IMG/VR virus record: IMGVR_UViG_3300022871_000857
Coordinates: 1-62,962 of that record
Source: a virus
DNA length: 62,962 bases
Direction: 5' to 3' (one strand)
Shown: positions 1 through 62,962 of the stretch, piece by piece
Position numbering within the stretch: the first letter of the stretch is position 1
How the letters are laid out: every line of letters starts with the position of its first letter
Program-made: the position numbers and the translations under genes
Notes under the pieces: model-generated
What the model saw: only the letters and a program-made list of their open reading frames with translations
What the model was told of the DNA's origin: nothing
The model's database searches: none

Positions 1-60
1 GTTCAAGTTGAAGAACAAATTATACAACAAATAAAAACGGAGGATTCAGAAGATGGCTAA
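1..60 (+). CDS. 3' end of an upstream gene (partial)
   Basis: Frame 1 is open from the window edge to a TAA at 58-60. The tail is hydrophilic and acidic (Gln/Glu-rich, ending TEDSEDG) and overlaps the next ATG by 8 bases, as expected in this tightly packed operon. Function cannot be judged from 19 residues; by position it probably belongs to the virion cluster. Confidence 0.55.
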   Translation, partial: VQVEEQIIQQIKTEDSEDG

Positions 61-322
61 AAAATATAGGTTGGGAACAGCAATAAAAATAACTACTGTA
101 ATAAGTGTTGATAGTCCGGATACAGTTAAAATCACTATAGAAGACCCTTCGTTAGCAGTTAAAGTAACTTCAGGCACAATGACAGAACAAACAAACAATG
201 TATATTTTTATATATGGCAAAGTGCAGAAACAGATAGCGAAGGTAGTTATACTGTTACAATTAAAGCAACTAAGGGTGATTACACTGGTTTAACTAAATC
301 GGAGTTTGAATTATATGAATAG
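53..322 (+). CDS. small beta-rich virion-cluster protein, possibly Ig-like
   Basis: An 89-residue protein with alternating beta-strand patterns and Thr/Val/Ile-rich segments, including a central SYTVTIKAT strand typical of Ig-like or jelly-roll add-on domains. There is no signal peptide or membrane segment. An AGGA motif at 41-44 precedes the ATG. It lies first in the plus-strand structural operon, so a capsid decoration or head-completion role is possible, but no family is recognised with certainty. Confidence 0.6.
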   Translation: MAKKYRLGTAIKITTVISVDSPDTVKITIEDPSLAVKVTSGTMTEQTNNVYFYIWQSAETDSEGSYTVTIKATKGDYTGLTKSEFELYE

Positions 323-332
323 GAGGTTTAAT

Positions 333-740
333 ATGCCTAAAGCAACAAATATGAACAAAACAAAGCTAAAAGAAACCAATGTAAATATCCTTTTTGAATT
401 AAATGATATAATTACTAATAAAGTTAATGGTTTTTTTGATATGCAAGGACTAAAAATAGAACATTTAGATGATAGTGGTAATCAGAAATATCAGGTTTTA
501 AAATGCACTGCAACAGATTTAAATTGGACTAAACCACATAAACATGATAATAGTATAGAATACTTTATAGTATTAGAAGGAAAATTAGAAGTAAAAATCG
601 GAGAAGATAGCACCTTCCTTAAAGAAGGCAAAAATATTACAGTTGAAATTAATAAAATTCATAAAGTTAGGGCTTTATCTGAAAATACAATATTTTTAGC
701 TGTTCTTGTCCCTGCCGAAAGTGAGTATATGAATGAATAA
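333..740 (+). CDS. single-domain cupin protein
   Basis: A 135-residue protein carrying cupin motif 1 as HKH-x4-E-x6-G (residues ~70-84) and a motif 2 histidine (EINKIHKV). It is therefore a small metal-binding beta-barrel; the substrate is unknown. I choose ATG 333 over the upstream in-frame TTG at 306 because an AGGAGG lies just before it at 321-326. A free-standing cupin between phage virion genes is unusual; it could bind or modify a small molecule or sugar, or be a degenerate structural domain. It overlaps the next gene by 8 bases. Confidence 0.7.
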   Translation: MPKATNMNKTKLKETNVNILFELNDIITNKVNGFFDMQGLKIEHLDDSGNQKYQVLKCTATDLNWTKPHKHDNSIEYFIVLEGKLEVKIGEDSTFLKEGKNITVEINKIHKVRALSENTIFLAVLVPAESEYMNE

Positions 741-957
741 TGACAGAGAATTCTGGACTTCGATTGTAAAATGGCAGGGTGGAGTTACCGAAGCACTGAA
801 AACAATAAAAGAAAACCAAGAAAAATTACAAGACCAGTTATTGACTTTACAAACTGATTATTGGTATATGAAGGGAAAAATGATAGCTTACGGCGGTATT
901 GCAGGATTAGTTACTAGTATTTCAATATGGATTGTAGTTAAATATTTTTTCAAATAA
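733..957 (+). CDS. XhlA-like holin-associated coiled-coil membrane protein
   Basis: A 74-residue protein. Residues ~15-40 form an amphipathic coiled coil (ALKTIKENQEKLQDQLL). A short WYMKGK linker follows, then one C-terminal membrane helix (~51-70) ending in a basic KYFFK tail. This layout matches the haemolysin XhlA/phage accessory holin type, which acts at the host cytoplasmic membrane. No endolysin is visible nearby, so a lysis role is inferred from architecture only; a virion-anchoring role is the alternative. Confidence 0.6.
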   Translation: MNNDREFWTSIVKWQGGVTEALKTIKENQEKLQDQLLTLQTDYWYMKGKMIAYGGIAGLVTSISIWIVVKYFFK

Positions 958-958
958 T

Positions 959-1156
959 ATGAAAATAAAAGCCGAAGAACTTAACTATATTATACATGAC
1001 TTAATAAAAGTTGTTAATAACTTAAATAATTTAGAATCACATATTCTAAGTAAATCATTTAAGAAAATATTAAGAGATTCGGAAATTAAATTAATGTCTA
1101 TAAGGCAGGAAATATTAGACACTATAATTTTAGAGGAGGATAATAAAAATGAATAA
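959..1156 (+). CDS. small helical protein of unknown function
   Basis: A 65-residue, charged, mostly helical protein with no motif recognised. It starts 2 bases after the preceding stop and overlaps the next gene by 8 bases, which places it in the same small membrane/lysis-like cassette. An AGGAGGA at its 3' end serves as ribosome site for the next gene. Confidence 0.5.
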   Translation: MKIKAEELNYIIHDLIKVVNNLNNLESHILSKSFKKILRDSEIKLMSIRQEILDTIILEEDNKNE

Positions 1157-1409
1157 AATACTAGGGTTACTTAAAAACGCATTATTTACGATATTTGATT
1201 TTGTTACTAATATACTAGCTTATTTATTAAAGAATGTTAATGAAATAGTCGGTATTATTAAAACAGTAGTTAAGATTATAGTTGCAATTTTACATTTCTG
1301 GAAACCTTCAGCAGACAATTGGGTTGATTTTGTCGAAGCTTGGGGAGAAAAAATACAAGTTTTCTTATTTGATATAGTAGTAATATTAAATCAAGCAGGG
1401 AAAATATAA
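1149..1409 (+). CDS. small amphipathic membrane protein, holin candidate
   Basis: An 86-residue protein, hydrophobic for most of its length, with helices at about residues 5-30, 33-52 (VGIIKTVVKIIVAILHF) and 68-84. Pro and Trp separate the last helix. The AGGAGGA at 1134-1140 gives a clear start. Two or three membrane-active helices next to an XhlA-like gene suggest a holin-type partner, but no family was recognised and a virion membrane-contact role cannot be excluded. Confidence 0.5.
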   Translation: MNKILGLLKNALFTIFDFVTNILAYLLKNVNEIVGIIKTVVKIIVAILHFWKPSADNWVDFVEAWGEKIQVFLFDIVVILNQAGKI

Positions 1410-1421
1410 GAATAGTAAACA

Positions 1422-1808
1422 ATGAAAAAAATACAGAAAATATATAATCTAATAGAAGATAAAAACTTTAGAACTAAAGCTTATCTATATTTTAGTACTA
1501 AAACAGAAGGAGCTGATTTTGACCCATATGAAGCCAATTACACTACAAGTAATCTAAATCCTGTGTTTGTAAAAGGTTATATGAAACAACTATCAGCTAC
1601 TTCTCTTGTTTGGAAGAATTATGGATTAAAAGAACAAGGTGCTATAGAATTTTTATGTAGAGAAAAATATAGAAACTGGTTTGAAAATTGTAATAAAATA
1701 ATGATTAATGAAGAAGAATATGAAGTTTTTAAAGAAGGAACTGGTGGTAAGTCTATTATAACTAATAGACCTTACAACGTCATAAAGGTAGTTTTACAAA
1801 GGAAATAG
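1422..1808 (+). CDS. head-closure/head-tail connector-like protein
   Basis: A 128-residue soluble protein. The central strand pattern (NPVFVKGYMKQLSATSLVWKNYGLKEQGA) and the late FKEGTGGKSII segment recall siphovirus head-completion (stopper) proteins. Position, directly before tail-terminator-like and gp10-like genes and the tail tube, supports this. The call rests on order and size more than on a diagnostic motif. Confidence 0.5.
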   Translation: MKKIQKIYNLIEDKNFRTKAYLYFSTKTEGADFDPYEANYTTSNLNPVFVKGYMKQLSATSLVWKNYGLKEQGAIEFLCREKYRNWFENCNKIMINEEEYEVFKEGTGGKSIITNRPYNVIKVVLQRK

Positions 1809-1820
1809 TGAGGAAGAAAT

Positions 1821-2291
1821 ATGTCATACTTTAGCACATCCAGAAATATTGAGCTTTCAATTATATATTATTTGGAAACTCAAATAAATGATAATTGGAC
1901 TGGGATAACAGTTACTAAAGGTTTTACTCAAGCATATGAGAAAACACTTCCTGTAGTTTGTGTAAGCTTATATAATACTATGCCTGAAAGACAAGAAGTA
2001 GGTTCTGATACTTTAGTAAAAGACTATGGAATAACAGTTGATGTTTTTGCAACTTCAGATGGACAAAGAATAGATTTAGCTGATTTTATTGTTGATAAGT
2101 TAAAGGATGGTTGTGTATTTTATATACATAGTCATGCTACTGGGGATCCATCTACATTAGCAAGAACAGCAGACGGAAGAATAAGAGTTTTAGCTTTTGA
2201 TGGAGATAGAAAAATAGAATTCTCTGGAGGAAGTACAGAAACATTTGATAAATTTAGACATAAAATTACTATTTCTGTTAGGAACAGTTAA
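1821..2291 (+). CDS. tail-terminator-like protein
   Basis: A 156-residue alpha/beta protein that opens with an amphipathic helix followed by strands (LPVVCVSLYN, GITVDVFATS). This pattern is seen in gpU/tail-terminator folds, which cap the tail tube and join it to the neck. GAGGAAG precedes the start. The stop codon abuts the next ATG at 2292. Alternative: another neck component. Confidence 0.5.
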   Translation: MSYFSTSRNIELSIIYYLETQINDNWTGITVTKGFTQAYEKTLPVVCVSLYNTMPERQEVGSDTLVKDYGITVDVFATSDGQRIDLADFIVDKLKDGCVFYIHSHATGDPSTLARTADGRIRVLAFDGDRKIEFSGGSTETFDKFRHKITISVRNS

Positions 2292-2789
2292 ATGGGAAGA
2301 AAAAGAGTAACAATAAAATTAGAAGGTACATTACCTAAAGATTTTGCAAAAATAGTAAATAGAAAAACAGTTGAAATGGAAGTTGCATGTGGCGAGCTTG
2401 GTTTAGATGTAACTCATTTTATGAAAGATACTATAAATAATAGTGTTAGAAGACAGCCACATACAGGAAATTTAGCTGACAGTATTACATTGGATGCTAA
2501 AATAGGAAGAACTACATCTACTTTTTCTGTTGGAAATATAGACGAAATGCAAGCAAAAGCACCCTATTGGAGAGTAGTTAATGACGGTGGCTACATACCT
2601 CCTAATGTAATAGGGTATTTTAATGGTAATGGTAATCCAATGGCAGGAGCAGATGGCAACCGTTTTGGTCAAGTTACTAAAGGACATTTATTAAAACCCA
2701 TGAATCCAATTAGACCAATGAATTATATAGAACATACACAAGCTTGGCTTAACATGAATTTTAAACAATATATAAAAGCGAAAATATAA
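2292..2789 (+). CDS. HK97 gp10-like neck/tail-completion protein
   Basis: A 165-residue protein matching the HK97-gp10 type. It has an N-terminal helix, then a RQPHTGNLADSI segment with the family's characteristic T/R-G-x-L-x-x-S-I element, then the YWRVVNDGG core and a C-terminal helix. Such proteins are needed for head-tail joining or tail completion. It follows its neighbour with no gap and closes the connector block before the tail tube gene. Confidence 0.7.
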   Translation: MGRKRVTIKLEGTLPKDFAKIVNRKTVEMEVACGELGLDVTHFMKDTINNSVRRQPHTGNLADSITLDAKIGRTTSTFSVGNIDEMQAKAPYWRVVNDGGYIPPNVIGYFNGNGNPMAGADGNRFGQVTKGHLLKPMNPIRPMNYIEHTQAWLNMNFKQYIKAKI

Positions 2790-2827
2790 TAGATAAACAT
2801 AGTGATATAAATACTTTATTATAAGGA

Positions 2828-2833
2828 TATAAT
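2828..2833 (+). promoter_or_regulatory. possible -10 element before the tail tube gene
   Basis: The 79-base gap between the gp10-like and tail tube genes contains a perfect TATAAT at 2828-2833. A recognisable -35 is absent at the expected spacing (ATATAA at 2805-2810). It could be an activator-dependent late promoter or simply AT-rich sequence. A strong AAAGGAGGAG ribosome site follows at about 2853-2862. Confidence 0.3.
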
Positions 2834-2868
2834 AGAGTATAAAAAAATCTCAAAGGAGGAGAAAAAAT

Positions 2869-4128
2869 ATGATACATTCATCTTATTACAGACCAATCGT
2901 ATCTCCGTATATCGGAGACGAAGTTAAAACTGAAATTGATAGAGTTCAAGATATGTCTGCTGGAATCACATTAAACAGAACAAAGTTAGAGGAGGTAGGT
3001 ACTGTAGGTATTATCAGTTGGAGACAAACATCTCCAAGTGTTGATTTAAGTCTTACCCAGTTAGAATACGGTTCACTTGAATTTTATAATCAATTAGCAA
3101 ATCAAGCCGTTAGTTCTGTTTCAGTACTTTTAACTAACTTTAAAACTTCTGCTGTTGATGTTGCAGCCTACAAAACTGATGATGATGCTACATTTTTAGG
3201 TACTGTTTTGTATCCTAAATTCAGAATTAGTGGACTGGGACTTAATATTGGGGATCCAGATTCAATGGTTGAAAGAACATTTAGTTTAGTTGGAGAAGAC
3301 GAGTTAATTTATCAAAATGATAATAAATATCTCATTAATGCGATAAAAACATGTGTTAGTGGAGAAACAGGAGACGTAAGTATAGTATTCGGTGCTTCTG
3401 GTACTGATTATGCTAATTATCCTGCACCAGTAGAAAATCCTGATGCCAGTGGTACTTATATGATAAGGGTAACTAAATATAGTTCAGGTACTTTAACTGA
3501 AATGGATTCTGGTAGTGCTTCAGGAGAATATGAATATACAACAGGTACTTCAACATTAGAATTACATGGTTGTGCAGTTGCGGACGTTTATAGAGTTTGG
3601 TATTCAGCTACTACTTATATTAGTGGTTCTGACCCATTTACATCTAATACAACTGATGCATTTAGTATTCCTGCTGAACAATGTAGTATTTATTTACAGA
3701 CTTCAGATTATGTTTATAGACTACAAAGCATAGGTATTGATATTAGCTTAGATAGATATGATGTTAAGGAAATTGGTAATAAAGAAATTGTAGCTAGAGG
3801 TGTTAAAGATGTAACTACTAGTATTACTTTAGGAAGAATTCTTGAAGAATATACTATAGAAGAAGTTTTAAGAGGCGTTGCGGCAACATATGGTTTAATT
3901 GATGTTAGAGAGTTCTTAGATGATGTTGTTTTAACTGTATACTGCTATAGCACAACAACTAAAGCAGTTGGCGATTTCTTAATAGGTTATAGGTTTATTG
4001 GTTTATCGCCAGTATCTTTAGATGCTGGAATACCGTTAAATGATTACGTCACCAGAGGAGTAACTATGGAAGGCGAAGAAGCTATGATTTCAACTGATAA
4101 AACAACTTTAGATGCTTATTCAGGATAA
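2869..4128 (+). CDS. major tail tube protein with inserted domain
   Basis: A 419-residue protein in the position of the major tail protein, behind the strongest ribosome site of the region. N- and C-terminal parts have the strand-rich pattern of tail tube proteins. A middle part (~residues 180-270), rich in Gly, Ser and Thr with repeated YMIRVTKY/TYISGSDP strands, looks like an inserted decoration domain. It should polymerise into the tube around the tape measure. The hairpin after the gene would lower downstream expression, as expected for a highly expressed tube gene. Confidence 0.7.
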   Translation: MIHSSYYRPIVSPYIGDEVKTEIDRVQDMSAGITLNRTKLEEVGTVGIISWRQTSPSVDLSLTQLEYGSLEFYNQLANQAVSSVSVLLTNFKTSAVDVAAYKTDDDATFLGTVLYPKFRISGLGLNIGDPDSMVERTFSLVGEDELIYQNDNKYLINAIKTCVSGETGDVSIVFGASGTDYANYPAPVENPDASGTYMIRVTKYSSGTLTEMDSGSASGEYEYTTGTSTLELHGCAVADVYRVWYSATTYISGSDPFTSNTTDAFSIPAEQCSIYLQTSDYVYRLQSIGIDISLDRYDVKEIGNKEIVARGVKDVTTSITLGRILEEYTIEEVLRGVAATYGLIDVREFLDDVVLTVYCYSTTTKAVGDFLIGYRFIGLSPVSLDAGIPLNDYVTRGVTMEGEEAMISTDKTTLDAYSG

Positions 4129-4149
4129 AGATTAATTAGTAAAATACTA

Positions 4150-4172
4150 GGGAGGAGAATAACTCTCCTCCC
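4150..4172 (+). terminator. hairpin after tail tube gene (attenuator-like)
   Basis: GGGAGGAG at 4150-4157 pairs perfectly with CTCCTCCC at 4165-4172 across a 7-base loop, giving a GC-rich 8-bp stem in an AT-rich genome. The sequence after it is TATAATT, not a clean T-run, so partial termination or mRNA 3'-end protection is more likely than a strong terminator. The left arm is itself a Shine-Dalgarno sequence that the hairpin would mask. Confidence 0.5.
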
Positions 4173-4198
4173 TATAATTAAAATGTAAGGAGAAAAGT

Positions 4199-4459
4199 AT
4201 GGAAGACAAATCAAAATTTATAATACTATCTAAAGATGAATTAGATAATATTATCCAACTATCCTCTAAAAAATTAGTAGGTAAGGCTATGAAAAGATTT
4301 GAAATAATCCAAGACCCACATTCACTCAAAAAAAATATCAAAGAACTTATCTATGAAAACTACAGGGATTTTAAAGATTTACTTGATGCCAGTAGTGTAG
4401 GTCATAGTGTGTCTATTTTTGATTTTAAATATAAAAAAGAAGGTAAGGAGAAAGAATAA
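4199..4459 (+). CDS. tail assembly chaperone-like protein, small
   Basis: An 86-residue charged protein between the tail tube and tape measure genes, the usual site of the G/GT-type chaperones. No catalytic motif. It overlaps the next start by one base (TAATG), which implies translational coupling. I saw no clear slippery heptamer for a -1 frameshift, so separate proteins are the simplest reading. Confidence 0.45.
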   Translation: MEDKSKFIILSKDELDNIIQLSSKKLVGKAMKRFEIIQDPHSLKKNIKELIYENYRDFKDLLDASSVGHSVSIFDFKYKKEGKEKE

Positions 4460-5145
4460 TGTCAGATAAAATAAAAAAAAACGTAAGCAGAGAAGAATTA
4501 GTGGACAAAGAAGTAAGTAAAATGAATGATATTATTGAATCAACTTTAGTTGAAGAAGTAATTAAAGATAATAAAAGTGAATTTGAACTTGACGGAGTAA
4601 AATATAAAATAGAGAAACCGAATCATAAAATAAAATCAGAAGCTTATAGAATGAAAACTGAAAAGTTTTTATCTTTACTTGGAGAAAAGAACAAAGACGG
4701 AACATTTAAATATTTATTAGAAGATGATTTAAAAAAAGCATATAAAGAACGTGGTATAGACATTGATAAAATGGGAATAAAAATGACTGAATTAGAAGGT
4801 AAAAAGAATCAGTTTAAATTTAAAATAGGAAAAAGCCTTGCAGATAAAAAAAATGTAAGTGATATAGAGATATTTAAAAAAGAAATTGAAGATATTAATC
4901 TTGAAGAAAGAAAACTTTCAATAAAAAAAGCTAAATTAATGGAATATGCAATAGAACAGCAAGTATTAATATTTGTATATAGTTACTTAATTTATTTAAG
5001 TGCTTATAAACTTAATGAAAAAAAGAAATGGGTTAGAGTTTGGAATTCATTTGATGAATTTGAAAACGACCAAGAGAGAATAATTAATAATATATCCTTT
5101 AATGCTACTTTTATATTAAAAGATGAACTAGATATAGAGTTTTAG
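4459..5145 (+). CDS. tail assembly chaperone-like protein, large
   Basis: A 228-residue acidic/basic helical protein. Residues ~34-110 form a small alpha/beta unit (FELDGVKYKIEKP) like the N-domain of tail assembly chaperones; a long coiled segment follows (DIEIFKKEIEDINLEERKL). Position before the tape measure suggests it binds that protein during tail assembly. Family assignment is by context. Confidence 0.5.
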   Translation: MSDKIKKNVSREELVDKEVSKMNDIIESTLVEEVIKDNKSEFELDGVKYKIEKPNHKIKSEAYRMKTEKFLSLLGEKNKDGTFKYLLEDDLKKAYKERGIDIDKMGIKMTELEGKKNQFKFKIGKSLADKKNVSDIEIFKKEIEDINLEERKLSIKKAKLMEYAIEQQVLIFVYSYLIYLSAYKLNEKKKWVRVWNSFDEFENDQERIINNISFNATFILKDELDIEF

Positions 5146-5149
5146 AACA

Positions 5150-5494
5150 ATGAAAAACATTGATAAAAGAATTAGAGCATTGGCTAAATCATTTAAATAT
5201 CAAATGTTATATAGTCAATCAAAAGAAATTAATATTAGTTTATTCAAAAACAATACTGATTTTTCTAATTTACAGATGTTATTTTTATACTATTTATCTT
5301 TTCATTATAATTTAGTTACTGATTATCATTTAGGTGAAGTTGATGAAAAAGTATTTGAAAATGATTTATATGAAGATAGTTATATGTATTATAAGAATAA
5401 AAACAAAGATAAAGAAAAAAATAGTACAAATAAAAATAAGAAAAAAATTGAATCCCCAACAACACAATGGGTATTTAAAAATAAGAAGGTGTAA
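5150..5494 (+). CDS. small protein before tape measure, chaperone partner
   Basis: A 114-residue helical protein with a hydrophobic middle (LQMLFLYYLSFHYNLV) and a very Lys/Asn-rich tail ending TTQWVFKNKKV. It starts 4 bases after the previous stop and ends 5 bases before the tape measure. It resembles the second tail-chaperone moiety in position; here it has its own start rather than a frameshift fusion. Confidence 0.45.
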   Translation: MKNIDKRIRALAKSFKYQMLYSQSKEINISLFKNNTDFSNLQMLFLYYLSFHYNLVTDYHLGEVDEKVFENDLYEDSYMYYKNKNKDKEKNSTNKNKKKIESPTTQWVFKNKKV

Positions 5495-5499
5495 TTACA

Positions 5500-8400
5500 A
5501 TGGCAGGAATAATGGCTGAACATGGGAAAGCAGCCCTAAAGTATATTGTACAGGTTGCAATGGATAAGCATGGAACTCAAGAAGTTAATAAAGAAATGGC
5601 ACATATGAATAAAGTTATACATGCTGCCTCTACTGGGAATCAGAAAGATTTAAATTCTTTAGGTGCATCATACCATGATGTTGCAAAATCAATTACTAAA
5701 GACGGAGTTACAACTACAAAAGCATTTAGAATGGTAAATGGTAACTTAACTAAATATAGTGGCAAAATGGACCAATATGGTTTCCAAATGGCAAAAGTTA
5801 ATGAACATTTTGCACCAATGGCAAAAGGAGCTACATATACAAGTAATGCTATGGCTAAATTAGGTAAGTCACAGACAAGTGTAATTGCTTCTTCAGCTAA
5901 GTTAGCTATGAGAGCTGTAGCTACAATACCTATATGGATGGCTTTAAGAGCTGTTTATAGTGGAGCAGCAAAAATAGTAAAATCACTTATTAGTACTTAT
6001 AGAGAATTAGAAGAAGGTATGAAAAAGGTTATGGCTGTTGCAACATACACTAATGATACTCAAGCAAAAACATATGCTACTTTAGAAGCAAAAGCTAGAG
6101 GATATTATGCTACAACTACTAAAGGAATGAAAGACATTACTGAAGCCATGTATCAATTAGGAACTGCTGGACGTTCAACAGAAGAAATGTTGGGTGGTTT
6201 TACTCATATACTTGATTTAGCTATAGGTACTTTTGGAGATGTAAAACAAGCAGGACAGTTAGTATCAGGTATACTAAATGTATTTGATAAACAACTACAG
6301 GATTTAGGAAGTACTACAAATCAAGTAAAATATATAACTGATTTATTAGCAGATGCTTGGAAAAACAATCAGATTGAATTATCTGAAATGCAGACATCTA
6401 TGTCTTATTTAGGTTCTGTTGGTGGAGCCCTAGATATTAAATTACAACATTTAATTGCAAGTGCTTCTGTTATGAGTGATGCCATGTTAAGAGGTGGTAA
6501 GGGTGGAAGATTACTTTCAACTGCCTTTGCTAAAATAGCAAAAGATTCAGATAAATTAAGAGCATTAGGTGTTATTTTTGACCCATATAAGCCACTTGAT
6601 TATATGGATGTTATGACCCAAATACATGATATTTATTTAGAACAAGGTAATACTTTAGGTATGCTTAATGATTTGATAGATGTTTTTGGTATTAGAGGAG
6701 GAAGAGCTGTACTTAATGTAATGCAACAGTGGGAGAAATTGAATAAAGAATTAGGTAGGACTCCAGAACAAATAGACGGAACAGCAGCCGAACTTAAAAA
6801 ATTAGCTGAATCTAGTACTTGGGATTTAATAGCTAAAAGATGGCATCAAGCCATAAGTTCTCCTTCTGAAGGAAGTGGAGAGCCAGGATGGATTAAAAAA
6901 TTAGCTATATGGAAAGTTACAGAAGGACAAGATAATGATAAATGGGTAACTGATTTTCAGAAAAGTTTTAAGATATTAAGAGATGAAATTGGATTAACTA
7001 AAGATGAATTAAGTGAACTTCAACATTTTATGCTTTTACTTGGTGAATATAATACGGCAAAAATGATTTCTAAAGAGATAAGTTGGAAAGATAGAATTAC
7101 AGGTGCAGGAGCATCTTGGTCTAAATTAGATGCAGGAAAAGATAAAGCAGACGAAATGATTAAAGTTCTTCGCCTTTTAGAAGATGCTGATTTATTAGAT
7201 TTATTTGAAAAACCCAATGAAGATATAATGAAAATGAAAAATAATCTAATTGATTTTAACAATATAGGTGAAATTATTGGTGGTGTTTTAGATGGGATAG
7301 AAAAGAGTTGGCATGAACAAGGTAAAACAATAGATGATTTAACACAAAAAGAAATAGATTTATGGAAAAATATTGTCCAAAATTATACTGGAGTTATTAA
7401 ATCTGAAGAAGAAATAAAAAAAGCTATAGAAGCAAGACTTTCTGTAATGAAAAAAGAATTTGATGATACAGGTAGAATGGGTGTTGCAGGAGCTAAAATG
7501 GTTGAAAATGCTGAAAATGAATTAAAACTTCTAAAATTAAAAAACGATGGATTAAGAGAATCAAAATTAATAGAACAAGAAATTTTAATGGATGTTGAAC
7601 AACATAATGATGATATTGATAGGGCTATAAAAAAGACATCTGATAAATTAGTTAAAGAAGAATTATTTTTAACTACTTTAAAAAAAGAATCAGAGGAATA
7701 TAAATCTCATGAAGAAACAATTGAAACTTTAAGAAAAACATTAAAAAATTTATCTTCTATGGGTACTATTAAATTGGATATATTTGGAGATACTATTTTA
7801 GAAAATGTTACTAAATTAGTAGAAGGTGGTTTTAAGGATAAAGGGCTTGAAAATATTGTAGATAAATTATCAGAGGCTCTTACTGTTAAATTTGAAGAAG
7901 GAGAAATATCTAAAGCCGATGAAGATAAAATGACTATGGCTCATAAATTAAAAATGGCTAAATTAGATGAACGTATATTAACTTCAGATATTCTAGCAGA
8001 AGAACTAAAATTACTTGAAGCCAATAAAGAACTATTGGAAACTAACGAAGGTCTAAAAAAACAAAAACAATTAATATATGATATAGAACTTGCAAAAGCT
8101 AAAGAATTAAAAGAGCAAGTTAAATGGGCTAAAAAACTTGAAGAAATAGAAAATAAGAAAATTAGCACACACTTAAAAAATGAAGAAAAAGAATTATTAG
8201 AATTAGAAAAAGAAAAACAATCTGTTTTAGGTGTAGTTGTAGATTATGCTATGGATTTAGCTAGTGCATATGACCTTAGTGAATCCTCAAGTTTGAAATT
8301 ATTATCTGAGATAGAACAAATGTTAGGTATTGAAAAAACTGCACTTGAATTAGCAGAAAGAAAATTAGACATAAAAAGTGCTGAAACTAAGGAACTTAAA

Positions 8401-9186
8401 AAACAAAAAGACCTTTCATCTGAATCAATACAATTATATAAAATAGCCATTGCTTATGGTCCTAAAGTTGCTGATTCTATTGCAGATGTACTTAGTGGAA
8501 CTAAAAATATAGAAGACCAATCTAAACTTGTAAAAAATTTAATAGTGAAGTTTTTTGGTGATGCTCTTGATGCTTTGCAAGCTGGAAATTATTTTGATAA
8601 TAAAGGCAAAAATATATCTATATCTGAAAAACAAAATGATAGGGGAGAAATAAAAAAAATAAAAGATGATGTTAAATCTAAAATCGACCCTGATACTCCT
8701 TTAGGTATTCTATTGCAGTCAATTGAAACTGGTATGGAAGGTAAAGAACTAAATGTAGCAAATTTAATAATAAATGCAGCCAGTTTAACTAATTTAGCGG
8801 ACAGTATGAAACTTGCTTTTGAATCAGCATTAAATAATCCTGACTATGTGGAAATGATGGATTCTAATCGAGAAAGTCTTTATGGAGCTTCACTTGAAAA
8901 GACTTCAGAAAAAACTGGTACAAGTGAGTATTTACCAATATCTCTAATGAAAATGAATCAGGAACTTCTTGAAAAGTATAGACCAGAAATTAATGCAAAA
9001 TCAAAGATTCAGGATGAAAAAGACATAAAATTCATGAATACAATAAAGAATCAAATTTTAGTTAATATTACTGGTAATATTGGAGAAATGAGTGAAGAGG
9101 AAACAAAAGAATTCATAGTTGATGCTTTACGTAATGACGAAAGTAGTATATCTATAAATGTAGATAGAAGAATAGAAAAAAATTAA
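5500..9186 (+). CDS. tape measure protein (TP901 core family)
   Basis: A 1,228-residue protein, the largest virion protein here. Residues ~185-430 form the phage minor-tail core (MYQLGTAGRSTEEM, SGILNVFD, ASVMSDAMLRGG, FGIRGGRAVLNVM). A hydrophobic stretch at ~132-165 could insert into membrane during DNA ejection. Residues ~640-1000 are long coiled coil. It sets tail length; at the customary ~0.15 nm per residue a tail near 180 nm would follow (inference). The ATG has AAGGTG upstream. It lies between the chaperone-like and distal-tail genes as in siphoviruses. Confidence 0.9.
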   Translation: MAGIMAEHGKAALKYIVQVAMDKHGTQEVNKEMAHMNKVIHAASTGNQKDLNSLGASYHDVAKSITKDGVTTTKAFRMVNGNLTKYSGKMDQYGFQMAKVNEHFAPMAKGATYTSNAMAKLGKSQTSVIASSAKLAMRAVATIPIWMALRAVYSGAAKIVKSLISTYRELEEGMKKVMAVATYTNDTQAKTYATLEAKARGYYATTTKGMKDITEAMYQLGTAGRSTEEMLGGFTHILDLAIGTFGDVKQAGQLVSGILNVFDKQLQDLGSTTNQVKYITDLLADAWKNNQIELSEMQTSMSYLGSVGGALDIKLQHLIASASVMSDAMLRGGKGGRLLSTAFAKIAKDSDKLRALGVIFDPYKPLDYMDVMTQIHDIYLEQGNTLGMLNDLIDVFGIRGGRAVLNVMQQWEKLNKELGRTPEQIDGTAAELKKLAESSTWDLIAKRWHQAISSPSEGSGEPGWIKKLAIWKVTEGQDNDKWVTDFQKSFKILRDEIGLTKDELSELQHFMLLLGEYNTAKMISKEISWKDRITGAGASWSKLDAGKDKADEMIKVLRLLEDADLLDLFEKPNEDIMKMKNNLIDFNNIGEIIGGVLDGIEKSWHEQGKTIDDLTQKEIDLWKNIVQNYTGVIKSEEEIKKAIEARLSVMKKEFDDTGRMGVAGAKMVENAENELKLLKLKNDGLRESKLIEQEILMDVEQHNDDIDRAIKKTSDKLVKEELFLTTLKKESEEYKSHEETIETLRKTLKNLSSMGTIKLDIFGDTILENVTKLVEGGFKDKGLENIVDKLSEALTVKFEEGEISKADEDKMTMAHKLKMAKLDERILTSDILAEELKLLEANKELLETNEGLKKQKQLIYDIELAKAKELKEQVKWAKKLEEIENKKISTHLKNEEKELLELEKEKQSVLGVVVDYAMDLASAYDLSESSSLKLLSEIEQMLGIEKTALELAERKLDIKSAETKELKKQKDLSSESIQLYKIAIAYGPKVADSIADVLSGTKNIEDQSKLVKNLIVKFFGDALDALQAGNYFDNKGKNISISEKQNDRGEIKKIKDDVKSKIDPDTPLGILLQSIETGMEGKELNVANLIINAASLTNLADSMKLAFESALNNPDYVEMMDSNRESLYGASLEKTSEKTGTSEYLPISLMKMNQELLEKYRPEINAKSKIQDEKDIKFMNTIKNQILVNITGNIGEMSEEETKEFIVDALRNDESSISINVDRRIEKN

Positions 9187-9200
9187 AGAGGTAAATAAAA

Positions 9201-9620
9201 ATGGCAGATTTTACACCTAGTTTTAAATTATATAACTCTGGAGATGGAGGGCTTTTAAGATATACTTTTATAGCTGTACAGTATACTAATGCACCTCAAA
9301 CTACAGGGAAACATGTAGAGATAAAAGGACAACGTGGTATTGGAAGTATTATTATAGACGGTGGAACAGACACTTGGGAATTAATTATAAGAGGTATCTT
9401 ATATAATGAAGGTGATGATGATTATCAAGATTTAACTGTTGATATTGATGCATTAGAAGCTGCCGTTGTTTATAATACTCCATATTTATTAAGAATAGAA
9501 AAAACAGCATTAACATACTATGAATATAAAGTAAAAAGAGTGAAATCAATTACATATTCTGAAAGTTTTAGAACTGATTTTCAGGAATATGAAATAAAAT
9601 TATTAGTGAACACATGGTAA
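9201..9620 (+). CDS. distal-tail (Dit)-like protein
   Basis: A 139-residue, all-beta protein directly after the tape measure. The GQRGIGSIIIDGGTDTWEL segment and the closing YEIKLLVNTW strand resemble the N-terminal ring domain of siphovirus distal-tail proteins, here without the usual second domain. It would form the ring joining tube and tip. Called by fold pattern and order. Confidence 0.6.
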   Translation: MADFTPSFKLYNSGDGGLLRYTFIAVQYTNAPQTTGKHVEIKGQRGIGSIIIDGGTDTWELIIRGILYNEGDDDYQDLTVDIDALEAAVVYNTPYLLRIEKTALTYYEYKVKRVKSITYSESFRTDFQEYEIKLLVNTW

Positions 9621-9632
9621 GGAGGAAACAAA

Positions 9633-10265
9633 ATGAGTACAGAATTAACAATTTATACAAATTGTGATACACAAGACGAAGAATTAGATACTAGTGGTGT
9701 TGATTTCGTTGAAGTAGATACTGATAATGACTATATTATATTTTCTGATGGTTCTACAACTGTAGCAGATGGAGAAGCTATTCCATCAGCACAGGCATTA
9801 AATCAAGCTGGAATTGTAATTAGTGATGCAGAACAGGTTGTTTCTAAATATTTTTTAGCAGATATTAGTCAAAGTGAACTAAAAGAAATACATAATGCAG
9901 GAAATCAAAATAAAAGATATGTTTTTGCTTTTTCTTTTAATGGTGCAACTGCATCTGAACCAGTATTAGAGGTGTGGGATAATTCATCATTAAATACTTA
10001 TGCTGATTATAGTTTAGGTGCTTCTGACGCAACTTCGAGTTGGATAAGAGGAGTAGTAACTACACTGGGGCTTCCTGGAGCAAACTGGATAGGTAGTAAA
10101 TTAGCAGGCTCTACAGACGGTCATTATCTAGAATTAAATAATGGAAGTGGTGCATTAACAGTAGCAGATGTTTTATATTGTAATTTAAAGGTTGTTGTTC
10201 CTGCTAGTTTTGCAAATGCAGGTGCAGAAGCTCCTGTTTTTTGTGTAAAATATGCAACCAATTGA
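9633..10265 (+). CDS. beta-rich tail structural protein
   Basis: A 210-residue, Asp/Ser/Thr-rich acidic protein with beta-strand patterning and no Lys-rich regions, typical of surface-exposed virion proteins. The middle (YVFAFSFNGATASEPVLEVWD) and end (LYCNLKVVVPASFANAGAE) look like a beta-sandwich. A strong AAGGAGG site precedes it. It may decorate the tail or form part of the baseplate; no family was recognised. Confidence 0.55.
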   Translation: MSTELTIYTNCDTQDEELDTSGVDFVEVDTDNDYIIFSDGSTTVADGEAIPSAQALNQAGIVISDAEQVVSKYFLADISQSELKEIHNAGNQNKRYVFAFSFNGATASEPVLEVWDNSSLNTYADYSLGASDATSSWIRGVVTTLGLPGANWIGSKLAGSTDGHYLELNNGSGALTVADVLYCNLKVVVPASFANAGAEAPVFCVKYATN

Positions 10266-10292
10266 TTTTAAAGGAGTTATGAGGATAATAAT

Positions 10293-12857
10293 ATGACAAC
10301 AATATCAACATATTCATTTGAAGAAAATGAAATAACAGCCATGTGTATTACTGGAGAATATTTTTGGGTAGCTTATCAAGGTTCAGGAGGTAATTCAATA
10401 TTACATAAGAAAAATGTTAGAAATCCAAATACAACATATTATGAAATCACTGTTCCTGTAGATAAAATAGTTAGAATAACAGCAGATACTACTTATATTT
10501 ATTTGGCTGTTGAAGATGATACTTATATAGCATATAGATATAAGATTACTAATCCGTTAACTGTTTATAAAGCAATTGCTAAACCAATAACTATTACTGA
10601 AAATCCAGTTGATATTGCAATTGATAGTAATTCGTATTTTTATTTACTTGTTCCAGGAACAGCAAGTGGAACATATGCAACTGTTTTAAAATATATTAGT
10701 TATAGTTTAAGTGAAACAATAGAATTAAGTGAAAGTGGAAAAATAATAAATGATGCGAGAAGTATAACTGTTGATGATAATGATAATTTATGGATAGTTA
10801 CTTATGAAAACCCAACTAAATTAGTTAAAATATATGATGACATTTTATATTCGTCAGAATCATTAGAAGGAATTTATAATGCTTCAAAAATTATACATGT
10901 AAATCCATTAGTTATAGTTTGCTATACTGACCCTGTAAAAATAGTCAAAGTAGATATAAGTGGTGAAACACCTGTAGAAGATATATATGTTTTAAATGAT
11001 AGTGGAGAAGATTTTAAAAATGCAACTGATATTTGTATTAATGAAGATACAGATATGTTATATATATCATGTGAAGACGGTAAAATAATACAGGTTGAAT
11101 TAGATGATTTTGAAGCTAGAACAAGAATTGATACTGGAGATACAGATAATCTTACTAATATTGTAAGTCTTGATGATTTTAACACAATTTTTGCAGGCAC
11201 AGATAATTCAACGGCTGAATTAATTAGAGTTGATGATAGAGATTCTACTGAATTAGATAGTGATTTAAGATTTATTTTACAAGAAACTTATTCTGTTGGA
11301 AGTAGAGTGGATTCTGTTAATGGATTAAAATTAAATTCAGACTTTAGGTTTATAGTAGAAAAAGAAGATAATGTATTAAATTCAGATATTAGATTTATAT
11401 TAGACAGTTATTATACTGACCCTAATGACCAATATGTTGTTCCACCTACACCTATAGCCACAACTGATTTTATTGTTTATTTTGATTCAGTGGAAAGAAC
11501 AGATGTTGATTTAACAAGTATTAAAATAGTAAAAACAGCAGATGACTATTCTACAGCTACATTTAAACTTGCTTTAAAACATGATAATTTTGCTCCTGTA
11601 CAAACAGCAGTTTTAATTACTTTATCAGGAAATACTATTTTTGAAGGTACTATAAGTAAAGTATCTCCAAAAGGAAGTAAAGAAGAATTATATATAGAAG
11701 CACAATCAGATATTAAAAATACTCAAAGTGTTAATTTAGTTAATTTACCTTTAGCTAGTTCAGATACTAAATTTACATTATATGATGTATTTTTAGATGA
11801 TATAAATATTTATAATCCTGTTATTGAAGATAAATATTTAGATGATGATTATGAGGAAGAAAATGATTCACCTCCTTTATACAATGGAGTTAAAATTGAT
11901 TTAGGTAGTGAAACTACCGAAAGTGTTACTCAAACAACTGTTACTAGTTCAGGTGTTGCTAGTTTTAATGCTAGAGCCGCAAATGCAGTTGCTATATGGA
12001 GTGGAGAGATGCCATTAGAGCAAAACTGGACATATTTCTTTTATGCTACTGGAGTTAATGTAAGAAGATGTGATGCTGATTTAAATCATAATTTCTCCAA
12101 TCAATATATAGGGACTAGTTTATCTTCTTTAAGTGATGATATTATTTATCCTACAGAAATATGGTGGGAAAAACAAAGGGAATGGGGAATGATAGAAAAT
12201 GTATGGGAAACAGTTCTTGTGGCAGGTCAACTTATTAAGGTAAAGGTATATAGTGATGATGATGATGAAGGTGGTCCTGGAATTCTAGGTTGGTATAAAT
12301 TAGGTTCTGCTCCTTATTTAGAAGTAAGTGCAAGAAATGGAAGATATATAACTGCAACTAAATATTCTGATGAAGATGATGGATTATATACAGTTAGAGA
12401 TGAAGGTTATGATTATACTCCATATACTAAACTTGTAGCTGGAGTTGAATATGAAAAGATAAAAAATATAAACGGTGATATTTTACCTCAAACATCTGCT
12501 TCTATAGGAATAACAATTGATGCTATGTTTTACTATAATATAGAAATTGGAACTAAAATAAATCTTAGTAATACTACTCAAGCAGGAATATTTAAAGATA
12601 GCAATGGTTTTCCTTTAATGGTTAAATCAATAAGTATAGATTCTAATAATATGAAAATTTCATTAACATGTGATAATAAATTAACAAAAACAATGATGGA
12701 TGATTTAGATGATACTCTCCCTGATTTAGATGAAAAAATAGATTGTTATGATGAAAATGGATTTCTTTATAGAAGAAGAAAATTATATGTTTTTGGTGGA
12801 ACTAGAGTTAGATTGGCAAGAAAATTTGACCCTGTAGACTGGAAATACGTGGAGTAA
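10293..12857 (+). CDS. beta-propeller / tail-hub fusion protein
   Basis: An 854-residue tail-tip protein with three parts. Residues ~1-315 show repeated blade-like units (VDIAIDSNSYFYLLV, ITVDDNDNLWIVTYE, TDICINEDTDMLYIS) of an NHL/beta-propeller. Residues ~320-375 hold three tandem L-x-SD-x-RFI repeats. Residues ~390-480 (STATFKLALKHDNF, FEGTISKV) match the first domain of phage tail-hub proteins, and the rest continues as hub. It should cap the tape measure and form the central hub, with the propeller exposed for receptor or glycan binding. Confidence 0.7.
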   Translation: MTTISTYSFEENEITAMCITGEYFWVAYQGSGGNSILHKKNVRNPNTTYYEITVPVDKIVRITADTTYIYLAVEDDTYIAYRYKITNPLTVYKAIAKPITITENPVDIAIDSNSYFYLLVPGTASGTYATVLKYISYSLSETIELSESGKIINDARSITVDDNDNLWIVTYENPTKLVKIYDDILYSSESLEGIYNASKIIHVNPLVIVCYTDPVKIVKVDISGETPVEDIYVLNDSGEDFKNATDICINEDTDMLYISCEDGKIIQVELDDFEARTRIDTGDTDNLTNIVSLDDFNTIFAGTDNSTAELIRVDDRDSTELDSDLRFILQETYSVGSRVDSVNGLKLNSDFRFIVEKEDNVLNSDIRFILDSYYTDPNDQYVVPPTPIATTDFIVYFDSVERTDVDLTSIKIVKTADDYSTATFKLALKHDNFAPVQTAVLITLSGNTIFEGTISKVSPKGSKEELYIEAQSDIKNTQSVNLVNLPLASSDTKFTLYDVFLDDINIYNPVIEDKYLDDDYEEENDSPPLYNGVKIDLGSETTESVTQTTVTSSGVASFNARAANAVAIWSGEMPLEQNWTYFFYATGVNVRRCDADLNHNFSNQYIGTSLSSLSDDIIYPTEIWWEKQREWGMIENVWETVLVAGQLIKVKVYSDDDDEGGPGILGWYKLGSAPYLEVSARNGRYITATKYSDEDDGLYTVRDEGYDYTPYTKLVAGVEYEKIKNINGDILPQTSASIGITIDAMFYYNIEIGTKINLSNTTQAGIFKDSNGFPLMVKSISIDSNNMKISLTCDNKLTKTMMDDLDDTLPDLDEKIDCYDENGFLYRRRKLYVFGGTRVRLARKFDPVDWKYVE

Positions 12858-12860
12858 ATT

Positions 12861-13424
12861 ATGGCATATACGGGATATAAAAATAGAAAAAGAAAAGTAA
12901 ATTGGCTAATAAATAAATATAATAAGTTAGACCAAAGAACTAAAACTCTTGAATATACTTTATCTGATAAAGAAATAAAATCATTAAAAAAAAATATGAT
13001 TATTACTATAGCTGATAAAGAATTAATTTCTTTTTCTAATGAAGCTCCTATTATGTTTCCTTTTTGGGAACGTTCATGGTTTCATAGTATTGAGTATGAA
13101 ACAGAAGTTAGGTCTCCATTGAAATTTACACTTGAAATTAATATTAATCTCGGTTTATTTCCATCTCAATTACTCCCATATATAAAAATATTACATTATT
13201 ATTCTGCTCCTGATAATATCGAAACAGTAAATCCGTACGAGTTAGGAACTAGATATATAGATATGTATTTTTGTAAAGATGAAGATGATAATTATTATAT
13301 TAAAGGATTTTTATCCTTATCCAAAGGGGAATATGATACTTACAATAATGAATGGTATTGTACTTTAAAATTATTTTTAATTAATCCTTACAATTTTACT
13401 GGGACATATAAATATGGAAAATAA
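12861..13424 (+). CDS. tail-tip protein, LINPYNF family member 1
   Basis: A 187-residue protein. After a basic N-terminus comes a beta-rich body (FTLEININLGLFPSQLLPYIKI) that ends in LKLFLINPYNFTG. The same ending and the L/F-P-Y-IKI core recur in the next gene, so the two are paralogues. It follows the hub gene by 3 bases and overlaps the next start by 11. Most likely part of the baseplate or receptor-binding apparatus. Confidence 0.6.
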   Translation: MAYTGYKNRKRKVNWLINKYNKLDQRTKTLEYTLSDKEIKSLKKNMIITIADKELISFSNEAPIMFPFWERSWFHSIEYETEVRSPLKFTLEININLGLFPSQLLPYIKILHYYSAPDNIETVNPYELGTRYIDMYFCKDEDDNYYIKGFLSLSKGEYDTYNNEWYCTLKLFLINPYNFTGTYKYGK

Positions 13425-14991
13425 AACAAATAAAAAATCAAGTAAATTGTTTAGAGAAGAAGATAAAGTTAATCAACAACTGGCAGAACCTATTATAATT
13501 AATAAAAATATTTTTAAAAGAAATAGAAATAAAAAGATGATAAATATTTATGAGGCTGAATGGGGTAATCCAACTGCGGCACGTGATTATAGTGGAGGTG
13601 GTTTTAATTTATATTGGAATAAAAATAATAAAAATAGTCCTATTTTCCATTATGTAATTTCTTCATATTATGGTACAATTATAATGCCAGAAGAATTTAT
13701 ACCTTATATAAAAATAAGAACTTATTTAAAAACACCATATACTGATAATGAAAATATTAAATTTAGGGCAAGTGCAAGCTCTAAAGAAATGCCTAAAACA
13801 GTACATAAATTAAGTAAAAAAGTTAAGAAAATTTACGGAGGCGAGACTATTTATGAAGGTAATTTTGGTAATTTTGGTTATCTCGCAAGAGATGGAGCAC
13901 TTCACTTAGGATTTTCAGCTTCACAGGCTGCAAATGCAACATATTCAAGAGCAGTTCCAATAGCAACATCTAGAACTTCATCTGATGGTATAGATACTAA
14001 ATATTATAAGAAATTTACATCCGGAACATATAACGAAGGAATATATGGTGTTCTTTATAAGGAAGATGTAGGTGGAGTTATTACATATCCAAATACGATT
14101 GTTTATTATGATAGAAAAACACTATACTTAAAAAAAGATAATCCAATGGGTATACCTAAAGAAAAAACATATATTACTGATTGTGATTCAACTGGTATTA
14201 GTGGATATTTTTATAAATATTTAAGTGGACATACGGAAAGTTATATAGATGATATGCCTAATCCTGGAGGAACATCATATACTTATGCTAATGACTTTAT
14301 GGATTTTAATGCCATTGAAAATTATTGGAATTACAGAGAAGAAATAAGTGGGTCTGGAAGAATAGGAGTATTTTTACATAGTAGTATTTATACAGAAGAT
14401 AATTCAGGGATAATTACAAAACGATATGTTAGTTATTATAGTGTAACGGCAGGACCAGCTATTAGTGGAAGTATGGATTGTGATGAATATTTACCTTTAA
14501 CATATCCTGGATCCGAGATTTTTGTTGATAATACTCATAAATGGATACCAAATACAAAACATTATCCAAGTTGGGTAAAATATGACACACCTATGTCGGA
14601 TGCAACTTATTCTTGGGAATACGAGATTTATAGTGATGAAATGGAATTGATACCTATACTCGATAGTAATTCTGATATTGAAACTGGATATGAAAATGAA
14701 ACAGTTGAAACCAAATATCCTTGGCAATCATTTAATTCTCATAGTGGAGAACTTAATATTACTAAAACAGGAGAAACATCTGAAGGACTAAGTATTTTCC
14801 GTGTTAGTAGAGTTGCATATTATGTTCAGGAGAGTATTGCTGATATTCCCACTATAATAATGACTGCTAAACACATTAAATTAGGAGAAACTATTGATAC
14901 TAGAGAATATCAGAAATATAATTCAAGTACTAAAGATGTTTATGTTAAAATAAAAATATTTTTAATAAATCCATATAATTTTAGAGGATAA
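13414..14991 (+). CDS. tail-tip/receptor-binding protein, LINPYNF family member 2
   Basis: A 525-residue protein. Its core (EFIPYIKIRTYLKTPY) and C-terminus (KIFLINPYNFRG) match its upstream neighbour. Between them lie about 300 extra residues rich in Tyr, Gly, Ser and Thr, consistent with an inserted carbohydrate-binding or receptor-binding head. The acquired insert makes this the best adhesin candidate of the three related proteins. Low similarity to anything recognised beyond the shared frame. Confidence 0.6.
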   Translation: MENKTNKKSSKLFREEDKVNQQLAEPIIINKNIFKRNRNKKMINIYEAEWGNPTAARDYSGGGFNLYWNKNNKNSPIFHYVISSYYGTIIMPEEFIPYIKIRTYLKTPYTDNENIKFRASASSKEMPKTVHKLSKKVKKIYGGETIYEGNFGNFGYLARDGALHLGFSASQAANATYSRAVPIATSRTSSDGIDTKYYKKFTSGTYNEGIYGVLYKEDVGGVITYPNTIVYYDRKTLYLKKDNPMGIPKEKTYITDCDSTGISGYFYKYLSGHTESYIDDMPNPGGTSYTYANDFMDFNAIENYWNYREEISGSGRIGVFLHSSIYTEDNSGIITKRYVSYYSVTAGPAISGSMDCDEYLPLTYPGSEIFVDNTHKWIPNTKHYPSWVKYDTPMSDATYSWEYEIYSDEMELIPILDSNSDIETGYENETVETKYPWQSFNSHSGELNITKTGETSEGLSIFRVSRVAYYVQESIADIPTIIMTAKHIKLGETIDTREYQKYNSSTKDVYVKIKIFLINPYNFRG

Positions 14992-14994
14992 AAA

Positions 14995-15681
14995 ATGAGA
15001 TATAATACAACTAAAAACAAATTACATAAATTAACAAATAAATATACAAAACATCTTAATGAACTGTTAAAAAAGCTAAAGAAGAAACCCCTTAAAAAAC
15101 AGAGATTAAATTTATATGAAAAACCTATAGTATATGAATCTGATTTTGAACTTCCCTATGTTTTACATGAAAGAAATAGAAAAGATATATTTGTAAATTT
15201 AGTCACAGACGCACCTTTGGATTTTCAATATGCAGAAAAATATGTCGAAATTTTTTATTATCCTGAAGGAAGTTATGGGAGGGTTTTATTAAATACATAT
15301 AATAGGAGAGAATACGATATTTATAATAAAAGAGGAAGTCATAATACCGAAGATATGATTGATGTTTATATTTTTAATAAAGATTTTGAATATACCTTTT
15401 ATAATATACCAGAAACTTTAATTGATTATGTAGAAACAGCAATAGTTTTGGATAAGGAAGTTGATTTCCCGAATTCAGAAATAGTAACACCGGAAGGTCT
15501 AAGCATACAGTCTATACCAACATTTCAAATAAAACAAACAGAAGCACAAGAAGAATTAGGGTTTGTTGACTTAATTGTTAGAGATGGATTTTCTAAAGTA
15601 GTTAATACCTTAGATAGTCCAGATTGGATTCCAACTGATTTTAAGGTTAAAATGATTGTTTCTCTTATAAATCCCTTCTAA
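14995..15681 (+). CDS. tail-tip protein, LINPF family member 3
   Basis: A 228-residue protein with a very basic first 40 residues, a beta-rich centre (VNLVTDAPLDFQYAEKYVEIFYYP) and the ending VKMIVSLINPF, a shortened version of the two preceding proteins' ends. It is the last plus-strand gene. Its 3' end overlaps the convergent minus-strand gene by 17 bases. Confidence 0.55.
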   Translation: MRYNTTKNKLHKLTNKYTKHLNELLKKLKKKPLKKQRLNLYEKPIVYESDFELPYVLHERNRKDIFVNLVTDAPLDFQYAEKYVEIFYYPEGSYGRVLLNTYNRREYDIYNKRGSHNTEDMIDVYIFNKDFEYTFYNIPETLIDYVETAIVLDKEVDFPNSEIVTPEGLSIQSIPTFQIKQTEAQEELGFVDLIVRDGFSKVVNTLDSPDWIPTDFKVKMIVSLINPF

Positions 15682-16057
15682 TTTCATTAAAAGCTACTTT
15701 TGGTATACTATTCTTAATACCTTGTTTCCAACCTGTTGTTTTTTTACCTAAATATTCTTTATCTACATCAATGTTTTCATATGAAATTGTAGTCTTGTTT
15801 AAGTCAAAAATAAATTTATATATTTTATATTTACTTAATCCCATTAGAATAGTTTTAGTTACCATTGTTTTTTTATTAAATAAAGACACATGTTCTATTA
15901 TATGATTATATTTTTCAAACCCACCTATACTAACAGACCTATTAAAAAGATTATATTCTATCTTAGAGATAGGTTTTTTAGGCATCTTATTCCACTTCGA
16001 ATCTTCTATATCTCCACCCTTCCAAATCTTTTTATCCTTAAAATATACATTGTACAT
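15665..16057 (-). CDS. conserved-looking small phage protein, unknown
   Basis: A 130-residue basic protein starting MYNVYFKDKKIWKGGDIEDS, of a type seen in phages but without known function. An AAAGGAG ribosome site lies 8 bases before ATG 16057. Its promoter region carries tandem palindromes and TTGACA repeats. It is the only minus-strand gene downstream of the tRNA pair, and its convergent overlap with the last tail gene could make the two transcription units antagonistic. Confidence 0.6.
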   Translation of the reverse strand: MYNVYFKDKKIWKGGDIEDSKWNKMPKKPISKIEYNLFNRSVSIGGFEKYNHIIEHVSLFNKKTMVTKTILMGLSKYKIYKFIFDLNKTTISYENIDVDKEYLGKKTTGWKQGIKNSIPKVAFNEIRRDL

Positions 16058-16118
16058 TATTTATTCTCCTTTTGGATACAGTAACTTATCATTTTTGTTA
16101 AGTTAATGTATTTAGTTA

Positions 16119-16146
16119 TATCTAAACTACTATACATAATTGTCAA
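16119..16146 (-). promoter_or_regulatory. candidate promoter for the 15,665-16,057 gene
   Basis: A perfect -35 TTGACA (16146-16141) is followed 16 bases later by TAGATA (16124-16119), leaving a leader of about 55 bases to ATG 16057. Two more TTGACA hexamers lie upstream at 16181-16176 and 16203-16198, both inside an 11-base direct repeat. Confidence 0.45.
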
Positions 16147-16175
16147 TTTATTGCCAGCCTTATCTGTTTTATTAT

Positions 16176-16208
16176 TGTCAACTTCAGGTCTTGTTTATGT
16201 CAACTTCA
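16176..16208 (-). repeat. 11-base direct repeat containing TTGACA
   Basis: TGAAGTTGACA (minus strand) occurs at 16186-16176 and again at 16208-16198, 22 bases (two helical turns) apart. It may be a repeated -35 region or a regulator site next to the promoter above. Confidence 0.5.
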
Positions 16209-16258
16209 ATCTTAATTTCGTATAAAATGTTAATACTTTTTAATAACTATATACATTT

Positions 16259-16309
16259 TGTGACAGATTGTCACAGAAATCCTATCCTTTGTGTGACAAA
16301 TTAGTCACA
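16259..16309. promoter_or_regulatory. tandem palindromic operators
   Basis: TGTGACA-GAT-TGTCACA is a perfect palindrome at 16259-16275. A second site, TGTGAC-AAATTA-GTCACA, lies at 16292-16309. Their centres are about 33 bp (three turns) apart, as expected for cooperative binding of a dimeric repressor or activator. No obvious regulator gene is adjacent, so a host or distant phage protein may bind. Confidence 0.6.
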
Positions 16310-16325
16310 ATTTGCTTTAATTTGC

Positions 16326-16427
16326 ATTCCCTCTGGTCAGGTGCTTTAACCGTTCCTGACAAGTACACCTTAAAGGTGTTTGTGTGTGGGTCAATCTTAG
16401 CGTTTACCATTACGCCACAGAGGGAAT
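16326..16427 (-). ncRNA. tRNA-like cloverleaf RNA without encoded CCA
   Basis: A perfect 10-bp closing stem (16326-16335 with 16418-16427) encloses a D-arm-like hairpin with a standard stem and loop (GCGT-AATGGTAA-ACGC on the minus strand, 16415-16400). A second hairpin is ACACC-TTTAA-GGTGT (16379-16365) and a third GTCAGG...CCTGAC (16360-16336) has a 13-base loop and stacks on the closing stem. It starts 8 bases after the CCA of tRNA-Tyr, so both are probably processed from one transcript. The arms deviate too much for a normal tRNA, and no CCA follows. A degenerate tRNA or a tRNA-derived RNA fits best. Confidence 0.55.
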
Positions 16428-16435
16428 GGTTGGTT

Positions 16436-16517
16436 TGGTGGGTGTGCCTGGAGTTGAACCAAGTTGATGGCTAGAACGGTTTACAGCCGTCCCCCTGACC
16501 GTTAGGGCATCACACCC
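16436..16517 (-). tRNA. tRNA-Tyr (GUA)
   Basis: A class II cloverleaf: acceptor GGGTGTG/CACACCC, D-arm with GG, anticodon loop CTGTAAA giving anticodon GUA, an enlarged variable region, T-arm CTTGG-TTCAACT-CCAGG, A73 and an encoded CCA (16438-16436). Positions 8-9 read AT rather than the usual TA-type residues. It probably supports translation of Tyr-rich late proteins. It lies downstream of the glycosyltransferase gene on the same strand. Confidence 0.9.
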
Positions 16518-16527
16518 AAATTCTCAT

Positions 16528-16541
16528 TAGGATTGCTCCTA
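16528..16541. other. small hairpin TAGGA/TCCTA
   Basis: TAGGA-TTGC-TCCTA forms a 5-bp stem with a 4-base loop between the tRNA-Tyr 5' end and the upstream gene. On the plus strand it is followed within a few bases by a T-rich run (CTATTTTTATTTT), so it could end stray plus-strand transcription. It shares its AGGATTGC core with the phased repeats nearby. Confidence 0.35.
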
Positions 16542-16593
16542 TGCTATTTTTATTTTACGACATATAACGCACACAACTAGACTATATCGTTAA

Positions 16594-16620
16594 TCCTACG
16601 TTATCCTGTGCATTCCTAAG
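16594..16620 (-). repeat. 10-bp phased AGGA repeats, copy 1
   Basis: On the minus strand three AGGA cores stand exactly 10 bases apart (plus-strand TCCT at 16594, 16604 and 16614). They read TTAGGAATGC, ACAGGATAAC and GTAGGATTAA. A matching triplet with the same phasing occurs at 35730-35753. One core overlaps the stop codon of the glycosyltransferase gene. Helical phasing suggests a protein-binding array. Confidence 0.45.
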
Positions 16621-17440
16621 TGATATAATCACCATATGTCTTTAAATTATATTTAGCTATAACTTTATTTCTAAATTCACTATACATTCTTTTTCTATAA
16701 TTATTATATATTGTAGGTTTAAATTTAATATATTTAGCTGTAATATCTTTAGTAAATAGAACTTTATTAGCACCTTGACTATTTTTTAGTCTCCAAAAGA
16801 AATCTAAATGCTCAAATAGTTTTAATTCATTATCCCATTTAACTTTATATAAAATATTAGTTTTAGCTAAAAAGAAATTGTTTATTTTATCACATTTAAT
16901 AAAAGAACATGATTTATATGTAGATGTAGTGTTTTCTGGTTTAGTTAATATAAACTTATCTTCTGTTTTTTCTATATTCCAAGTCCATTCAATCCTATCA
17001 TTTAAATGTAAACCTATTATTGCCACATCTTTAAGTATACTTAATAATTCAGTTAATTCATCTATTTTGTTTATACTTTCATTAAATTCAAATGAATCAG
17101 ATATAATCATAGAATATTTACATTTTAATTCCTTTGCTTTTTCAACTAAGAAGTTTCTACCATATGATAATCCAGAATCAAAAGGTATTGTATAATAAAA
17201 AACATTTTTATGAGCTTTTATTTCTTCAATAAATTCCTTTTTATCTTCAATCCATTCTTTATCTTTAGTATCTTTTGTTTCTTTACTAAATATATCATAT
17301 CCTTGGTCTGCAATTAATAAGACAAAATTATCTCTCCAATTATTTAGTATACTTTTGGTATTATTATATAACAGCTTATCTCTTAAAAAAGTAGTCATAC
17401 AAAGTGCTATTTTAGGTTTACGTCTATTAAATCCAATCAC
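16616..17440 (-). CDS. GT2-type glycosyltransferase (possibly altered active site)
   Basis: A 274-residue GT-A-fold protein. It shares TTFLRD, an RNFL/ARNYL segment and an EHLDFFWRLKN segment with the GT2 domain of the 914-residue protein at 20,218, so the two are paralogues. Where the latter has IDDDF as its metal-binding DxD, this one has ISDSF, which keeps D-x-(S) only and may be weakened. Likely transfers a sugar to a cytosolic acceptor in the island's glycan pathway. It overlaps the next gene upstream by 4 bases. Confidence 0.8.
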   Translation of the reverse strand: MIGFNRRKPKIALCMTTFLRDKLLYNNTKSILNNWRDNFVLLIADQGYDIFSKETKDTKDKEWIEDKKEFIEEIKAHKNVFYYTIPFDSGLSYGRNFLVEKAKELKCKYSMIISDSFEFNESINKIDELTELLSILKDVAIIGLHLNDRIEWTWNIEKTEDKFILTKPENTTSTYKSCSFIKCDKINNFFLAKTNILYKVKWDNELKLFEHLDFFWRLKNSQGANKVLFTKDITAKYIKFKPTIYNNYRKRMYSEFRNKVIAKYNLKTYGDYIT

Positions 17441-18276
17441 AGTAATTCTCCTTCATATCCATATATATGATTTTTATTAAGATATTTTTTAATTACTTCA
17501 GGATAAAGATAGTATTTATTTTCATCATATACTTTACATGATTTTATATCTTTAGTTATATATTCTATTGCTTTCTGTTCTAATTCTTCTATTGTTTTAC
17601 ATTTACGCTTCTCCATAGCAAAATCTTCAATAGTAGTTGTTTTATAGCTATCAGAAACCTTTTCCCATGCATATAAATGAGTTCTTAACAGTCTCCTTAA
17701 AGGGGTTTTAACATTACAGTCAAATTTAATAGGTGAATATAAAGATATTATATGTCCACTAGATATAGGTACATCTCCTGTTTCAGGACACCACTTAATT
17801 CTACCTTTTTTAAGTATTGTAGGATGAGGTACTATTAATATCTTATCCTTACCATATCCTTTTTTAAATGGTTCTTTATGATGTATTAAGTCATGTTTTA
17901 AATATACCATAGGACTATATATACCTTGAATATTACTGTCTTCTAAAATAACAGCAAAGTTCTTTAATGCTCTTTCACCTGTAGTATAGAACACTTCATC
18001 TCCGTCTTGTATTAAAAACCACTCATATCCGTCAGCTTCAGCTTTCTTAATTAGTTCCATTCTACCTTCTCTTAATCTCATCTCTGAATTAATATATTCT
18101 ACATTTAAATCCCATTTTTTAATACACATATCAAGAACTTCTTTTGTTTTATCTCTTCCTGACTTATGTAGAATATAATATTTATGAACCACATCTTTAG
18201 TAGATTCTAAAGCCAAAGGTAACATATTTTGTTCTTCCCAGATGCCCATTATACAAGCAAGTTTCTCTATTTTCAT
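17437..18276 (-). CDS. glycosyltransferase, GT2-like
   Basis: A 279-residue protein with a GT-A Rossmann start (KLACIMGIWEEQNMLPLALES) and a clear metal-binding QDGDE at ~residue 95. The C-terminal half ends with a Tyr-rich helix region. I start it at 18276, where ATGA overlaps the previous stop, rather than at the longer in-frame start 18309. A member of the minus-strand glycan operon; sugar and acceptor unknown. Confidence 0.75.
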   Translation of the reverse strand: MKIEKLACIMGIWEEQNMLPLALESTKDVVHKYYILHKSGRDKTKEVLDMCIKKWDLNVEYINSEMRLREGRMELIKKAEADGYEWFLIQDGDEVFYTTGERALKNFAVILEDSNIQGIYSPMVYLKHDLIHHKEPFKKGYGKDKILIVPHPTILKKGRIKWCPETGDVPISSGHIISLYSPIKFDCNVKTPLRRLLRTHLYAWEKVSDSYKTTTIEDFAMEKRKCKTIEELEQKAIEYITKDIKSCKVYDENKYYLYPEVIKKYLNKNHIYGYEGELL

Positions 18277-18485
18277 ACTGTTCTCCAAGTCCTTACTCTC
18301 TCTGCCCATGTACCAAATGCCTTTTTAGCATATGTTTCTGCTTCTTTTTTTGAATCAAAATATACTGGTGTAGTTAAAAAACCAGAACCACAATAATCAG
18401 ATACTTTTGCTACTGTATTCCAAAATAAAAAATCCTTTACCAGTACTTTATATCTTTCACCATTTGTAACTATTTTATATTTCAT
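18273..18485 (-). CDS. small hypothetical protein in glycan operon
   Basis: A 70-residue protein with a DSKKEAETYAKKAF helix and short strands, resembling small SPOR/DUF-type alpha/beta modules. No catalytic motif is visible. It overlaps both neighbours by 4 bases, so it is co-translated with the glycosyltransferases. Confidence 0.5.
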   Translation of the reverse strand: MKYKIVTNGERYKVLVKDFLFWNTVAKVSDYCGSGFLTTPVYFDSKKEAETYAKKAFGTWAERVRTWRTV

Positions 18486-18700
18486 AGTTTTCCTTTCGCT
18501 CCTATAACATCAATTTCTGCATCTATTGATTTAATTAATTTATTTCTATATGTATTTAATTTTATTATCTGTTTAGAAGTTTTACCTTTATTAATATTAT
18601 CTAAATTAAGGTTTTCTTCTAAATGCCAAATCTTTAAATTAACTATAACTAATTTATCAATTAATTCTCCTACCGTATATCTTACTAAATCAGTTGTCAT
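18482..18700 (-). CDS. DUF4254-like small protein
   Basis: A 72-residue helical protein containing GELIDKLVIVNLKIWHLEE, the signature segment of small DUF4254-type proteins often found beside surface-sugar glycosyltransferases. Its neighbour at 18,697 repeats the motif in diverged form. Function unknown; a scaffold or regulatory subunit of the glycan enzymes is a guess. Confidence 0.55.
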   Translation of the reverse strand: MTTDLVRYTVGELIDKLVIVNLKIWHLEENLNLDNINKGKTSKQIIKLNTYRNKLIKSIDAEIDVIGAKGKL

Positions 18701-18948
18701 TTCTTTTCTCCATAATAGTTTACTTTGGTTTCTCCTGTACCTTGATTAAAATAATCATTTATATTTTCTTTTGATTCAGACCTTTTCCTATTAGATATTC
18801 TAGCTTGCATAAATATATCTTCGACATCTTTATCTGTTAAGACCAAATCTTCTCTTAAATCACCATTAACATCTTTTAATTGAGTATCATAGTGCCAATT
18901 CTGTAAGTTTGCAATTACAAGACTATTAATATTATCTCCTATTGACAT
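18697..18948 (-). CDS. DUF4254-like small protein, diverged paralogue
   Basis: An 83-residue protein whose N-terminus (IGDNINSLVIANLQNWHYD) matches the preceding small protein's motif. The remainder is charged and probably disordered. An AAAGG ribosome site lies just before the ATG at 18948, which I prefer over the upstream in-frame ATG at 18963 that overlaps the previous stop. Confidence 0.55.
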   Translation of the reverse strand: MSIGDNINSLVIANLQNWHYDTQLKDVNGDLREDLVLTDKDVEDIFMQARISNRKRSESKENINDYFNQGTGETKVNYYGEKK

Positions 18949-18959
18949 TTTATTACCTT

Positions 18960-19520
18960 TCATAATTTCTCAAAAAATATACAATAACCGATATTACCTA
19001 ACTCCCTATATTTATTTTTATTTATTTTACTATCTACAAATCTTTTAATTCCAGGACAGTCATGAAAATCATAATCATGAAATCCTATTATACCACCTTT
19101 AACTAATCTATCATTAACAAAATTAAATCCTATTTCTGTTGCTGTATATGTATCCATATCTAACCAAGCAAAACAAAATTTACTTTTTTTATTTAATTTC
19201 CTAGTTGTTATTTTTATATTACCTGCTACAGGAACTACATAATTTTCTAATTTCCGACTATCTCTCTGTTTAATAAATTCTTCTATACCATAATAAAATT
19301 TACCTTTTTCTATTGAACTTTCAATATCATATTCTGGCATACCTTCAAATGTATCAAATGCATATACTATTTTATTACTATTATTATCTTTAAGTAATTT
19401 GGCTAATTGAAATGTAGTTTTACCTGTATAAACTCCCATTTCTATAACATCTCCTTCTAAATCTAAAACGTGTTTTAATTGAGATACACAGGCTTTAGTT
19501 CTAATTGGAATATATTCCAT
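18960..19520 (-). CDS. TylF-family O-methyltransferase
   Basis: A 186-residue class I SAM methyltransferase. The GDVIEMGVYTGKTT motif I (~residues 23-36), the DTFEGMP segment (~56-62) and the LDMDTY metal/catalytic strand (~119-124) match macrocin/TylF O-methyltransferases acting on sugar hydroxyls. The HDYDFHDCPGIKRFVD region also fits. It should cap or tailor the glycan made by the island. Stop and start overlap its neighbours. Confidence 0.85.
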   Translation of the reverse strand: MEYIPIRTKACVSQLKHVLDLEGDVIEMGVYTGKTTFQLAKLLKDNNSNKIVYAFDTFEGMPEYDIESSIEKGKFYYGIEEFIKQRDSRKLENYVVPVAGNIKITTRKLNKKSKFCFAWLDMDTYTATEIGFNFVNDRLVKGGIIGFHDYDFHDCPGIKRFVDSKINKNKYRELGNIGYCIFFEKL

Positions 19521-20218
19521 TATTTTACCTCTAATAAATAATGTAAACCAACATCATTTATTTCTGTTTTCTTTAAATTTAATTTATCCAAAAGCTTATA
19601 GAATTTATCTAATGTTACGTTGAAAATATCTTTCATCATTTCTTCATGAACTTCACATATAATTTTAATATCAGGATTGTCCTGTATAACTCTTTCCATT
19701 CCTTTTAAAACTAAATATTCAGAACCTTCAACATCTATTTTCACTACATATTTTTCTTTAGATAGTAATACATCATCTAATATTTTTGTTCTTATTTTTT
19801 TACTATTTGTATATTTTTTATTTTTTGAGAATCTAAACATTTTACCTGATACGTCAGTACTCATATTACAACCCATATATCCTTCTCCATTAATATCTGA
19901 TAGGGCAAGAGGTAATACTATCATGTTATTTAATCCATTTAAAACTATATTTTCTTCTAACCAATCACATCTATCTTTATCTGGTTCTATTGCTATAACA
20001 TAACCACATATTAGAGATGCAGGAAAAGAGAATACTCCCATATTAGCACCTATATCTACAAAGGTTGTTTTATTATCTAATAATTTAAAACACGTTTTCA
20101 TAATTTTAGGTTCATAAAATTTATTAGATTTAAGCATTTCCTCTGGTTCATATACTTTGCCTTTATGTAATAACATTTTCCATTTTAAATTATCTAATTT
20201 TAAATCATATTCCTTCAT
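19520..20218 (-). CDS. FkbM-family methyltransferase
   Basis: A 232-residue SAM methyltransferase of the FkbM type: motif I VDIGANMGVFS (~residues 54-64), IAIEPD (~75-80), and KIDVEGSEYLVLKGM (~158-172), the family's hallmark. FkbM enzymes O-methylate sugars or polyketides. It forms a tandem with the TylF-like enzyme, so two sugar methylations are likely. Confidence 0.9.
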   Translation of the reverse strand: MKEYDLKLDNLKWKMLLHKGKVYEPEEMLKSNKFYEPKIMKTCFKLLDNKTTFVDIGANMGVFSFPASLICGYVIAIEPDKDRCDWLEENIVLNGLNNMIVLPLALSDINGEGYMGCNMSTDVSGKMFRFSKNKKYTNSKKIRTKILDDVLLSKEKYVVKIDVEGSEYLVLKGMERVIQDNPDIKIICEVHEEMMKDIFNVTLDKFYKLLDKLNLKKTEINDVGLHYLLEVK

Positions 20219-22962
20219 TATATTCTACCTTTCTTTTTTAATTTATCTATTATTGTAATTCCATATATATCTTTTAAATATTTAACAACAGGAGAAGGTA
20301 TTACATATGAATACCCCGAATCATTTAACCATGTTTTAGTGTGTATGGTTGTTTTTATAAATTTAATATTTAAATTAGGTTTAATATTTTTAGTAAGTTC
20401 AACTGCTTCATGAATATCGGTTACTCCTAAATACACATTATCATCTTTTATATTATTAAAATTCTTATCTAAAACAGCACACTTACACGTATCTTTCATT
20501 AAAATAACTGATATTCCATTGTCTTTTAATATTGAAGTATATTTATATATTTCTTCTTCTTTATTTGAAGCAGTAATATTAACAGGTATTATTGTTTCTT
20601 TCTGTGTTTTGTTCTCTATTTTGTTCTTTACAACTGTAGTTTCTTCTGTAGGTTTTTTTATATCACCTAAATTAACATTACATATGTCTTTTAAGGCTGT
20701 TATGTCCCATTTCTTACAAAAGATTTCTAAACCTTTATTAACATTTATATCACGCCTAAAACTATTATATTCTTTACTATTTGAAGTTTCATTGTGTGCT
20801 ATCTCTACTTCTGGAGTATAAGCTACTTTCCAATCAGTATCTTTTAGTCTTAAAAAGAAATCACTATGTTCTACTAAAACCAAATCATTGTCCCAATTAA
20901 TATCATAAAATAATTCTCGTTTATATAAAGCAAAATTTAAAACAATATCAGTATCATAATATGTAACTTCTCTTGGTTTATAATTATATTTTGTTGTTTT
21001 ATGTGTTTTATAATCTACCGAAAATATATTAACCTTTAATATCTTGTTTATACTAGGAATAGGACAGAACCATCCTAAATAAGGACTTCTACCTTCTAAT
21101 TTTCCTCCTGCTATACCTATGTTTTCATCATCTTCTAATATGTCTCTGAATTTAGTTATATCTGATTTTTTAGTAAAAATAAAATCATCATCTATAACAA
21201 GTATAAAAGGTTCTACTGTCTTACTGGCTAGATAATTCCTAGCATATGCAAGACCACAATTATATTCTAATTTAAATATTTTATGTCCATTTTTATTTAA
21301 TTCATCATAGTATTTCATCATTTCATCAGAAACCTTTTCATTTTGGTCTCCAATATATATTCTTATTAAATCATCAGGATAAAAACTTCTTAATGAATCA
21401 ATACATTTTACTATTTTATCATCACGTAAAAAGGTAGTAACAATAACTGCTATTTCCCTATGTGTTCTATTAGCATTTACTCTACCACCCCAACCAGTAA
21501 AATTGGGTTTGTCTATATGCCAGTCTCCATAATTATCAGTTAAGAACATATCAATATTTTCAGGTATTTTTATTGTTTTATTAAAATAAGTATAATCTTC
21601 AAATGAATGGAGTGTTTCTGCTGATACTGTTAAACATCTTTCCCAATCAACAAAACCATTTATTGGATTTCTACTATATAAATATGTCTGATATTTATCA
21701 GTATCTAAATTGTATTCATAAAAATTAAAATCTAGTTTAGGATATTTACTAGATTTCAATCTAAACGTAAATTCCATTCTCCATAAACAATTTATTTCTA
21801 TACCTTTAGGTGGATTTGTCTTTAGTAATTCTTTTATTTTCCATCTATCATCTACAAATAATCCTAAATCAATATCTGTACTGTAATAATTTTTATCTCT
21901 ATATGATTTTAATAGAGTGCCTAAATTAAGAAAATAGAATATATTATGTTCATCTAACCAATCAGACATAATATGAAATATTTCTTCTTTAGCTTTCTTC
22001 ATTTTATCATTATTAATTTTAGGATCCATCGTCATATTTAAACCCTTTCCTAAGTAAAAATCTTCATATGTTTTTACTAGTGTCTTTGGAGTATAATTAG
22101 TATTTCTCCATTCTATTATTTTGTCTTTTTCCTTTTGTAAATTATTCTTTTTTAATAACTTTTTTATATTACGTTCTAAATTATCTAAATTTGTTTTATA
22201 AAAAGGATATTCATCACTACTATAATTAGTTAAAGCAACTGCACCGAAACAGGCTGCTTCTAAACTAGTACCATGAAAAGCATCTTTATTTATTATATCA
22301 TCAATAATTATATCTGCTTTATTTTTTTCTAGTAAGTTTTCTTTATAAGGCATACCTTCTATTATTTTTAAATTAAAATCATACTTATTTTTTAGTCTAT
22401 TTAATTCAGGTATTATTATATGGTATCCTTTAGAATATATATGTTCTTTATCATGTCTATTTGTAGGTGCATATAAAACCACAGGTTTATCATTGTTCTT
22501 TTTATCACATCCATATTCTTGTGATTTAATTATAGGTAAATATATATTACTTAAATCTTTATACACTTCTTTTTGCCATTTTTGGTCTGAAATTACAATT
22601 AAATCGTATATACTATAATCTTCTTTTATTTTTCTTTCTAATGCTTTTCTATGTACTGAATATAAATGTAATATTATTTTTTGTTTATCTGTTTTATATT
22701 TTAATAAGTCTGAAGGAAACAAACAATTATGACAATGTAGTATATCTGCTTTTTGTATTATTTCTATAGATTTTTTCCTATCTTTAAACCAATTTAAATC
22801 TCCAGGAAATTGTCTCTCTGCATGATTATATCCTTCAGAATATTTATTGCTTCCACATATAAGTCTAGATTCAATATAATCAGAATATTCATTTAATAAA
22901 TTATTCAATTCATATGGTGAACCTCCGATTGGATTACTAGCCAATTGTACAATTTTAATCAT
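20218..22962 (-). CDS. multidomain GT-B / LicD / GT2 glycan enzyme
   Basis: A 914-residue fusion. Residues ~1-305 resemble a GT-B glycosyltransferase, ending with the donor-site segment HGTSLEAACFGAVAL. Residues ~318-480 are LicD/fukutin-like: LNLGTLLKSYRD followed by STDIDLGLF, giving the two Asp of the nucleotidyltransferase site. Residues ~500-730 are a GT2 domain (IVTTFLRDD, IDDDF at ~590, EHSDFFLRL). Residues ~790-914 form a fourth, unrecognised alpha/beta unit. It could add two sugars and one phospho-substituent such as phosphocholine or ribitol phosphate. It overlaps its neighbours by 1 and 8 bases. Confidence 0.8.
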   Translation of the reverse strand: MIKIVQLASNPIGGSPYELNNLLNEYSDYIESRLICGSNKYSEGYNHAERQFPGDLNWFKDRKKSIEIIQKADILHCHNCLFPSDLLKYKTDKQKIILHLYSVHRKALERKIKEDYSIYDLIVISDQKWQKEVYKDLSNIYLPIIKSQEYGCDKKNNDKPVVLYAPTNRHDKEHIYSKGYHIIIPELNRLKNKYDFNLKIIEGMPYKENLLEKNKADIIIDDIINKDAFHGTSLEAACFGAVALTNYSSDEYPFYKTNLDNLERNIKKLLKKNNLQKEKDKIIEWRNTNYTPKTLVKTYEDFYLGKGLNMTMDPKINNDKMKKAKEEIFHIMSDWLDEHNIFYFLNLGTLLKSYRDKNYYSTDIDLGLFVDDRWKIKELLKTNPPKGIEINCLWRMEFTFRLKSSKYPKLDFNFYEYNLDTDKYQTYLYSRNPINGFVDWERCLTVSAETLHSFEDYTYFNKTIKIPENIDMFLTDNYGDWHIDKPNFTGWGGRVNANRTHREIAVIVTTFLRDDKIVKCIDSLRSFYPDDLIRIYIGDQNEKVSDEMMKYYDELNKNGHKIFKLEYNCGLAYARNYLASKTVEPFILVIDDDFIFTKKSDITKFRDILEDDENIGIAGGKLEGRSPYLGWFCPIPSINKILKVNIFSVDYKTHKTTKYNYKPREVTYYDTDIVLNFALYKRELFYDINWDNDLVLVEHSDFFLRLKDTDWKVAYTPEVEIAHNETSNSKEYNSFRRDINVNKGLEIFCKKWDITALKDICNVNLGDIKKPTEETTVVKNKIENKTQKETIIPVNITASNKEEEIYKYTSILKDNGISVILMKDTCKCAVLDKNFNNIKDDNVYLGVTDIHEAVELTKNIKPNLNIKFIKTTIHTKTWLNDSGYSYVIPSPVVKYLKDIYGITIIDKLKKKGRI

Positions 22963-23479
22963 GACTAAAAATTACTCCATATAGTTCTAATGCTTTTATA
23001 TTTAGTTCTTTACATGTATCTCTTATATTATCCAATGCAAACAAATATAATTCAATATTATTACAATTTGTAAATAAATCTTCTTTATCTATCATTATCA
23101 TATCTGTTTTTAAAGCTTCGACTAAACCACGTAATGACACAACTCCTTTAATATCTTCTATCTTAGGTACTATTTTCTTATCTACTTCATGCCATATTTC
23201 CAGTGCTTCATGAATATCGGAGGCATTAGAATAAGAAAAATATTCAATTTTAGCATATCTATTTGCAATTCCAATCGCTGTTTCTATACTAATTGTTGGT
23301 TGTGGTGGCTTAATTCTATTACTAGGATAATCAAGAAAAATAGGATATTCACATTTATCTATAAAATTCTTTAATTCTTGGGTATTTTCTACCCAAGCAC
23401 AATTTATCCTAACCACAGTATCTTTAGGTAATTTCATCTCCGGCTTACAAGTTAAAATATGATTTGAAATTAAAAACAT
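22955..23479 (-). CDS. truncated TIM-barrel protein, pyruvate-kinase-like
   Basis: A 174-residue protein. VVRINCAWVEN, IFLDYPSNRIKPPQP and IVPKIEDIKGVVSL followed by DMIMIDKEDL recall, in order, the VRVN, DxxGxKxR and KIE...DGIMVARGDL segments of pyruvate kinase, in under half its length and with the key Arg replaced. It is probably a PEP-binding or aldolase-like relative rather than a pyruvate kinase. A DIHEALEIW stretch resembles one in the fourth domain of the 914-residue neighbour. PEP use would fit the pyruvyltransferase of this island. Confidence 0.45.
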   Translation of the reverse strand: MFLISNHILTCKPEMKLPKDTVVRINCAWVENTQELKNFIDKCEYPIFLDYPSNRIKPPQPTISIETAIGIANRYAKIEYFSYSNASDIHEALEIWHEVDKKIVPKIEDIKGVVSLRGLVEALKTDMIMIDKEDLFTNCNNIELYLFALDNIRDTCKELNIKALELYGVIFSHD

Positions 23480-23488
23480 TTGTTCTCC

Positions 23489-24076
23489 TTATATTATATT
23501 GTTATTTTTTAATACTTTAATTACTTTAGTAGAATTATATCCTATACTATCAATTTCAGTAAATAATATTTCATTTGGATTATCAGGTTGTTCATATTCA
23601 ATATCTATACCTATAAAATTAGCTATTAATCCCATTTCTGCTTTTTTCCACATTATTTTTGTATCTCGTTTCATACATGTTTCTTTACTACACGCAACAT
23701 GTATTTCTATAAAGTTTTTATTATTATTTTTAAGTCTTTCCCTATCAATCTTAAATGGAGAAATAAATGAAGCCAAAACAATAACTCCATTAGAAGATAA
23801 CATATTTGATATAGCCGATAATCTTTTTATATTTTTATGTATATCTTCTACAGTAAAAGATAAATCATTATTAAATGCTTCTCTAAATTTATCTCCGTCT
23901 AGTAATACAACTCGCTTACCCATACTCTTTAATTTATTATATACTATTTTAGCTGTAGATGTTTTCCCAGAGCAAGGAAGACCTGTAAATAAAACTAAAC
24001 ATCCTTTATTTCTAGGTATTAATCCTAATTTTACTCCAATATTAATATATATAATTCTAATAATTTTTTTAATCAT
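23489..24076 (-). CDS. APS-kinase (CysC)-like P-loop kinase
   Basis: A 195-residue kinase. Walker A is GLPCSGKTS (~residues 32-40), followed by LLDGDKFRE (~58-66), the APS-kinase substrate loop, and a middle segment like the family's. In surface-polysaccharide clusters CysC-like enzymes phosphorylate activated sugars or alcohols rather than adenylylsulfate; the context supports that reading. The first ~20 residues are hydrophobic/basic and may contact membrane. Confidence 0.8.
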   Translation of the reverse strand: MIKKIIRIIYINIGVKLGLIPRNKGCLVLFTGLPCSGKTSTAKIVYNKLKSMGKRVVLLDGDKFREAFNNDLSFTVEDIHKNIKRLSAISNMLSSNGVIVLASFISPFKIDRERLKNNNKNFIEIHVACSKETCMKRDTKIMWKKAEMGLIANFIGIDIEYEQPDNPNEILFTEIDSIGYNSTKVIKVLKNNNII

Positions 24077-24421
24077 TTAAGACTTCTCCCTTATACTTGT
24101 ACCTGTTATTTTTTTAATTTCTTCTGGAACATCTATATGATATATTTTCCATCCCGGAGTTCTTCCATATGCTACTTCTATTATATCAGGTAACGCTAAA
24201 ATCTTAACTCTACCTTCTCCTATTTCTTTATAAAATATCTTTTCAAAAGCAGATTTTCTTTCTTCAATAGTATATGGGTTTGTATCTGTTCCGTCTTCTT
24301 CTCTTATTCCTATTACTACATTTTTATTTTCTTCTAGTAGTGTCTCAACTAACATTACATGTCCTTTATGTGGCTTAGGAACTTGAAATCTACCTAATAG
24401 TAATGTCCATTCTTTATGCAT
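24077..24421 (-). CDS. cytidylyltransferase/NMN-adenylyltransferase-like protein
   Basis: A 114-residue HxGH nucleotidyltransferase: GRFQVPKPHKGHVML near the N-terminus and the closing TGTSIREKS, the ISGTxIR motif. It is shorter than NadM/PanC-type enzymes but has both sites. It could activate a phospho-alcohol or phosphorylated sugar as a CDP or ADP derivative for the island; NAD metabolism is the alternative. It abuts the kinase gene at its 5' side, suggesting consecutive steps. Confidence 0.75.
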   Translation of the reverse strand: MHKEWTLLLGRFQVPKPHKGHVMLVETLLEENKNVVIGIREEDGTDTNPYTIEERKSAFEKIFYKEIGEGRVKILALPDIIEVAYGRTPGWKIYHIDVPEEIKKITGTSIREKS

Positions 24422-24430
24422 TGTTATCTC

Positions 24431-24688
24431 CTATTCAGAAATATTTAAAAGTTCTTTTACTTTTGCTATATTAAGACCAACAATATATTCTCCGTTTATT
24501 TTTAATGTTGGTATTCCCATTTGTCCAGAATCTTCAACCATTTCTTTGGCTGCTTCAACATCTTTCATAACATCTTTTAAAGTAAAATCTATTTTATTAT
24601 TTTCTAAATATGTTTTAAGTGTTAAACATTGGGGACAAATAGTTGTACTATATAGTATTATTTTATTTTTCTTTCCTTTTTTTCCCAT
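24431..24688 (-). CDS. glutaredoxin/NrdH-like redoxin
   Basis: An 85-residue thioredoxin-fold protein with active site CPQC (~residues 18-21) and the cis-Pro element GIPTLKINGEYIVG (~58-71). Such phage redoxins reduce ribonucleotide reductases or other disulfides. The NrdD in this phage lies 9 kb away and normally uses formate or other reductants, so the partner is uncertain. Confidence 0.85.
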   Translation of the reverse strand: MGKKGKKNKIILYSTTICPQCLTLKTYLENNKIDFTLKDVMKDVEAAKEMVEDSGQMGIPTLKINGEYIVGLNIAKVKELLNISE

Positions 24689-25325
24689 TTTTACTCCTTA
24701 TCTTAGTTTCTATTTCAAATACTATAGGTTTATTATTTAATTTATAACAAAAATCACATATTGAACAATTAATAAATGTAGTTTTATCTATTGTGACTTT
24801 ACCATATCCTTCATGTATATGTCCGAATATATGATATTTTGGTTTAATTCTTTTTATTTCTTTTAATAGATATTTATCTCCTACGTTTTTATCATATACT
24901 GAAGCCACTTCATCTAAAATTCCATAGGGTGGACCATGAGTTATTAATATATCTATTTTTTTATCTAATTTTCCCCATTTATTTTTTAAAACTTCTTTTT
25001 CTTCTATAAAAACCCAATTACCAAATTTAGGAGTATATGGAGAACCATATATAGTTAGACCTTCAATTTCAATATACTCATCTTCTAAATATTTAGCATT
25101 AGTAACTAAAATTCTAGCATCCGTATTTTTCATATAATAATCATGATTTCCTGCTATCATTATTTTATATTTATGGGGTTGTTTACCTAAAAAAGAATTA
25201 AATTTAATTAAGTTTCGTCTGTTACCCCACATAGAAAAATCTCCAGCAAATATTAACATATCTCCATTTGGTATTTTTAATTTGTCATAATCCTTATGTA
25301 CATCTGCAAATACAACTATTTTCAT
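24663..25325 (-). CDS. calcineurin-like metallophosphoesterase
   Basis: A 220-residue enzyme with the complete metal set: FADVH, FAGDF, AGNHDYY, ITHGPP and FGHIHEG. The family includes MPPED-type phosphodiesterases and phage phosphatases. The C-terminus is Lys/Arg-rich and overlaps the redoxin gene by 26 bases. Substrate unknown; in this island it may hydrolyse nucleotide-sugar or phosphodiester intermediates. Confidence 0.85.
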   Translation of the reverse strand: MKIVVFADVHKDYDKLKIPNGDMLIFAGDFSMWGNRRNLIKFNSFLGKQPHKYKIMIAGNHDYYMKNTDARILVTNAKYLEDEYIEIEGLTIYGSPYTPKFGNWVFIEEKEVLKNKWGKLDKKIDILITHGPPYGILDEVASVYDKNVGDKYLLKEIKRIKPKYHIFGHIHEGYGKVTIDKTTFINCSICDFCYKLNNKPIVFEIETKIRSKNGKKRKEK

Positions 25326-25981
25326 TTTATTCTCCTAAAGAATTCTGAATATTCTATTTTTTTAAAGTACGGTATATTGCTAATCATACTTACGTTGTGT
25401 ATTTTTACATCATAATCTAAATACCTCTCAAAGTCTTCTACATGTTTTTTAGGTGTACCATCACCTGTTCCCTTTAGGTATATACTTGGGTTTCCTATAC
25501 CTGAAGACCTTACTTTCAATTCATCTTGATAAAAGTGTGTTTTTTTATTCTTTAAAGTAGGTGTACCAAAATCATAACCTAGTAAATAGATATTATTATA
25601 TCCTTCTTTTATTGCTAAAGATAAAGAAAAGACACCTACTAATCCTAAACCACCTGAAAATATTGCTTTCTTTTTTTCATCATATATACCTTCAACTTCT
25701 TTATTAGCATCATATTTTACTATTTCATTGATATGTTTTGATTTAGTATTTGTTTTAGAAACTAATTCAACTCCTTGTTCTTTTAATTTAAATAGTTTAT
25801 CCATATTAGTTACATAAAAAACTTGGTCTACCCATATTTCTCTAGTAGGTAAATAAGGCATTTTCTCGAAAGCAAAATTAAGAGACCATATCGTCTTTCC
25901 TTTTATGTGTTCCCATAATCCTTTTTCTATACCCTCTTTAATAGAATAACCTCCACCGATTAAAATAAGTTCTTTATTCAT
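25322..25981 (-). CDS. DUF115/MptE-like Rossmann protein, copy 1
   Basis: A 219-residue protein starting ELILIGGGYSIKEGIEKGLW with later IYLLGYDFG. Both elements recur in the gene at 27,372-28,034, so the two are tandem paralogues. The motifs resemble DUF115 proteins, a fold shared by MptE and motility-associated (Maf) glycosyltransferases. A transferase acting on an activated nonulosonic-type sugar fits the neighbouring sialyltransferase-like gene but is not proven. Confidence 0.65.
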   Translation of the reverse strand: MNKELILIGGGYSIKEGIEKGLWEHIKGKTIWSLNFAFEKMPYLPTREIWVDQVFYVTNMDKLFKLKEQGVELVSKTNTKSKHINEIVKYDANKEVEGIYDEKKKAIFSGGLGLVGVFSLSLAIKEGYNNIYLLGYDFGTPTLKNKKTHFYQDELKVRSSGIGNPSIYLKGTGDGTPKKHVEDFERYLDYDVKIHNVSMISNIPYFKKIEYSEFFRRIK

Positions 25982-26507
25982 TGCGTAATTTTATCCTCAT
26001 ATTTTTTTCAATTTGTTTCATAACATAATCTTTCTCTTTTTCTGGACTATGCTGTGCAGTATAAATACTATTAGTGTACCATGTGGGTGTAGACCAAAAG
26101 TCAAAACCATATAGGTCTAGTAATTCAAAATTAACATTGTTTACTAGATAATCAAATATCATGCATCCAGTAGAGGGTCTATTGTTTCTTAATTTTTTAA
26201 ATAAATTACCCCACTCAACCAAATCATAATAAAAATCATATTTTGTATTATCTCTATTTTTAGGTGTTGCCCAAAAAACATATTTGGCATTAAATTCTTT
26301 TATTGTTTCTTCAGATAATAGAGTAGATAATACTAATATATCTGTTCTTGAACCTATAAATTTCTCCTTACCTTCTGGATGTCCATTGTTCATTCTAATA
26401 ATTACTTGATAGTTATTAAAATCTTTTTCTTTATTGAGAATACTTTTCGCATTCCCTAATAAAGCAATTCTTTTATTGTTTAAATATTGAGTTAAATTAG
26501 ATTTCAT
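25974..26507 (-). CDS. sialyltransferase-like (GT29-type) protein
   Basis: A 177-residue protein resembling GT29 enzymes: RIALLGNAKSIL followed by VIIRMNNG matches the large sialyl motif, and RPSTGCMIFDYLV matches the small motif region. A late LYGFDF completes it. Such transferases use CMP-activated nonulosonic acids; no CMP-sialate synthetase was found here, so the donor may come from the host. It sits between the two DUF115-like genes' operon partners. Confidence 0.7.
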   Translation of the reverse strand: MKSNLTQYLNNKRIALLGNAKSILNKEKDFNNYQVIIRMNNGHPEGKEKFIGSRTDILVLSTLLSEETIKEFNAKYVFWATPKNRDNTKYDFYYDLVEWGNLFKKLRNNRPSTGCMIFDYLVNNVNFELLDLYGFDFWSTPTWYTNSIYTAQHSPEKEKDYVMKQIEKNMRIKLRNE

Positions 26508-27375
26508 TTAATAATTTCTCCATCTTTTCTTTATTTAGAAAATTACCTGAAGTAATAAACTTATGGAAATCATCATATATATGTTTATTATCTTTATTTG
26601 ATGCAAATCTTATTTGTTCCATTATATCATTTCTATTACGACAAATTTTTATAGGTAAACCACTCCATTTTATTAAACCTTCTATCTTATGTGAGTTACT
26701 TGACAAAGGAACAAATGGTATTCCTGCTAATCCAGCCGCATAAATTCCGTGATGTTGACCTGTTACATATACTCTTGCATTTTTTAAACTTTTAACAATA
26801 GTATTAAAAGTGAATATTCTCTTAAAAGCCAAAATAGGTAAATCTATTGTTTTTAAAATAGCATATTCACTGACTCCAGGATGAGCATTTCCTTTTAATG
26901 TTAGACCTCTAGTATCTTGAACTAATACATTTTTATCTGTAAAGTTAATTGGGTCTACACATGAATCTAATAATACTTCAGGATTACCACCACATTGTTT
27001 TGCTTTATCATAGCTTAATATTTCTCTAACAGACAAGTAATCTAATTTTTTAAATACTTCATTGTAATAAGGAGCAGGGAAATCTAATACGGTATTTATA
27101 AGCATTGTCTTTTTATTAGTATCTTGTGCGTATTTTAAAATATCCATTAATACTGTCCCTGCTCTATTCTGATGATGTATAGTTCCTTCTCCGTTCACTA
27201 CAACTACTTCTGATTTATCAATCAGTTCTTTAAATTTATCATTAAATTTATCTGTATGAACATAATGTCTACCTACAACATAATGACTACTTAAAATATT
27301 GTTTATTGATTTCATAACTGCTTTAGAACCACTGTGTCCTGAATTGGTGTCATTTGCTAAAAATATTCTTTTCAT
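26497..27375 (-). CDS. polysaccharide pyruvyl transferase family protein
   Basis: A 292-residue protein with the family's GT-B-like pattern: NDTNSGHSGSKAVM near the start, VVNGEGTIHH at ~75-84, and GQHHGIYAAGLAGIPFV at ~213-229, the conserved (S)R/Q-x-H-x3-A-x2-xGxP element. Family members transfer pyruvate from PEP onto sugars as a ketal, giving negatively charged glycans. It overlaps both neighbours. Confidence 0.85.
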   Translation of the reverse strand: MKRIFLANDTNSGHSGSKAVMKSINNILSSHYVVGRHYVHTDKFNDKFKELIDKSEVVVVNGEGTIHHQNRAGTVLMDILKYAQDTNKKTMLINTVLDFPAPYYNEVFKKLDYLSVREILSYDKAKQCGGNPEVLLDSCVDPINFTDKNVLVQDTRGLTLKGNAHPGVSEYAILKTIDLPILAFKRIFTFNTIVKSLKNARVYVTGQHHGIYAAGLAGIPFVPLSSNSHKIEGLIKWSGLPIKICRNRNDIMEQIRFASNKDNKHIYDDFHKFITSGNFLNKEKMEKLLNEI

Positions 27376-28034
27376 TTGTTATCCTCTATTCGTTTATAAA
27401 ACTCATCATATGATAGTTTAGGAAAACTAATTATATTTGATGTTAAACTTACATTATATACTTCTACTTTAGTATGTTTTTTTATAATATCAAAATCTTT
27501 TATTTCATCTCTAATTTTATTTTCTCCTGCCCAATATATACCTGACCTACCATAACTTCCTGCATTAATGTCTTCATTTAAATCTTCATACCAATGAGTA
27601 TTATTGTTTCTAATATGAGTAGAACCAAAATCATATCCTAACAAATATATGTTTTCATATTTTCTTGATATAGCTAAAGACAAGGCAAATACACCCGATA
27701 AACCCATTCTACCAATAAAAATATTTGTTTCACTACTTTTTTCTATGAAGGGTGTAACATCATATTTATTTATAAAATAATTATTGTCATATCCAGCATA
27801 GTTTTTACATATTAGTTCTGTTCCTTTTGAATGTAATTCTATTAATTCAGTCCTACCTTTAGTCCATACTCCTATATCTGCCCATATTTGAACTGAAGGA
27901 TTGAATGGCATAAACATATGTGAAAAATTAACAGACCAAACATCAATTCCTTTATGTTGTATTTTATCCCACAATTGTTTGTCTATTCCTTCTTTTACTG
28001 AATATCCTCCACCTATGATAATTACGTCATTCAT
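27372..28034 (-). CDS. DUF115/MptE-like Rossmann protein, copy 2
   Basis: A 220-residue paralogue of the 25,322-25,981 protein: same IIGGGYSVKEGIDKQLW start, a FIGRMGLSGVFALSLAI helix corresponding to copy 1, and IYLLGYDFGSTH. Divergence is substantial, so the copies probably act on different acceptors. It is the last gene of the glycan island and overlaps dnaN by 4 bases, tying the island to the replication operon. Confidence 0.65.
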   Translation of the reverse strand: MNDVIIIGGGYSVKEGIDKQLWDKIQHKGIDVWSVNFSHMFMPFNPSVQIWADIGVWTKGRTELIELHSKGTELICKNYAGYDNNYFINKYDVTPFIEKSSETNIFIGRMGLSGVFALSLAISRKYENIYLLGYDFGSTHIRNNNTHWYEDLNEDINAGSYGRSGIYWAGENKIRDEIKDFDIIKKHTKVEVYNVSLTSNIISFPKLSYDEFYKRIEDNK

Positions 28035-29125
28035 TCTTTATTCTCCAATTGCATTGGCAATATAATATAAATATATTCGTTTGTTTTCCTAATTACTACA
28101 GGTTTTTCTGAAGTAGTAACTTCAAGTTCTATCTCTTTATCACATACTGTTTTTAGTATATCATTTATAAATACAGGATTAATACCCAATACTAATTCAA
28201 TATCGTTTTCTTTAATCTCTATTTCATCTTGTGCTTCATCCATATTACTGCTTTTCTTAAATAATACAATATTATCTTTTGCTATATTTATTGTAATTGC
28301 TTTTAATTCTAAATCAGTAAATACTGATACTCGTTTTAAAGCATCATAGAACCTCTTGGTTTCAATTTTAATACCACTCTTATACTTAGGTATTGCTTTA
28401 TCATAATCAGGGAAATCATCTTGTATTAATCTAGATACTAATATTATGTTGTTTAATTTAAAACATATTTGATTATTATTTATAGCAATTTCTATGTTGC
28501 CTTCACCCTGTAAATTTTTACTTATTTCTACGGCTGCTTTATAAGAAACAATAGATTTAATATTATTTGTAATTTCTTCTTCTAAAGTATCGAAAATAAC
28601 AGCAAGTCTTTTACTATCAGTTCCTACCATTCTAACTTCTTTACCTCTTATATCTAGCAATACTCCGTTGTAGGCGGGTTTTGTTTCATCTCTTGATACT
28701 GTAAATAAGGTCATATCTAGTAATCTTTTTAGTTTTATTTGTGAAATAGATATGCTATTTTCTAGACTATATGATATACTAGGGAAATCAGATATAGGTA
28801 ATCCATTTACTTTAAATTTTATTTTACCAAATGAAATAATTAAAGTATTTTCTTTTAGTTTTAAATTTATATCTTCCTTCGGTAATTCTTTTACTACACT
28901 AATGAATTTATTAATAGGAACAGTTATATTTCCTTGTTCTATAATTTTAGCTTTACAGTTATATTTTAAACTAATATCTAAATCGGTAACTGTAAAATCC
29001 ACACTGTCTTCATTTGTAGTAATCATAACATTTTCTAAAATAGGTAAACTAGCTTGAGGTGAAGCAATATTTTGAATTGCAAATGCAACATTTAATAAAT
29101 CCTGTTGATTAATAACTACTTCCAT
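28031..29125 (-). CDS. dnaN: DNA polymerase sliding clamp (beta)
   Basis: A 364-residue protein of bacterial beta-clamp length with the three-domain pattern: start MEVVINQQDLLNVAFAIQNI, the PILENVMI segment, LFTVSRDETKPAYNGVLLDI in domain 2, VGTDSKRLAV, and a C-terminus ending in the usual strand. It should encircle DNA and tether the phage's family B polymerase. A phage-encoded clamp together with a clamp loader (55,967) gives a largely host-independent replisome. Confidence 0.95.
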   Translation of the reverse strand: MEVVINQQDLLNVAFAIQNIASPQASLPILENVMITTNEDSVDFTVTDLDISLKYNCKAKIIEQGNITVPINKFISVVKELPKEDINLKLKENTLIISFGKIKFKVNGLPISDFPSISYSLENSISISQIKLKRLLDMTLFTVSRDETKPAYNGVLLDIRGKEVRMVGTDSKRLAVIFDTLEEEITNNIKSIVSYKAAVEISKNLQGEGNIEIAINNNQICFKLNNIILVSRLIQDDFPDYDKAIPKYKSGIKIETKRFYDALKRVSVFTDLELKAITINIAKDNIVLFKKSSNMDEAQDEIEIKENDIELVLGINPVFINDILKTVCDKEIELEVTTSEKPVVIRKTNEYIYIILPMQLENKE

Positions 29126-29126
29126 A

Positions 29127-30557
29127 TTAAACTCCTTTATTTAAGTTAATTACATTAACGTTAATTGAAATATCATCTATTCTATGAATAATACATAATA
29201 ATTGAAATGGTAGGTTTTTAAATAAATCAAAAACTAAATTTAAATTATCTTCATCTAATGAACTAAACCCCTCATCTGCTATAATAAGTCCTGTTTCATT
29301 TTTTTCTAATAATAATGAAAGTTGAAATGCAATAGATAATATTAGTTTTTCACCATTACTTAAATCTTTATATTTATATTGTTTGTCTTCTCTTGTTAAT
29401 ATAAATTCAAATTCTTTTTTATCATTTATTATAAATGAGATAGTAAATCCTATATTAGTAATTATTGAATTAATAATAGGTTCTATATGTTTCAACCATT
29501 CTTTCATATAGAAAGAAATAAAGTTATCTAAATAATTAATAGCTTCTTTAATTAAAATAGCATCTTTGGTTGTATATACATATTCTTTTTGTTTTAATCT
29601 ATTATTTAATTTTTCTCTTAATATAATTAAATTTTGTTTTCTTTCCCTACGTTTGTTTAATTCTTTTTCATTATCTTTTAATGCTTTTTCATCTTTAATT
29701 AAATTGACTTCAATTTCTTTAAGTTGTTCATTAATACTATTTATTATATTATGATGTTTTTCTATTATTGTTTTTTTATATTGATGTTCTATTATTTGTT
29801 CACAAGAAGGACAAATATCTTCAATCATTAAATTATCTATTTTAGTAGTTTCATCTTTCTTTTTAGTATTAAGTTGTACTTTGATTTTATATGAGTGATT
29901 ATAATATTTATTTTTTAATTTAATACTTTCTAAATCTAGTTCTCTTTCTTCCTTCTTTATTATATCAACACCTAATTCTAATAAACTTAATCTTTCTTCA
30001 GAAGGATAATGAGTATCTACATGTAAATTATCTTTATTAAATATCTCTTTATGTCTTTTTTCTTTCAATAAATTCATTCTTATTTTATTAATAATGTTTT
30101 CATGAAAAGAAAATAAACTTCTAGTAATTTCACTTCTATTGGATTCAAGTATATTAATACCAGTAGCATTATCTATCATTCTAAACTTTTTAAAATAATC
30201 TACATTTTTAAATAGAGTATTTAAGAAGTTTTGTTTTTCTTTATTAGTTACTATTGGCATTTCTTCATCATTTTTAATTATAGTTATTTTTGTGGGATAT
30301 TCTCTAGTTATTGTGTAATTATCTTTATCATTTATCATTTTTACTTTAACTGAACAACTAGTTGCTTTGTCTCTGGTGGGTAATTCAATTAAAGATTTTT
30401 CTGAATATCCATATAATGCAAAAAGTAATGAATCTAATACTAAAGTGCTTTTACCTGTTCCGTTGTTTCCTTTAATTAAATTAATATTGTTAAATTTAAA
30501 ATGTTCTTTACCTTCAAAACATCTAAAATTATTTAATTCTATATATTCTAATATCAT
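29127..30557 (-). CDS. sbcC: SbcC/Rad50-like (gp46) recombination ATPase
   Basis: A 476-residue SMC-like ATPase, short for SbcC and typical for phage gp46. Walker A GNNGTGKST is at ~30-38, a zinc hook CPSC at ~250 sits between two coiled-coil arms, the signature DLSNGEKLILS at ~403 and Walker B IIADEGFSSLD at ~430. With SbcD it resects DNA ends during recombination-dependent replication. The start overlaps sbcD by 4 bases. Confidence 0.95.
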   Translation of the reverse strand: MILEYIELNNFRCFEGKEHFKFNNINLIKGNNGTGKSTLVLDSLLFALYGYSEKSLIELPTRDKATSCSVKVKMINDKDNYTITREYPTKITIIKNDEEMPIVTNKEKQNFLNTLFKNVDYFKKFRMIDNATGINILESNRSEITRSLFSFHENIINKIRMNLLKEKRHKEIFNKDNLHVDTHYPSEERLSLLELGVDIIKKEERELDLESIKLKNKYYNHSYKIKVQLNTKKKDETTKIDNLMIEDICPSCEQIIEHQYKKTIIEKHHNIINSINEQLKEIEVNLIKDEKALKDNEKELNKRRERKQNLIILREKLNNRLKQKEYVYTTKDAILIKEAINYLDNFISFYMKEWLKHIEPIINSIITNIGFTISFIINDKKEFEFILTREDKQYKYKDLSNGEKLILSIAFQLSLLLEKNETGLIIADEGFSSLDEDNLNLVFDLFKNLPFQLLCIIHRIDDISINVNVINLNKGV

Positions 30558-31417
30558 AAAATTCCCTCATCTTTAAATTGTTTTTCTAAAATATTATGTA
30601 TTTCTTTATTTTGTTTAATATTTCTTAACCACTCCTTTGCAATATCATTTATACTATTATCAGTGTTAAGTTCAGATTCTATTATATGGTTCTCAAAATT
30701 AATTTTTATTCTAAAATCATAATATGCTTTTTTAGCTTCTTCTATTTTAGTTGAATAAGATATAAGCTCATCAAATGAATTTAATGTTAATCTTACTTTT
30801 GATAAATAAGGTATATTTTCTAATTCTTTAATATCTGTAATATCATACATTGATATTGGTGTTTTTAATTCTTTAAATTCTAATTTATTGTTTTCAATAA
30901 AAGCGATATACTTAGGAACATTAATATCTTCATTAAAACTAGTATATAAACAAGAACCTAAATGATACATTTTATCTTTAACTATTTCTTGAAATGTATG
31001 TTGATGTCCTAATAAAACAAAGTTGTATCTTATTAAATCTTCAACATCACACTTATAACCTCCTATTGCTCTCAATGATTTATTTACCATAAAATGCCCG
31101 TAGAAATTATTGTTGTCTTCTAAATCATCATATATACTAATACCAAAATGGTTTAGAAAATCAATTACTGTTAAATCTTTTTCTACAGCAGGATGATTGC
31201 CTCTTAATATAGTAACTTTTCCGTATTTATATTTAAATTTAGATATCCAATAACAAGTAAAATCTAATACTTTTGCAGATAATACTTTCTTATTAACTAA
31301 ATCTCCTAAATGTATAAGTTCATCTGCATTATACTTATATATTTCATTGAATATTGAGTTTATTTCATCTATATTTTTTTCTTCTATATGAGTATCGCCT
31401 ATTATTAACTGTTTCAT
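30554..31417 (-). CDS. sbcD: SbcD/Mre11-like (gp47) nuclease
   Basis: A 287-residue metallophosphoesterase nuclease: GDTHIEE (residues 7-13), LGDLVN (~37-42), RGNHPA (~73-78) and LGHQHT (~136-141) supply the two-metal site. C-terminal residues form the partner-binding cap. Pairs with the gene immediately downstream. Confidence 0.9.
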   Translation of the reverse strand: MKQLIIGDTHIEEKNIDEINSIFNEIYKYNADELIHLGDLVNKKVLSAKVLDFTCYWISKFKYKYGKVTILRGNHPAVEKDLTVIDFLNHFGISIYDDLEDNNNFYGHFMVNKSLRAIGGYKCDVEDLIRYNFVLLGHQHTFQEIVKDKMYHLGSCLYTSFNEDINVPKYIAFIENNKLEFKELKTPISMYDITDIKELENIPYLSKVRLTLNSFDELISYSTKIEEAKKAYYDFRIKINFENHIIESELNTDNSINDIAKEWLRNIKQNKEIHNILEKQFKDEGIL

Positions 31418-31608
31418 TTATCTTCTTTCTTATAATAATATGTTTCAGGTATCGGATTTTGAAACTTAGCAAAACAATTATGACAGATATATTCTTTATA
31501 TCCTGTTTTTACAATTTTGGTACTTGCCATTCCTATTTCTTTAACTTCTCTTAAATCGGCAACTTCATCTCTTTCCATTAGAGTTTCACCACAATTAGGA
31601 CAATTCAT
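31414..31608 (-). CDS. small zinc-ribbon protein
   Basis: A 64-residue protein with CPNC at residues 3-6 and CHNC at ~43-46, a four-Cys zinc ribbon. I start it at 31608, preceded by AGGAG; an upstream in-frame start at 31620 is possible but has weaker support. It overlaps sbcD by 4 bases. Function unknown. Confidence 0.7.
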   Translation of the reverse strand: MNCPNCGETLMERDEVADLREVKEIGMASTKIVKTGYKEYICHNCFAKFQNPIPETYYYKKEDK

Positions 31609-31735
31609 TTTTCTCCTCATATTCTTTTAGAATTTCTTTTAGTTCATCTTTAGCTTCTGTTCTTTTGTATCTGTTTTTGCTTTTTTTAACTCTAGTTACA
31701 GGGTCTATTTCCCAAGTCTTTCTTATTTTTCCCAT
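31595..31735 (-). CDS. 46-residue basic phage protein (WEIDPVTRV type)
   Basis: A small basic protein containing TWEIDPVTRVKKSKNRY, a motif I recognise from short uncharacterised proteins of phages and low-GC bacteria. It overlaps the preceding stop as TAATG and runs 14 bases into the zinc-ribbon gene. Its conserved motif is the reason to keep so short a frame. Confidence 0.65.
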   Translation of the reverse strand: MGKIRKTWEIDPVTRVKKSKNRYKRTEAKDELKEILKEYEEKNELS

Positions 31736-31977
31736 TATTCCCAATCATGTCTTATTTTTATTTTAATATTCTTTTTATCTTGATTAAATAATTTAACAAA
31801 ATCAATTATTGCATCATTGAATCCTAAGTCATTATAAAATTCATATGCAACCTCAACATCATCTCCTATTTCATAACTTTGACCCTCCGAAATATTATGA
31901 CCTTTTGTTTTATTAATTAAATCAATATTATTTTTTGATACTACCGTATTATAAACAAGAGTAAGATATGTTATCAT
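31735..31977 (-). CDS. small hypothetical protein
   Basis: An 80-residue mixed-charge protein (DDVEVAYEFYNDLGF) with no recognised motif. The stop overlaps the next ATG by one base and the start overlaps the phosphoesterase gene by 4, so it belongs to that operon driven from 33,229. Confidence 0.5.
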   Translation of the reverse strand: MITYLTLVYNTVVSKNNIDLINKTKGHNISEGQSYEIGDDVEVAYEFYNDLGFNDAIIDFVKLFNQDKKNIKIKIRHDWE

Positions 31978-33161
31978 TTTTTAACACCTTTCGATTTTAA
32001 ATCTACAGGATAAAAATTAGTATGACTTCTTTCATCTGTACATAACCATAACATTTGAGAAGGATTGCCTATAGTGCTTGCCATTCTCTCCGATAAGTCG
32101 TCTCCACCTACAGGTGAACCAATAACTATCTTTCTTTCACCAACAGACCAATGATGTACATGAGCAGATACAATTACATCCGCATCATGTATTTTTTGCC
32201 AGCCCAAATACCTAGCTTGACCTACTGGAGTTTCGTCTTGTGCATATGCTTCATGTCGTAATAAATATTTCCAATTTCTAATAGGTACTTCTAAATAATC
32301 CAATTCATTAAAATTAACTGTTAGATTTTTTAGATTTAATAGATTTTTATTTTGTGCTAATATCATATAAATCATTAAGTCCCAATTACTGGCAGGGTCA
32401 GCATCCTTACCCAATCTACCATGATTACCTTTAACACCATAAAAATCAACTGCTAATCCACGTTCAAGTAATGACATAATAATTTTCATCATATATTCAA
32501 CTACTAACATTACCTGTGTTGGAGGTGCTTCATCTTGATGGAAAGCTTGGGTAGGATAAATACCTTCTCCATTAGCCATATCTCCAGCAGACAGTATTTT
32601 TACACTATCTATTTTAACATGTTTACTAATATGTTTATCTATAAGTTTTAAACTATTATTCAATAGTTCATTTATGCTCTTTTTAAATACTTCTAAATTA
32701 TAAGTAGCTGTATCTTTTCCTGCATGCCAATCAGCCAAACCAATAACAACTGTTTCAGAACCCGAAATAGGAGTTTTTACTTTACTATAAGTAGAGTATT
32801 TAGTTAAATTTTGTTTTAATGCTTCATTTATTTTCAATGAATAAGTTGCATTATCAATAATATTATATTTTTCACATAATCTAGTTATTTCAAATAATGG
32901 AATTTCTAGTTGTTTACTTACCATAGATTTAGATTTAAAAATAGCTAATAATTTAAGTAATTCAGGTTTGCTTATGTTTGCTTTAGTATTTTTATTTAAT
33001 TCAGACCTAAAACAAGTTTTACCTTGACTTCTTAAATCTTGTAATCTATATCTTATTGTCCTTTCACTTACATTATGTAATTCAGATAATTCTTTATCAT
33101 CTAAACCTTTCTCATAGTTTTTAATTAACTGCTTTTCATCTATTGTTGTTTTATTAGACAT
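31974..33161 (-). CDS. HTH-metallophosphoesterase fusion
   Basis: A 395-residue protein. Residues ~10-60 are a helix-turn-helix (LDDKELSELHNVSERTIRYRL). Residues ~140-370 are a phosphoesterase with LADWHAGKD, LSAGDMANGE, KGNHGR and VSAHVHHWS. DNA-binding plus nuclease-like domains suggest a sequence-directed DNA enzyme or a regulator, possibly an autoregulated one, since a perfect promoter lies 40 bases upstream. Confidence 0.8.
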   Translation of the reverse strand: MSNKTTIDEKQLIKNYEKGLDDKELSELHNVSERTIRYRLQDLRSQGKTCFRSELNKNTKANISKPELLKLLAIFKSKSMVSKQLEIPLFEITRLCEKYNIIDNATYSLKINEALKQNLTKYSTYSKVKTPISGSETVVIGLADWHAGKDTATYNLEVFKKSINELLNNSLKLIDKHISKHVKIDSVKILSAGDMANGEGIYPTQAFHQDEAPPTQVMLVVEYMMKIIMSLLERGLAVDFYGVKGNHGRLGKDADPASNWDLMIYMILAQNKNLLNLKNLTVNFNELDYLEVPIRNWKYLLRHEAYAQDETPVGQARYLGWQKIHDADVIVSAHVHHWSVGERKIVIGSPVGGDDLSERMASTIGNPSQMLWLCTDERSHTNFYPVDLKSKGVKK

Positions 33162-33200
33162 TTATTGTCTCCTCTATTTTTCCTTCTTTTACTTAATATT

Positions 33201-33229
33201 ATTATATCATACTCCGGTATAAATGTCAA
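33201..33229 (-). promoter_or_regulatory. consensus sigma-70 promoter
   Basis: TTGACA at 33229-33224 and TATAAT at 33206-33201 are both perfect and separated by exactly 17 bases. It faces the HTH-phosphoesterase gene, whose ATG lies about 40 bases downstream, and overlaps the end of the preceding gene. Full host consensus implies early transcription by unmodified host polymerase. Confidence 0.85.
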
Positions 33230-33446
33230 GTACTGTTTTTTCTATAACTTTTATACTGCCACAATCATCCAATTCCTTGCAAAAAAGAAGTCCTTCATAA
33301 TTTGCTTCTTCATATTCATCCTCATAAGTATCGGAATATTCTTTTACTAAATCTTCTGCTTTTTCTAATGCCTTTTCTTTTATACTAAAAATGTGAAATT
33401 CAATATCTATATGTTTATCTTCTTCAATTACAACATATACAATCAT
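33207..33446 (-). CDS. small acidic protein
   Basis: A 79-residue, strongly acidic protein (YSDTYEDEYEEANYEG) with a helical middle. Acidic phage proteins of this size are often DNA mimics or inhibitors, but nothing specific marks it. An AAAGGAG site precedes the start. The tRNA lies just upstream. Confidence 0.5.
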   Translation of the reverse strand: MIVYVVIEEDKHIDIEFHIFSIKEKALEKAEDLVKEYSDTYEDEYEEANYEGLLFCKELDDCGSIKVIEKTVLDIYTGV

Positions 33447-33466
33447 TTTTATTCTCCTTTATTAAA

Positions 33467-33540
33467 TGGAGCTGACGGTAGGTATCGAACCCACGTATAC
33501 TGCTTACAGGGCAGTCATTCTTCCATTGAATTACGCCAGC
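33467..33540 (-). tRNA. tRNA-Thr (UGU) on a Gly-like body
   Basis: A complete cloverleaf: acceptor GCTGGCG/CGTCAGC, D-arm ATTC-AATGGAA-GAAT, anticodon stem ACTGC/GCAGT, loop CCTGTAA giving anticodon UGU, T-arm with TTCGATA, T73 and encoded CCA (33469-33467). Position 33 is C, not the near-universal U. The D-arm, variable loop and T73 look like bacterial tRNA-Gly, so acceptor identity is uncertain: the anticodon says Thr (ACA). Confidence 0.8.
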
Positions 33541-33550
33541 AAAATATATT

Positions 33551-35665
33551 TTATTCTTCTGTTTTTTCAATTTTAAACAACTTACGGTCAGCATATTCCT
33601 GTTGCTTACCTTTATTCCATTGACTAACTGGTCTTAAATATCCTACTACTCTTGAATAAACTTCACAATCAGAATTACATTTCGGACATTTAAAATGTTC
33701 TCCAAATATATATCCATGAGAAGGACAAATACTAAATGTAGGTGTTATTGTGAAATAAGGTAATTTATAATTACTACAAATCTTTTTAACTAAATTCTTT
33801 ACTGATTCATTTGAAGGTCTTGCTTCTCCTATAAACAGGTGGACGACAGTTCCCCCAGTATATTTTGTTTGAATATTATCTTGTAAATCCAATACATCAA
33901 CTATTGAATCTGTATATCCTACAGGCAATTGAGAACTATTGGAGTAATAAGGCTCAGCACCCTTTTTATATTCTTCTTCGTTAGATACTATTATATCTTT
34001 AAATTCTTCTTTATCCATTAGAGCAAGTCTATACGCTGTGGATTCTGCTGGAGAAGCCTCTAAATTATAATTATTTCCAGTTTCTTTTTGATACTCAATT
34101 AATTTATCTCTCATAAAATCTAAGGTTTCTTCAGTAAATTTTATTCCGTTCTCACTACCTATATCTTCTTTCAAGAAATTACAACATGCCTCGTTCATTC
34201 CTACTAACCCAATAGTAGAGAAGTGATTTTTCCAATATTCACCAAATCTTTCTTTTACTGTTCTAATATAAAATTTAGTATAGGGGTATAAATCATTTTC
34301 AGTAAACTTTTCTATTATTTTTCTTTTAATTTCTAAACTCTCTTTAGCTAGAAACATTAACCTATCTAATTTGTCAAAGAACTCCTTTTTATTATTACTT
34401 AAATATGCTATTCTAGGCATATTAATCGTTACCACACCAACCGAACCAGTAAGTGCCGATGAACCAAATAAACCTCCTCCTCTTTTTTCTAATTGTTTGA
34501 GGTCTAATCTTAATCGGCAACAAAGACTCCTGGAATCTTCAGGCTTCATATCTGAAGATACAAAATTAGAAAAATATGGGATTCCGAATTTGGAAGTCAT
34601 CTGCCATAATCCATCAAAATCTTTATTATCCCAATCAAAATCTTTTGTTATATTATATGTGGGTATAGGAAAACTAAATATCTTACCTTTCCCGTCTCCC
34701 TCTGACATTACTTCAAAGAAGGCTTTATTAAACATATTCATTTCTTTTTGAAAATCACCATATGTTTCTTCTTGTTCTTCTCCGCCCATTAAGACTTTCA
34801 TATCTTTATAATTAGGAGAAACAATTAGGTCTAAAGTAACATTTGTAAATGGTGCTTGAAATCCTGTTCTTGTTGGTACGTTCATATTAAAAATAAATTC
34901 TTGTAATGCTTGTTTAACATCTTTATTAGTTAATTTATCATACCTAATAAAAGGAGCAAGTAAAGTATCAAATGAACTAAATGCTTGGGCTCCTGCTGTT
35001 TCTCCTTGTAAGGTATAGAAGAAGTTTATAATTTGACCTAATATAGTACTTAAATGTCTAGCTGGCTTACTTTCTGTCTTATATGATACTCCAGTAAACC
35101 CTGATTTTAATAAATCAAATAGGTCATGTCCAACGCAATATGAAGATAAATATGATAAGTCATGTATATGTAATTCTCCACTGTTATGTGCGTCTCTTAT
35201 TTCTTTTGGATAAATTTTATTTAACCAATATGTTTTTGTTATTTCAGATGATACATAATTGTTTAAACCCTGTAATGAAAATCCTTGATTACTATTCTCA
35301 CTTACTTTCCAATCTAATTTCTTTAAATAGTTATTAATTATAGAAGAATTAAAATCAGAAGTTATGATTCTTAATTGTTTATGTTGCTCTCTATATATAA
35401 TACAGGCTTTTGCTGTTTCTTTATATGTTGAACCTAATAATACTTCTTCCATACAATCTTGAACATCTTCAACTGTAGGATATCTATCTTCAACTGTAGT
35501 CTGTACCATTCTTATTGTTTTAGTAGCTAATTTTTTTGCTATGTCTTCATTAAATTCATTTGTTGCTTTCCCTGCTTTATTTAAGGCAAGAACCAATTTA
35601 TCAAAACTAAATTTAACTTTCTTGCCGTTACGTTTTATAATGTTTTTAAAATGTGCGTTAGTCAT
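33551..35665 (-). CDS. nrdD: anaerobic ribonucleoside-triphosphate reductase
   Basis: A 704-residue class III reductase. It has an N-terminal ATP-cone (RNGKKVKFSFDKLVLALNKAG), the barrel with SLCCRL, and near the C-terminus the zinc site CPSHGY/CPKC and the glycyl-radical motif RVVGYLRPVSQW. It makes dNTPs without oxygen, so infection occurs anaerobically. The activase NrdG is not in the window and must lie elsewhere or be supplied by the host. The long upstream leader is structured. Confidence 0.97.
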   Translation of the reverse strand: MTNAHFKNIIKRNGKKVKFSFDKLVLALNKAGKATNEFNEDIAKKLATKTIRMVQTTVEDRYPTVEDVQDCMEEVLLGSTYKETAKACIIYREQHKQLRIITSDFNSSIINNYLKKLDWKVSENSNQGFSLQGLNNYVSSEITKTYWLNKIYPKEIRDAHNSGELHIHDLSYLSSYCVGHDLFDLLKSGFTGVSYKTESKPARHLSTILGQIINFFYTLQGETAGAQAFSSFDTLLAPFIRYDKLTNKDVKQALQEFIFNMNVPTRTGFQAPFTNVTLDLIVSPNYKDMKVLMGGEEQEETYGDFQKEMNMFNKAFFEVMSEGDGKGKIFSFPIPTYNITKDFDWDNKDFDGLWQMTSKFGIPYFSNFVSSDMKPEDSRSLCCRLRLDLKQLEKRGGGLFGSSALTGSVGVVTINMPRIAYLSNNKKEFFDKLDRLMFLAKESLEIKRKIIEKFTENDLYPYTKFYIRTVKERFGEYWKNHFSTIGLVGMNEACCNFLKEDIGSENGIKFTEETLDFMRDKLIEYQKETGNNYNLEASPAESTAYRLALMDKEEFKDIIVSNEEEYKKGAEPYYSNSSQLPVGYTDSIVDVLDLQDNIQTKYTGGTVVHLFIGEARPSNESVKNLVKKICSNYKLPYFTITPTFSICPSHGYIFGEHFKCPKCNSDCEVYSRVVGYLRPVSQWNKGKQQEYADRKLFKIEKTEE

Positions 35666-35729
35666 ATTATTCCTTCATACAAATAGATTTTAGGTGGTTT
35701 ATCTTAGTATAGTACTCTTAAAGACCTCT

Positions 35730-35753
35730 AGGATTGCAAAGGACTGCGTAGGA
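35730..35753 (+). repeat. 10-bp phased AGGA repeats, copy 2
   Basis: Three AGGA cores at 35730, 35740 and 35750 read TAGGATTGCA, AAGGACTGCG and TAGGATGAGA. They align, on the opposite strand, with the triplet at 16594-16620. They lie between nrdD and the gene upstream and partly overlap the left arm of the long hairpin. Confidence 0.45.
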
Positions 35754-35812
35754 TGAGATAAAATAACAATATAGGTATAAGATACTCTATATGTTTTCTA
35801 TCAGTCCTACGC
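35744..35812 (-). ncRNA. long stem-loop in the nrdD leader
   Basis: TGCGTAGGA (35744-35752) pairs with TCCTACGCA (35804-35812), and inside it further complementary blocks (GATA/TATC, ATATAG/CTATAT, GTAT/ATAC) nearly close the whole 69 bases into one imperfect hairpin ending in a 3-base loop. It lies about 80 bases upstream of nrdD. It may control nrdD expression, protect mRNA or separate two transcripts. No T-run follows on the minus strand; a T8 run follows on the plus strand at 35828. Confidence 0.45.
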
Positions 35813-35834
35813 AAGCCAAGCCCTCGACTTTTTT

Positions 35835-36065
35835 TTATTCTGTTGTTGCTTCTTTTTCCTTGTTGTCTTTGTCTAATGGTTTTGATTCAAGTAAATTAAT
35901 ACCTGATTCTTTCATAATAATAACTTGATTGCTTCTAACATTATGGAGAAGCTTTAAAATCAAGGTGGCTGCTTTTAACAACGCACTCTCAAATGGGCTA
36001 TCAAGTTTTGTAATTATTTCATCCATTGCTTTAATCTCTGTGTGCAAATCTTTATTACTTAACAT
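35835..36065 (-). CDS. small helical hypothetical protein
   Basis: A 76-residue helical protein with an ESALLKAATLILKLLHNV helix and a charged, likely disordered C-terminus. AAAGGAG precedes its start. The first of three small unknown genes between nrdD and the polymerase. Confidence 0.5.
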   Translation of the reverse strand: MLSNKDLHTEIKAMDEIITKLDSPFESALLKAATLILKLLHNVRSNQVIIMKESGINLLESKPLDKDNKEKEATTE

Positions 36066-36082
36066 ATTTTTCTCCTTTTATA

Positions 36083-36310
36083 TTATTGTCCTATTTCTAA
36101 ATTTTTATCTTTTTTGGTATAAGGTAAATATTCGTTAGTTAATCCTCCCGGAATAACACTGATTGATTCAACAATATATTTTTCATCATCTAAATTAGTA
36201 AAAAAAGTACCTAATTCACTATTACCTCCTGTAATACATAGTACCTCAATTCTTTTTGTTTGTTTATTATGTATACTTACTAAATAATCATACTTTTCTT
36301 CTTTAGCCAT
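36083..36310 (-). CDS. small hypothetical protein
   Basis: A 75-residue alpha/beta protein (YLVSIHNKQTKRIEVLCITGG) with no recognised motif. A GGAGG site lies before the start. Confidence 0.5.
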   Translation of the reverse strand: MAKEEKYDYLVSIHNKQTKRIEVLCITGGNSELGTFFTNLDDEKYIVESISVIPGGLTNEYLPYTKKDKNLEIGQ

Positions 36311-36328
36311 CTTTACCTCCTTCCCAGT

Positions 36329-36535
36329 TTAGAATAAATTAATAAACCAATATCCATAGTCTATTTGTTTTTCCTTACATAATTCCTGTGCTTTAATTAT
36401 TGCTTTTTTAAGTGTAGGAGCATGCATATCTGATTTACGTGTTTTTCTTTTTTTTTCTAACGAATCAAAAGTAGTTATGAATCCATAATATTCTTTATCT
36501 ATTATTTTTATATATAATAAGGTTTCTTCTTTCAT
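36329..36535 (-). CDS. small hypothetical protein
   Basis: A 68-residue basic protein: strands at the N-terminus (LLYIKIIDKEYYGFITTF), an amphipathic helix near the end. It starts 7 bases after the polymerase stop, in the same operon. No function visible. Confidence 0.5.
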   Translation of the reverse strand: MKEETLLYIKIIDKEYYGFITTFDSLEKKRKTRKSDMHAPTLKKAIIKAQELCKEKQIDYGYWFINLF

Positions 36536-36542
36536 ATTACTC

Positions 36543-38753
36543 CTAAAATAAAGTTAGTTGTCTAGTATCTTTTAAAGCACTTGTATTCCATTTTAAAGCC
36601 TTAAATATATTTTCTGCTTTAGTTAATATATTTCTTCTAGATATTTCATGCCAATCTATCATATTAGTATCTATTATATTTACTGTATTAGAATCTATAG
36701 CCAAAGCATTAACTTGTTCTCCATCTACTATATAATCTTTAACATGTAAGTAATGAAATAAACTTCCTTCTGCAACTTTAAATTTATTCTTAAATACTTT
36801 TTTAGAATTTTTAAATGCTCTAACATGAATAGGTAATTTTCTCTTTATTATTTTTCCATCACGTTCTACTTCTGTTTTATATTCTTTATTGACGTTTATT
36901 TTAGCAGGGAAAGATATTTCCAATAAATCTTTTTTATGTATATTGTTATTTTCATATCTTATCCAATCTATTATCTCTTTCTCACTTACTTTATCTAGTG
37001 TTCTTTTAATTAGTTCTTCCTGAAACCAAGATTCATAATTACTACTGGAAGACCTTTTCATTTCAATACCTTTAATTTCAGGTTTTTCTTTCCCATCTAT
37101 AACATTTACTCCATAATAGTGGCATTTTCCTATTATCAATAATTTATTAAAAGTACCTTCACTTTCAAAAAATATACTGACTTTATCTTTACCATATTTT
37201 TCTTTAGCCCAATCTTGAACCATTTGATTTAATAATATTATTTCGTCTTTATCTGATTTATACATTACACTATCAGTATCTAAATAGATAACCTCAAATC
37301 CTCTATTTTTCATTTCATCTTCTACATAGTGTAATAAATCTCTTGCTAAAAATGCAATTGTTGAGGCTATTTTAGGATTGTATAATCTAAAACTTGAAAA
37401 CCCTGTAACACCAAATAATGAATTTACTAAAGCTTTATAAGCATCATATTTAATTTGAGTTTTCTTTTCTACTTCTCCTTGACCTCTAACTTTTTTTAAT
37501 TCTTCTTTTAATATTGTTTTCTCTGTTATTAATTTCCTAGATAAAAACGGCAATATAGCATTTTCATCTTGATTAAAAAATAGATTATCTATCTCTATAC
37601 ATCCTTTTTCTTTCTCATCTTTCAAATTAACATCATCTAAACAAAAATTAATTAATTGTTCTGGATACATAGATGAAATATCTGCTTTATATATATTATA
37701 GAATCTTCCTGAATCTGCTCTACGATATGCACCCTGAAAAGATTCTTCTTTAAACGAACTATCTTTAAATGGTCTAGAAGGTAATACAACATTCCTATTT
37801 TTAGCTTCATCTAAAATTAGATTATCTATAATCCTACTGTTATGTATTAAATCTTCCCATTCTGTTTTTGTAAAAATTCTTATTTCATCATAATAATCCA
37901 ATAGATGATATTTTTCTTCAAGCTTAACCATTCTATTAACATCATTTATATTTTTTGCTTTAACTATTTCAGATACTTCTCCGAAGTCAGTATCTTGCCA
38001 TTTTTCTTCATTTAGATGAATCTGTGCTATATAATCTAAAGCATATGATTTTTCTGTTCGATATAATCTCTTAAACCAAATCAAATAATCTATAACACTT
38101 ATGCCTGCAGGATAAAATAATTTCTTATCTCCTCTAGCATATCTACTTTCATTTATAGGACTTAATTCCTGTGCTAAATATCTATCATATTTTTTATATA
38201 ATCTATGATATAGATAATTATAATCAAAATTTACATTCCAACTAGCCCATATATCTGGAGGATTATCTTTGAAGTATTTAATAAAATCATTTAATAACTG
38301 TTCTTCTTGTTCATCTAATGTTCCTGAATAATCTTTAATATACCAAACCATAATACTACTAGGATTTAAATTATCATATAAACTTATACATGATACTGTA
38401 TCCTTGGCTTCATGAACTACAGGTAGTTTTTTAGCTATAATTTCAATATCAATGAAAAAATATCTAATTGATGTCTTGTCAAATTTGTCTATTTTGTGAA
38501 TTAAGTAGTTAGTTGTGAATGGTATATCTGCACTAAAACTATCACTTCTTCTATCTTTATAAATGTTTCGGGGATTAGAAGTAACTACTTTCTTTAGTTT
38601 CTGTCCATTATATCCTATACTTTTACCGTCAGCACTCGGTTCAAAATAGAAAGGGAAAAAAGTATTGTCTTCTATTATTTCTTGCTGTCCTTCTCTGTCT
38701 CTACAAAATAAATAAATATTTCTATCTTTATTGTGGATGTTCTGTAGACGCAT
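36543..38753 (-). CDS. family B DNA polymerase with 3'-5' exonuclease
   Basis: A 736-residue polymerase. Exo I is FIDIEI (~100-105) and Exo II WNVNFDYNY (~172-180). Palm motif A is ADISSMYPEQ (~357-366), motif B lies within KYDAYKALVNSLFG (~425) and motif C is LDTDSVMY (~493). It is the phage replicative polymerase, probably tethered by the clamp encoded at 28,031. The C-terminus ends RQLTLF, a hydrophobic tail like clamp-binding (QxxLF-type) peptides, which supports that pairing. It overlaps the next gene upstream by 26 bases. Confidence 0.95.
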   Translation of the reverse strand: MRLQNIHNKDRNIYLFCRDREGQQEIIEDNTFFPFYFEPSADGKSIGYNGQKLKKVVTSNPRNIYKDRRSDSFSADIPFTTNYLIHKIDKFDKTSIRYFFIDIEIIAKKLPVVHEAKDTVSCISLYDNLNPSSIMVWYIKDYSGTLDEQEEQLLNDFIKYFKDNPPDIWASWNVNFDYNYLYHRLYKKYDRYLAQELSPINESRYARGDKKLFYPAGISVIDYLIWFKRLYRTEKSYALDYIAQIHLNEEKWQDTDFGEVSEIVKAKNINDVNRMVKLEEKYHLLDYYDEIRIFTKTEWEDLIHNSRIIDNLILDEAKNRNVVLPSRPFKDSSFKEESFQGAYRRADSGRFYNIYKADISSMYPEQLINFCLDDVNLKDEKEKGCIEIDNLFFNQDENAILPFLSRKLITEKTILKEELKKVRGQGEVEKKTQIKYDAYKALVNSLFGVTGFSSFRLYNPKIASTIAFLARDLLHYVEDEMKNRGFEVIYLDTDSVMYKSDKDEIILLNQMVQDWAKEKYGKDKVSIFFESEGTFNKLLIIGKCHYYGVNVIDGKEKPEIKGIEMKRSSSSNYESWFQEELIKRTLDKVSEKEIIDWIRYENNNIHKKDLLEISFPAKINVNKEYKTEVERDGKIIKRKLPIHVRAFKNSKKVFKNKFKVAEGSLFHYLHVKDYIVDGEQVNALAIDSNTVNIIDTNMIDWHEISRRNILTKAENIFKALKWNTSALKDTRQLTLF

Positions 38754-39354
38754 TTATATATCCTTTATATTTTAATAAATTAGAATCATAAATATGGAAC
38801 TTATCATCAAATAAACTCCATTGAAGTGTTTCTTTTATAGTGTTTTTCTCAAATGACTGTGCTGTTTTATATTTATTAAATAACTTAATAAAATATTTTT
38901 TAGTACAGGCGAAATTTGAGGTTCTTATAAATTGAGGTGTCTGACCCCATTCAACCCATTTTTCAGGATAATGACCTTTAGTTACTTTTTTAATTATATC
39001 TGCACTAAATAATGAAGATAAATTACTTTGTACTCCAACAATATCACAGGTGTCTAATTTTTTATTAGCTTCTTCTAACCATAAATTATCTTTTATAAAT
39101 ACTACATCATCATTCATAAAAAAATACTTATTTGTATGATATAAATTTATAGCATACCAATACATACCTATATCTCTCAATGTGTTGTTATTTAGTATGG
39201 TGCAGTTAGCTTCTTTATATTCTTTAGTTCCATTATAAATTACAACCAAATCATGTTCCATATCCGGCTTATTTATTTGATATAGGGTTTTTAAATGTTG
39301 TATTTTTTCTAAAGTATGACCTACTAATACAACGGCGATATTATTCACCAACAA
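38728..39354 (-). CDS. GT-A-type glycosyltransferase-like protein
   Basis: A 208-residue protein with a Rossmann start (AVVLVGHTLEKIQHLKTL), a LRDIGMYWYAINLY helix and a FMNDDVVF strand that supplies a DD metal site. The fold pattern is of small glycosyltransferases, yet it sits between the replicative polymerase and recA, not in the glycan island. Sugar addition to DNA bases is one possible role; a stray surface-glycan gene is the other. Confidence 0.6.
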   Translation of the reverse strand: MLVNNIAVVLVGHTLEKIQHLKTLYQINKPDMEHDLVVIYNGTKEYKEANCTILNNNTLRDIGMYWYAINLYHTNKYFFMNDDVVFIKDNLWLEEANKKLDTCDIVGVQSNLSSLFSADIIKKVTKGHYPEKWVEWGQTPQFIRTSNFACTKKYFIKLFNKYKTAQSFEKNTIKETLQWSLFDDKFHIYDSNLLKYKGYINASTEHPQ

Positions 39355-39691
39355 TAACCTTATTTTTAATAAAACTTTGGTTCAATGAAGCTAAAGCCAA
39401 TCTTGCATCTAAAACTTTTTCTAATCCTTTATAGTGTTGTTCACATTCAATTACATCTGAAAGTGCTTGTTTATTTCCTTCATTTTCTTCTGCTAATTTT
39501 AAATATGCTTTATCTTCTGAAATTGTTTCTTTAATCTTTCCATCAGAATATGCCTGTGCTAATGCCAATTTAAGTGTTTTTAATGCTGTAGAATAATTTA
39601 TTCTAGTTTCTTGATATTTTTCTGCTAAAACAACCGTCTCTTTACTAAATTCCCATAATGCTTTACTATCGTTAAAATCAAAGCTTATCAT
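39341..39691 (-). CDS. coiled-coil protein beside recA
   Basis: A 116-residue helical protein (AEKYQETRINYSTALKTLKLALAQAY) of the kind encoded next to phage recombinases. It overlaps recA and the glycosyltransferase-like gene by 14 bases each. It may be a recombination accessory factor; no direct motif. Confidence 0.5.
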   Translation of the reverse strand: MISFDFNDSKALWEFSKETVVLAEKYQETRINYSTALKTLKLALAQAYSDGKIKETISEDKAYLKLAEENEGNKQALSDVIECEQHYKGLEKVLDARLALASLNQSFIKNKVIVGE

Positions 39692-40586
39692 TTATTTCTC
39701 CTATTTCTTCTTGATTATATCCTGTTAAAAGATAAAAAGGCAAGTGTAAATCAGAATTTTCACACATTGAATCACTTACTTTAGTTTTTTCTATTTTAAT
39801 TACACTATCAAAACCGACTATTTTCTGTTTTGTTTTGCCATCAACCTTTTCTTTTACTGTAGGAGCATCTGCTTTCTGACCTCTCCTCATAAATAAAGTT
39901 AAGACAGACCAATGTTTAATAGCATTACCACCTGATAATGTAGATTTAACAATAAATGTTCCTAAACCACCTGTTCTAATCTGACCTATCATTAAAACAG
40001 CTACCTTACCATTGTGAACTGCCGAACCTGAAACTCTTAAAAATTTACCCATTTTTCTAGCAAGTAAAGCTATTTCATCGGATTCTATTGATTTTTCTTT
40101 TCCTGCTTTCGTTTCTTGCTCTCCTTTAGGAGACATAGCTTGAATACTATCAACAACAATAAAATCTACTATGGCTTCTTGTGAAACTTTTTTAACTATA
40201 TCCATTGATTCTTCTGCATTTTGAATATTTTCTACTAAAAGTAATTTCGATAAATCAATTCCTAGTATTTTAGCTCGTTTTTTTTCAAAACTATGTTCTA
40301 AATCAATATACATACACATTTTCCTATTTTTCTGTGCATCTGCTATGGCACTTAAAGCTAATGTTGATTTCCCAGAACTTTCACTACCATATATAACAGT
40401 AAAATTGCCACATTGAATACCTCCTGTTAATTTATCAATGTCTTTCACTCCAAAAAATAATTTTTTCTTATCAGGTGCTTTATTTGCAAAATCAATATTT
40501 ACTCCCGGCATAAACTTATTTATATCACCAATAACTTTTTTTAATTTAACTAAATCATCTATCTTTGTATTTGTTTTTTTAGCCAT
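39678..40586 (-). CDS. recA: RecA-like recombinase
   Basis: A 302-residue RecA-type ATPase: Walker A GSESSGKST (67-75), MYIDLEH, Walker B FIVVDSIQAMSP (~140-151), and LMIGQIRTGG with a DNA-binding loop region. It lacks the long C-terminal domain of bacterial RecA, as usual for phages. It would pair strands in recombination-dependent replication with SbcCD. The leader carries the bipartite promoter motif. Confidence 0.95.
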   Translation of the reverse strand: MAKKTNTKIDDLVKLKKVIGDINKFMPGVNIDFANKAPDKKKLFFGVKDIDKLTGGIQCGNFTVIYGSESSGKSTLALSAIADAQKNRKMCMYIDLEHSFEKKRAKILGIDLSKLLLVENIQNAEESMDIVKKVSQEAIVDFIVVDSIQAMSPKGEQETKAGKEKSIESDEIALLARKMGKFLRVSGSAVHNGKVAVLMIGQIRTGGLGTFIVKSTLSGGNAIKHWSVLTLFMRRGQKADAPTVKEKVDGKTKQKIVGFDSVIKIEKTKVSDSMCENSDLHLPFYLLTGYNQEEIGEINDKL

Positions 40587-40616
40587 GATTTCTCCTATTG
40601 TTATTGAGAGTAGTTA

Positions 40617-40648
40617 TAATATAGAACTTATTTTTAATATGGCAATTA
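40617..40648 (-). promoter_or_regulatory. bipartite promoter-like motif, recA copy
   Basis: TAATTGCCAT (40648-40639) and TTCTATATTA (40626-40617) are separated by 12 bases. The same two decamers with the same spacing occur before the gene at 55,407. Read as sigma-70 it is TTGCCA-N18-TATTAT. The ATG lies 30 bases downstream, so a short leader follows. Confidence 0.65.
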
Positions 40649-40655
40649 GTTTTTA

Positions 40656-41006
40656 TTATAGTTCTTCTCCGTCTCGTATATATTGATTATAATATATAGT
40701 ATATACCATTCTAAAAAAATCATCTAAATCTAAAGTGATAAATCTATCTTTATGTTTATTTTCTAATGCATATATTGGTATCTTTTTTGTTTTTAATGGT
40801 AATTTACCTAACAAATCATACCATACTTTTCTTTGTATGGTAACACTAGAAGTATCTCTCATTTTACATTCAACAAAAAAGAATTTATTTAATACATCTC
40901 CTATTTCAGTTGAAGCTCCACTCGCCTTCGTTGGTCTTGAATATTTATCTATTTTTTTAAGTTTTTCAGCAACATATAATTCTAGTGGGTTTTTAGTATC
41001 ACTCAT
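40656..41006 (-). CDS. PDDEXK-type endonuclease (resolvase-like)
   Basis: A 116-residue nuclease candidate: TKASGASTEIGDVLNKFF followed by FVECKMRD gives the E...D...ECK order of small phage PD-(D/E)XK resolvases. Likely acts on branched or broken DNA intermediates with the RecA/SbcCD system. Confidence 0.65.
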   Translation of the reverse strand: MSDTKNPLELYVAEKLKKIDKYSRPTKASGASTEIGDVLNKFFFVECKMRDTSSVTIQRKVWYDLLGKLPLKTKKIPIYALENKHKDRFITLDLDDFFRMVYTIYYNQYIRDGEEL

Positions 41007-41020
41007 AATTTACTCCTTTT

Positions 41021-41362
41021 TTAAAAGTCAAATCTAGCACCTGTTCTCATTCCTAAATCAAAGTCTCTATCACTTGTTTTTTGTCCAAATATTTCTACAA
41101 ATGGACTTGGTATCCACCATTTCTTATCTTTTTCACTTTGTTGTATTACTGTATAATTTGATGTACCTCCACTAGCAACATTAATTGCAGGATTAGTTAC
41201 ATTATCTGGCTGTCTAGGAAAGAATTTGTTAATAACTCCTAAGATTCCAAACACTATTATAATCCCAATTATTAATTTAATGGCTAATCCTAAAATCTTA
41301 TACCAACCAACTGGAGATAAATCAAACAGTTTTGTTATTGAGAATTTTTCAGTATTACTCAT
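41021..41362 (-). CDS. single-pass membrane protein
   Basis: A 113-residue protein with one membrane helix (~20-45, ILGLAIKLIIGIIIVFGILGV) and a longer hydrophilic C-terminal part ending GARFDF. No signal peptidase site is evident. In phages such proteins can anchor replication or act in exclusion; neither is shown here. Confidence 0.6.
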   Translation of the reverse strand: MSNTEKFSITKLFDLSPVGWYKILGLAIKLIIGIIIVFGILGVINKFFPRQPDNVTNPAINVASGGTSNYTVIQQSEKDKKWWIPSPFVEIFGQKTSDRDFDLGMRTGARFDF

Positions 41363-41366
41363 ATTT

Positions 41367-41570
41367 TTAAGTCCAATCTTTTGTTATTATTTTATTTTTT
41401 TCTAAATCATCTAATAATTTTTTAATATTACTATTAATTATATCTTCTGATTTAATCTTTGTTATAGGAATATTATTCATAACATCTTTAGTAATATTAA
41501 ATTTAGCTATAACCTTTTCGTTTTTATCTTTTTGAGTGATATTAATCACTAATGTTCCGTTTGAATCCAT
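41367..41570 (-). CDS. small hypothetical protein
   Basis: A 67-residue protein; beta strands first (GTLVINITQKD), then an amphipathic helix. Start overlaps the small gene upstream by 29 bases. GGAGG lies upstream of the ATG. Confidence 0.5.
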   Translation of the reverse strand: MDSNGTLVINITQKDKNEKVIAKFNITKDVMNNIPITKIKSEDIINSNIKKLLDDLEKNKIITKDWT

Positions 41571-41697
41571 TTTTTACCTCCGTTTTTTTACCAAATATTT
41601 TATCCCATTCTTCCTGTGCTACTTTTTCTCCGACAGGAATATTTTTATATCTACTTCTTTTTAATTCTTTATGAAATTTATTTTTTCTTTTACTCAT
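41542..41697 (-). CDS. 51-residue basic protein
   Basis: A short frame beginning MSKRKNKFHKELKRSRY with an AQEEWDKIFGKK segment. The ATGA overlap with the YopX-like stop and clear basic/amphipathic composition support a real gene. Possibly nucleic-acid binding. Confidence 0.55.
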   Translation of the reverse strand: MSKRKNKFHKELKRSRYKNIPVGEKVAQEEWDKIFGKKTEVKNGFKRNISD

Positions 41698-42110
41698 TTT
41701 CCTGTCATTATTTTAGGGTTATCAAATGTATTTGCTACTATTCTATATTTATCTTTTTGTTCTTTTTCGTTTACTACAACCCACATGGATCCTCCTCTTT
41801 CTTGTAAATATAATCCATATGCTGCTGTATATATTTTTCCTTTTATATCATCTTCATAATATTTAAAATCACCAAACATAAATACTTCATAGTTTTCAGT
41901 TATATCTCCAGTATATATTTTTTTATCATCTATATCTTTTATACCTATATATTGACCTATTGATTCAGGAATAACTTCAATTACTTTATATCTTCTGTTT
42001 TCCATAAATGAAATTAAATGTCTATCTGAAAGAGAATCATATACATAATATCCATATACCCAACCTTTATTTGTAATTCTTTTACCTCTATACTCAATAA
42101 TAGTGTCCAT
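41694..42110 (-). CDS. YopX-like protein
   Basis: A 138-residue protein with the family's landmarks: EYRGKRI near the start, WVYGYYV, then IGQYIGIKDIDDKKIYTGDI at ~52-71. YopX proteins are common in phages of low-GC Gram-positives; their function is unknown. This strengthens the host inference. Confidence 0.85.
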   Translation of the reverse strand: MDTIIEYRGKRITNKGWVYGYYVYDSLSDRHLISFMENRRYKVIEVIPESIGQYIGIKDIDDKKIYTGDITENYEVFMFGDFKYYEDDIKGKIYTAAYGLYLQERGGSMWVVVNEKEQKDKYRIVANTFDNPKIMTGK

Positions 42111-42118
42111 ATCGTCTC

Positions 42119-42433
42119 CTAAAATTTTTCAATTAATTGATTTCTATCATCTAAATATACATCAGCAAAAACCTTACAGCTTTTTTCTCTACCGAATAAT
42201 GAATTTTTTACACTATCAGTATCTTCGTTTACTGCCGATAGTTTTAATCCTTGTTCTTTACACCACCCAACAGCTTCATCTAATAATACTCCGTTTCTGC
42301 ATGTCCACAATATAAGTTGATGTTTCTGATTTATTAATTCTTTTAATTTGTCTATTAATTTAGTGTTTGGTTCTCCTATGTCAGGATATTTATGTTTACA
42401 TAAAGTTCCGTCAAAATCCACTGCGATAAGCAT
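42119..42433 (-). CDS. HAD-type phosphatase
   Basis: A 104-residue hydrolase: DFDGTL (residues 5-10) as motif I, LWTCRN (~42-47) as motif II, and DVYLDDRNQ (~91-99) as motif IV. It is a minimal HAD without cap. Substrates could be nucleotides or phosphorylated RNA ends; it lies 3 kb from a polynucleotide-kinase-like gene. Confidence 0.8.
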   Translation of the reverse strand: MLIAVDFDGTLCKHKYPDIGEPNTKLIDKLKELINQKHQLILWTCRNGVLLDEAVGWCKEQGLKLSAVNEDTDSVKNSLFGREKSCKVFADVYLDDRNQLIEKF

Positions 42434-42445
42434 TTTATTTTTTCC

Positions 42446-42631
42446 TCAAATTTTATAAGCTTTATTTTTTGTTTCATCAAATTCTATAAACCACACATTT
42501 ATCATTGGATATTTCTTAACTGTCTTCTCGTCTTTAAGTAAAAAACAAAAGGTATTACCATCTTGCCAAGATAAATTACAATCTAATATTAATTTAGTAT
42601 TTGAATCCTTTAAACTAATTTTAACTTCCAT
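42446..42631 (-). CDS. small beta protein
   Basis: A 61-residue protein of alternating strands (TKLILDCNLSWQDGNTFCFLL). No motif recognised. It overlaps the gene upstream by 11 bases. Confidence 0.45.
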   Translation of the reverse strand: MEVKISLKDSNTKLILDCNLSWQDGNTFCFLLKDEKTVKKYPMINVWFIEFDETKNKAYKI

Positions 42632-42887
42632 TTTTTGTTTTTTCCTCCTTAAATAGAGAATCTAGTTCTCTTTTAATTTCTTTTATTGTACTTTTTTTAT
42701 CAAATGAAAAAGGGTAAAATAAAGTAAATGAAGAAATCATATCAGTTTTAGTATTAATAACTCCCACTATATAATGAGGCACACATACTGATTTGCCTGT
42801 ACTAAAATCAATCCGTTCAATTCTAATTACTTCAAAGTATTTAGGTACTAATTTTTCTATTATATTTAATAATTCTGATAGTTTCAT
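42621..42887 (-). CDS. small hypothetical protein
   Basis: An 88-residue alpha/beta protein with N-terminal helix (LSELLNIIEKLVPKYFEVI) and Lys/Glu-rich end. Start overlaps the exonuclease stop by one base (TAATG). Confidence 0.45.
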   Translation of the reverse strand: MKLSELLNIIEKLVPKYFEVIRIERIDFSTGKSVCVPHYIVGVINTKTDMISSFTLFYPFSFDKKSTIKEIKRELDSLFKEEKTKNGS

Positions 42888-43405
42888 TAAAATCCTTTCT
42901 CTTTCAATTTCTTAAATCCATCAGAACAATATTTTATTTGGAAAAAACAATCATCTAATGCATTATGATTATTTAAACATTTATATTTAGATAAATCTAT
43001 TTTACCTATATCAACTATTGTTCTAAGGTCTCTTGTATCTCTGTAATGAAATGGTATTTCTAAATCACATGCTATGTAGCATGCCTTTAGAATAGGAATA
43101 TCAAAAGAATTATGAGACCAAATTAAATCTCCTTTTTTATAAAATAAACTAAAATTTTCTAATACTTTTTTTAATTCTAAAGGTTCGTCTAGCCAACTAA
43201 TTAAGTCTTTCCTATCTAACCACCAATTTAATGTTTCTGAATCTATATTTAATCCAACATCAAAACAACTACCCATGCTGATATTTGATATAAATTCCTT
43301 ACCTAATTTTCCTGTATATCTATCAAAATAACAGGCTCCTAATTGAGTTACAACACATTTTGCTTCTCTACCTAATGTTTCTAAGTCCAACATTATATCT
43401 TTCAT
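42887..43405 (-). CDS. DnaQ-like 3'-5' exonuclease
   Basis: A 172-residue DEDD exonuclease: DLETLG (residues 7-12), SHNSFDIPIL (~96-105) and HNALDDC (~147-153), i.e. D-E, D, and the H-x4-D of a DEDDh enzyme. Such phage exonucleases act in DNA or RNA end trimming. The polymerase has its own exonuclease domain, so this one is probably a repair or RNA-processing enzyme. Confidence 0.85.
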   Translation of the reverse strand: MKDIMLDLETLGREAKCVVTQLGACYFDRYTGKLGKEFISNISMGSCFDVGLNIDSETLNWWLDRKDLISWLDEPLELKKVLENFSLFYKKGDLIWSHNSFDIPILKACYIACDLEIPFHYRDTRDLRTIVDIGKIDLSKYKCLNNHNALDDCFFQIKYCSDGFKKLKEKGF

Positions 43406-43417
43406 CTTTTATCCTTT

Positions 43418-43675
43418 TTATTTTATGTTTAATATTAGAGATTTGGGTATTATAGTATAATCTCCTAATTGAGTTCCATCACTTGTGCATATTTCTGTTT
43501 GTATAATAACACAGGAAATATCATTAATATCTTTACCTATAAAAACAATTTTACCATAGCTTTCTTTTATGGGGGCTCCTTTTTCTATTACATCATCTAA
43601 TTCTTCTTCAATTTTTGTTTCTGCATCCACCCACATAACATTAACTACTTTTTCAGATACTTTCAGATTTTTCAT
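43418..43675 (-). CDS. small hypothetical protein
   Basis: An 85-residue acidic alpha/beta protein (VMWVDAETKIEEELDDVIEKG). No recognised motif. It overlaps the basic protein upstream by 23 bases. Confidence 0.45.
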   Translation of the reverse strand: MKNLKVSEKVVNVMWVDAETKIEEELDDVIEKGAPIKESYGKIVFIGKDINDISCVIIQTEICTSDGTQLGDYTIIPKSLILNIK

Positions 43676-43874
43676 GTTTTAGTTTCTTTCTTGCCTCTGA
43701 TTTTAACCTATTTTCTTCATTCTTATCTTTATTATATTTTCTCATAATATCTAAATCTTGTTCTTTAAATGCACCTTTGACCTGTTTAGAACTTACTTTA
43801 TGGCTTAATTTTTTAAACTTAGCCAACATATTCCTACGTTCTTTTCTGTTATATGTTTTTTTCATCTGTACCAT
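43653..43874 (-). CDS. small basic protein
   Basis: A 73-residue Lys/Arg-rich protein (TYNRKERRNMLAKFKKLS), likely nucleic-acid binding. An internal Met at residue 4 (43,865) is an alternative start; neither start has a strong ribosome site. Confidence 0.5.
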   Translation of the reverse strand: MVQMKKTYNRKERRNMLAKFKKLSHKVSSKQVKGAFKEQDLDIMRKYNKDKNEENRLKSEARKKLKHEKSESI

Positions 43875-43907
43875 ATTTTTTCTTTCTTTTTAAGGGAGGC
43901 ATCTGTC

Positions 43908-44201
43908 TTATATGGTTTCTATTGTTTTACCTTCATCATTTAATAAATAAGCTACCATATTTGTAACTATATTTATCGGGTCATCATTAGCCCTTGTATG
44001 CCAAGCCTGTATATACCTAAAAACCATATTTTTATCTGGTTTTCCTTCTTTATCAACACATTCAATATAATTATTAAGTATCAGCTTATCTTCTTTTACC
44101 TGCTCCATTGTTATTTCGGAATATCTAACCGACGTAACATCAGACACTATTGTCCATGCAAATCTTTTACCCATACTAAAATCTCTTAATTTCAATATCA
44201 T
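43908..44201 (-). CDS. hypothetical protein
   Basis: A 97-residue alpha/beta protein (RFAWTIVSDVTSVRYSEITMEQV). No motif recognised. First gene after a 258-base gap, which presumably contains its promoter; a poly-pyrimidine stretch on the plus strand immediately upstream reads as purine-rich AGAAAGGTAGA on the minus strand. Confidence 0.5.
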   Translation of the reverse strand: MILKLRDFSMGKRFAWTIVSDVTSVRYSEITMEQVKEDKLILNNYIECVDKEGKPDKNMVFRYIQAWHTRANDDPINIVTNMVAYLLNDEGKTIETI

Positions 44202-44459
44202 CTTTCTACCTTTCTGTTTGTCTACCTTTCTTTCTGTCTGCCTCCCTTAATATATTTTCTTTAAACAATAGAGGAAGATTAAATAAATTATATAATAACT
44301 AATTACAATTAATTACAATTGGGTGTCTAATGAGATTATTTACAATCAATAATAATTATTATACAGTTTGAGTTTTAAATCTCATAATAGACTATCCAAT
44401 TAGGTCTGTGAGACCAAGCATAGTTTTTTTATTTAATCTTCCAACTGCTAATAATTATC
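44202..44459. promoter_or_regulatory. AT-rich non-coding gap with repeats and hairpin
   Basis: No gene fits in these 258 bases. They hold a tandem repeat of the decamer AATTACAATT, a perfect GGTCT-GTG-AGACC hairpin, two TATAAT-like hexamers on the minus strand, and mixed A/T tracts. On the minus strand it is the leader for 43,908-44,201. A low-melting region with short repeats in the middle of replication genes is also a reasonable origin candidate. Confidence 0.4.
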
Positions 44460-44756
44460 TTACTCTAAAGGAGCAAGACAATTGTCAACATCTATTGTTA
44501 TATCTAGTGTTGTTTTTGCGTTAGCTGTTTTAATAGCATTATCTAATTTAAATAAAACATTTTGCAATTGAACTATCTTTTTATCTACAAACTTTACTTC
44601 ATACTTTACAGTTACTATCTTTTCACTTTTAACATCAGAATAATAATTTGTACTTTCTTCTACTGCTACACTATCTCTTAAATGAGTTAATTCATTTAAT
44701 CTACCTCTTAATGCTTTTTGGAGTGCTAAACCTCCATTAATTGTTAATTTATCCAT
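44460..44756 (-). CDS. helical hypothetical protein
   Basis: A 98-residue protein: helix (LALQKALRGRLNELTHLRDS), strand pair, helix (IVQLQNVLFKLDNAIKTANAK), acidic end. The pattern recalls DIP1984/septicolysin-like small proteins, but similarity is weak. Last gene before the AT-rich gap. Confidence 0.5.
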   Translation of the reverse strand: MDKLTINGGLALQKALRGRLNELTHLRDSVAVEESTNYYSDVKSEKIVTVKYEVKFVDKKIVQLQNVLFKLDNAIKTANAKTTLDITIDVDNCLAPLE

Positions 44757-44780
44757 TTTGCTACTCCTTTCTTATTACAA

Positions 44781-44948
44781 TTATTTTTTAACCCAATCTG
44801 TCCATCCATCAACTGTGGTTCTTGTATATCCTTTTTCAACATAAAATTTATTCATTTCAAAACTCATATGGGTAAGACCACAAATTATGCTTATTAAAGT
44901 TATTGCTATAATTAAAACCACCATTACAACAGCATCATTATCTTCCAT
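44781..44948 (-). CDS. 55-residue single-pass membrane protein
   Basis: A short frame with acidic N-terminus (MEDNDA), one membrane helix (VVMVVLIIAITLISIICGL) and a soluble tail ending TDWVKK. An AAAGGAG site upstream at 44,955-44,961 supports expression. Confidence 0.55.
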   Translation of the reverse strand: MEDNDAVVMVVLIIAITLISIICGLTHMSFEMNKFYVEKGYTRTTVDGWTDWVKK

Positions 44949-44953
44949 TTTAA

Positions 44954-45055
44954 TTACTCCTTTAAAGATAATAGATTTAATATATCTTTATAGTGTCCAT
45001 CAGATATTTTATCTTTATCTTTTTTTGTTTTCTTTTTTTGTTTTTTAATTTTCAT
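44954..45055 (-). CDS. 33-residue lysine-rich peptide
   Basis: A very short frame (MKIKKQKKKTKKDKDK...) overlapping the RusA-like stop as ATGA and ending with the ribosome site of the next gene. It could be a real basic peptide or only a coupling device. Confidence 0.35.
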   Translation of the reverse strand: MKIKKQKKKTKKDKDKISDGHYKDILNLLSLKE

Positions 45056-45453
45056 TTGTTTTCTCTATTTCTACTGACTTCTTCAATCGTAATGACTGCA
45101 CGTGGGTTTTCTTTATCAATAAAGTATTCACTATTGTCTCCTATTACATATTTTATAGTATCGTCTGTTATTGCTCCTACTTTAACCAAACCGTCTAAAA
45201 CAAACTTCTCTATGATGGCTCTAATGTTAGCACCGTCAGTACCAGTTCTTTTTGAGTATACCATATATTTAGGTGAAATGCAAGTAAATTCTTCTCCATT
45301 ATATTGTTCTCTTACAAGGTCGTGATAATGTTGTTTTACTTTATTTGACAGCATATAATGGGCATTTCTATACCAATTCATATTGACCAATATAGTTTTA
45401 TTTTCTTTTGTTTTTTTCTCTATAGTATAATATATGGGAACTATTAGTTTCAT
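45052..45453 (-). CDS. RusA-like Holliday junction endonuclease
   Basis: A 133-residue protein. GTDGANIRAIIEKFVLDGLV followed by AITDDTIKYV matches the RusA core (Asp, then D/L helix, then DD). The early NWYRNAHY segment also fits the family. It would resolve branched recombination intermediates before packaging. Confidence 0.8.
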   Translation of the reverse strand: MKLIVPIYYTIEKKTKENKTILVNMNWYRNAHYMLSNKVKQHYHDLVREQYNGEEFTCISPKYMVYSKRTGTDGANIRAIIEKFVLDGLVKVGAITDDTIKYVIGDNSEYFIDKENPRAVITIEEVSRNRENK

Positions 45454-45455
45454 TT

Positions 45456-45722
45456 TTAAAATACATCTCCGTTTTCATCTTTCTTTTTATTTTCATAATC
45501 TGAAGTTTTTATTCGGTATAGTTCTTTACCTATACAATCTAATGCTCCAAAAATATCATTATAAGTACTATATTTTTCAGAATGTTTTTCTAAATATATC
45601 TTACATATACTTGTAATTAAATAATTTAATTCTCCAGACTTATCAATTAAGTCTTTTGTTCCTCTTAATAATGCCAAGATTGCATTATATTTATTTCTGT
45701 TTTCTTGTTTAATATATGGCAT
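45456..45722 (-). CDS. DUF6899-type small protein
   Basis: An 88-residue protein. GELNYLITSICKIYLE, NDIFGALDCIGKELYR and the ending KKDENGDVF match a small conserved protein often seen in phages and metagenomes (DUF6899). Function unknown. Confidence 0.75.
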   Translation of the reverse strand: MPYIKQENRNKYNAILALLRGTKDLIDKSGELNYLITSICKIYLEKHSEKYSTYNDIFGALDCIGKELYRIKTSDYENKKKDENGDVF

Positions 45723-45733
45723 TTTATCCTTCT

Positions 45734-46216
45734 TTATATTAATATTATTTTATCAAATCCTTCTGGTAATATGGGTATGTCATATTGAACATTAAATTTC
45801 TCCCAAACTTCATTCCAGACTTCTTTGCTTATATTGCCGTGATTATTTGATAGTCTTCTTTCAATCGAATCTTCTTTATTAAGATACGGCATTACTAACG
45901 CTATAACTTCATAGTCTTTTTCTTTTGCTAGTTTAATATATTTAATTCTATTTTTCCTTTTAGCATTTACTTCGTCAATAACAATATCTGATTTTAATTT
46001 AAGTAATGAAGTAAAGAAAACCATAATTGTTTTTTGAATTATAGGTTCATATTTATAATCAAATAAATAATCTCCACTTCCTAGAGCATATCTCAATGCA
46101 TCTCTTGATAATACTATTGCTCCTTTTTTCTTATAGTATTTACATAATGTTGATTTACCAGAACCTATGTTTCCTATCATAAGATATAATTTTGGTTTAT
46201 CATTAGTATTCTGCAT
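45734..46216 (-). CDS. polynucleotide-kinase-like P-loop kinase
   Basis: A 160-residue AAA_33-type kinase: Walker A GNIGSGKST (~14-22), SRDALRYAL (~37-45) as the lid-side substrate motif, and DEVNAKRKNRIKYI. This is the arrangement of the 5'-kinase half of T4 Pnkp. It could phosphorylate 5'-OH ends of cleaved RNA; a nucleoside or metabolite kinase is the alternative. Confidence 0.75.
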   Translation of the reverse strand: MQNTNDKPKLYLMIGNIGSGKSTLCKYYKKKGAIVLSRDALRYALGSGDYLFDYKYEPIIQKTIMVFFTSLLKLKSDIVIDEVNAKRKNRIKYIKLAKEKDYEVIALVMPYLNKEDSIERRLSNNHGNISKEVWNEVWEKFNVQYDIPILPEGFDKIILI

Positions 46217-46733
46217 TGACTAATCCTTTGTAAAAATAATTTATAAGTTTTTTCTCTAATAGTTCATCTACTGATGATACAATTTCAGAAGCAAAATAAG
46301 ATAAAAATGGATGTTCGGCATATCTCTTTTCATCAGTAATCATAATTATAGGTATATGATGTTCCCAAGCCCAAGCTAATTCACATAGTGTTCCACATAA
46401 TCCTCTTTCAGTACCGAAGGTGTCCATATTAACTACAATTAAATTTGCATTAGTAACAGCAACATAATCTCTATGTACAATTGAATGAGGAGAAGCTTCT
46501 GATTTTAATCCATCACCTGTAATTTTATCTAAGTTCTTTCCGTTTAGTGGGTCTAACCATTCTATAGGATATTTTATTACAACTCTAACATCATCCATTC
46601 CAGCATAATCTTTTCCTAATTTTTTATAGTTGGTTTCCCAATTATCGTAGACATCTCTTATCTTTTTTCTCCATTCAGAACATTCTTTAATCTTGTCACC
46701 CTGTATATATCCAGCTAAATATATCTTATACAT
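46203..46733 (-). CDS. nucleoside 2-deoxyribosyltransferase-like protein
   Basis: A 176-residue protein with KIYLAGYIQG at the start, HRDYVAVTNANLIVVNMD (~92-109) and GTLCELAWAWEHHIPIIMI (~116-134), whose Glu is the expected nucleophile. The family exchanges or removes bases from (deoxy)nucleosides; phages use it for nucleotide salvage or modified-base supply. Confidence 0.8.
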   Translation of the reverse strand: MYKIYLAGYIQGDKIKECSEWRKKIRDVYDNWETNYKKLGKDYAGMDDVRVVIKYPIEWLDPLNGKNLDKITGDGLKSEASPHSIVHRDYVAVTNANLIVVNMDTFGTERGLCGTLCELAWAWEHHIPIIMITDEKRYAEHPFLSYFASEIVSSVDELLEKKLINYFYKGLVNAEY

Positions 46734-46742
46734 TTTTTTCTC

Positions 46743-47000
46743 CTATATTATTTCTTCTACTAAATATTGTAAAAAATTATAAAGAAACCTATATGTATAG
46801 TGTATTCTTTCTCCTCTAGTCCATTTACTTAAATCTTTATTAACGCCTTTAGAACAATAAAAACATATCATTGTTCCGTTTTCAGATGCATTTTTTATTG
46901 GTAATCCACAAGTTAAACACTTAAAATCAGGATTGTATTCTATTATTTTCATTTCTCCATAATGAATACCATATAATGCTTTTTTAGTTTTATTGCTCAT
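46743..47000 (-). CDS. small zinc-finger protein
   Basis: An 85-residue protein with CLTC and CFYC pairs flanking a short loop (a zinc ribbon), then an aromatic helix (HYTYRFLYNFLQYLV). I start it at 47,000, preceded by AAAAGGAT, rather than the in-frame ATG at 47,018. Confidence 0.65.
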   Translation of the reverse strand: MSNKTKKALYGIHYGEMKIIEYNPDFKCLTCGLPIKNASENGTMICFYCSKGVNKDLSKWTRGERIHYTYRFLYNFLQYLVEEII

Positions 47001-47065
47001 TTTTAATCCTTTTTTCATAATCTACTATTGTCTCCTTTAAGCTTAATCTAAATTTTACTCCTTCT

Positions 47066-48928
47066 TTACATAAATTCTTTTATTTCATCCATTCTCTGTA
47101 ATATCTTATCTTCCCATATGTATTTGCAAGGTATTGAGCCTCCTTTTGCCTTCGCAATAGGGTCTCTAACTGCATCAACTATCCACTTACCATATACTCC
47201 TGTATCATCTTCATCATATACATATCTTGAGGCAAATGCAGGAAATTGAGTTACCATATTAGGCGCAAACCAAGAATCATTTTCTTTAAGTTGCATAAAG
47301 ATTATCAAAAAACCATTTGTTTTAACCAGTTGTTCTACAAAATGTTTCATAACTACATCAGTTTGACTTTTATCTTTTATTAAAAGCCAATCTATAATAG
47401 TAATAGCATTTTCTTCTAATTCTATCTTTGTGGGGTCTGATTGAAAATCCCAAAAGAAATCTCCTTCTTTAAGTCCTAAATGTATAGCAGTTTTAATAAA
47501 CCTACTTCCTGCTTCTAAGCTTATGTAGTAGGGTTTAAGTCCTTGCCTTATAAATGATTTCAACATATTGACGGCTATAGTAGTTTTCCCCATTTTAGCT
47601 TTAGACCCTAGAAGAATCATATCTGAATACTGGAAATGTGCTAAATCATAGAAATAAGGCATTCTAAAAGAAACTTCACTATCAAAAGCAGGAAATGTAT
47701 CTTTCCAAGATGCTCTTTTAATTATTTGATACATTCTTTGTATCTTTATTAAATAACCTTCACGTTCAAGATATTTTAATGCTTTATCTATTCTTGCTTT
47801 TTGAAATCCTAATGCTTCTTTAACGTCTCTAGCTGTAGCTTCTTCTACTATTTTTAAATACTGTAATATTTTTGAAGCCAATTCTGCTCCATCGAACTCA
47901 ACATATTTATCTAAACTTCTTATAACTCCATTAAAATCAGACATAGACATTCTAGGATTACAAAGATGTTTATTTATTATATCTAATACAAAAGATGTTT
48001 CTGTTATATTGAGTTCTTTTCTAAAAATACCACCTAAATGCATTATAGCATTATGTCTATCACCTTCACCTATTAAAGATAAATTAAAATTTCTTTTATT
48101 TATATCTTCTTTTAATTTTTCAGAAAAAGTAGATATAGATTTAACAGATAGTTTTTTCTTTAAAACATTTTTTAATTCTAACGGCATTTCAATTAATTCT
48201 TTTTTACATTCTTCTTCATTAAAAGACCTTATTATTCCATCAATTGAAGAAGGAAAAGTAACTACTTGACCTCCGTTGTTTTCAATATCTGTTTTTAATT
48301 CAGGTAATCTTGTTTTAGGTAAAGAATCATCATATTTATAAAATAAATGAAATCCTTTATTTGTTTCCTGTATTATACAATCTCCTTTTACTTTATCTAT
48401 ACATTCAGGTATTGGTTTTTGGTCTACATCTATAACAGTAATATTACTCCTTATACCTGTTTTAATACCCATATTGATGTCAGAATTTAACCAATGTTTC
48501 CATTCTTTTATTTCGGTGTGTGTTTTGTTAGTCCAGTCTTTCTCTATGGGTATTTTTTGGTTCTTTGCTACAGGAACTAAATCAAAATTATTCTTTTTAT
48601 AAAATTCTAATGCTCTTACTATTTTACTTTTAGAAACAACATCTTTTATTTTAAATCTCTCAATTAAATAATCTATAATTTGTTCTTCATCATATTCTTG
48701 TTTATCTTCTTCTAGTAATCTAACTATATCAAAAATATTTCCTATTTTTTTGCCTTCTTTTACACAAAATAAAACATAATCACTAAAAGGTAAAATATTA
48801 CATGTAGGAGTATTAAACTTACATGAAGGGCAAGTAAACATCTTGCCCTTATTCTCCGTTTTATAATTTTTGAGTGTTTCTTTTAAATAATCCTTAACCA
48901 GAGGGAGAATTTTATTTCTATATGACAT
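47066..48928 (-). CDS. PrimPol-helicase replication protein
   Basis: A 620-residue multidomain enzyme. Residues ~30-62 are a Cys zinc-binding module (CPSC...). Residues ~115-245 are an AEP/Prim-Pol domain (INMGIKTG, ITVIDVDQ, GGQVVTFPSS). A PriCT-like helical region and a winged helix (ATARDVKEALGF...) follow. Residues ~420-620 form a RecA-type helicase core with Walker A GSKAKMGKTT (~440) and VTFQ-type late motifs. It should both prime and unwind at the fork. Confidence 0.85.
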   Translation of the reverse strand: MSYRNKILPLVKDYLKETLKNYKTENKGKMFTCPSCKFNTPTCNILPFSDYVLFCVKEGKKIGNIFDIVRLLEEDKQEYDEEQIIDYLIERFKIKDVVSKSKIVRALEFYKKNNFDLVPVAKNQKIPIEKDWTNKTHTEIKEWKHWLNSDINMGIKTGIRSNITVIDVDQKPIPECIDKVKGDCIIQETNKGFHLFYKYDDSLPKTRLPELKTDIENNGGQVVTFPSSIDGIIRSFNEEECKKELIEMPLELKNVLKKKLSVKSISTFSEKLKEDINKRNFNLSLIGEGDRHNAIMHLGGIFRKELNITETSFVLDIINKHLCNPRMSMSDFNGVIRSLDKYVEFDGAELASKILQYLKIVEEATARDVKEALGFQKARIDKALKYLEREGYLIKIQRMYQIIKRASWKDTFPAFDSEVSFRMPYFYDLAHFQYSDMILLGSKAKMGKTTIAVNMLKSFIRQGLKPYYISLEAGSRFIKTAIHLGLKEGDFFWDFQSDPTKIELEENAITIIDWLLIKDKSQTDVVMKHFVEQLVKTNGFLIIFMQLKENDSWFAPNMVTQFPAFASRYVYDEDDTGVYGKWIVDAVRDPIAKAKGGSIPCKYIWEDKILQRMDEIKEFM

Positions 48929-48929
48929 T

Positions 48930-49349
48930 TTAGCTTACTTTCTCATAAAGGAAATCATAGATTTCATTCATTGTTTCTTTAATATTAGCTCTATCTACTT
49001 GACCTTGTAAAGCAACTATGGCTTGTGCTGTTGCTCTTGCAACGCTTAGTTTCTTAATTTGTTCATCTTTAGAATATGTTTTAGGTGAATCTCCTCCTGC
49101 TTGATATGAAGAACCAAAAGAACCTTTAGCACTATCAGATGAACCTCCTATTTTAGTTACCTTAACAATTGTATCTGTTTTACCACCTGTAGAATCTGGT
49201 TTACTTTCTATATTAACATCATCATTAAGACCTATTCCTGCTTTCTTAACAAATTCTTTTACTGCATCACTTAAAAAATACCAAGTTGCTGTTCCACTTA
49301 CGTCTAATTTAAACATATCTTCTTTTTTACTTACGGCTATTACTTTCAT
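48930..49349 (-). CDS. SSB-like accessory protein
   Basis: A 139-residue protein. A short N-terminal strand domain is followed by a Gly/Ser-rich linker (GGSSDSAKGSFGSSY) and a helical end (SVARATAQAIVALQGQVD). This composition is typical of phage single-strand-binding or primase-associated proteins, and it lies between PrimPol and the flap nuclease. No OB-fold can be proven by eye. Confidence 0.5.
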   Translation of the reverse strand: MKVIAVSKKEDMFKLDVSGTATWYFLSDAVKEFVKKAGIGLNDDVNIESKPDSTGGKTDTIVKVTKIGGSSDSAKGSFGSSYQAGGDSPKTYSKDEQIKKLSVARATAQAIVALQGQVDRANIKETMNEIYDFLYEKVS

Positions 49350-49362
49350 ATTATTACCTTTC

Positions 49363-49521
49363 TTATTTTCTTATTAGTGTTGTTTTACATTTAGGGCATA
49401 GAGTATTAAAACAAGGAACACCTGTAGTATGAGAAACGGTCTGACCACAATTAGGACATACACATTCTCCTCCAGGACCCAAACCCAATCTTTCATCTCC
49501 ATCAATAGTTCTTCTTCTCAC
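49363..49521 (-). CDS. 52-residue zinc-ribbon protein (GTG start)
   Basis: Starts with GTG at 49,521 behind an AAAGGAG site. CVCPNCG and CPKC pairs form a rubredoxin-like zinc or iron site; the GECVCPNCGQTVSHTTG segment resembles small nitrogenase-associated ferredoxin-like ribbons of DUF type. Too short for ordinary gene callers but well supported. Confidence 0.7.
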   Translation of the reverse strand: MRRRTIDGDERLGLGPGGECVCPNCGQTVSHTTGVPCFNTLCPKCKTTLIRK

Positions 49522-49534
49522 TTATTTACTCCTT

Positions 49535-50341
49535 TCATTTAAATAAACTTTTTTCTTTTTTCTTTTTCTTATTTCTATTTATAGATTTTTCAAAATTAAC
49601 AATATATTTTGTTGAATATACGCTATTAAATTTTGCTCTTATACTGTTAAAACAAATTAAATCAGTATTGTAATTTTTTTCAGGAAGTATAGATAAATAA
49701 TTTTCAACTAAAGAATTAACCCAATTAGGAAGTTCTATTAAATTAACAATTGCATTTCTTATTTCATAATCCTTCTCATTTAAAATAGGTGTTATTAAAT
49801 TATCTGAAGCTTCCTTCTGTATTTTTTTAGCTAATATACTATATGGATTTTTAACTAACTTATATTGTTTAGATACTGGAGAAAATAATCTCACATTTCC
49901 ATATGCTACAAGTTGTTCATAATCTTGGTCACTACTAATAATAGTACATTGATGTTCATTAAAATATTTACAACCGAAGGCTATAATATCATCTGCTTCT
50001 AATTTTTCTATTTCAACAGTATAAAAAGGAGTTGATTGTTCTATATTGTCAATAAGTCTATTGTATTGTTTAAATAAATCTACCCAATCTAAATCATATT
50101 TTTCTCTAGCTTCTTTCCTATTTGCTTTATAATTAGAATCTAATGCTTTTCTCCAACTACCCTTCTTACTATCGACAGCTATAATAACTAAAGTATTTTC
50201 TGTTATCCCTACCTTTTTTAAACAACCCATAATCATATTCATTGTATTATATGTAGGTAGCATTTTTGATTTTATATAACTAAAAATACCTCTAAACATA
50301 AATAAACCAAAGTCAATAAAAACTACTTTATCTATTTCCAT
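49535..50341 (-). CDS. 5'-3' exonuclease / flap endonuclease (RNase H-like)
   Basis: A 268-residue FEN-type nuclease: FIDFGLFMFRG at the start, AVDSKKGSWRK (~55-65), EADDIIAFG (~120-128) and SSDQDYEQL (~141-149) supply the acidic metal ligands. A helical arch and basic tail follow. It would remove RNA primers and flaps, as T4 RNase H does. Confidence 0.85.
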   Translation of the reverse strand: MEIDKVVFIDFGLFMFRGIFSYIKSKMLPTYNTMNMIMGCLKKVGITENTLVIIAVDSKKGSWRKALDSNYKANRKEAREKYDLDWVDLFKQYNRLIDNIEQSTPFYTVEIEKLEADDIIAFGCKYFNEHQCTIISSDQDYEQLVAYGNVRLFSPVSKQYKLVKNPYSILAKKIQKEASDNLITPILNEKDYEIRNAIVNLIELPNWVNSLVENYLSILPEKNYNTDLICFNSIRAKFNSVYSTKYIVNFEKSINRNKKKKKEKSLFK

Positions 50342-50350
50342 AGTATTCCT

Positions 50351-50641
50351 TTAAAGTATTGAAGCTATTTCAGTTACTAGTTCAATAAACTTTTTAACAT
50401 TTATATCATTAATAACTTTTTTTTCTATTAGTTTACCTATAATCTTAAATGCTTGTTCTGTTTTATTTTTTTCATATATAGTATATGAAGGATACCAATA
50501 ACACACTTCTCTTTCATACCAAGGATATAAACTATAATCTGTAAAATTTACATTACCTATAGTTAAATATTCAGAATTATTATTTTGACTATTATAACTT
50601 ACTAATTCATTACCCTTAAAATGAGTATATTTTTCAGTCAT
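50351..50641 (-). CDS. hypothetical protein
   Basis: A 96-residue protein rich in Tyr and Trp (YSLYPWYEREVCYWYPSYTIY) with a C-terminal amphipathic helix. No motif recognised. It starts 19 bases after the methyltransferase stop, with AAAGGAG upstream. Confidence 0.5.
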   Translation of the reverse strand: MTEKYTHFKGNELVSYNSQNNNSEYLTIGNVNFTDYSLYPWYEREVCYWYPSYTIYEKNKTEQAFKIIGKLIEKKVINDINVKKFIELVTEIASIL

Positions 50642-50660
50642 TGTTTTCTCCTTTCATATT

Positions 50661-53600
50661 TTATTTTCTTCCTACGATTAAATATTCATGGGATTTAGCA
50701 GTTATTTTTCTGTCTTCAACTTGACTTGCAAAACAATTATGGCAAATAATTCCTTCTGCAATATAAGTGTGATTTTTATTTATTTCTAAATTATAAACAT
50801 AATCATTGAATTTATTTTTTTTCATAGATACTATGCTTCTAACAGTTATATCTCCTATTTTAAAATCATATCGTTTAGTTGTATTTTGGGTTATTTTTTT
50901 ATTAAATGTTTTTTCAACAAAATCTATACATTTATTTTCCGCTAATCTTATTTGATATGTTTTATTTTTACTTAATTTGGGATAATATTCTCGTAAATAA
51001 AAACTATAACCTATGCTTCCTAACAATGATTGAGTTTCTTTTATTAATATTTCATTAGAAACACCAAATGAAATATCGTTACCAGTTAAACATCCATCCC
51101 CACGAAACAGACCTATAAGTAAATTTTCTTTTATGTTTTTATTAGAAATAAAAATATGTTTAGGTATACTTTTTTTATCAAATCCTTTGCCTAAATAACA
51201 ATCAAAGAATTCTGCTAAAATACTACTATAAATATATATTGTACTCCATTTACCTATTTTAGAATTTTTAATTATACTTTCTAATCCAAATAGTTCTTTT
51301 ACTAAATTACAAACGTCTGTAATATAATTAATTTCTTTCTCATGAAAAGTAAATCTAAGACCTTTACTATTAGAACATCCTTCACTCAAATAATAACCAA
51401 TCAAACGAGCAAATTTTTCATCTATTTTTATTTTATTTGGTATATATTTTAGATTTTTTTTGTTTAATTTAAAACATATTTTATTGTTCTTTAAAATATA
51501 TTTTTCTGTTTTTATATAATTGAAAACATTTAAAAATATATTGTTTTTTTCAATAGTACTGCTTTGTGTTGATATAAAATCCCCCTCTTTTAATTCACTT
51601 ATTTTATACCATTTTAAAATCTTTTTATTTAATTTGTTCTTACAACCCGAACAACTCTTACCAGAATAACCAAAACAACTTCGGGTTTTGTCTTTATAGC
51701 AAACTAAATCTTTTCTTTTTATAGATAATACAGGATGTTCTCCTGTTATTTTAATATTATCACATAATCCTTTTACTTTTAAATCTATAATATCGTTTTC
51801 TTTTCTTTTAAATACTTTTGAAACCTTCTGTAATTTTCCGACATCAGTAAATACTTTTTCTCCTACTTTTATATCTCCTATATTTTTATATCCGTTTTCA
51901 GTTAAAACTTTAGTATTAAAACTAAAACAGGCTCCCATAGCACTCGCCCACTCCACAACAATTATATCGTGCATATTAAATCCTGCTTTTTTAAATAATT
52001 CTATAACATCAGAATGATAGGTATATAAAATACCGTTTTTTCTAAAATCATTTACATTAAAAATACAATATTTATCTCTTTTTAATACTCTATGACATTC
52101 ATTAACTACTCTTCCTAGTCCATTTAAAAATTCTCCATATGAATGATTATATCCTAACTGTTCTTTTTCATCCCCATAGTATTCTAAATCCCAATAAGGT
52201 GGCGAATTGCCACACCAACAACCTTTACCTTTTCTCCTAACAAATAATTTTTGATTTGGTATAGAACAACAATAAACAAATCCATCATATTTTACTTTAT
52301 TTATTTCTGTAATTTGCCTTTCACATCCATTACCAATAACAATACTATATGAGTCATGTTTTTTAAATATTTCTCTTCCTCTTATAAACTTCCTTCCACA
52401 ATCTACTCTTTTTTGCATATTAGCTTTTTTACCTAGTTTAATAACTAATTCCATAAAGTCGGTTGCTAGTTGAGCAGATGAAGTAAAATAAGTATTATTG
52501 GCTCCTTTGCCATTTCCATCTCCTAACATTAAAGAATTAAATAAACAAATTAAATATTTTCTATCTAAAGATAAAAATTCTTTGGGGATATATTTTTCAT
52601 ATGACTTCCCAAGTGGGTTTAAATATAAATATAACTGTTTACTATTAAACGAAAGAGTATCTTTTTTGATTGTTCCTTTAAATCCATATTTGCTCATTGT
52701 CTTTTTAATATTTTCTAAGACCTTTATATCTCTTTGGCAAATACTAACAGAGTAATTGCTTCCTTTTTTTAATTTCCCTTGTTTTCTATTATAATAACAC
52801 CATCCCTCAGATATATACCAACCTAAAAATGTCATCCAGTCTTCCATAAGTATATGGTTGTCTTTTCTTATGTGGTTTTTTTCAGTAATAATACTCGGCA
52901 ATATAAAAAAATCTTTATTTACTCCAATCCAATTAGCAGACATCTTAATTTTATCTTGCTTTTTACATTTAGTAACATTTAATAGCTCATAATCTTTTTT
53001 ATGACGTTTGCGAATATACATATTATGATTGGGAGTTACTAATAAATTAAATCCTTTTTTGTTTATTACTTCATACATTATTCCTTTATATTTATTTTTC
53101 TGTATTTCAATTAATTTAACATAAATTAAATTATCTCCTTCATCTAAAGTTGCAATTTTATCAATCATTTTTAAATTTTTAAATAACTTAAATCCCCCGT
53201 CTGTTAATACTTCTGTATCATCTGAATAACATGTATAACACATGTCCATTGAATTGTCTTCTTCATCTAATTTTTCAGATGATTGTTCTTTAAGAGTAAT
53301 TGTATTTGAAGGTGTAAATATTAATTTCTGATTTCCTTTGCCCATTATTTCATCTTTAACAGTATTATTAAATTTCATAAACTCTTTACTAACATCATAC
53401 CCAATATAATCTCTCTCTAATTCATATGTTACTTGCATACGAGAATTGTGTCCACAATTTTTAACAATAACTCCATTAGCAACAAAATTATGGAATTCTT
53501 CTACATTCATATTGTATGTATCTATTTTAGTTGGATATTCTTCTACTGATTTAACAGTATGATTATAATTAAATCTTTTTGTAGAGATATTAATAACAGT

Positions 53601-54782
53601 ATTTTTATGAACACCCATTTTTAATGCTATTTTTTCATATGAAAGATTTCCTTCAGATATTAAATGTTGTATTTGATTTACATATGTTTTATTTTTACGT
53701 TTCTTCCAGGATTCACTCATCTTTTTCTTTGTTTCAAAACTATGTTTTCCCCCAACATTTCTTCCTTTACTTGCAATTCCTATCTGTTTTTTTGTTACTG
53801 TTGAATGTTTTTTACCAAAAAAAGGATTTTCTAATCCTGTAAATATTTTAGATAAATGTTTTTTCTGTTCATCTGAAGGAATATACATTATTTTACCTTC
53901 ATGATGCATTTTAGAATGTTTTCCAAAATCCTTTACTTTTAAATTTTCTACACTATCGTTAGTAATATCTTCATCTTTATGATGCACACATTCAATAAAT
54001 TCTTTGGTTTTTAATTTCCGACCTAATATTTCTTGCATTATAAAAATACTCTGTCTCATATATTTACCATTATTTAATCCTATTATCCATCTACCAGATT
54101 GCTTATGTATTTTTCTATAGAAGGGCATTAAACTATCTCCTGATTTCAATAATTTAGCTTCTATATATTTGCCGTTTCTAAGCATAAATTTATGGTCTGG
54201 AGTTACAAATATACTATTGTCGTTATCTAACTTTACTTCCAATACAGTTGCATTTATTCTTGTTTTGCGTATTTGATTTGCTTTACGTAACCTTAATTGC
54301 ACTCCATCACTACAATATACATATGGTTCTTGTCCGACTAAATTTTTAATCGGGAAGTCACCATTTGGAGTTGAAATTATTGTATCTCCAGATACACACA
54401 TTGGGTCTAAAACTGTATCTCCTTTTTCAGAATAAAACAATACTATTCTTCTGGCTAGTGCAGGAGGAAAAGTAGATAACCCACCATCTTTACCTCTAAT
54501 ACTTTTAGATGAAGCATTGTAAGCTTTCCATTGTTGCTGTGATTTCTTTTCAACTTCTTTTTTAGTTCCGTCTTGTAATTCTATTTCTACCTTATGACCA
54601 TAGCTTAATTTCTTATGTTTCTGTATTGCAATATTATGTTGTTTTTTAGCTTCAAGTTCTATAACGTGTTTACCCCAAGAATAGTCTGGTTTATAAATAC
54701 TTTTAGGTATTTCTCCGTATTTAGATAATATCTGACTTCTAATTTCTCTTGACTTTACTAAACTTTCATCATTTTTACCCAT
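50661..54782 (-). CDS. DNA (N4/N6) methyltransferase interrupted by three inteins
   Basis: A 1,373-residue precursor. After removal of three inteins (129-442, 518-859, 952-1349) a 319-residue methyltransferase remains. Its motifs are an X-like STFPPALARRIV (~103), SAM motif I VLDPM-CGHN, catalytic motif IV T-SPPYWDL, and a C-terminal part CFASQVEDRKITAK. SPPYW is typical of N4-cytosine enzymes; motif order is X-I-IV. Each intein sits inside a catalytic or SAM-site element, so activity depends on splicing. It likely protects phage DNA from host restriction. Confidence 0.9.
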   Translation of the reverse strand: MGKNDESLVKSREIRSQILSKYGEIPKSIYKPDYSWGKHVIELEAKKQHNIAIQKHKKLSYGHKVEIELQDGTKKEVEKKSQQQWKAYNASSKSIRGKDGGLSTFPPALARRIVLFYSEKGDTVLDPMCVSGDTIISTPNGDFPIKNLVGQEPYVYCSDGVQLRLRKANQIRKTRINATVLEVKLDNDNSIFVTPDHKFMLRNGKYIEAKLLKSGDSLMPFYRKIHKQSGRWIIGLNNGKYMRQSIFIMQEILGRKLKTKEFIECVHHKDEDITNDSVENLKVKDFGKHSKMHHEGKIMYIPSDEQKKHLSKIFTGLENPFFGKKHSTVTKKQIGIASKGRNVGGKHSFETKKKMSESWKKRKNKTYVNQIQHLISEGNLSYEKIALKMGVHKNTVINISTKRFNYNHTVKSVEEYPTKIDTYNMNVEEFHNFVANGVIVKNCGHNSRMQVTYELERDYIGYDVSKEFMKFNNTVKDEIMGKGNQKLIFTPSNTITLKEQSSEKLDEEDNSMDMCYTCYSDDTEVLTDGGFKLFKNLKMIDKIATLDEGDNLIYVKLIEIQKNKYKGIMYEVINKKGFNLLVTPNHNMYIRKRHKKDYELLNVTKCKKQDKIKMSANWIGVNKDFFILPSIITEKNHIRKDNHILMEDWMTFLGWYISEGWCYYNRKQGKLKKGSNYSVSICQRDIKVLENIKKTMSKYGFKGTIKKDTLSFNSKQLYLYLNPLGKSYEKYIPKEFLSLDRKYLICLFNSLMLGDGNGKGANNTYFTSSAQLATDFMELVIKLGKKANMQKRVDCGRKFIRGREIFKKHDSYSIVIGNGCERQITEINKVKYDGFVYCCSIPNQKLFVRRKGKGCWCGNSPPYWDLEYYGDEKEQLGYNHSYGEFLNGLGRVVNECHRVLKRDKYCIFNVNDFRKNGILYTYHSDVIELFKKAGFNMHDIIVVEWASAMGACFSFNTKVLTENGYKNIGDIKVGEKVFTDVGKLQKVSKVFKRKENDIIDLKVKGLCDNIKITGEHPVLSIKRKDLVCYKDKTRSCFGYSGKSCSGCKNKLNKKILKWYKISELKEGDFISTQSSTIEKNNIFLNVFNYIKTEKYILKNNKICFKLNKKNLKYIPNKIKIDEKFARLIGYYLSEGCSNSKGLRFTFHEKEINYITDVCNLVKELFGLESIIKNSKIGKWSTIYIYSSILAEFFDCYLGKGFDKKSIPKHIFISNKNIKENLLIGLFRGDGCLTGNDISFGVSNEILIKETQSLLGSIGYSFYLREYYPKLSKNKTYQIRLAENKCIDFVEKTFNKKITQNTTKRYDFKIGDITVRSIVSMKKNKFNDYVYNLEINKNHTYIAEGIICHNCFASQVEDRKITAKSHEYLIVGRK
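50736..51929 (-). mobile_element. intein 3 of the methyltransferase (LAGLIDADG type)
   Basis: 398 residues. It starts CFSFNTKVLTENG (block A), has a TGEHPVLSI block B histidine, a LAGLIDADG pair (LIGYYLSEG, LIGLFRGDG), and ends HTYIAEGIICHN before extein Cys. An unusual Cys cluster (SCFGYSGKSCSGC, ~83-96) lies in the splicing domain and could bind zinc. Canonical residues C1, HN and C+1 suggest it can splice. Confidence 0.93.
52206..53231 (-). mobile_element. intein 2 of the methyltransferase (LAGLIDADG type)
   Basis: 342 residues. Starts CYSDDTEVLTDGG; block B TPNHNMYIR; endonuclease motifs FLGWYISEG and LFNSLMLGDG; ends RRKGKGCWCGN before extein Ser. The last two residues are Gly-Asn rather than His-Asn, a known variation in phage inteins with a WCGN|S ending. 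It splits T-SPPYW, the catalytic motif. Confidence 0.93.
53457..54398 (-). mobile_element. intein 1 of the methyltransferase (HNH/NUMOD type)
   Basis: 314 residues. Starts CVSGDTIISTPNGD; block B TPDHKFML; the middle carries an HNH-type nuclease (CVHHKDEDITNDSVENL), NUMOD-like segments (NPFFGKKHS) and an HTH (YEKIALKMGVHKNTV). Ends FHNFVANGVIVKN before extein Cys; penultimate Lys instead of His. Its endonuclease class differs from the other two inteins in the same gene. Confidence 0.93.
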
Positions 54783-54934
54783 TATAACTCCTCGTCAATT
54801 ATTTGTGTATTTTTAATACCAGTCCAACATGGATTTTCATGATATATTTTTCCTTGAAATATTACATAGGGTTCATTATCTAAAATTTCCTCATGGCAGT
54901 CATAACACCAAAGTTGCTCTTTTTCTTTGTTCAT
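54782..54934 (-). CDS. 50-residue Cys/His-rich protein
   Basis: A short protein with CYDCH (residues 10-14) and HENPCW (~36-41), probably one zinc site. It is translationally coupled to the methyltransferase by a TAATG overlap. Role unknown. Confidence 0.6.
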   Translation of the reverse strand: MNKEKEQLWCYDCHEEILDNEPYVIFQGKIYHENPCWTGIKNTQIIDEEL

Positions 54935-54946
54935 ATTTTCTTACTA

Positions 54947-55414
54947 TTAATTAAATAGTCCTCCTGTTAAATTCATTAATTTTTTATTATACACATTACC
55001 TTTGATAGTTTTATTTTTCCAATATATATCGCTTACTTTAGTAAATCCCATTTTCTTATAAAAATTATTAGCAATAATATTGCTTGCTCTAACAGTCAAC
55101 CATAAATTATTAGTGGGTTGTATATACTTGAAAAACTTATTTAATATTTTATTGCTCTTACCATTACCTTTAGTTATATTAAAAATTTGATGTAAGATAT
55201 AGTCTCCTCTCATAGTTGTAATATCTCCCAATCTTGTTTTCTTTTTATATTTAGTAAAAGCAATAAAAACACCTTCATCATATACTGCATTACTTTTTAA
55301 TATCTTATCTTTAATTTTATCTTGTCTTATATGTGGAAATATATCTTTGTACTTCCTAAAACATAACATTATTTCTTTAAGGTCTTCTATATTTGCTAGT
55401 TGTAATTTACTCAT
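54947..55414 (-). CDS. GNAT-family acetyltransferase
   Basis: A 155-residue protein of GNAT pattern: YDEGVFIAFTKYKKK strand pair, KGNGKSNKILNKFF as the acetyl-CoA loop (a G-x-G-K/S variant of Q-x-x-G-x-G), and LTVRASNIIANNFYKKMGF, the typical N-terminal-Asn/YxxxGF end. I start at ATG 55,414, whose sequence overlaps the preceding stop, instead of the longer frame at 55,450. Confidence 0.8.
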   Translation of the reverse strand: MSKLQLANIEDLKEIMLCFRKYKDIFPHIRQDKIKDKILKSNAVYDEGVFIAFTKYKKKTRLGDITTMRGDYILHQIFNITKGNGKSNKILNKFFKYIQPTNNLWLTVRASNIIANNFYKKMGFTKVSDIYWKNKTIKGNVYNKKLMNLTGGLFN

Positions 55415-55916
55415 TGTGTGTATCCGTATCGTGTTCTTCCCCCGATTCATATTCTACTTCCCATATATGTTCTGTTATCAATAACATATGGAAAATATGA
55501 TATTCTTTTAATTTATTAAAATTAATATCTGATAAAGTTGCTAATATGGAATATACATCTTCTATTGAAGAATAAATAACACGACTATTCCTAAAACTAG
55601 CATATGCCTTTCTAAACATCTCAAAATTAACATCTTTCATATCAACGGTTGTATTTTGTGCTGTTTCTAGTCCTTCAGTTGAAAAATAAAACCCTCGTTT
55701 TAACCATAATATATAACAATAACAAGCTATCTTTAATAAATCTCTTTCTCTTTTTAGATTTTGATACCTAAAACAATATTTAGACATTGTTCCATATAAC
55801 CAAGAAGCACCGAATTCGTCAAATAAAATATCTGTAGTTTCTTTAGTTTTATTATATCTGTATTTCTTACCTCCATATGTGAACTGGTCTTTTATTAAAT
55901 CAAAAAATTTATTCAT
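55407..55916 (-). CDS. hypothetical protein beside the clamp loader
   Basis: A 169-residue, mainly helical protein (YQNLKRERDLLKIACYCYILWLKRG) with no recognised motif. A GGGAGG site precedes the ATG. Transcription probably starts from the bipartite motif just upstream, shared with recA, so co-regulation with recombination is likely. Confidence 0.55.
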   Translation of the reverse strand: MNKFFDLIKDQFTYGGKKYRYNKTKETTDILFDEFGASWLYGTMSKYCFRYQNLKRERDLLKIACYCYILWLKRGFYFSTEGLETAQNTTVDMKDVNFEMFRKAYASFRNSRVIYSSIEDVYSILATLSDINFNKLKEYHIFHMLLITEHIWEVEYESGEEHDTDTHNE

Positions 55917-55937
55917 ATTACCTCCCGTTTATACTAT

Positions 55938-55969
55938 TAATATAGAATAAAAATCACCAATGGCAATTA
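55938..55969 (-). promoter_or_regulatory. bipartite promoter-like motif, second copy
   Basis: TAATTGCCAT (55969-55960), 12-base spacer, TTCTATATTA (55947-55938): both halves and the spacing are identical to the recA leader. The upstream half overlaps the clamp-loader stop codon; the ATG of the gene it serves is 21 bases downstream. Confidence 0.65.
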
Positions 55970-58081
55970 CTTTTTTTCTTTTCTTATTTTACATAACATA
56001 TTGAAAAATAAAGAGTTATAGTCATATACACCCCCAACTCTTTCCTCAATATTGATTATTTCTTCAAAATATTTGATTAAAATATCTTCAGGTATATCTC
56101 CTGCTATTTTTTCGTATGTTTTTACCCTATAAGGAGCTACATTTGTTAGTGGCATATTCATTTTTATTTTTAGACAAGTCATAAGGTCATACTTTAAAAA
56201 ATTAATAAAAGTATTAATATCAGGATAATTTTGTTTCCAACCAAGAAATGATTTCCATATTAATGTCAAATCTTCTCTTGCAACTCCATCTAAGAAATCA
56301 ACATTTACTTCATCAGAAAGAAATTCTCTTATATCTCCTGAATTACTATATTGTTCTAACAGATGTATCGCTTGTCTTAAATTTGTATCAGAATTCCTTG
56401 CTATTGTCCATATCGTTTTTTCATCTACATCCATTTTTAATTCTTTTGTTAGTTCTTCTATTCTATCAAATATATCTTTCCATCTAATAGGATTAAGCTT
56501 ATATGTCTGACATCTTGTTTGTATTGTTTTTAATACTTTGTTTAATTCAGTTGTGCATAAAATCCAAATAAAATCATTAGATGCATCTTCTAGTGGTTTA
56601 AGTAAACAATTCCAAGCCGGCTTGGATAACATATGGCAATTAGAGACAATATTGCTTAACCCTAAACTATAATTATTTCCAACTAGAAAATTATGATTAT
56701 CTTCAACCTCAATATCAAATACTTCTACAGTCCATTTATGTTTTTTGTAATCAATATTTTTAATTTTGGCTGGTTTTATTTCATAAGATTTAGTACAATT
56801 ATTAAAAAAGTCATTATCAAAAGGCAACAAATCCCCTGCTAATTTATATCTCATGGAGGGAATAACATAGGGACTTATATTTTTAAATAATTTTAAACTA
56901 CTTTCTTTTGAAAATCTAATAGAAGGATATTTACCTGTAATATAGGCTGTATTTTTTAATTTAAATTTTTTGTTAAGAAACATAGAAAACATTTTTACTT
57001 CTTCATTAGAAAAACCACAAATATGTAAATGTGCATTTCCTGATTTAGACATACTTCCATCGTCCATATATAAAAAAGCTAAACTAATATAAGTAAATTG
57101 ATTAAATATTTTTTTATTAATATATTTTTTCTTATTTTTATAAATAAGAGGATAAATATCTGTTAAAAACCATGAGCTTTTTGTATTGTAACCTGTAAAT
57201 TTATCTCCAAAAGTATCTTTATTTATTCTGTCTGTGGTTGATAATTTACTACAGTCTATTACTTTAGATATTATGTCCCTTTTATATGTAATATATTTTA
57301 ATTGTTTATAAGAATGATTCATTTTTAATCTTACTGTATTTTTCATTTTTCCTAAATAGCCATCTCCAAGTATTGTTCCTAATAAAACCTGTTTAATATT
57401 TGAAGGAATTTTATTCCTAATTTCATATATTATAGATTTCTTTTGTAGTTTGTCCGCTCTTTTATATCCCTTATCTGTAAGTATTTTATGATTATCTGTA
57501 CATGTAAATTTGTTACCATGTTGGGTTTTAATAGTAATTGTTTTTTGTAAATTTACTTTTTTTCTAAAATAACCTATAATTTTTTTGGATTCAATTTTAT
57601 TTGTTTTTAAATTATAAGAAAGAACTTTTTTTTCTTTTTTATGTTTTACTATATTTCCAATTTTTTCATATGTCATATCTTCAAGAAGAACAGGAGTAGA
57701 ACCTAAAAAACATTCATCAAGTAAGATACCTTTATATTTAGATATTGGAGATTTATAGTATATTTCTTTACTTAATGTCCTAATATCATCTATACCTCTA
57801 TTATCAGAAGCATTTATTTCAAGTAAATCAAATTTGAAATTTAGACATGAAGGACATTTTAGACATGGATTCCCTTCTTTTGATAAATCTTGACAATTTA
57901 AACTCATAAAAAACAATCTAGCTAAAGTAGTTTTACCTATGCCACTTTTACCTGAAAACAAATATGAATTAGCTAATCCTTTTTTATTTATTGCTTGTGA
58001 TTTCAATATCTTCACAACATGTTCTTGACCTTTAATTTCATTCCATTTTATTGGTCTGAAAATATTATTAAAATCTTTCAA
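55967..58081 (-). CDS. clamp loader ATPase (DnaX/RFC-like) interrupted by an intein
   Basis: A 704-residue precursor starting with TTG at 58,081 behind AAAGGAG. Spliced length is 346. It has Walker A GKSGIGKTT (44-52), a zinc module CLKCPSC (73-79), Walker B LLDE|CHM split by the intein, SRC-like QTRCQTY and sensor segments, and a helical collar. It loads the clamp made at 28,031. It is the first gene after the tRNA-Leu-like RNA and its strong promoter. Confidence 0.92.
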   Translation of the reverse strand: MKDFNNIFRPIKWNEIKGQEHVVKILKSQAINKKGLANSYLFSGKSGIGKTTLARLFFMSLNCQDLSKEGNPCLKCPSCLNFKFDLLEINASDNRGIDDIRTLSKEIYYKSPISKYKGILLDECFLGSTPVLLEDMTYEKIGNIVKHKKEKKVLSYNLKTNKIESKKIIGYFRKKVNLQKTITIKTQHGNKFTCTDNHKILTDKGYKRADKLQKKSIIYEIRNKIPSNIKQVLLGTILGDGYLGKMKNTVRLKMNHSYKQLKYITYKRDIISKVIDCSKLSTTDRINKDTFGDKFTGYNTKSSWFLTDIYPLIYKNKKKYINKKIFNQFTYISLAFLYMDDGSMSKSGNAHLHICGFSNEEVKMFSMFLNKKFKLKNTAYITGKYPSIRFSKESSLKLFKNISPYVIPSMRYKLAGDLLPFDNDFFNNCTKSYEIKPAKIKNIDYKKHKWTVEVFDIEVEDNHNFLVGNNYSLGLSNIVSNCHMLSKPAWNCLLKPLEDASNDFIWILCTTELNKVLKTIQTRCQTYKLNPIRWKDIFDRIEELTKELKMDVDEKTIWTIARNSDTNLRQAIHLLEQYSNSGDIREFLSDEVNVDFLDGVAREDLTLIWKSFLGWKQNYPDINTFINFLKYDLMTCLKIKMNMPLTNVAPYRVKTYEKIAGDIPEDILIKYFEEIINIEERVGGVYDYNSLFFNMLCKIRKEKK
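56639..57712 (-). mobile_element. intein in the clamp loader (LAGLIDADG type)
   Basis: 358 residues (124-481). Starts CFLGSTPVLLEDM, block B CTDNHKILT, endonuclease motifs LLGTILGDG and LAFLYMDDG, ending DNHNFLVGNNYSL...NIVSN before extein Cys. The penultimate residue is Ser, not His, and about 8 residues are inserted between blocks F and G. Splicing may be slow or conditional. It splits Walker B (DE|CH). Confidence 0.92.
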
Positions 58082-58102
58082 TATTATTCTCCTTTAATTA
58101 GA

Positions 58103-58233
58103 TGAACTGTAAGCAGGATTCGATACCTGCATAATTAGCTTCAAATGAGTATTATATCCCGAGAACTTCAGCTCATAAGACTAATTCGAGGTTTGGTTAC
58201 CGTCTTGTGCGTCTAGTTCCGCCACTACAGTTC
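58103..58233 (-). ncRNA. tRNA-Leu-like RNA with enlarged loops
   Basis: The 5' half (acceptor GAACTGT, then GTGGCGGAAC...AGACGCACAAGAC) closely resembles bacterial tRNA-Leu but lacks the D-loop GG. The anticodon stem AAGAC/GTCTT (58206-58202 with 58181-58177) closes a 20-base loop instead of 7. A long arm (ATGAG...CTCAT, AATTAG...CTAATT) replaces the variable arm. The T-arm GCAGG/CCTGC has an 8-base loop TATCGAAT. The acceptor closes with ACAGTTC, A73 and no CCA. Total 131 bases, driven by a perfect promoter. Confidence 0.65.
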
Positions 58234-58267
58234 AATTTATTTATAAATATCATTTAACTTACAAACC

Positions 58268-58296
58268 ATTATATCATAATATAAATAGTTTGTCAA
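58268..58296 (-). promoter_or_regulatory. consensus sigma-70 promoter for the tRNA-Leu-like RNA
   Basis: TTGACA (58296-58291), 17 bases, TATAAT (58273-58268), all perfect. The predicted start lies about 30 bases before the RNA's 5' stem. Read-through would also transcribe the clamp loader. Confidence 0.88.
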
Positions 58297-58299
58297 TCA

Positions 58300-59319
58300 T
58301 TATTTTGTTTTCTTTTTAAACTTATCATCATATGGTTTAAGTATACTATCTTCATTTAAATGATTTAATACTAAATCTTTTACTACTTTTCTCCTATCAT
58401 TACTCCATTTTAAATAATTTGCTATTTTCTCTACTATCTCTGAACCTAGTCTAGCATGGTGTATATAGTTACTCCTATCAACCTTATTTGTTCTTACAAA
58501 CGGCTTTGCTATATCATGTAATAAAGCAGACCACCTTAAATTTAAGTCTTTAGGAGTAGAATAAACAACCTGTTTTGTATGTGTCCATAAATCATAGTCA
58601 TGGTATTTACTATTTTGATTATAATCTAATTGTAATGCTAGTTCAGGAATCATAAAGTTAAATAATCTGGTTATCATTAAAAAATCTAATCCTAAATTAA
58701 TATTATCTGACAACAATAACTTATCTAGCTCTATCATCCATCTTTCTTTACTTACTGTTAATATTCTATAATTAAGTTCTAATGTTTTTTTCCATATTGC
58801 TTCATCTACATTTATTAGTTTTAATTGAGAAATAAATCTAGCGGCTCTTAACATTCTCAATGGGTCTTCCTTGAATCTTAATTTTGTATTACCTACACAT
58901 TTTAATGTTCTTGTTTCCAAATCTTCTCTTCCATTAAAGGGGTCTATATATTTATTTCCTATTTTGGCTATTGCATTAATAGTAAAGTCCCTTCTACTTA
59001 AATCAGAATGTAGGTCTTTTACAAATTCTACATTTGGTTTTCTACAATTCCTTTTATATTCTTCAGTTCTAAATGCTGTTAATTCTATATAATTCCCTTC
59101 AATTTTAACACCCAAAGTACCAAATTTTTTGCCAATTAAATATGCCCTCCTACCCTCGTTTTTGATTGCCTTTTCAATCTCGTCAGGAGAAAAGGGACAA
59201 GCAAAATCATAATCTTTTGGTTCTACTCCTATTAATTCATCTCTAACGCAACCCCCTACAGCATAAACAGGATATATGATTTTTTTAACTTTATTATATA
59301 TATATTGTAATTTTGTCAT
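58300..59319 (-). CDS. cca: CCA-adding enzyme / poly(A) polymerase-type tRNA nucleotidyltransferase
   Basis: A 339-residue class II nucleotidyltransferase. It has VYAVGGCVRDELIG with PKDYDFAC (the GG and DxD motifs, ~18-42), RRDFTINAIA (~108-117), ERWMIEL-type neck elements, and a C-terminal HD domain (LLHDIAK, ~267). It adds or repairs 3'-CCA on tRNAs. It lies directly upstream of a tRNA-like RNA that lacks CCA, while the two ordinary tRNAs here encode it. Confidence 0.92.
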   Translation of the reverse strand: MTKLQYIYNKVKKIIYPVYAVGGCVRDELIGVEPKDYDFACPFSPDEIEKAIKNEGRRAYLIGKKFGTLGVKIEGNYIELTAFRTEEYKRNCRKPNVEFVKDLHSDLSRRDFTINAIAKIGNKYIDPFNGREDLETRTLKCVGNTKLRFKEDPLRMLRAARFISQLKLINVDEAIWKKTLELNYRILTVSKERWMIELDKLLLSDNINLGLDFLMITRLFNFMIPELALQLDYNQNSKYHDYDLWTHTKQVVYSTPKDLNLRWSALLHDIAKPFVRTNKVDRSNYIHHARLGSEIVEKIANYLKWSNDRRKVVKDLVLNHLNEDSILKPYDDKFKKKTK

Positions 59320-59450
59320 TTAACATCTACCCATATTTTATGATTTATAATATTGCTAATATTTTGAAAACATACCCCATATTTTTGAGCAATATCAACT
59401 ATTTTTAATTTACCTTTTAATTGTCTTATTTCTTTTACTTTATTTAACAT
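59316..59450 (-). CDS. 44-residue helix-turn-helix protein
   Basis: A small basic protein whose VDIAQKYGVCFQNISNIIN is a helix-turn-helix of the type found at the end of HNH homing enzymes. It overlaps both neighbours (11 and 4 bases). It may be the remnant of a homing endonuclease or a small regulator of the RNA-end genes. Confidence 0.55.
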   Translation of the reverse strand: MLNKVKEIRQLKGKLKIVDIAQKYGVCFQNISNIINHKIWVDVK

Positions 59451-60189
59451 TCCAATATTCCTCCAATAACCTTATTTGTAGTTTATTTATCTCTTTAGTG
59501 TTAGCTGTTTTTTGAAGGTCTGATTTAACATAAGCCATATCTATTAGTTTTTCAAGTTCATTGGTTTTATTTAATACCCAATCTAAACTATATTTTCCTA
59601 TTTTTATATCTCTAACCAAATTATTCTGTGGTAAAGGAAATTGTAGTTTACCTTCAACTAGCATATCTAATCCTTCCAAAAGCAATCTTATTAGATGTGA
59701 AGCAAATTTAGTATCGTATCCAAACTTTAAAGCTAATTCTTTTCTACCTGTCATATTCTCTTTCTTTATTTCCAATTTCTTTCTTTGTGCATAAGCATAA
59801 CCTTTAAATGTATGATATGATTTTTTAGATATAAACAAATGATAATTATCTAATAATTCTTGTCCAAATTTATCACATTCTAATAAACACTTATCATTAA
59901 CAAAAAACAGTTCTACTATATTAGGATTATTCTGTATAGCTAAATGTATAAACTTAATTAAAGAATAAATAGTATAGTCTATATCTCCCTTTAAATTCTT
60001 TACTGTCTGTGGCGTTTTAGTTGACAATATTACTTGTTCACATTTGTTTATTCCTAATACATAATCTTTAGTAGGTATGAATATTCCCATAAAATCTTCA
60101 TCTGAATTTTTAGTATGAGTTCCATATAAATGAGAGCCAGTTCTTATTTTTATTATTTGATTTTGATTTGCTAATTCTTTTTCTTTCAT
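59440..60189 (-). CDS. RlaP-like nucleotidyltransferase
   Basis: A 249-residue protein with the pol-beta nucleotidyltransferase signature GSHLYGTHTKNSDEDFMG (~18-35), where G-S and D-x-D bind nucleotide and metal, then a helical domain (GRKELALKFGYDTKFASHLIRLL). This is the DUF4269/RlaP type associated with RNA ligases in phages and bacteria. It is three genes from a CCA-adding enzyme, so nucleotide addition to RNA ends is plausible. No RNA ligase is in the window. Confidence 0.75.
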   Translation of the reverse strand: MKEKELANQNQIIKIRTGSHLYGTHTKNSDEDFMGIFIPTKDYVLGINKCEQVILSTKTPQTVKNLKGDIDYTIYSLIKFIHLAIQNNPNIVELFFVNDKCLLECDKFGQELLDNYHLFISKKSYHTFKGYAYAQRKKLEIKKENMTGRKELALKFGYDTKFASHLIRLLLEGLDMLVEGKLQFPLPQNNLVRDIKIGKYSLDWVLNKTNELEKLIDMAYVKSDLQKTANTKEINKLQIRLLEEYWNVK

Positions 60190-60593
60190 TATATTTTTTC
60201 TTCTATTTCATTTATAAATTTTATATTAAATATCAAAAATATATCTAATACTTCATTTACAAAATATTTAGTGCAATTTAGTATATCTTCTTCAGTTATC
60301 TTTTCAAATTTCTTTAAAGTAAATAATTGATTCATATATAAAGGTTGGTTAGAATATTCCACTACTTCATTCATGGGTATTTCTCTAGTTTCTTTAAAGT
60401 GAGAAGGCATTAAATCAACACCAAAACTTGATTGTAAATTATATATTGAAAATAAATACTTTCCCATCCCTTCGTCTTTATCACTTAAATATATAGAAGC
60501 AAGGTCATGTAAGGACATATAGCAATTAACAACTGAAAGCATTTGGTCGTTTTTAAAATAATGTTCTTCAATTATTCTTTTTAATTTTCTCAT
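60189..60593 (-). CDS. hypothetical protein of the RNA-end cluster
   Basis: A 134-residue helical protein (RRIIEEHY-type start, NCYMSLHDLASIYL, EEDILNCTKYFVNEVL). Stop and start overlap with the RlaP-like gene by one base (TAATG), which suggests a functional pair. Unknown function. Confidence 0.5.
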   Translation of the reverse strand: MRKLKRIIEEHYFKNDQMLSVVNCYMSLHDLASIYLSDKDEGMGKYLFSIYNLQSSFGVDLMPSHFKETREIPMNEVVEYSNQPLYMNQLFTLKKFEKITEEDILNCTKYFVNEVLDIFLIFNIKFINEIEEKI

Positions 60594-60609
60594 TTTTCGT
60601 CTCTCTCTA

Positions 60610-60762
60610 TTATATCCAAATAGATATAAGTATAGTTAAAAATATAAAACCATAAATTAAAATATCCTTCCAACCTATCCAATTGCAGTCATACATAGTT
60701 TTATAAATCACTATTAGTAAAAACATTTCACATAATGTAGCTATTATTTTAAGTATTAACAT
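60610..60762 (-). CDS. 50-residue membrane protein
   Basis: A short frame with two hydrophobic helices (LKIIATLCEMFLLIVIYKT and the C-terminal IYGFIFLTILISIWI) separated by a Trp-rich turn. Overlaps nothing; AGGAG precedes it. Confidence 0.5.
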   Translation of the reverse strand: MLILKIIATLCEMFLLIVIYKTMYDCNWIGWKDILIYGFIFLTILISIWI

Positions 60763-60764
60763 AC

Positions 60765-60941
60765 TTACTCCTCTCCACAATTATATTTATCTCCATATTC
60801 TGCTACTGTCATCTTTGGAGGTGTAGCCCCACACCAAACACAAGGGTGCTTGCCTTGTGAAATTTCATAAACTGCCGGAGCATATTGTTCTTTATGGCAA
60901 TATATACATCTCACTTGCATTGCTGTATCTTTATCACTCAT
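60765..60941 (-). CDS. 58-residue zinc-finger protein
   Basis: A short protein with CIYCH and CVWCG pairs (residues ~12 and ~34), i.e. a treble-clef or zinc-ribbon site. GGAG precedes the ATG. One of seven tiny zinc proteins in the minus-strand half. Confidence 0.65.
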   Translation of the reverse strand: MSDKDTAMQVRCIYCHKEQYAPAVYEISQGKHPCVWCGATPPKMTVAEYGDKYNCGEE

Positions 60942-60945
60942 TCCT

Positions 60946-61287
60946 CTACTCCTTTTCTTTTAGGTTGTTTAGGATTGCATCTGTATTCTTTCTTATTTCA
61001 GCTACATTTCTACATAGTTCTCTGGTTCTATCTTCATGGGTTTGGTCATCAGTAGTTGCAGAATATTGCTTGACTTCCTCAACCCCAACCTTCTCTATGC
61101 TTCCTGCTTTTTCTTGCTTAGCCTTATCATACCCAGCCATAATCGCATTAGCAAACCACCCCAACATAGTTCCTTCATCTGTTGCTATTTCAGGTTTAAT
61201 TTTTACCGACCTAACAAACTCCTCCGCCCATACCTTTGCACTAAATTCGCCACATAATTTATTATCTTCCATTATCTCGCCTTTCAT
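60946..61287 (-). CDS. helical hypothetical protein (DUF-like, WFANAIMAGYD)
   Basis: A 113-residue protein with the phrase GTMLGWFANAIMAGYDKA, seen in small phage or prophage proteins, and a charged coiled end. The GAGGAAATAAA site supports ATG 61,287; an internal Met at residue 6 is possible. Confidence 0.6.
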   Translation of the reverse strand: MKGEIMEDNKLCGEFSAKVWAEEFVRSVKIKPEIATDEGTMLGWFANAIMAGYDKAKQEKAGSIEKVGVEEVKQYSATTDDQTHEDRTRELCRNVAEIRKNTDAILNNLKEKE

Positions 61288-61448
61288 TTTATTTCCTCAT
61301 AAGATTGTTCTACCTCTTTTTTCAAAATACTATCGGGGACTTCCATCTTTAAATCTCTGTATTGCTCAGCGATAAAAGTTTCTTCGTGGCAATTTACACA
61401 ATGACCTCCATAAACTTTACATCCACAATCTTCACAATAGTTACTCAT
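61284..61448 (-). CDS. 54-residue zinc-ribbon protein
   Basis: A short protein starting MSNYCEDCGCK with a second CVNCHE pair 13 residues later, then a helical tail. ATGA overlaps with the next gene; 4-base overlap with the preceding one. Confidence 0.65.
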   Translation of the reverse strand: MSNYCEDCGCKVYGGHCVNCHEETFIAEQYRDLKMEVPDSILKKEVEQSYEEIK

Positions 61449-61600
61449 CCTTTTACTCCTCTATTTTTAAAAGATATAGTTAAGTCACTTTTCTTTTCAT
61501 CGTTTTTCTTTTTCTGTAAAAATTTAATTACATCTTTATTTTTATGAAGTTTAATTATTCTTAGTTCCGTGACAGGTATCCCAACTAATTTAAGTCTCAT
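61445..61600 (-). CDS. 51-residue basic protein
   Basis: Begins MRLKLVGIPVTELRI and is Lys-rich in its second half. AAAGGAG lies 8 bases upstream; that ribosome site is part of a 14-base direct repeat. Could be nucleic-acid binding. Confidence 0.55.
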   Translation of the reverse strand: MRLKLVGIPVTELRIIKLHKNKDVIKFLQKKKNDEKKSDLTISFKNRGVKG

Positions 61601-61607
61601 CTCTTCT

Positions 61608-61709
61608 CCTTTAGCTCATCTATTTTCTGGCAGAGGTCTTTAGAGCTACCCAACTAATGTACACTCATTGGACTCAAGGTTATTTCAACCTCTAGCCTTT
61701 AGCTCATCT
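61608..61709 (-). repeat. structured segment flanked by 14-base direct repeats
   Basis: AGATGAGCTAAAGG (minus strand) occurs at 61621-61608 and 61709-61696. Between the repeats a 9-bp stem (61629-61637 with 61688-61697, one bulge) closes a branched fold including AGGTT-GAAAT-AACCT (minus, 61091-61077 offset to 61691-61677). It lies in the gap between two small genes and provides the ribosome site of the next one, so it might be a regulatory leader or a small inserted RNA element with a target duplication. Confidence 0.4.
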
Positions 61710-61727
61710 TTCAATTCTTCCCCTCCT

Positions 61728-61964
61728 CTATTTTTTATCTTCAAATTTTTCTTCAACTACTCTTAATCTTCGTGTGGCTAATGCTAAATTATCTTTTTTC
61801 AACTCCGCCACCTGCCTTAATAAATCGGCTACTATGGGTGTGCAGTCGTCTATGGCTATGTTGTAGCCATTTGGATAAGTAGCAGATGATATCTTTCTAT
61901 CGTTCATCAATTTAATTATCTTCTCTGGCAACAACTTCTCCGCTTCCTTTGTGAAATTTTTCAT
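61728..61964 (-). CDS. small helical hypothetical protein
   Basis: A 78-residue protein (KEAEKLLPEKIIKLMNDRKI, LLRQVAELKKDNLALATRR) with a coiled-coil end. It overlaps the HNH gene by 4 bases and precedes the structured repeat segment. Confidence 0.55.
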   Translation of the reverse strand: MKNFTKEAEKLLPEKIIKLMNDRKISSATYPNGYNIAIDDCTPIVADLLRQVAELKKDNLALATRRLRVVEEKFEDKK

Positions 61965-62422
61965 TTTATTTCTCCACTCCTTTTTTTTAGTTTTCTGCCG
62001 TCAAAAATAATACCTTTAGAATAATTGCCATTTTTCCTATGAAACCACATATGAAAACCCTCATTTTTAAACAATATAAAATTCTCAATCCTATTGTCAT
62101 CTTTAATTTCATTTATGTGATGAACTCTCTCTTTAGATTTAAGATACCGACTAAGATGTTTTTCCACAACTAATCTATGCTCATAAACATATCCAGAGCC
62201 ATATTTCATAGCAAATGGGTGGGTGGGGCTATATACTGCAATATAACCATTCATCTTAATTCTTCCACCTTTCCACGATGGTCTGGTTTTCTTAAAATTT
62301 TCTCTCATTAGTTGCAATGTAGCTTCAGAGCAATAACCACTTTTCCCTTTATTCCAAGTTTTGTGTCCTTTTTGAAAAGCTTTACCAGACAAAGAACCAT
62401 CTTTTTTATATCCACTCGGCAT
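61961..62422 (-). CDS. HNH endonuclease (free-standing homing type)
   Basis: A 153-residue HNH enzyme: NUMOD-like KGHKTWNKGK at the start, EHRLVVEKHLSRYL, then the metal motif RVHHINEIKDDNRIENF and MWFH. I start at ATG 62,422 with GGAGGAG upstream; a longer frame from 62,482 would begin inside the leader hairpin. Probably a mobile homing nuclease. Confidence 0.85.
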   Translation of the reverse strand: MPSGYKKDGSLSGKAFQKGHKTWNKGKSGYCSEATLQLMRENFKKTRPSWKGGRIKMNGYIAVYSPTHPFAMKYGSGYVYEHRLVVEKHLSRYLKSKERVHHINEIKDDNRIENFILFKNEGFHMWFHRKNGNYSKGIIFDGRKLKKRSGEIK

Positions 62423-62438
62423 AATCTCCTCCAATAAA

Positions 62439-62498
62439 AAGGCAACTTTCAGCGGTCTGATAGAAAGAGGTAAATCTTTCAACGCTTACGGTTGCCTT
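62439..62498 (-). terminator. leader hairpin / attenuator before the HNH gene
   Basis: AAGGCAAC (62446-62439) and GTTGCCTT (62498-62491 on plus) close a 60-base branched hairpin with an inner GAAAGA-TTTACC-TCTTTC stem; on the minus strand TTTTTATT follows. It lies between a perfect promoter and the HNH gene, so transcription is probably attenuated. Confidence 0.55.
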
Positions 62499-62539
62499 TG
62501 TTTTAAACATAAAAAATCCCCTCTCTACCAGACATTAAA

Positions 62540-62568
62540 ATTATACCACATACATTAGTATTTGTCAA
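62540..62568 (-). promoter_or_regulatory. consensus sigma-70 promoter before the HNH operon
   Basis: TTGACA (62568-62563), 17 bases, TATAAT (62545-62540), all perfect. Reads toward the leader hairpin and HNH gene, and on through the small-gene operon. Confidence 0.87.
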
Positions 62569-62595
62569 AGTTTTCTTTCTCTTTTTTATCTGGCA

Positions 62596-62847
62596 TTATT
62601 CATCCTTTATTCCCAAATCATCTACAAGGAAATCATTTGCACAATTAACAGCTCTTTTTATACTATATTCTTGGTCATTTTTATACTCTAATCTAACTTC
62701 CTTAATATCCTCTACTAAATTTTCTATTAAATTACACATTTCTACTAAGTTTTCATAGCGTCTATTATCTTCGTTAGTTTCGCCTAAGGGCTCTATGCAA
62801 CCGATTAACTTTTTAACAACTTGATATACGTCTAATTTATCTGGCAT
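62596..62847 (-). CDS. small helical hypothetical protein
   Basis: An 83-residue acidic helical protein (DVYQVVKKLIGCIEPLGE, LIENLVEDIKEVRLEYKN). I start it at ATG 62,847, which has AGGAAAA upstream, not at the longer frame from 62,886. Unknown function. Confidence 0.6.
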   Translation of the reverse strand: MPDKLDVYQVVKKLIGCIEPLGETNEDNRRYENLVEMCNLIENLVEDIKEVRLEYKNDQEYSIKRAVNCANDFLVDDLGIKDE

Positions 62848-62863
62848 TATTTTCCTACTTTCT

Positions 62864-62938
62864 TTAACTTCTATAACCACAATCAAAACACTCTACACCA
62901 TTAAAAGCATAGTAACCACAACAAGGACATTTACTCAT
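62864..62938 (-). CDS. 24-residue zinc-ribbon peptide
   Basis: MSKCPCCGYYAFNGVECFDCGYRS: two CxxC pairs in 24 residues make a minimal zinc ribbon. GGGAGG lies upstream. The Cys spacing is too regular for chance, though so short a gene needs expression evidence. Confidence 0.5.
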   Translation of the reverse strand: MSKCPCCGYYAFNGVECFDCGYRS

Positions 62939-62962
62939 ATCTTACCTCCCTTTCCCTTTAAG

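What the first reader, a model, noticed from the sequence alone, without database searches (positions are those of the whole stretch)
16326..16427. Second tRNA-like cloverleaf, processed next to tRNA-Tyr, also with expanded loops and no CCA
A perfect 10-bp stem, a canonical D-arm-like hairpin, a central hairpin whose loop could be read as CUUUAAG (UUA in anticodon position), and a T-side hairpin with a 13-base loop. Its GUGGCG-AA...ACGC-AAGA segment aligns with the start of the RNA at 58,103. Two odd tRNA-like RNAs in one phage suggest a common type rather than chance decay.
Basis: partly seen in the sequence, partly recalled or inferred. Interest (0 to 1): 0.62.

Follow-up and report, generated by a model that had tools for sequence, protein, structure and literature searches.

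The report
Anticodon-less tRNA-like phage RNA
Right after a tRNA gene this bacterial virus encodes an RNA that has the ends and D-arm of a leucine-type tRNA but no anticodon, a divergent relative of a large and apparently unannotated group of such RNAs in viruses, including well-studied laboratory phages.

Summary
On the minus strand, 7 nt after the CCA of tRNA-Tyr, lies an RNA (16424-16328; stem extended to 16428/16325) with a 7-bp acceptor stem, U8-G9, a complete tRNA D-arm (A14, G18, G19, A21), the linker UAAGA..., one hairpin, and a 6-bp T-side stem with a 13-nt loop. It has no anticodon stem. The 'UUA anticodon' is a palindromic hairpin where a variable arm would sit.

It is not a lone oddity. 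Scans of viral contigs gave dozens of RNAs with the same Leu-type frame but no anticodon arm, often two to four per locus. They occur unannotated in SPP1, phi3T, SBSphiJ and Goe3, and covariation supports the frame and, in one family, a pseudoknot. A covariance model built from 20 of them, none from this phage, ranks the window's two RNAs first and second (58231-58105, E 1e-7; 16424-16328, E 1e-4; next 0.47).

Our RNA is a divergent member: its T-side loop lacks UUCRA and it has no close homologue. The phage encodes a CCA-adding enzyme, so lack of an encoded CCA is not evidence of decay. Most likely it is excised and stabilised as a tRNA but does not decode. Its function (decoy or scaffold) is inferred.

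The parts
16325..16428 (-). tRNA-like RNA, whole, with extended 11-bp acceptor stem
   Evidence: Fold z -4.1 to -4.2; only G/C-rich 11-bp inverted repeat of its spacing; coordinates
16418..16424 (-). 5' strand of the 7-bp acceptor stem CCCUCUG (continued outward by CAUU 16425-16428)
   Evidence: Pairs with 16329-16335
16400..16417 (-). U8, G9 and D-arm GCG-UAAUGGUAAA-CGC with A14, R15, G18, G19, A21
   Evidence: Sequence; with the following UAAGA one mismatch in 24 nt to class RNA L057; R1 match
16380..16399 (-). Unpaired linker UAAGAUUGACCCACACACAA in place of the anticodon arm
   Evidence: No 5-bp stem can start here; UAAGA is common in the class
16365..16379 (-). Hairpin ACACC-UUUAA-GGUGU, in the position of a variable arm
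   Evidence: Fold
16336..16360 (-). T-side stem GUCAGG/CCUGAC (6 bp) with 13-nt loop AACGGUUAAAGCA, directly stacked on the acceptor
   Evidence: Fold; stem lengths 7+6 as in the Bacillus-phage subtype; loop not found in other tRNA-like loci
16328..16335 (-). 3' strand of the acceptor stem plus A in discriminator position; no encoded CCA
   Evidence: Sequence
16436..16517 (-). tRNA-Tyr (GTA) with encoded CCA, 7 nt upstream of the RNA
   Evidence: ARAGORN; RF00005 31.5 bits
58105..58231 (-). Second RNA of the same type in this phage (acceptor extended to 10 bp, 8-nt T-loop UAUCGAAU, D-loop without GG)
   Evidence: R1 42.9 bits, E 1e-7
58300..59319 (-). CCA-adding enzyme (tRNA nucleotidyltransferase), upstream of the second RNA
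   Evidence: Pfam PF01743, PF12627, HD; NCBIfam CCA tRNA nucleotidyltransferase, below the curated cut-off
59440..60189 (-). RlaP-type RNA-repair nucleotidyltransferase
   Evidence: Pfam PF10127

Best explanation
It is a non-decoding, tRNA-framed small RNA of the phage. It is read in one transcript with tRNA-Tyr and cut out by the host's tRNA-processing enzymes. A CCA tail is probably added by the phage's own CCA-adding enzyme, and the compact D-arm and acceptor/T-side stack keeps it stable. The anticodon arm is absent; the space between D-arm and T-arm holds a different payload, here a linker and one hairpin. It is a divergent member of a widespread phage RNA type with Leu-type frame. Most likely it acts as a tRNA mimic that occupies a tRNA-binding protein (a host tRNase or another tRNA-handling factor) rather than as an adaptor in translation. 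Shown here: the fold, the frame, the absence of an anticodon arm, the relation to the type, and the presence of the CCA enzyme. Inferred: transcription, processing, CCA addition and the decoy role.
For: Frame and fold far above chance. Covariance model R1 from 20 viral RNAs, none from this phage, ranks 58231-58105 first (E 1e-7) and 16424-16328 second (E 1e-4), next 0.47; tRNA-Thr of the window scores only 10.9 bits. The 62 non-canonical candidates listed include more than 50 credible ones with a recognisable T-loop (54). In 20 of them the frame covaries: 10 of 15 pairs with two-sided changes, covariation 0.415 against 0.139 in shuffles (acceptor and T-stem pairing were selection criteria, so this is partly circular). 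In the Bacillus-phage family 98.5% of cells pair, and helices not used for selection, including a pseudoknot, show two-sided changes. Zero of 52 counted odd RNAs encode CCA. CCA enzyme and RlaP are present; a CCA enzyme also lies beside L067/L122, which carry several odd RNAs. The D-arm motif with UAAGA is on only three contigs in 84,980 bacterial and archaeal genomes, none of them a normal tRNA.
Against: No homologue of this particular RNA was found, so its own helices have no covariation support. The R1 match rests on the acceptor and D-arm; the T-arm was skipped as a local end, and RF00005 does not match at all. Its 5' half also resembles some phage tRNA-Asn genes. No expression data. The decoy role is a guess from the general theme of phage tRNA biology.
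Confidence: 0.55

Rival explanations
1. A decaying tRNA pseudogene: a former tRNA (Leu or Asn type) whose middle and T-loop have been scrambled.
For: T-loop without UUCRA; no anticodon; singleton; 5' half 22 of 24 identical to phage tRNA-Asn.
Against: Acceptor stem perfect and longer than normal (11 bp), T-side stem 6 perfect pairs, all conserved D-arm residues kept. The same kind of missing anticodon arm is seen with covariation in many other viruses, and this phage carries two such RNAs.
Confidence: 0.2
2. A processing or punctuation hairpin: its only job is to be a tRNA-like cut site between tRNA-Tyr and the downstream 130-aa gene, or a stop and stability element for the transcript.
For: Lies between tRNA-Tyr and the next gene on the same strand; tRNA-like folds are RNase P and RNase Z substrates (established knowledge).
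Against: 270 nt separate it from the gene; no T-run on the minus strand and no minus-strand terminator call; a complete D-arm is not needed for a cut site.
Confidence: 0.15
3. A functional tRNA with an intron or an unusual anticodon arm (UUA, reading UAA).
For: CUUUAAG could be drawn as an anticodon loop with U33 and A37.
Against: No anticodon stem next to the D-arm, no split-stem halves; stem ACAC/GUGU sits 20 nt away from the D-arm; too short for a group I intron.
Confidence: 0.04
4. Chance hairpins in a G/C-rich patch or a plus-strand terminator.
For: The plus strand folds as well (-43 kcal/mol), and a weak terminator-like call exists on it.
Against: Frame expected 0.003 per shuffled window; the plus strand has no tRNA D-arm logic; convergent genes meet at 15681, 650 bp away.
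Confidence: 0.06

Closest known systems
Phage T4 stable RNA C (species 1 RNA), NC_000866 70908-71046
   Same: Small RNA downstream of phage tRNAs with a tRNA T-arm (CCGGGTTCGAATCCCGG) and no anticodon; annotated as small stable RNA. R1 matches part of it weakly (21.9 bits, E 0.008).
   Different: No Leu-type D-arm frame by eye; our RNA has the D-arm but not the T-loop.
tRNA-Leu (class II tRNA), Rfam RF00005
   Same: 7-bp acceptor, U8, D-arm GUGGCG-AA-GGUA-ACGC, a hairpin in the variable-arm position; T4 tRNA-Leu scores 40 bits with R1.
   Different: No anticodon arm, 13-nt T-side loop without UUCRA, no RF00005 match.
tmRNA (RF00023)
   Same: tRNA-like end without an anticodon; a true tmRNA lies beside a class RNA in L018.
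   Different: No reading frame or tmRNA match; a real D-arm; far shorter.
Unnamed Leu-frame RNAs in other phages (SPP1, phi3T, SBSphiJ, Goe3, WC29P3, D6E and many metagenomic viruses)
   Same: Acceptor, U8-G9, D-arm and linker; no anticodon arm; no encoded CCA.
   Different: Most have T-loop UUCRA, UGCAAAU or UAUCRAAU; middles are larger, some pseudoknotted; ours has a unique loop and an 11-bp stem.

Membership tests
Phage Leu-frame anticodon-less RNA type (defined here) | 7-bp acceptor stem next to U8-G9 and D-arm TGGYGNAA...ACRC | tested here: met
Phage Leu-frame anticodon-less RNA type (defined here) | No anticodon arm following the D-arm | tested here: met
Phage Leu-frame anticodon-less RNA type (defined here) | T-side stem of 5-6 bp stacked directly on the acceptor | tested here: met
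Phage Leu-frame anticodon-less RNA type (defined here) | T-loop of a known kind (UUCRA, UGCAAAU, UAUCRAAU) | tested here: not met
   Loop AACGGUUAAAGCA; not a strict requirement, as some members carry large T-loop inserts
Phage Leu-frame anticodon-less RNA type (defined here) | Significant covariance-model match | tested here: met
   29.7 bits, E 1e-4, second in the window; T-arm not part of the match
tRNA (RF00005) | Match to the family model and an anticodon arm | tested here: not met
tmRNA (RF00023) | Match to the family model, tag reading frame | tested here: not met
Stable processed RNA with CCA end | Discrete RNA with added CCA in infected cells | not testable with these tools
   No expression data; a CCA enzyme gene is present

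The most novel reading that the evidence does not exclude
Tailed phages of many kinds carry an unrecognised class of anticodon-less RNAs built on a leucine-type tRNA frame with exchangeable payloads, including pseudoknots. Because leucyl-tRNA synthetase of well-studied bacteria does not read the anticodon (established knowledge), these RNAs may be leucylated or serve as tRNA decoys against host tRNA-targeting defences. The RNA at 16326 would be a stripped-down, diverged form.
Probability: 0.4. Interest if true: 0.85.

Novelty: new variant of a known kind. Interest (0 to 1): 0.6.

Why it matters
Annotation tools pass these RNAs over: ARAGORN called none of the class members examined, most were not reported by Rfam, and the phage records have no feature for them. 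Yet they recur in unrelated phages, often several per locus, and the helices are kept by compensatory changes. Members sit in laboratory phages of Bacillus subtilis (SPP1, phi3T, SBSphiJ, Goe3), so the question of what a tRNA without an anticodon does for a phage becomes directly testable by deletion and RNA sequencing. A link to tRNA-targeting defence would tie it to a very active field.

Tried and rejected
DNA homologues of the RNA in phage records: none. Homologous loci through the tail protein or DNA polymerase: only a near-identical 25.5-kb fragment of the same virus that lacks this region. Pattern scans for the exact D-arm gave L002 (another odd tRNA-like RNA) and L057; the same D-arm with UAAGA in bacterial genomes: none. 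T-side loop pattern: three unrelated hits. Archaeal host with split or intron-bearing tRNAs: considered because of inteins, PolB and a Prim-Pol protein, rejected because of bacterial DnaN, RecA and Shine-Dalgarno-like leaders. An H-type pseudoknot in the middle of this RNA: none found. A 6-bp pairing of linker UUGACC with T-side loop GGUUAA can be drawn, but a hand estimate (about 0.3 by chance) makes it uninformative. Alignment A4 contained a hand-typed wrong row and was discarded. Literature searches found no description of this RNA type in the held open-access library; the SPP1 genome paper has no mention of tRNA. The library is incomplete, so novelty is not proven.

Full report
What is there. 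The window is a 63-kb record of a low-G+C (27%) tailed phage with bacterial-type replication genes. On the minus strand, tRNA-Tyr (16517-16436, with an encoded CCA) is followed after 7 nt by the RNA in question. Read 5' to 3': CAUU-CCCUCUG (acceptor, extended), UG (positions 8-9), GCG-UAAUGGUAAA-CGC (D-arm with A14, R15, G18, G19, A21), the linker UAAGAUUGACCCACACACAA, the hairpin ACACC-UUUAA-GGUGU, ACUU, the stem GUCAGG/CCUGAC with loop AACGGUUAAAGCA, then CAGAGGG-A(AUG). It folds at -35.4 kcal/mol, z -4.1. No five-pair anticodon stem can be drawn next to the D-arm, so the proposed UUA anticodon has no arm to sit on.

More than chance. The D motif occurs twice in the window. Both copies have a 7-bp acceptor and an adjacent T-side stem, against 0.003 such frames per shuffled window, and the extended stem is the only G/C-rich 11-bp inverted repeat of its spacing. 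The motif was written after the class was seen, so the comparison is not fully independent.

A common type. Some are coding sequence, but many have a complete acceptor, D-arm and T-arm with 40-130 nt of other structure where the anticodon arm should be. A wider scan over all held loci listed 62 non-canonical frames against 35 with a canonical tRNA; a handful of the 62 are chance frames in coding DNA, and 54 with a recognisable T-loop and length under 190 nt were kept for the helix census. Several loci carry two to four (L028, L067, L094, L097, L085). Named phages carry them without annotation or under a hypothetical protein: phi3T, SBSphiJ, Goe3 and relatives share one RNA across temperate Spbetavirus and lytic Herelleviridae (75-82% identity), and SPP1 (between genes 9 and 11), WC29P3, D6E, PK3.5, KLEB27-1, BUCT082 and zrk29-2 have others. 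In genomes of 84,980 bacterial and archaeal species the D-arm motif with UAAGA is on only three contigs, all metagenome bins and none of them a normal tRNA; at least one sits beside phage-like genes.

Structure is maintained. In the Bacillus family 98.5% of pair cells hold and five pairs have two-sided changes. Two of these lie in a helix that crosses another one, so the payload there is a pseudoknot; those helices were not used in finding the sequences. In 20 metagenomic RNAs 10 of 15 frame pairs have two-sided changes, although acceptor and T-stem pairing were selection criteria there. Class T-loops are UUCRA in most, UGCAAAU in the Bacillus type, UAUCRAAU in the RNA at 58,103 and in L085; five members carry inserts of tens of nucleotides to about 100 inside the T-loop. 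Members with a D-loop lacking GG (58,103, L085, L114, L031) also lack a normal T-loop, as expected if the two loops touch.

Does our RNA belong? Model R1, made from 20 RNAs of other viruses, finds 58231-58105 (42.9 bits, E 1e-7) and 16424-16328 (29.7 bits, E 1e-4), then nothing better than 0.47. The match of our RNA uses the acceptor and D-arm; its T-arm is skipped. With the following UAAGA its D-arm differs from that of L057 at one of 24 positions. Stem lengths 7+6 equal those of the Bacillus subtype. Both RNAs of this phage share an acceptor extended to 10-11 bp, seen in only four of 52 odd RNAs. It therefore looks like a divergent, stripped-down member, with the T-loop as the feature not met.

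How it may work. The phage encodes a CCA-adding enzyme and an RlaP-type RNA-repair protein, none of the 52 odd RNAs counted encodes CCA, and a related CCA enzyme lies beside L067/L122, which carry several odd RNAs. The simplest reading is a natural tRNA scaffold: tRNA-processing enzymes cut, tail and stabilise the RNA, and the payload or the frame itself binds a protein. Because leucyl-tRNA synthetase does not read the anticodon in well-studied bacteria (established knowledge), charging with leucine is possible. Phage tRNAs are known to counter tRNA-targeting defences (PMC11555353, abstract), and a CRISPR effector that cleaves tRNA tails has been reported (PMC12851939, abstract), so a decoy role is plausible but untested.

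Known or new. T4 stable RNA C is the nearest described object. Fourteen loci scanned against Rfam gave matches to the general tRNA model for a few class RNAs only. No paper describing the type was found, but the library is partial. The individual RNA is rated a new variant of a known kind; the class, if confirmed, would deserve more.

Noticed in passing
   Followed up: yes
L143 397-506 (SPP1 X89721 about 3423-3532): SPP1 carries a Leu-frame anticodon-less RNA between genes 9 and 11, apparently unannotated, with a possible pseudoknot; a second, tiny tRNA-like element (acceptor plus T-arm GCGGGTTCAATTCCCGG) follows it.
   Followed up: partly
L143 about 370-396 and L126 about 1085-1110: The sequence AGGGTTCGGGG(A/T)TAGCCCGGACGA precedes the odd RNA in both SPP1 and SBSphiJ7, although the phages are unrelated.
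   Followed up: no
L024, L065, L074, L092, L121: Class members with an insert of tens of nucleotides to about 100 inside the T-loop, always starting TGACT(A/T) and ending before CAAAT.
   Followed up: partly
L002 11428-11533 (-): Another tRNA-like RNA with intact acceptor, D-arm and T-arm but no usual anticodon arm, in an unrelated virus; not called by ARAGORN.
   Followed up: partly
window 16260-16311: Two tandem palindromes TGTGAC-N5/6-GTCACA between the RNA and the 130-aa gene, possibly operators.
   Followed up: no
window 50661-54782 (-) and 55967-58081 (-): DNA methylase with several intein segments (Intein_splicing, Hint, LAGLIDADG) and a clamp-loader protein with a LAGLIDADG intein.
   Followed up: no
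window 16436-16517 (-): The tRNA-Tyr is itself weak (RF00005 31.5 bits), with A instead of U at position 8.
   Followed up: no
L147 7504 on the reverse strand: A class RNA on a Clostridia metagenome contig close downstream of nrdD-like and nrdG-like genes, with a recombinase nearby.
   Followed up: no

Follow-up and report, generated by a model that had tools for sequence, protein, structure and literature searches.

A contig of 62,962 nt from an uncultured bacterial virus (IMG/VR record IMGVR_UViG_3300022871_000857; the whole stretch analysed, hereafter the window) carries a run of glycan-related genes that we read, with a probability of about one half, as an exchangeable glycosylation locus of a phage lineage, syntenic but variable in content. 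Its soluble enzymes would make an acidic, methylated and, in relatives, sulfated glycan, which Maf-like DUF115 transferases would attach to a virion protein, probably of the tail. This reading draws on gene content, enzyme families, folds, synteny and turnover, and from these the donor sugar, the protein acceptor, the tail as the target and the benefit to the phage are proposed. Phage virion glycosylation itself is known, resting on a few mycobacteriophages; a variable locus kept in synteny and including a PAPS branch is a new variant of it. The locus provides a lineage-wide syntenic system for testing virion glycosylation and the purpose of phage sulfotransferases, with defined candidate enzymes, namely the Maf-like transferases, an APS kinase with its adenylyltransferase partner, and sulfotransferases. 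Should virions bear a sulfated glycan with Kdo- or sialic-like sugars, phage particles could vary in chemistry much as bacterial capsules do, which would affect their adsorption, their persistence and how defences recognise them.

Layout of the island and its turnover among relatives

The island and its flanks comprise the following features (position, strand, description):

10293..15681 (+): distal tail genes, convergent to the island
16616..17440 (-): GT2a, GT2-like glycosyltransferase, last island gene; assigned via proteins of relatives only
17437..18309 (-): GTx, probable GT-A-type glycosyltransferase; DGDE motif, by eye only
18273..18485 (-): small ORF, 70 aa; no family assigned
18482..18700 (-): DUF4254-like small protein b; PF14063 1.3e-5, slightly below cut-off; homologues in the L004 and L007 glycan clusters
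18697..18963 (-): DUF4254-like small protein a, paralogue of b (33% identity, common LVIxNLxxWH); no Pfam match of its own
18960..19520 (-): TylF-type sugar O-methyltransferase; PF05711 1.9e-10, PF13578 2.1e-12
19520..20218 (-): FkbM-type methyltransferase; PF05050 5.7e-15, TIGR01444 88 bits (cut-off 37.7)
20218..22962 (-): 914-aa protein of several domains; an N-terminal one read as GT-B by eye alone, then a LicD-like one, then GT2 (~503-765) and a C-terminal extension
22955..23479 (-): 174-aa protein; weak pyruvate-kinase-barrel-like similarity, PF00224 0.013
23489..24076 (-): APS kinase; TIGR00455 153.3 bits (cut-off 138.7), PF01583 7.9e-45
24077..24421 (-): NTase, minimal adenylyltransferase-fold protein, 114 aa; AF2 pLDDT 89.6
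24431..24688 (-): glutaredoxin; PF00462 9.3e-14
24663..25325 (-): calcineurin-like metallophosphoesterase; PF00149 8.3e-13, 50% homologue in relative G003
25322..25981 (-): DUF115b, Maf/GT42-like transferase; phrog_4603 7e-7
25974..26507 (-): GT29-like (sialyltransferase-like) protein; sialylmotifs L and S and an H-x4-E motif
26497..27375 (-): polysaccharide pyruvyl transferase; PF04230 1.2e-12
27372..28034 (-): DUF115a, Maf/GT42-like transferase, first island gene; AF2 pLDDT 87.6, with structure matches
28031..29125 (-): beta sliding clamp; PF02767, PF00712, PF02768
29127..30557 (-): SbcC-like ATPase, conserved boundary gene; PF02463 6.1e-13

Positions 16616-28034 are filled by co-directional, mostly overlapping ORFs of the - strand. 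An earlier note on this DNA had described about sixteen overlapping genes; the overlap stands, with spacings of -37 to +9 nt between neighbours, and the count is corrected to 17. The first island gene shares 4 nt with the clamp gene, and the island runs on directly from the clamp and SbcCD. The earlier reading of a phage glycan-synthesis island continuous with replication genes is supported, and the syntenic, variable locus of the relatives strengthens it. Early expression we retain as a suggestion, drawn from this operon continuity and from a - strand on which no terminator-like site was found; a search for consensus promoters gave a signal not above chance. The run also holds the glutaredoxin, the metallophosphoesterase and the two small DUF4254-like proteins, all absent from the earlier note; the first two possibly stand outside the glycan pathway.

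The corresponding position is occupied by a glycan island in at least seven diverged relatives, whose polymerases, in the comparisons made, are 38-47% identical. In six of them (G004-G008 and L141) the island lies between SbcC and the convergent tail module, and in G003 it surrounds the clamp. Single-sequence searches of IMG/VR had found no relatives, and the family was first reached by a conserved motif search; among isolated phages, neither DNA nor protein searches, queried with the island, the 914-aa protein and DUF115a, produced a match. The sole match in a GTDB scan with DUF115, a contig of a Lokiarchaeota MAG, proved to be another virus of the same lineage. An archaeal host was judged unlikely on the evidence of a tRNA-Tyr (82 nt) whose variable region is expanded and which has G1-C72 and its CCA encoded, and of the bacterial beta clamp encoded by the contig.

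Across the five fully compared relatives, the tail core, SbcC and DUF115a are conserved throughout (5/5 each), the APS kinase and the NTase are each found in 3/5, and most other island genes in 0-2/5. The variable zone consists of the island and the last three tail genes (12861-15681), since the latter have no homologue in the relatives. Such a cassette, swapped out at the same site and often accompanied by sulfate-adding enzymes, suggests sugar-coating of the particle. Bacterial capsule and O-antigen loci likewise combine a fixed site and conserved ends with variable transferase content, whereas the island described here is phage-borne, lies beside tail genes and has no recognised flippase, polymerase or exporter.

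Glycan enzymes and Maf-like transferases

Among the enzymes named earlier, the pyruvyl transferase and both methyltransferases were recovered in Pfam, the FkbM enzyme also above its TIGR01444 cut-off. The claim of GT2-like enzymes holds directly for the 914-aa protein (PF00535 2.6e-11) and for GT2a through relatives only: GT2a has no Pfam match and no convincing PDB match, and aligns at 36% with an island protein of G005 and at 40% with one of L141, both relatives of the GT2 domain in the 914-aa fusion. The LicD-like domain of this fusion has no direct Pfam match; its assignment is supported by the match of residues 324-497 to a profile built from the LicD-like domains of relatives (1.6e-14), and the LicD-GT2 fusion is present in L141 too. 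A GT-B enzyme, also proposed in the note, found neither Pfam nor convincing PDB support, and GTx gave no convincing match in Pfam, NCBIfam or PDB. In G003, a 39% homologue of the 174-aa protein has LicD, the clamp and an HldE-like nucleotidyltransferase as neighbours.

The two DUF115-type proteins, recognised as such in the note, are paralogues (42% identity) that have the Maf/GT42 fold by structure comparison and profile. The DUF115a model aligns with Maf (5mu5) at Z 14.6 (185 aligned, 3.4 A) and with CstII at Z 12.3 (183 aligned, 3.8 A), the functionally unrelated entries that close the same structure list reaching at most Z 5.6; MptE-like 6-hydroxymethylpterin diphosphokinases have the same fold (Z 11.5), which counts against the Maf-like reading. 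The likeness to Maf flagellin glycosyltransferases and to CstII of GT42 thus comprises the fold (Z 14.6 and ~12) and a weak full-length profile match (CstII, E 0.003), whereas the DUF115 proteins are viral, stand-alone (~220 aa), present as two paralogues and 17-21% identical to those enzymes. H147 of DUF115 is invariant in 13 sequences and is not paired with the catalytic H188 in the CstII profile alignment, which counts against the preferred reading.

Maf O-glycosylates Ser/Thr of flagellin and accepts both CMP-Neu5Ac and CMP-Kdo (PMC11339370), and the Maf-like fold of DUF115 points to protein acceptors. A Kdo or nonulosonate donor is likely part of the pathway, judging from the genes of the relatives: in G005 a genuine Kdo-8-P synthase (TIGR01362 341, cut-off 314) directly adjoins the DUF115 gene. 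Against the preferred reading counts that no CMP-Kdo or CMP-nonulosonate synthetase was recognised in the contig, which is a fragment.

The sialyltransferase of the GT29 type claimed in the note is retained as a likeness. Its sialylmotifs are kept in the G004 and G008 homologues, with the H and E columns invariant in the three-homologue alignment, and a profile match to a mammalian ST3Gal structure (0.0033) aligns the L and S regions. The PF00777 score (3.4e-4, 20.5 bits) is below the Pfam cut-off of 23, and the protein is therefore named GT29-like only.

The PAPS branch

The APS-kinase-like enzyme of the earlier note proved to be a true APS kinase, above the TIGR00455 cut-off and with its catalytic core kept (8.8e-31 to PDB APS kinases; P-loop and DGD conserved), and would make PAPS. 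The adjacent NTase, described earlier as cytidylyltransferase-like, is nearer to NMN and phosphopantetheine adenylyltransferases: its model aligns with PPAT/NMNAT folds at Z 10-11, and the profile match to NMNAT is 1e-9. Three specific identities found no support in curated scores, namely NMN adenylyltransferase (PRK01153 34 bits, cut-off 127; the NMNAT middle segment is missing in the alignment), glycerol-3-P cytidylyltransferase and ATP sulfurylase (no PF01747 domain). PF01747 had no match in 19 viral records, this one and 18 others, with controls detected, and the structure matches listed are mainly PPAT and NMNAT, with ATP sulfurylase not among them, an absence that argues neither way; the NTase may yet act like an ATP sulfurylase.

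An APS-kinase-like gene lies within 1.5 kb of the NTase in 38 of the 46 dereplicated viral loci, and a sulfotransferase within 3 kb in 9 of the 46 (3.4-fold over flanks, p 0.03). Before dereplication the sulfotransferase link was seen in 22/76 loci (7-fold); dereplication weakened it, while the kinase link held. In L067 a sulfotransferase adjoins the NTase and the APS kinase. Sulfation is likely part of the pathway, because the islands of relatives add sulfotransferases (G004, G005 and G006) and a CysP-like (PiT) sulfate permease, which adjoins the APS kinase in G005. No sulfotransferase was found in the contig, again a fragment, which counts against the preferred reading.

Compared with PAPS synthesis by CysC and ATP sulfurylase and with bacterial sulfotransferase clusters, a true APS kinase is shared, as are sulfotransferases and a CysP-like permease in relatives, whereas a 115-aa adenylyltransferase-fold protein stands beside the kinase in place of the ATP sulfurylase lacking in all 19 viral records. 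Viral sulfotransferase genes of unclear function have been described in Synechococcus phage S-SRM01 and OM43 phages (PMC10580990); they share the Sulfotransfer_3 family with those discussed here, where, in contrast, gene order links the sulfotransferases to the APS kinase and glycan genes. It is conceivable, though unlikely, that a self-sufficient sulfation cassette occurs in many viruses, the 115-aa NTase acting as a minimal sulfate adenylyltransferase that feeds the APS kinase and sulfotransferases, in this phage lineage sulfating a Kdo or nonulosonate glycan put on the virion by Maf-like DUF115.

Proposed target of the glycan and alternative explanations

We propose that the island is transcribed together with the replication genes and that an acidic glycan is assembled in the cytoplasm by soluble enzymes. 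GT2-type transferases and the LicD-like phosphotransferase would build the chain, the pyruvyl transferase would add acidic ketals, the FkbM and TylF enzymes would O-methylate it, and the APS kinase with its NTase partner would supply the sulfate donor for the sulfotransferases of relatives' islands. The Maf/GT42-like DUF115 proteins, perhaps with the GT29-like protein, would transfer a CMP-activated keto sugar (Kdo or nonulosonate) and, as Maf does with flagellin, link it to Ser/Thr residues in one of the phage's structural proteins, probably a tail protein. Glycosylation may then protect the virions from adsorption-blocking, antibody-like or defence factors, or adjust their adsorption. The charged, methylated glycan of the earlier note is reasonable from the enzyme set, with Kdo or nonulosonate and sulfate to be added; for its mimicry of a host surface polymer no evidence emerged, nor did any corresponding locus of a host. 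The sequence does not tell apart camouflage, a superinfection block and surface change.

Enzymes of this kind may instead act on lipid-linked or LPS/S-layer glycans and remodel the host surface, hiding receptors from superinfecting phages or altering surface properties, as phage glycan genes are often read. This is somewhat unlikely for the present island. It would fit the GT2 of G004 and G006 (PF00535 1.7e-17 in G006), which by eye resembles dolichyl/polyprenyl-phosphate sugar synthases and counts against a virion glycan, the membrane-linked parts in relatives (a DUF2061-like segment on the G006 APS kinase and the PiT permease of G005) and an early-operon position suited to action during infection; location in the replication operon rather than the late structural operon likewise counts against a virion target. 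However, among the contig's island genes none was recognised as coding for a flippase, a polymerase, an ABC exporter or a polyprenyl-phosphate sugar transferase of the initiating kind, and none encodes a multi-pass membrane protein, all products looking soluble; together with the Maf-like transferases, this favours glycosylation of virion proteins over a new surface polymer.

That the APS kinase and the NTase feed host sulfur assimilation or NAD salvage, the glycan genes being a loose collection, appears quite unlikely. The NTase sequence is closest to NMN adenylyltransferases, G006 encodes an NAD synthase (NadE; PF02540 2.3e-75), and a related kinase-NTase gene of Stenotrophomonas phages adjoins a NADAR gene, but the NTase (~115 aa) lacks the NMNAT middle segment in the alignment, most other island genes encode glycan enzymes, and the APS kinase shares islands with sulfotransferases and a CysP-like permease. 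Glycosylation of phage DNA bases, as in T4, would account for cytoplasmic transferases co-transcribed with replication genes; we consider it very improbable, given that no base-hydroxymethylating or other hypermodification gene was recognised among the larger ORFs scanned and that pyruvyl, FkbM, TylF, LicD and sialyltransferase-like enzymes are not known to take part in DNA glycosylation.

For modification of virion proteins, the closest known systems are those of the mycobacteriophages Che8, Corndog and Myrna, whose own transferases glycosylate capsid or tail proteins (Freeman et al. 2023, cited in PMC12363180 and PMC11256854). They share with the island soluble glycosyltransferases encoded by the phage, which family searches and structure comparison identify here as well, and a product proposed to sit on capsid or tail proteins. 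The present island differs in its far larger size, its acidic chemistry (pyruvate, LicD, PAPS), its Maf/GT42-like transferases and its place between the replication and tail modules. A DUF115 of 53% identity occurs in two further phages, where the glycan cluster that holds it immediately follows the major capsid gene.

The virus, its host and the setting of the island

The window, a single IMG/VR record of 62,962 bases, is a fragment of a tailed virus with tail genes on the + strand and, on the - strand, a replication block encoding a family B polymerase, primase-polymerase, anaerobic ribonucleotide reductase, beta clamp and SbcC/SbcD-like proteins. The host looks bacterial, judging from the clamp, which is of the bacterial beta type, and from a tRNA-Tyr that combines an expanded variable region with G1-C72 and an encoded CCA, features that we take to be bacterial from established knowledge of tRNA classes. 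A 25.5-kb contig, L023 (IMGVR_UViG_3300031227_000379), shares 99.9% identity with the window's replication part across the 13.2 kb compared and, on this identity, is a nearly identical phage in a separate record.

5500-9186, + strand, tape measure, among the tail genes
16436-16517, tRNA-Tyr, 82 nt
16616-28034, - strand, glycan island
45734-46216, polynucleotide-kinase-like AAA_33 protein
50661-54782, - strand, 1373-aa ORF, a putative DNA N6/N4 methylase interrupted by three intein-splicing stretches and LAGLIDADG and NUMOD3 motifs, apparently several inteins within a single gene
55967-58081, - strand, clamp-loader gene (DNA polymerase III delta-prime/DnaX-like) containing an intein with a LAGLIDADG endonuclease
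58300-60189, - strand, CCA-adding-type enzyme adjoining an RlaP-family RNA-repair nucleotidyltransferase, possibly a tRNA-repair set together with the AAA_33 protein

Seventeen ORFs fill the island; neighbours overlap or lie at most 9 nt apart, and purine-rich ribosome-binding sites precede most of them. The first gene and the clamp gene share 4 nt, and a search of the - strand between 15600 and 31500 gave no terminator-like site. The continuity with the replication operon proposed in the earlier note is therefore real, and early expression is a fair guess.

Relatives were found in IMG/VR through a motif common to both DUF115 paralogues of the island. Five of them, G004 (82 kb), G005 (96 kb), G006 (89 kb), G007 (70 kb) and G008 (106 kb), have polymerases 38-42% identical to that of the window and, like it, carry a glycan-type island between the SbcC gene and a convergent tail module. 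When homologues of each window gene were sought in these five, most of the tail core, SbcC and DUF115a were found in 5/5, DUF115b in 4/5, the APS kinase and the small adenylyltransferase-fold protein (NTase) in 3/5 each, the GT29-like protein in 2/5 and the remaining island genes in 0-1/5; the counts for the two DUF115 genes are not independent, since both match the same gene in most relatives. Three distal tail genes beside the island (12861-15681) had homologues in none of the five. The order within the island also varies, DUF115a being clamp-proximal in the window and tail-proximal in the relatives. Judged by gene content, the window and its relatives share the site and a small core but differ in the predicted chemistry, in the manner of a capsule locus.

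L141 has the same gene order, its island being flanked by SbcC on one side and the convergent tail module on the other. This contig (JAEOSD010000017.1), which carries the tail, the SbcC end and the glycan island, comes from a Lokiarchaeota MAG; it is evidently a virus of the window's lineage, placed there by either mis-binning or a wider host range. In a further relative, G003 (polymerase 45% identical), LicD-like genes, a LegC/PseC-like aminotransferase and an HldE-like nucleotidyltransferase surround the clamp gene, together with a homologue of the window's 174-aa protein.

Enzymes of the island

FkbM, TylF, APS kinase, pyruvyl transferase, glutaredoxin and metallophosphoesterase families score over curated cut-offs, as does GT2, one domain of a 914-aa protein. 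Residues 324-497 of that protein form a LicD-like domain (1.6e-14 with a profile of the relatives' LicD-like domains); the GT-B assignment earlier suggested for its N-terminal domain found no support in database searches. These searches also gave no convincing match for the putative glycosyltransferases GTx (17437-18309) and GT2a (16616-17440), the latter of which aligns with the relatives' island transferases. Two DUF4254-like paralogues (18482-18963, - strand), sharing LVIxNLxxWH, adjoin the sugar methyltransferases; similar small proteins occur in glycan clusters of other phages.

The SIALYLTRANSFERASE-like proteins of the island are DUF115a, its paralogue DUF115b (42% identity) and the GT29-like protein. 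The DUF115a structure predicted by AlphaFold2 from 13 viral homologues (pLDDT 87.6) matches a Maf flagellin glycosyltransferase with Z 14.6 and Campylobacter CstII with Z about 12, the functionally unrelated lowest rows of the match list having Z 4-5.6, and the DUF115 profile matches full-length CstII (0.003). An archaeal 6-hydroxymethylpterin diphosphokinase has the same fold (Z 11.5), so that the fold alone does not prove glycosyltransfer. In the third protein, alignment with the G004 and G008 homologues reveals motif L (GNAKSIL...RMNNG), motif S (RPSTGC...LYGFD) and H-x4-E, and its profile matches mammalian ST3Gal (0.0033); we call it GT29-like because it scores below the Pfam cut-off.

Predicted sulfate activation and keto-sugar supply

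The NTase (114 aa; model pLDDT 89.6) has an adenylyltransferase fold, matching PPAT and NMNAT with Z 10-11. It is widespread in IMG/VR, with 158 confirmed stretches, 80 of which were kept. Of 46 dereplicated loci, 38 have an APS-kinase-like gene on the same strand no more than 1.5 kb away, and 29 have it within 100 bp; 9 have a sulfotransferase upstream, also on the same strand. All five short or variant kinases checked score above the PF01583 cut-off, and no ATP sulfurylase domain occurs in the 19 viral records searched. The simplest reading is that the two proteins form a sulfate-activation pair, the NTase being perhaps a minimal sulfate adenylyltransferase. An alternative is an NAD-related role: its first half is NMNAT-like and G006 encodes NadE; the protein is shorter than NMNAT, whose middle segment is absent from it in the alignment. 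Loci L061-L140, some of them on viral contigs of the 170-kb class, show the widespread viral pair of an APS-kinase-like protein and a 115-aa adenylyltransferase, in some cases with a sulfotransferase upstream.

Sulfotransferase-like genes number two in the island of G004, three in G005 and up to four in G006; most match Pfam sulfotransferase families, several of them under the cut-off; L056:4887-5489, a G006 candidate with no family match, was assigned by eye. In L067, also an SbcC-linked relative, a sulfotransferase immediately precedes the NTase and APS kinase. The G005 APS kinase adjoins a CysP-like permease (215 bits against a cut-off of 400, its sole family match), and the DUF115 gene of G005 directly adjoins a Kdo-8-P synthase that scores over its cut-off (341 against 314). 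Both an APS kinase homologue and a PF13469 sulfotransferase are missing from G007 and from G008. No sulfotransferase was found in the window, itself a fragment, though the APS kinase is present; the enzyme may be supplied by the host or by unseen phage genes.

Possible roles of the island

Maf enzymes place nonulosonic acids directly on flagellin Ser/Thr, and CbMaf also uses CMP-Kdo (PMC11339370). By a Maf-like transfer, the DUF115 proteins would attach a glycan to a virion protein. Such glycosylation is the best-supported mechanism, with a probability of about 0.5, and is favoured because of the Maf precedent, the tail-module neighbourhood and two other phages in which a 53%-identical DUF115 gene lies in a glycan cluster immediately behind the major capsid gene (PF05065). 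Remodelling of the host surface is a less probable role. In the window's island, no gene for a flippase, polymerase, exporter or multi-pass membrane protein was recognised; the Kyte-Doolittle scale gives three hydrophobic stretches that reach or just exceed 1.6, in DUF115a, DUF115b and FkbM, that of DUF115a inside the globular fold of the model. Metabolic support is more doubtful still, and glycosylation of DNA very improbable.

Virion glycosylation itself is established for three mycobacteriophages, Che8, Corndog and Myrna (PMC12363180, PMC11256854). What phage sulfotransferases do has been termed unclear (PMC10580990), and no paper combining phage, sulfotransferase, adenylylsulfate kinase and glycosyltransferase was found among the open-access papers searched. 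In the phages L004 and L007 (L010, L011), a cluster of DUF115, DUF4254-like, LicD, GT9 and epimerase genes lies directly behind the prohead protease and major capsid genes.
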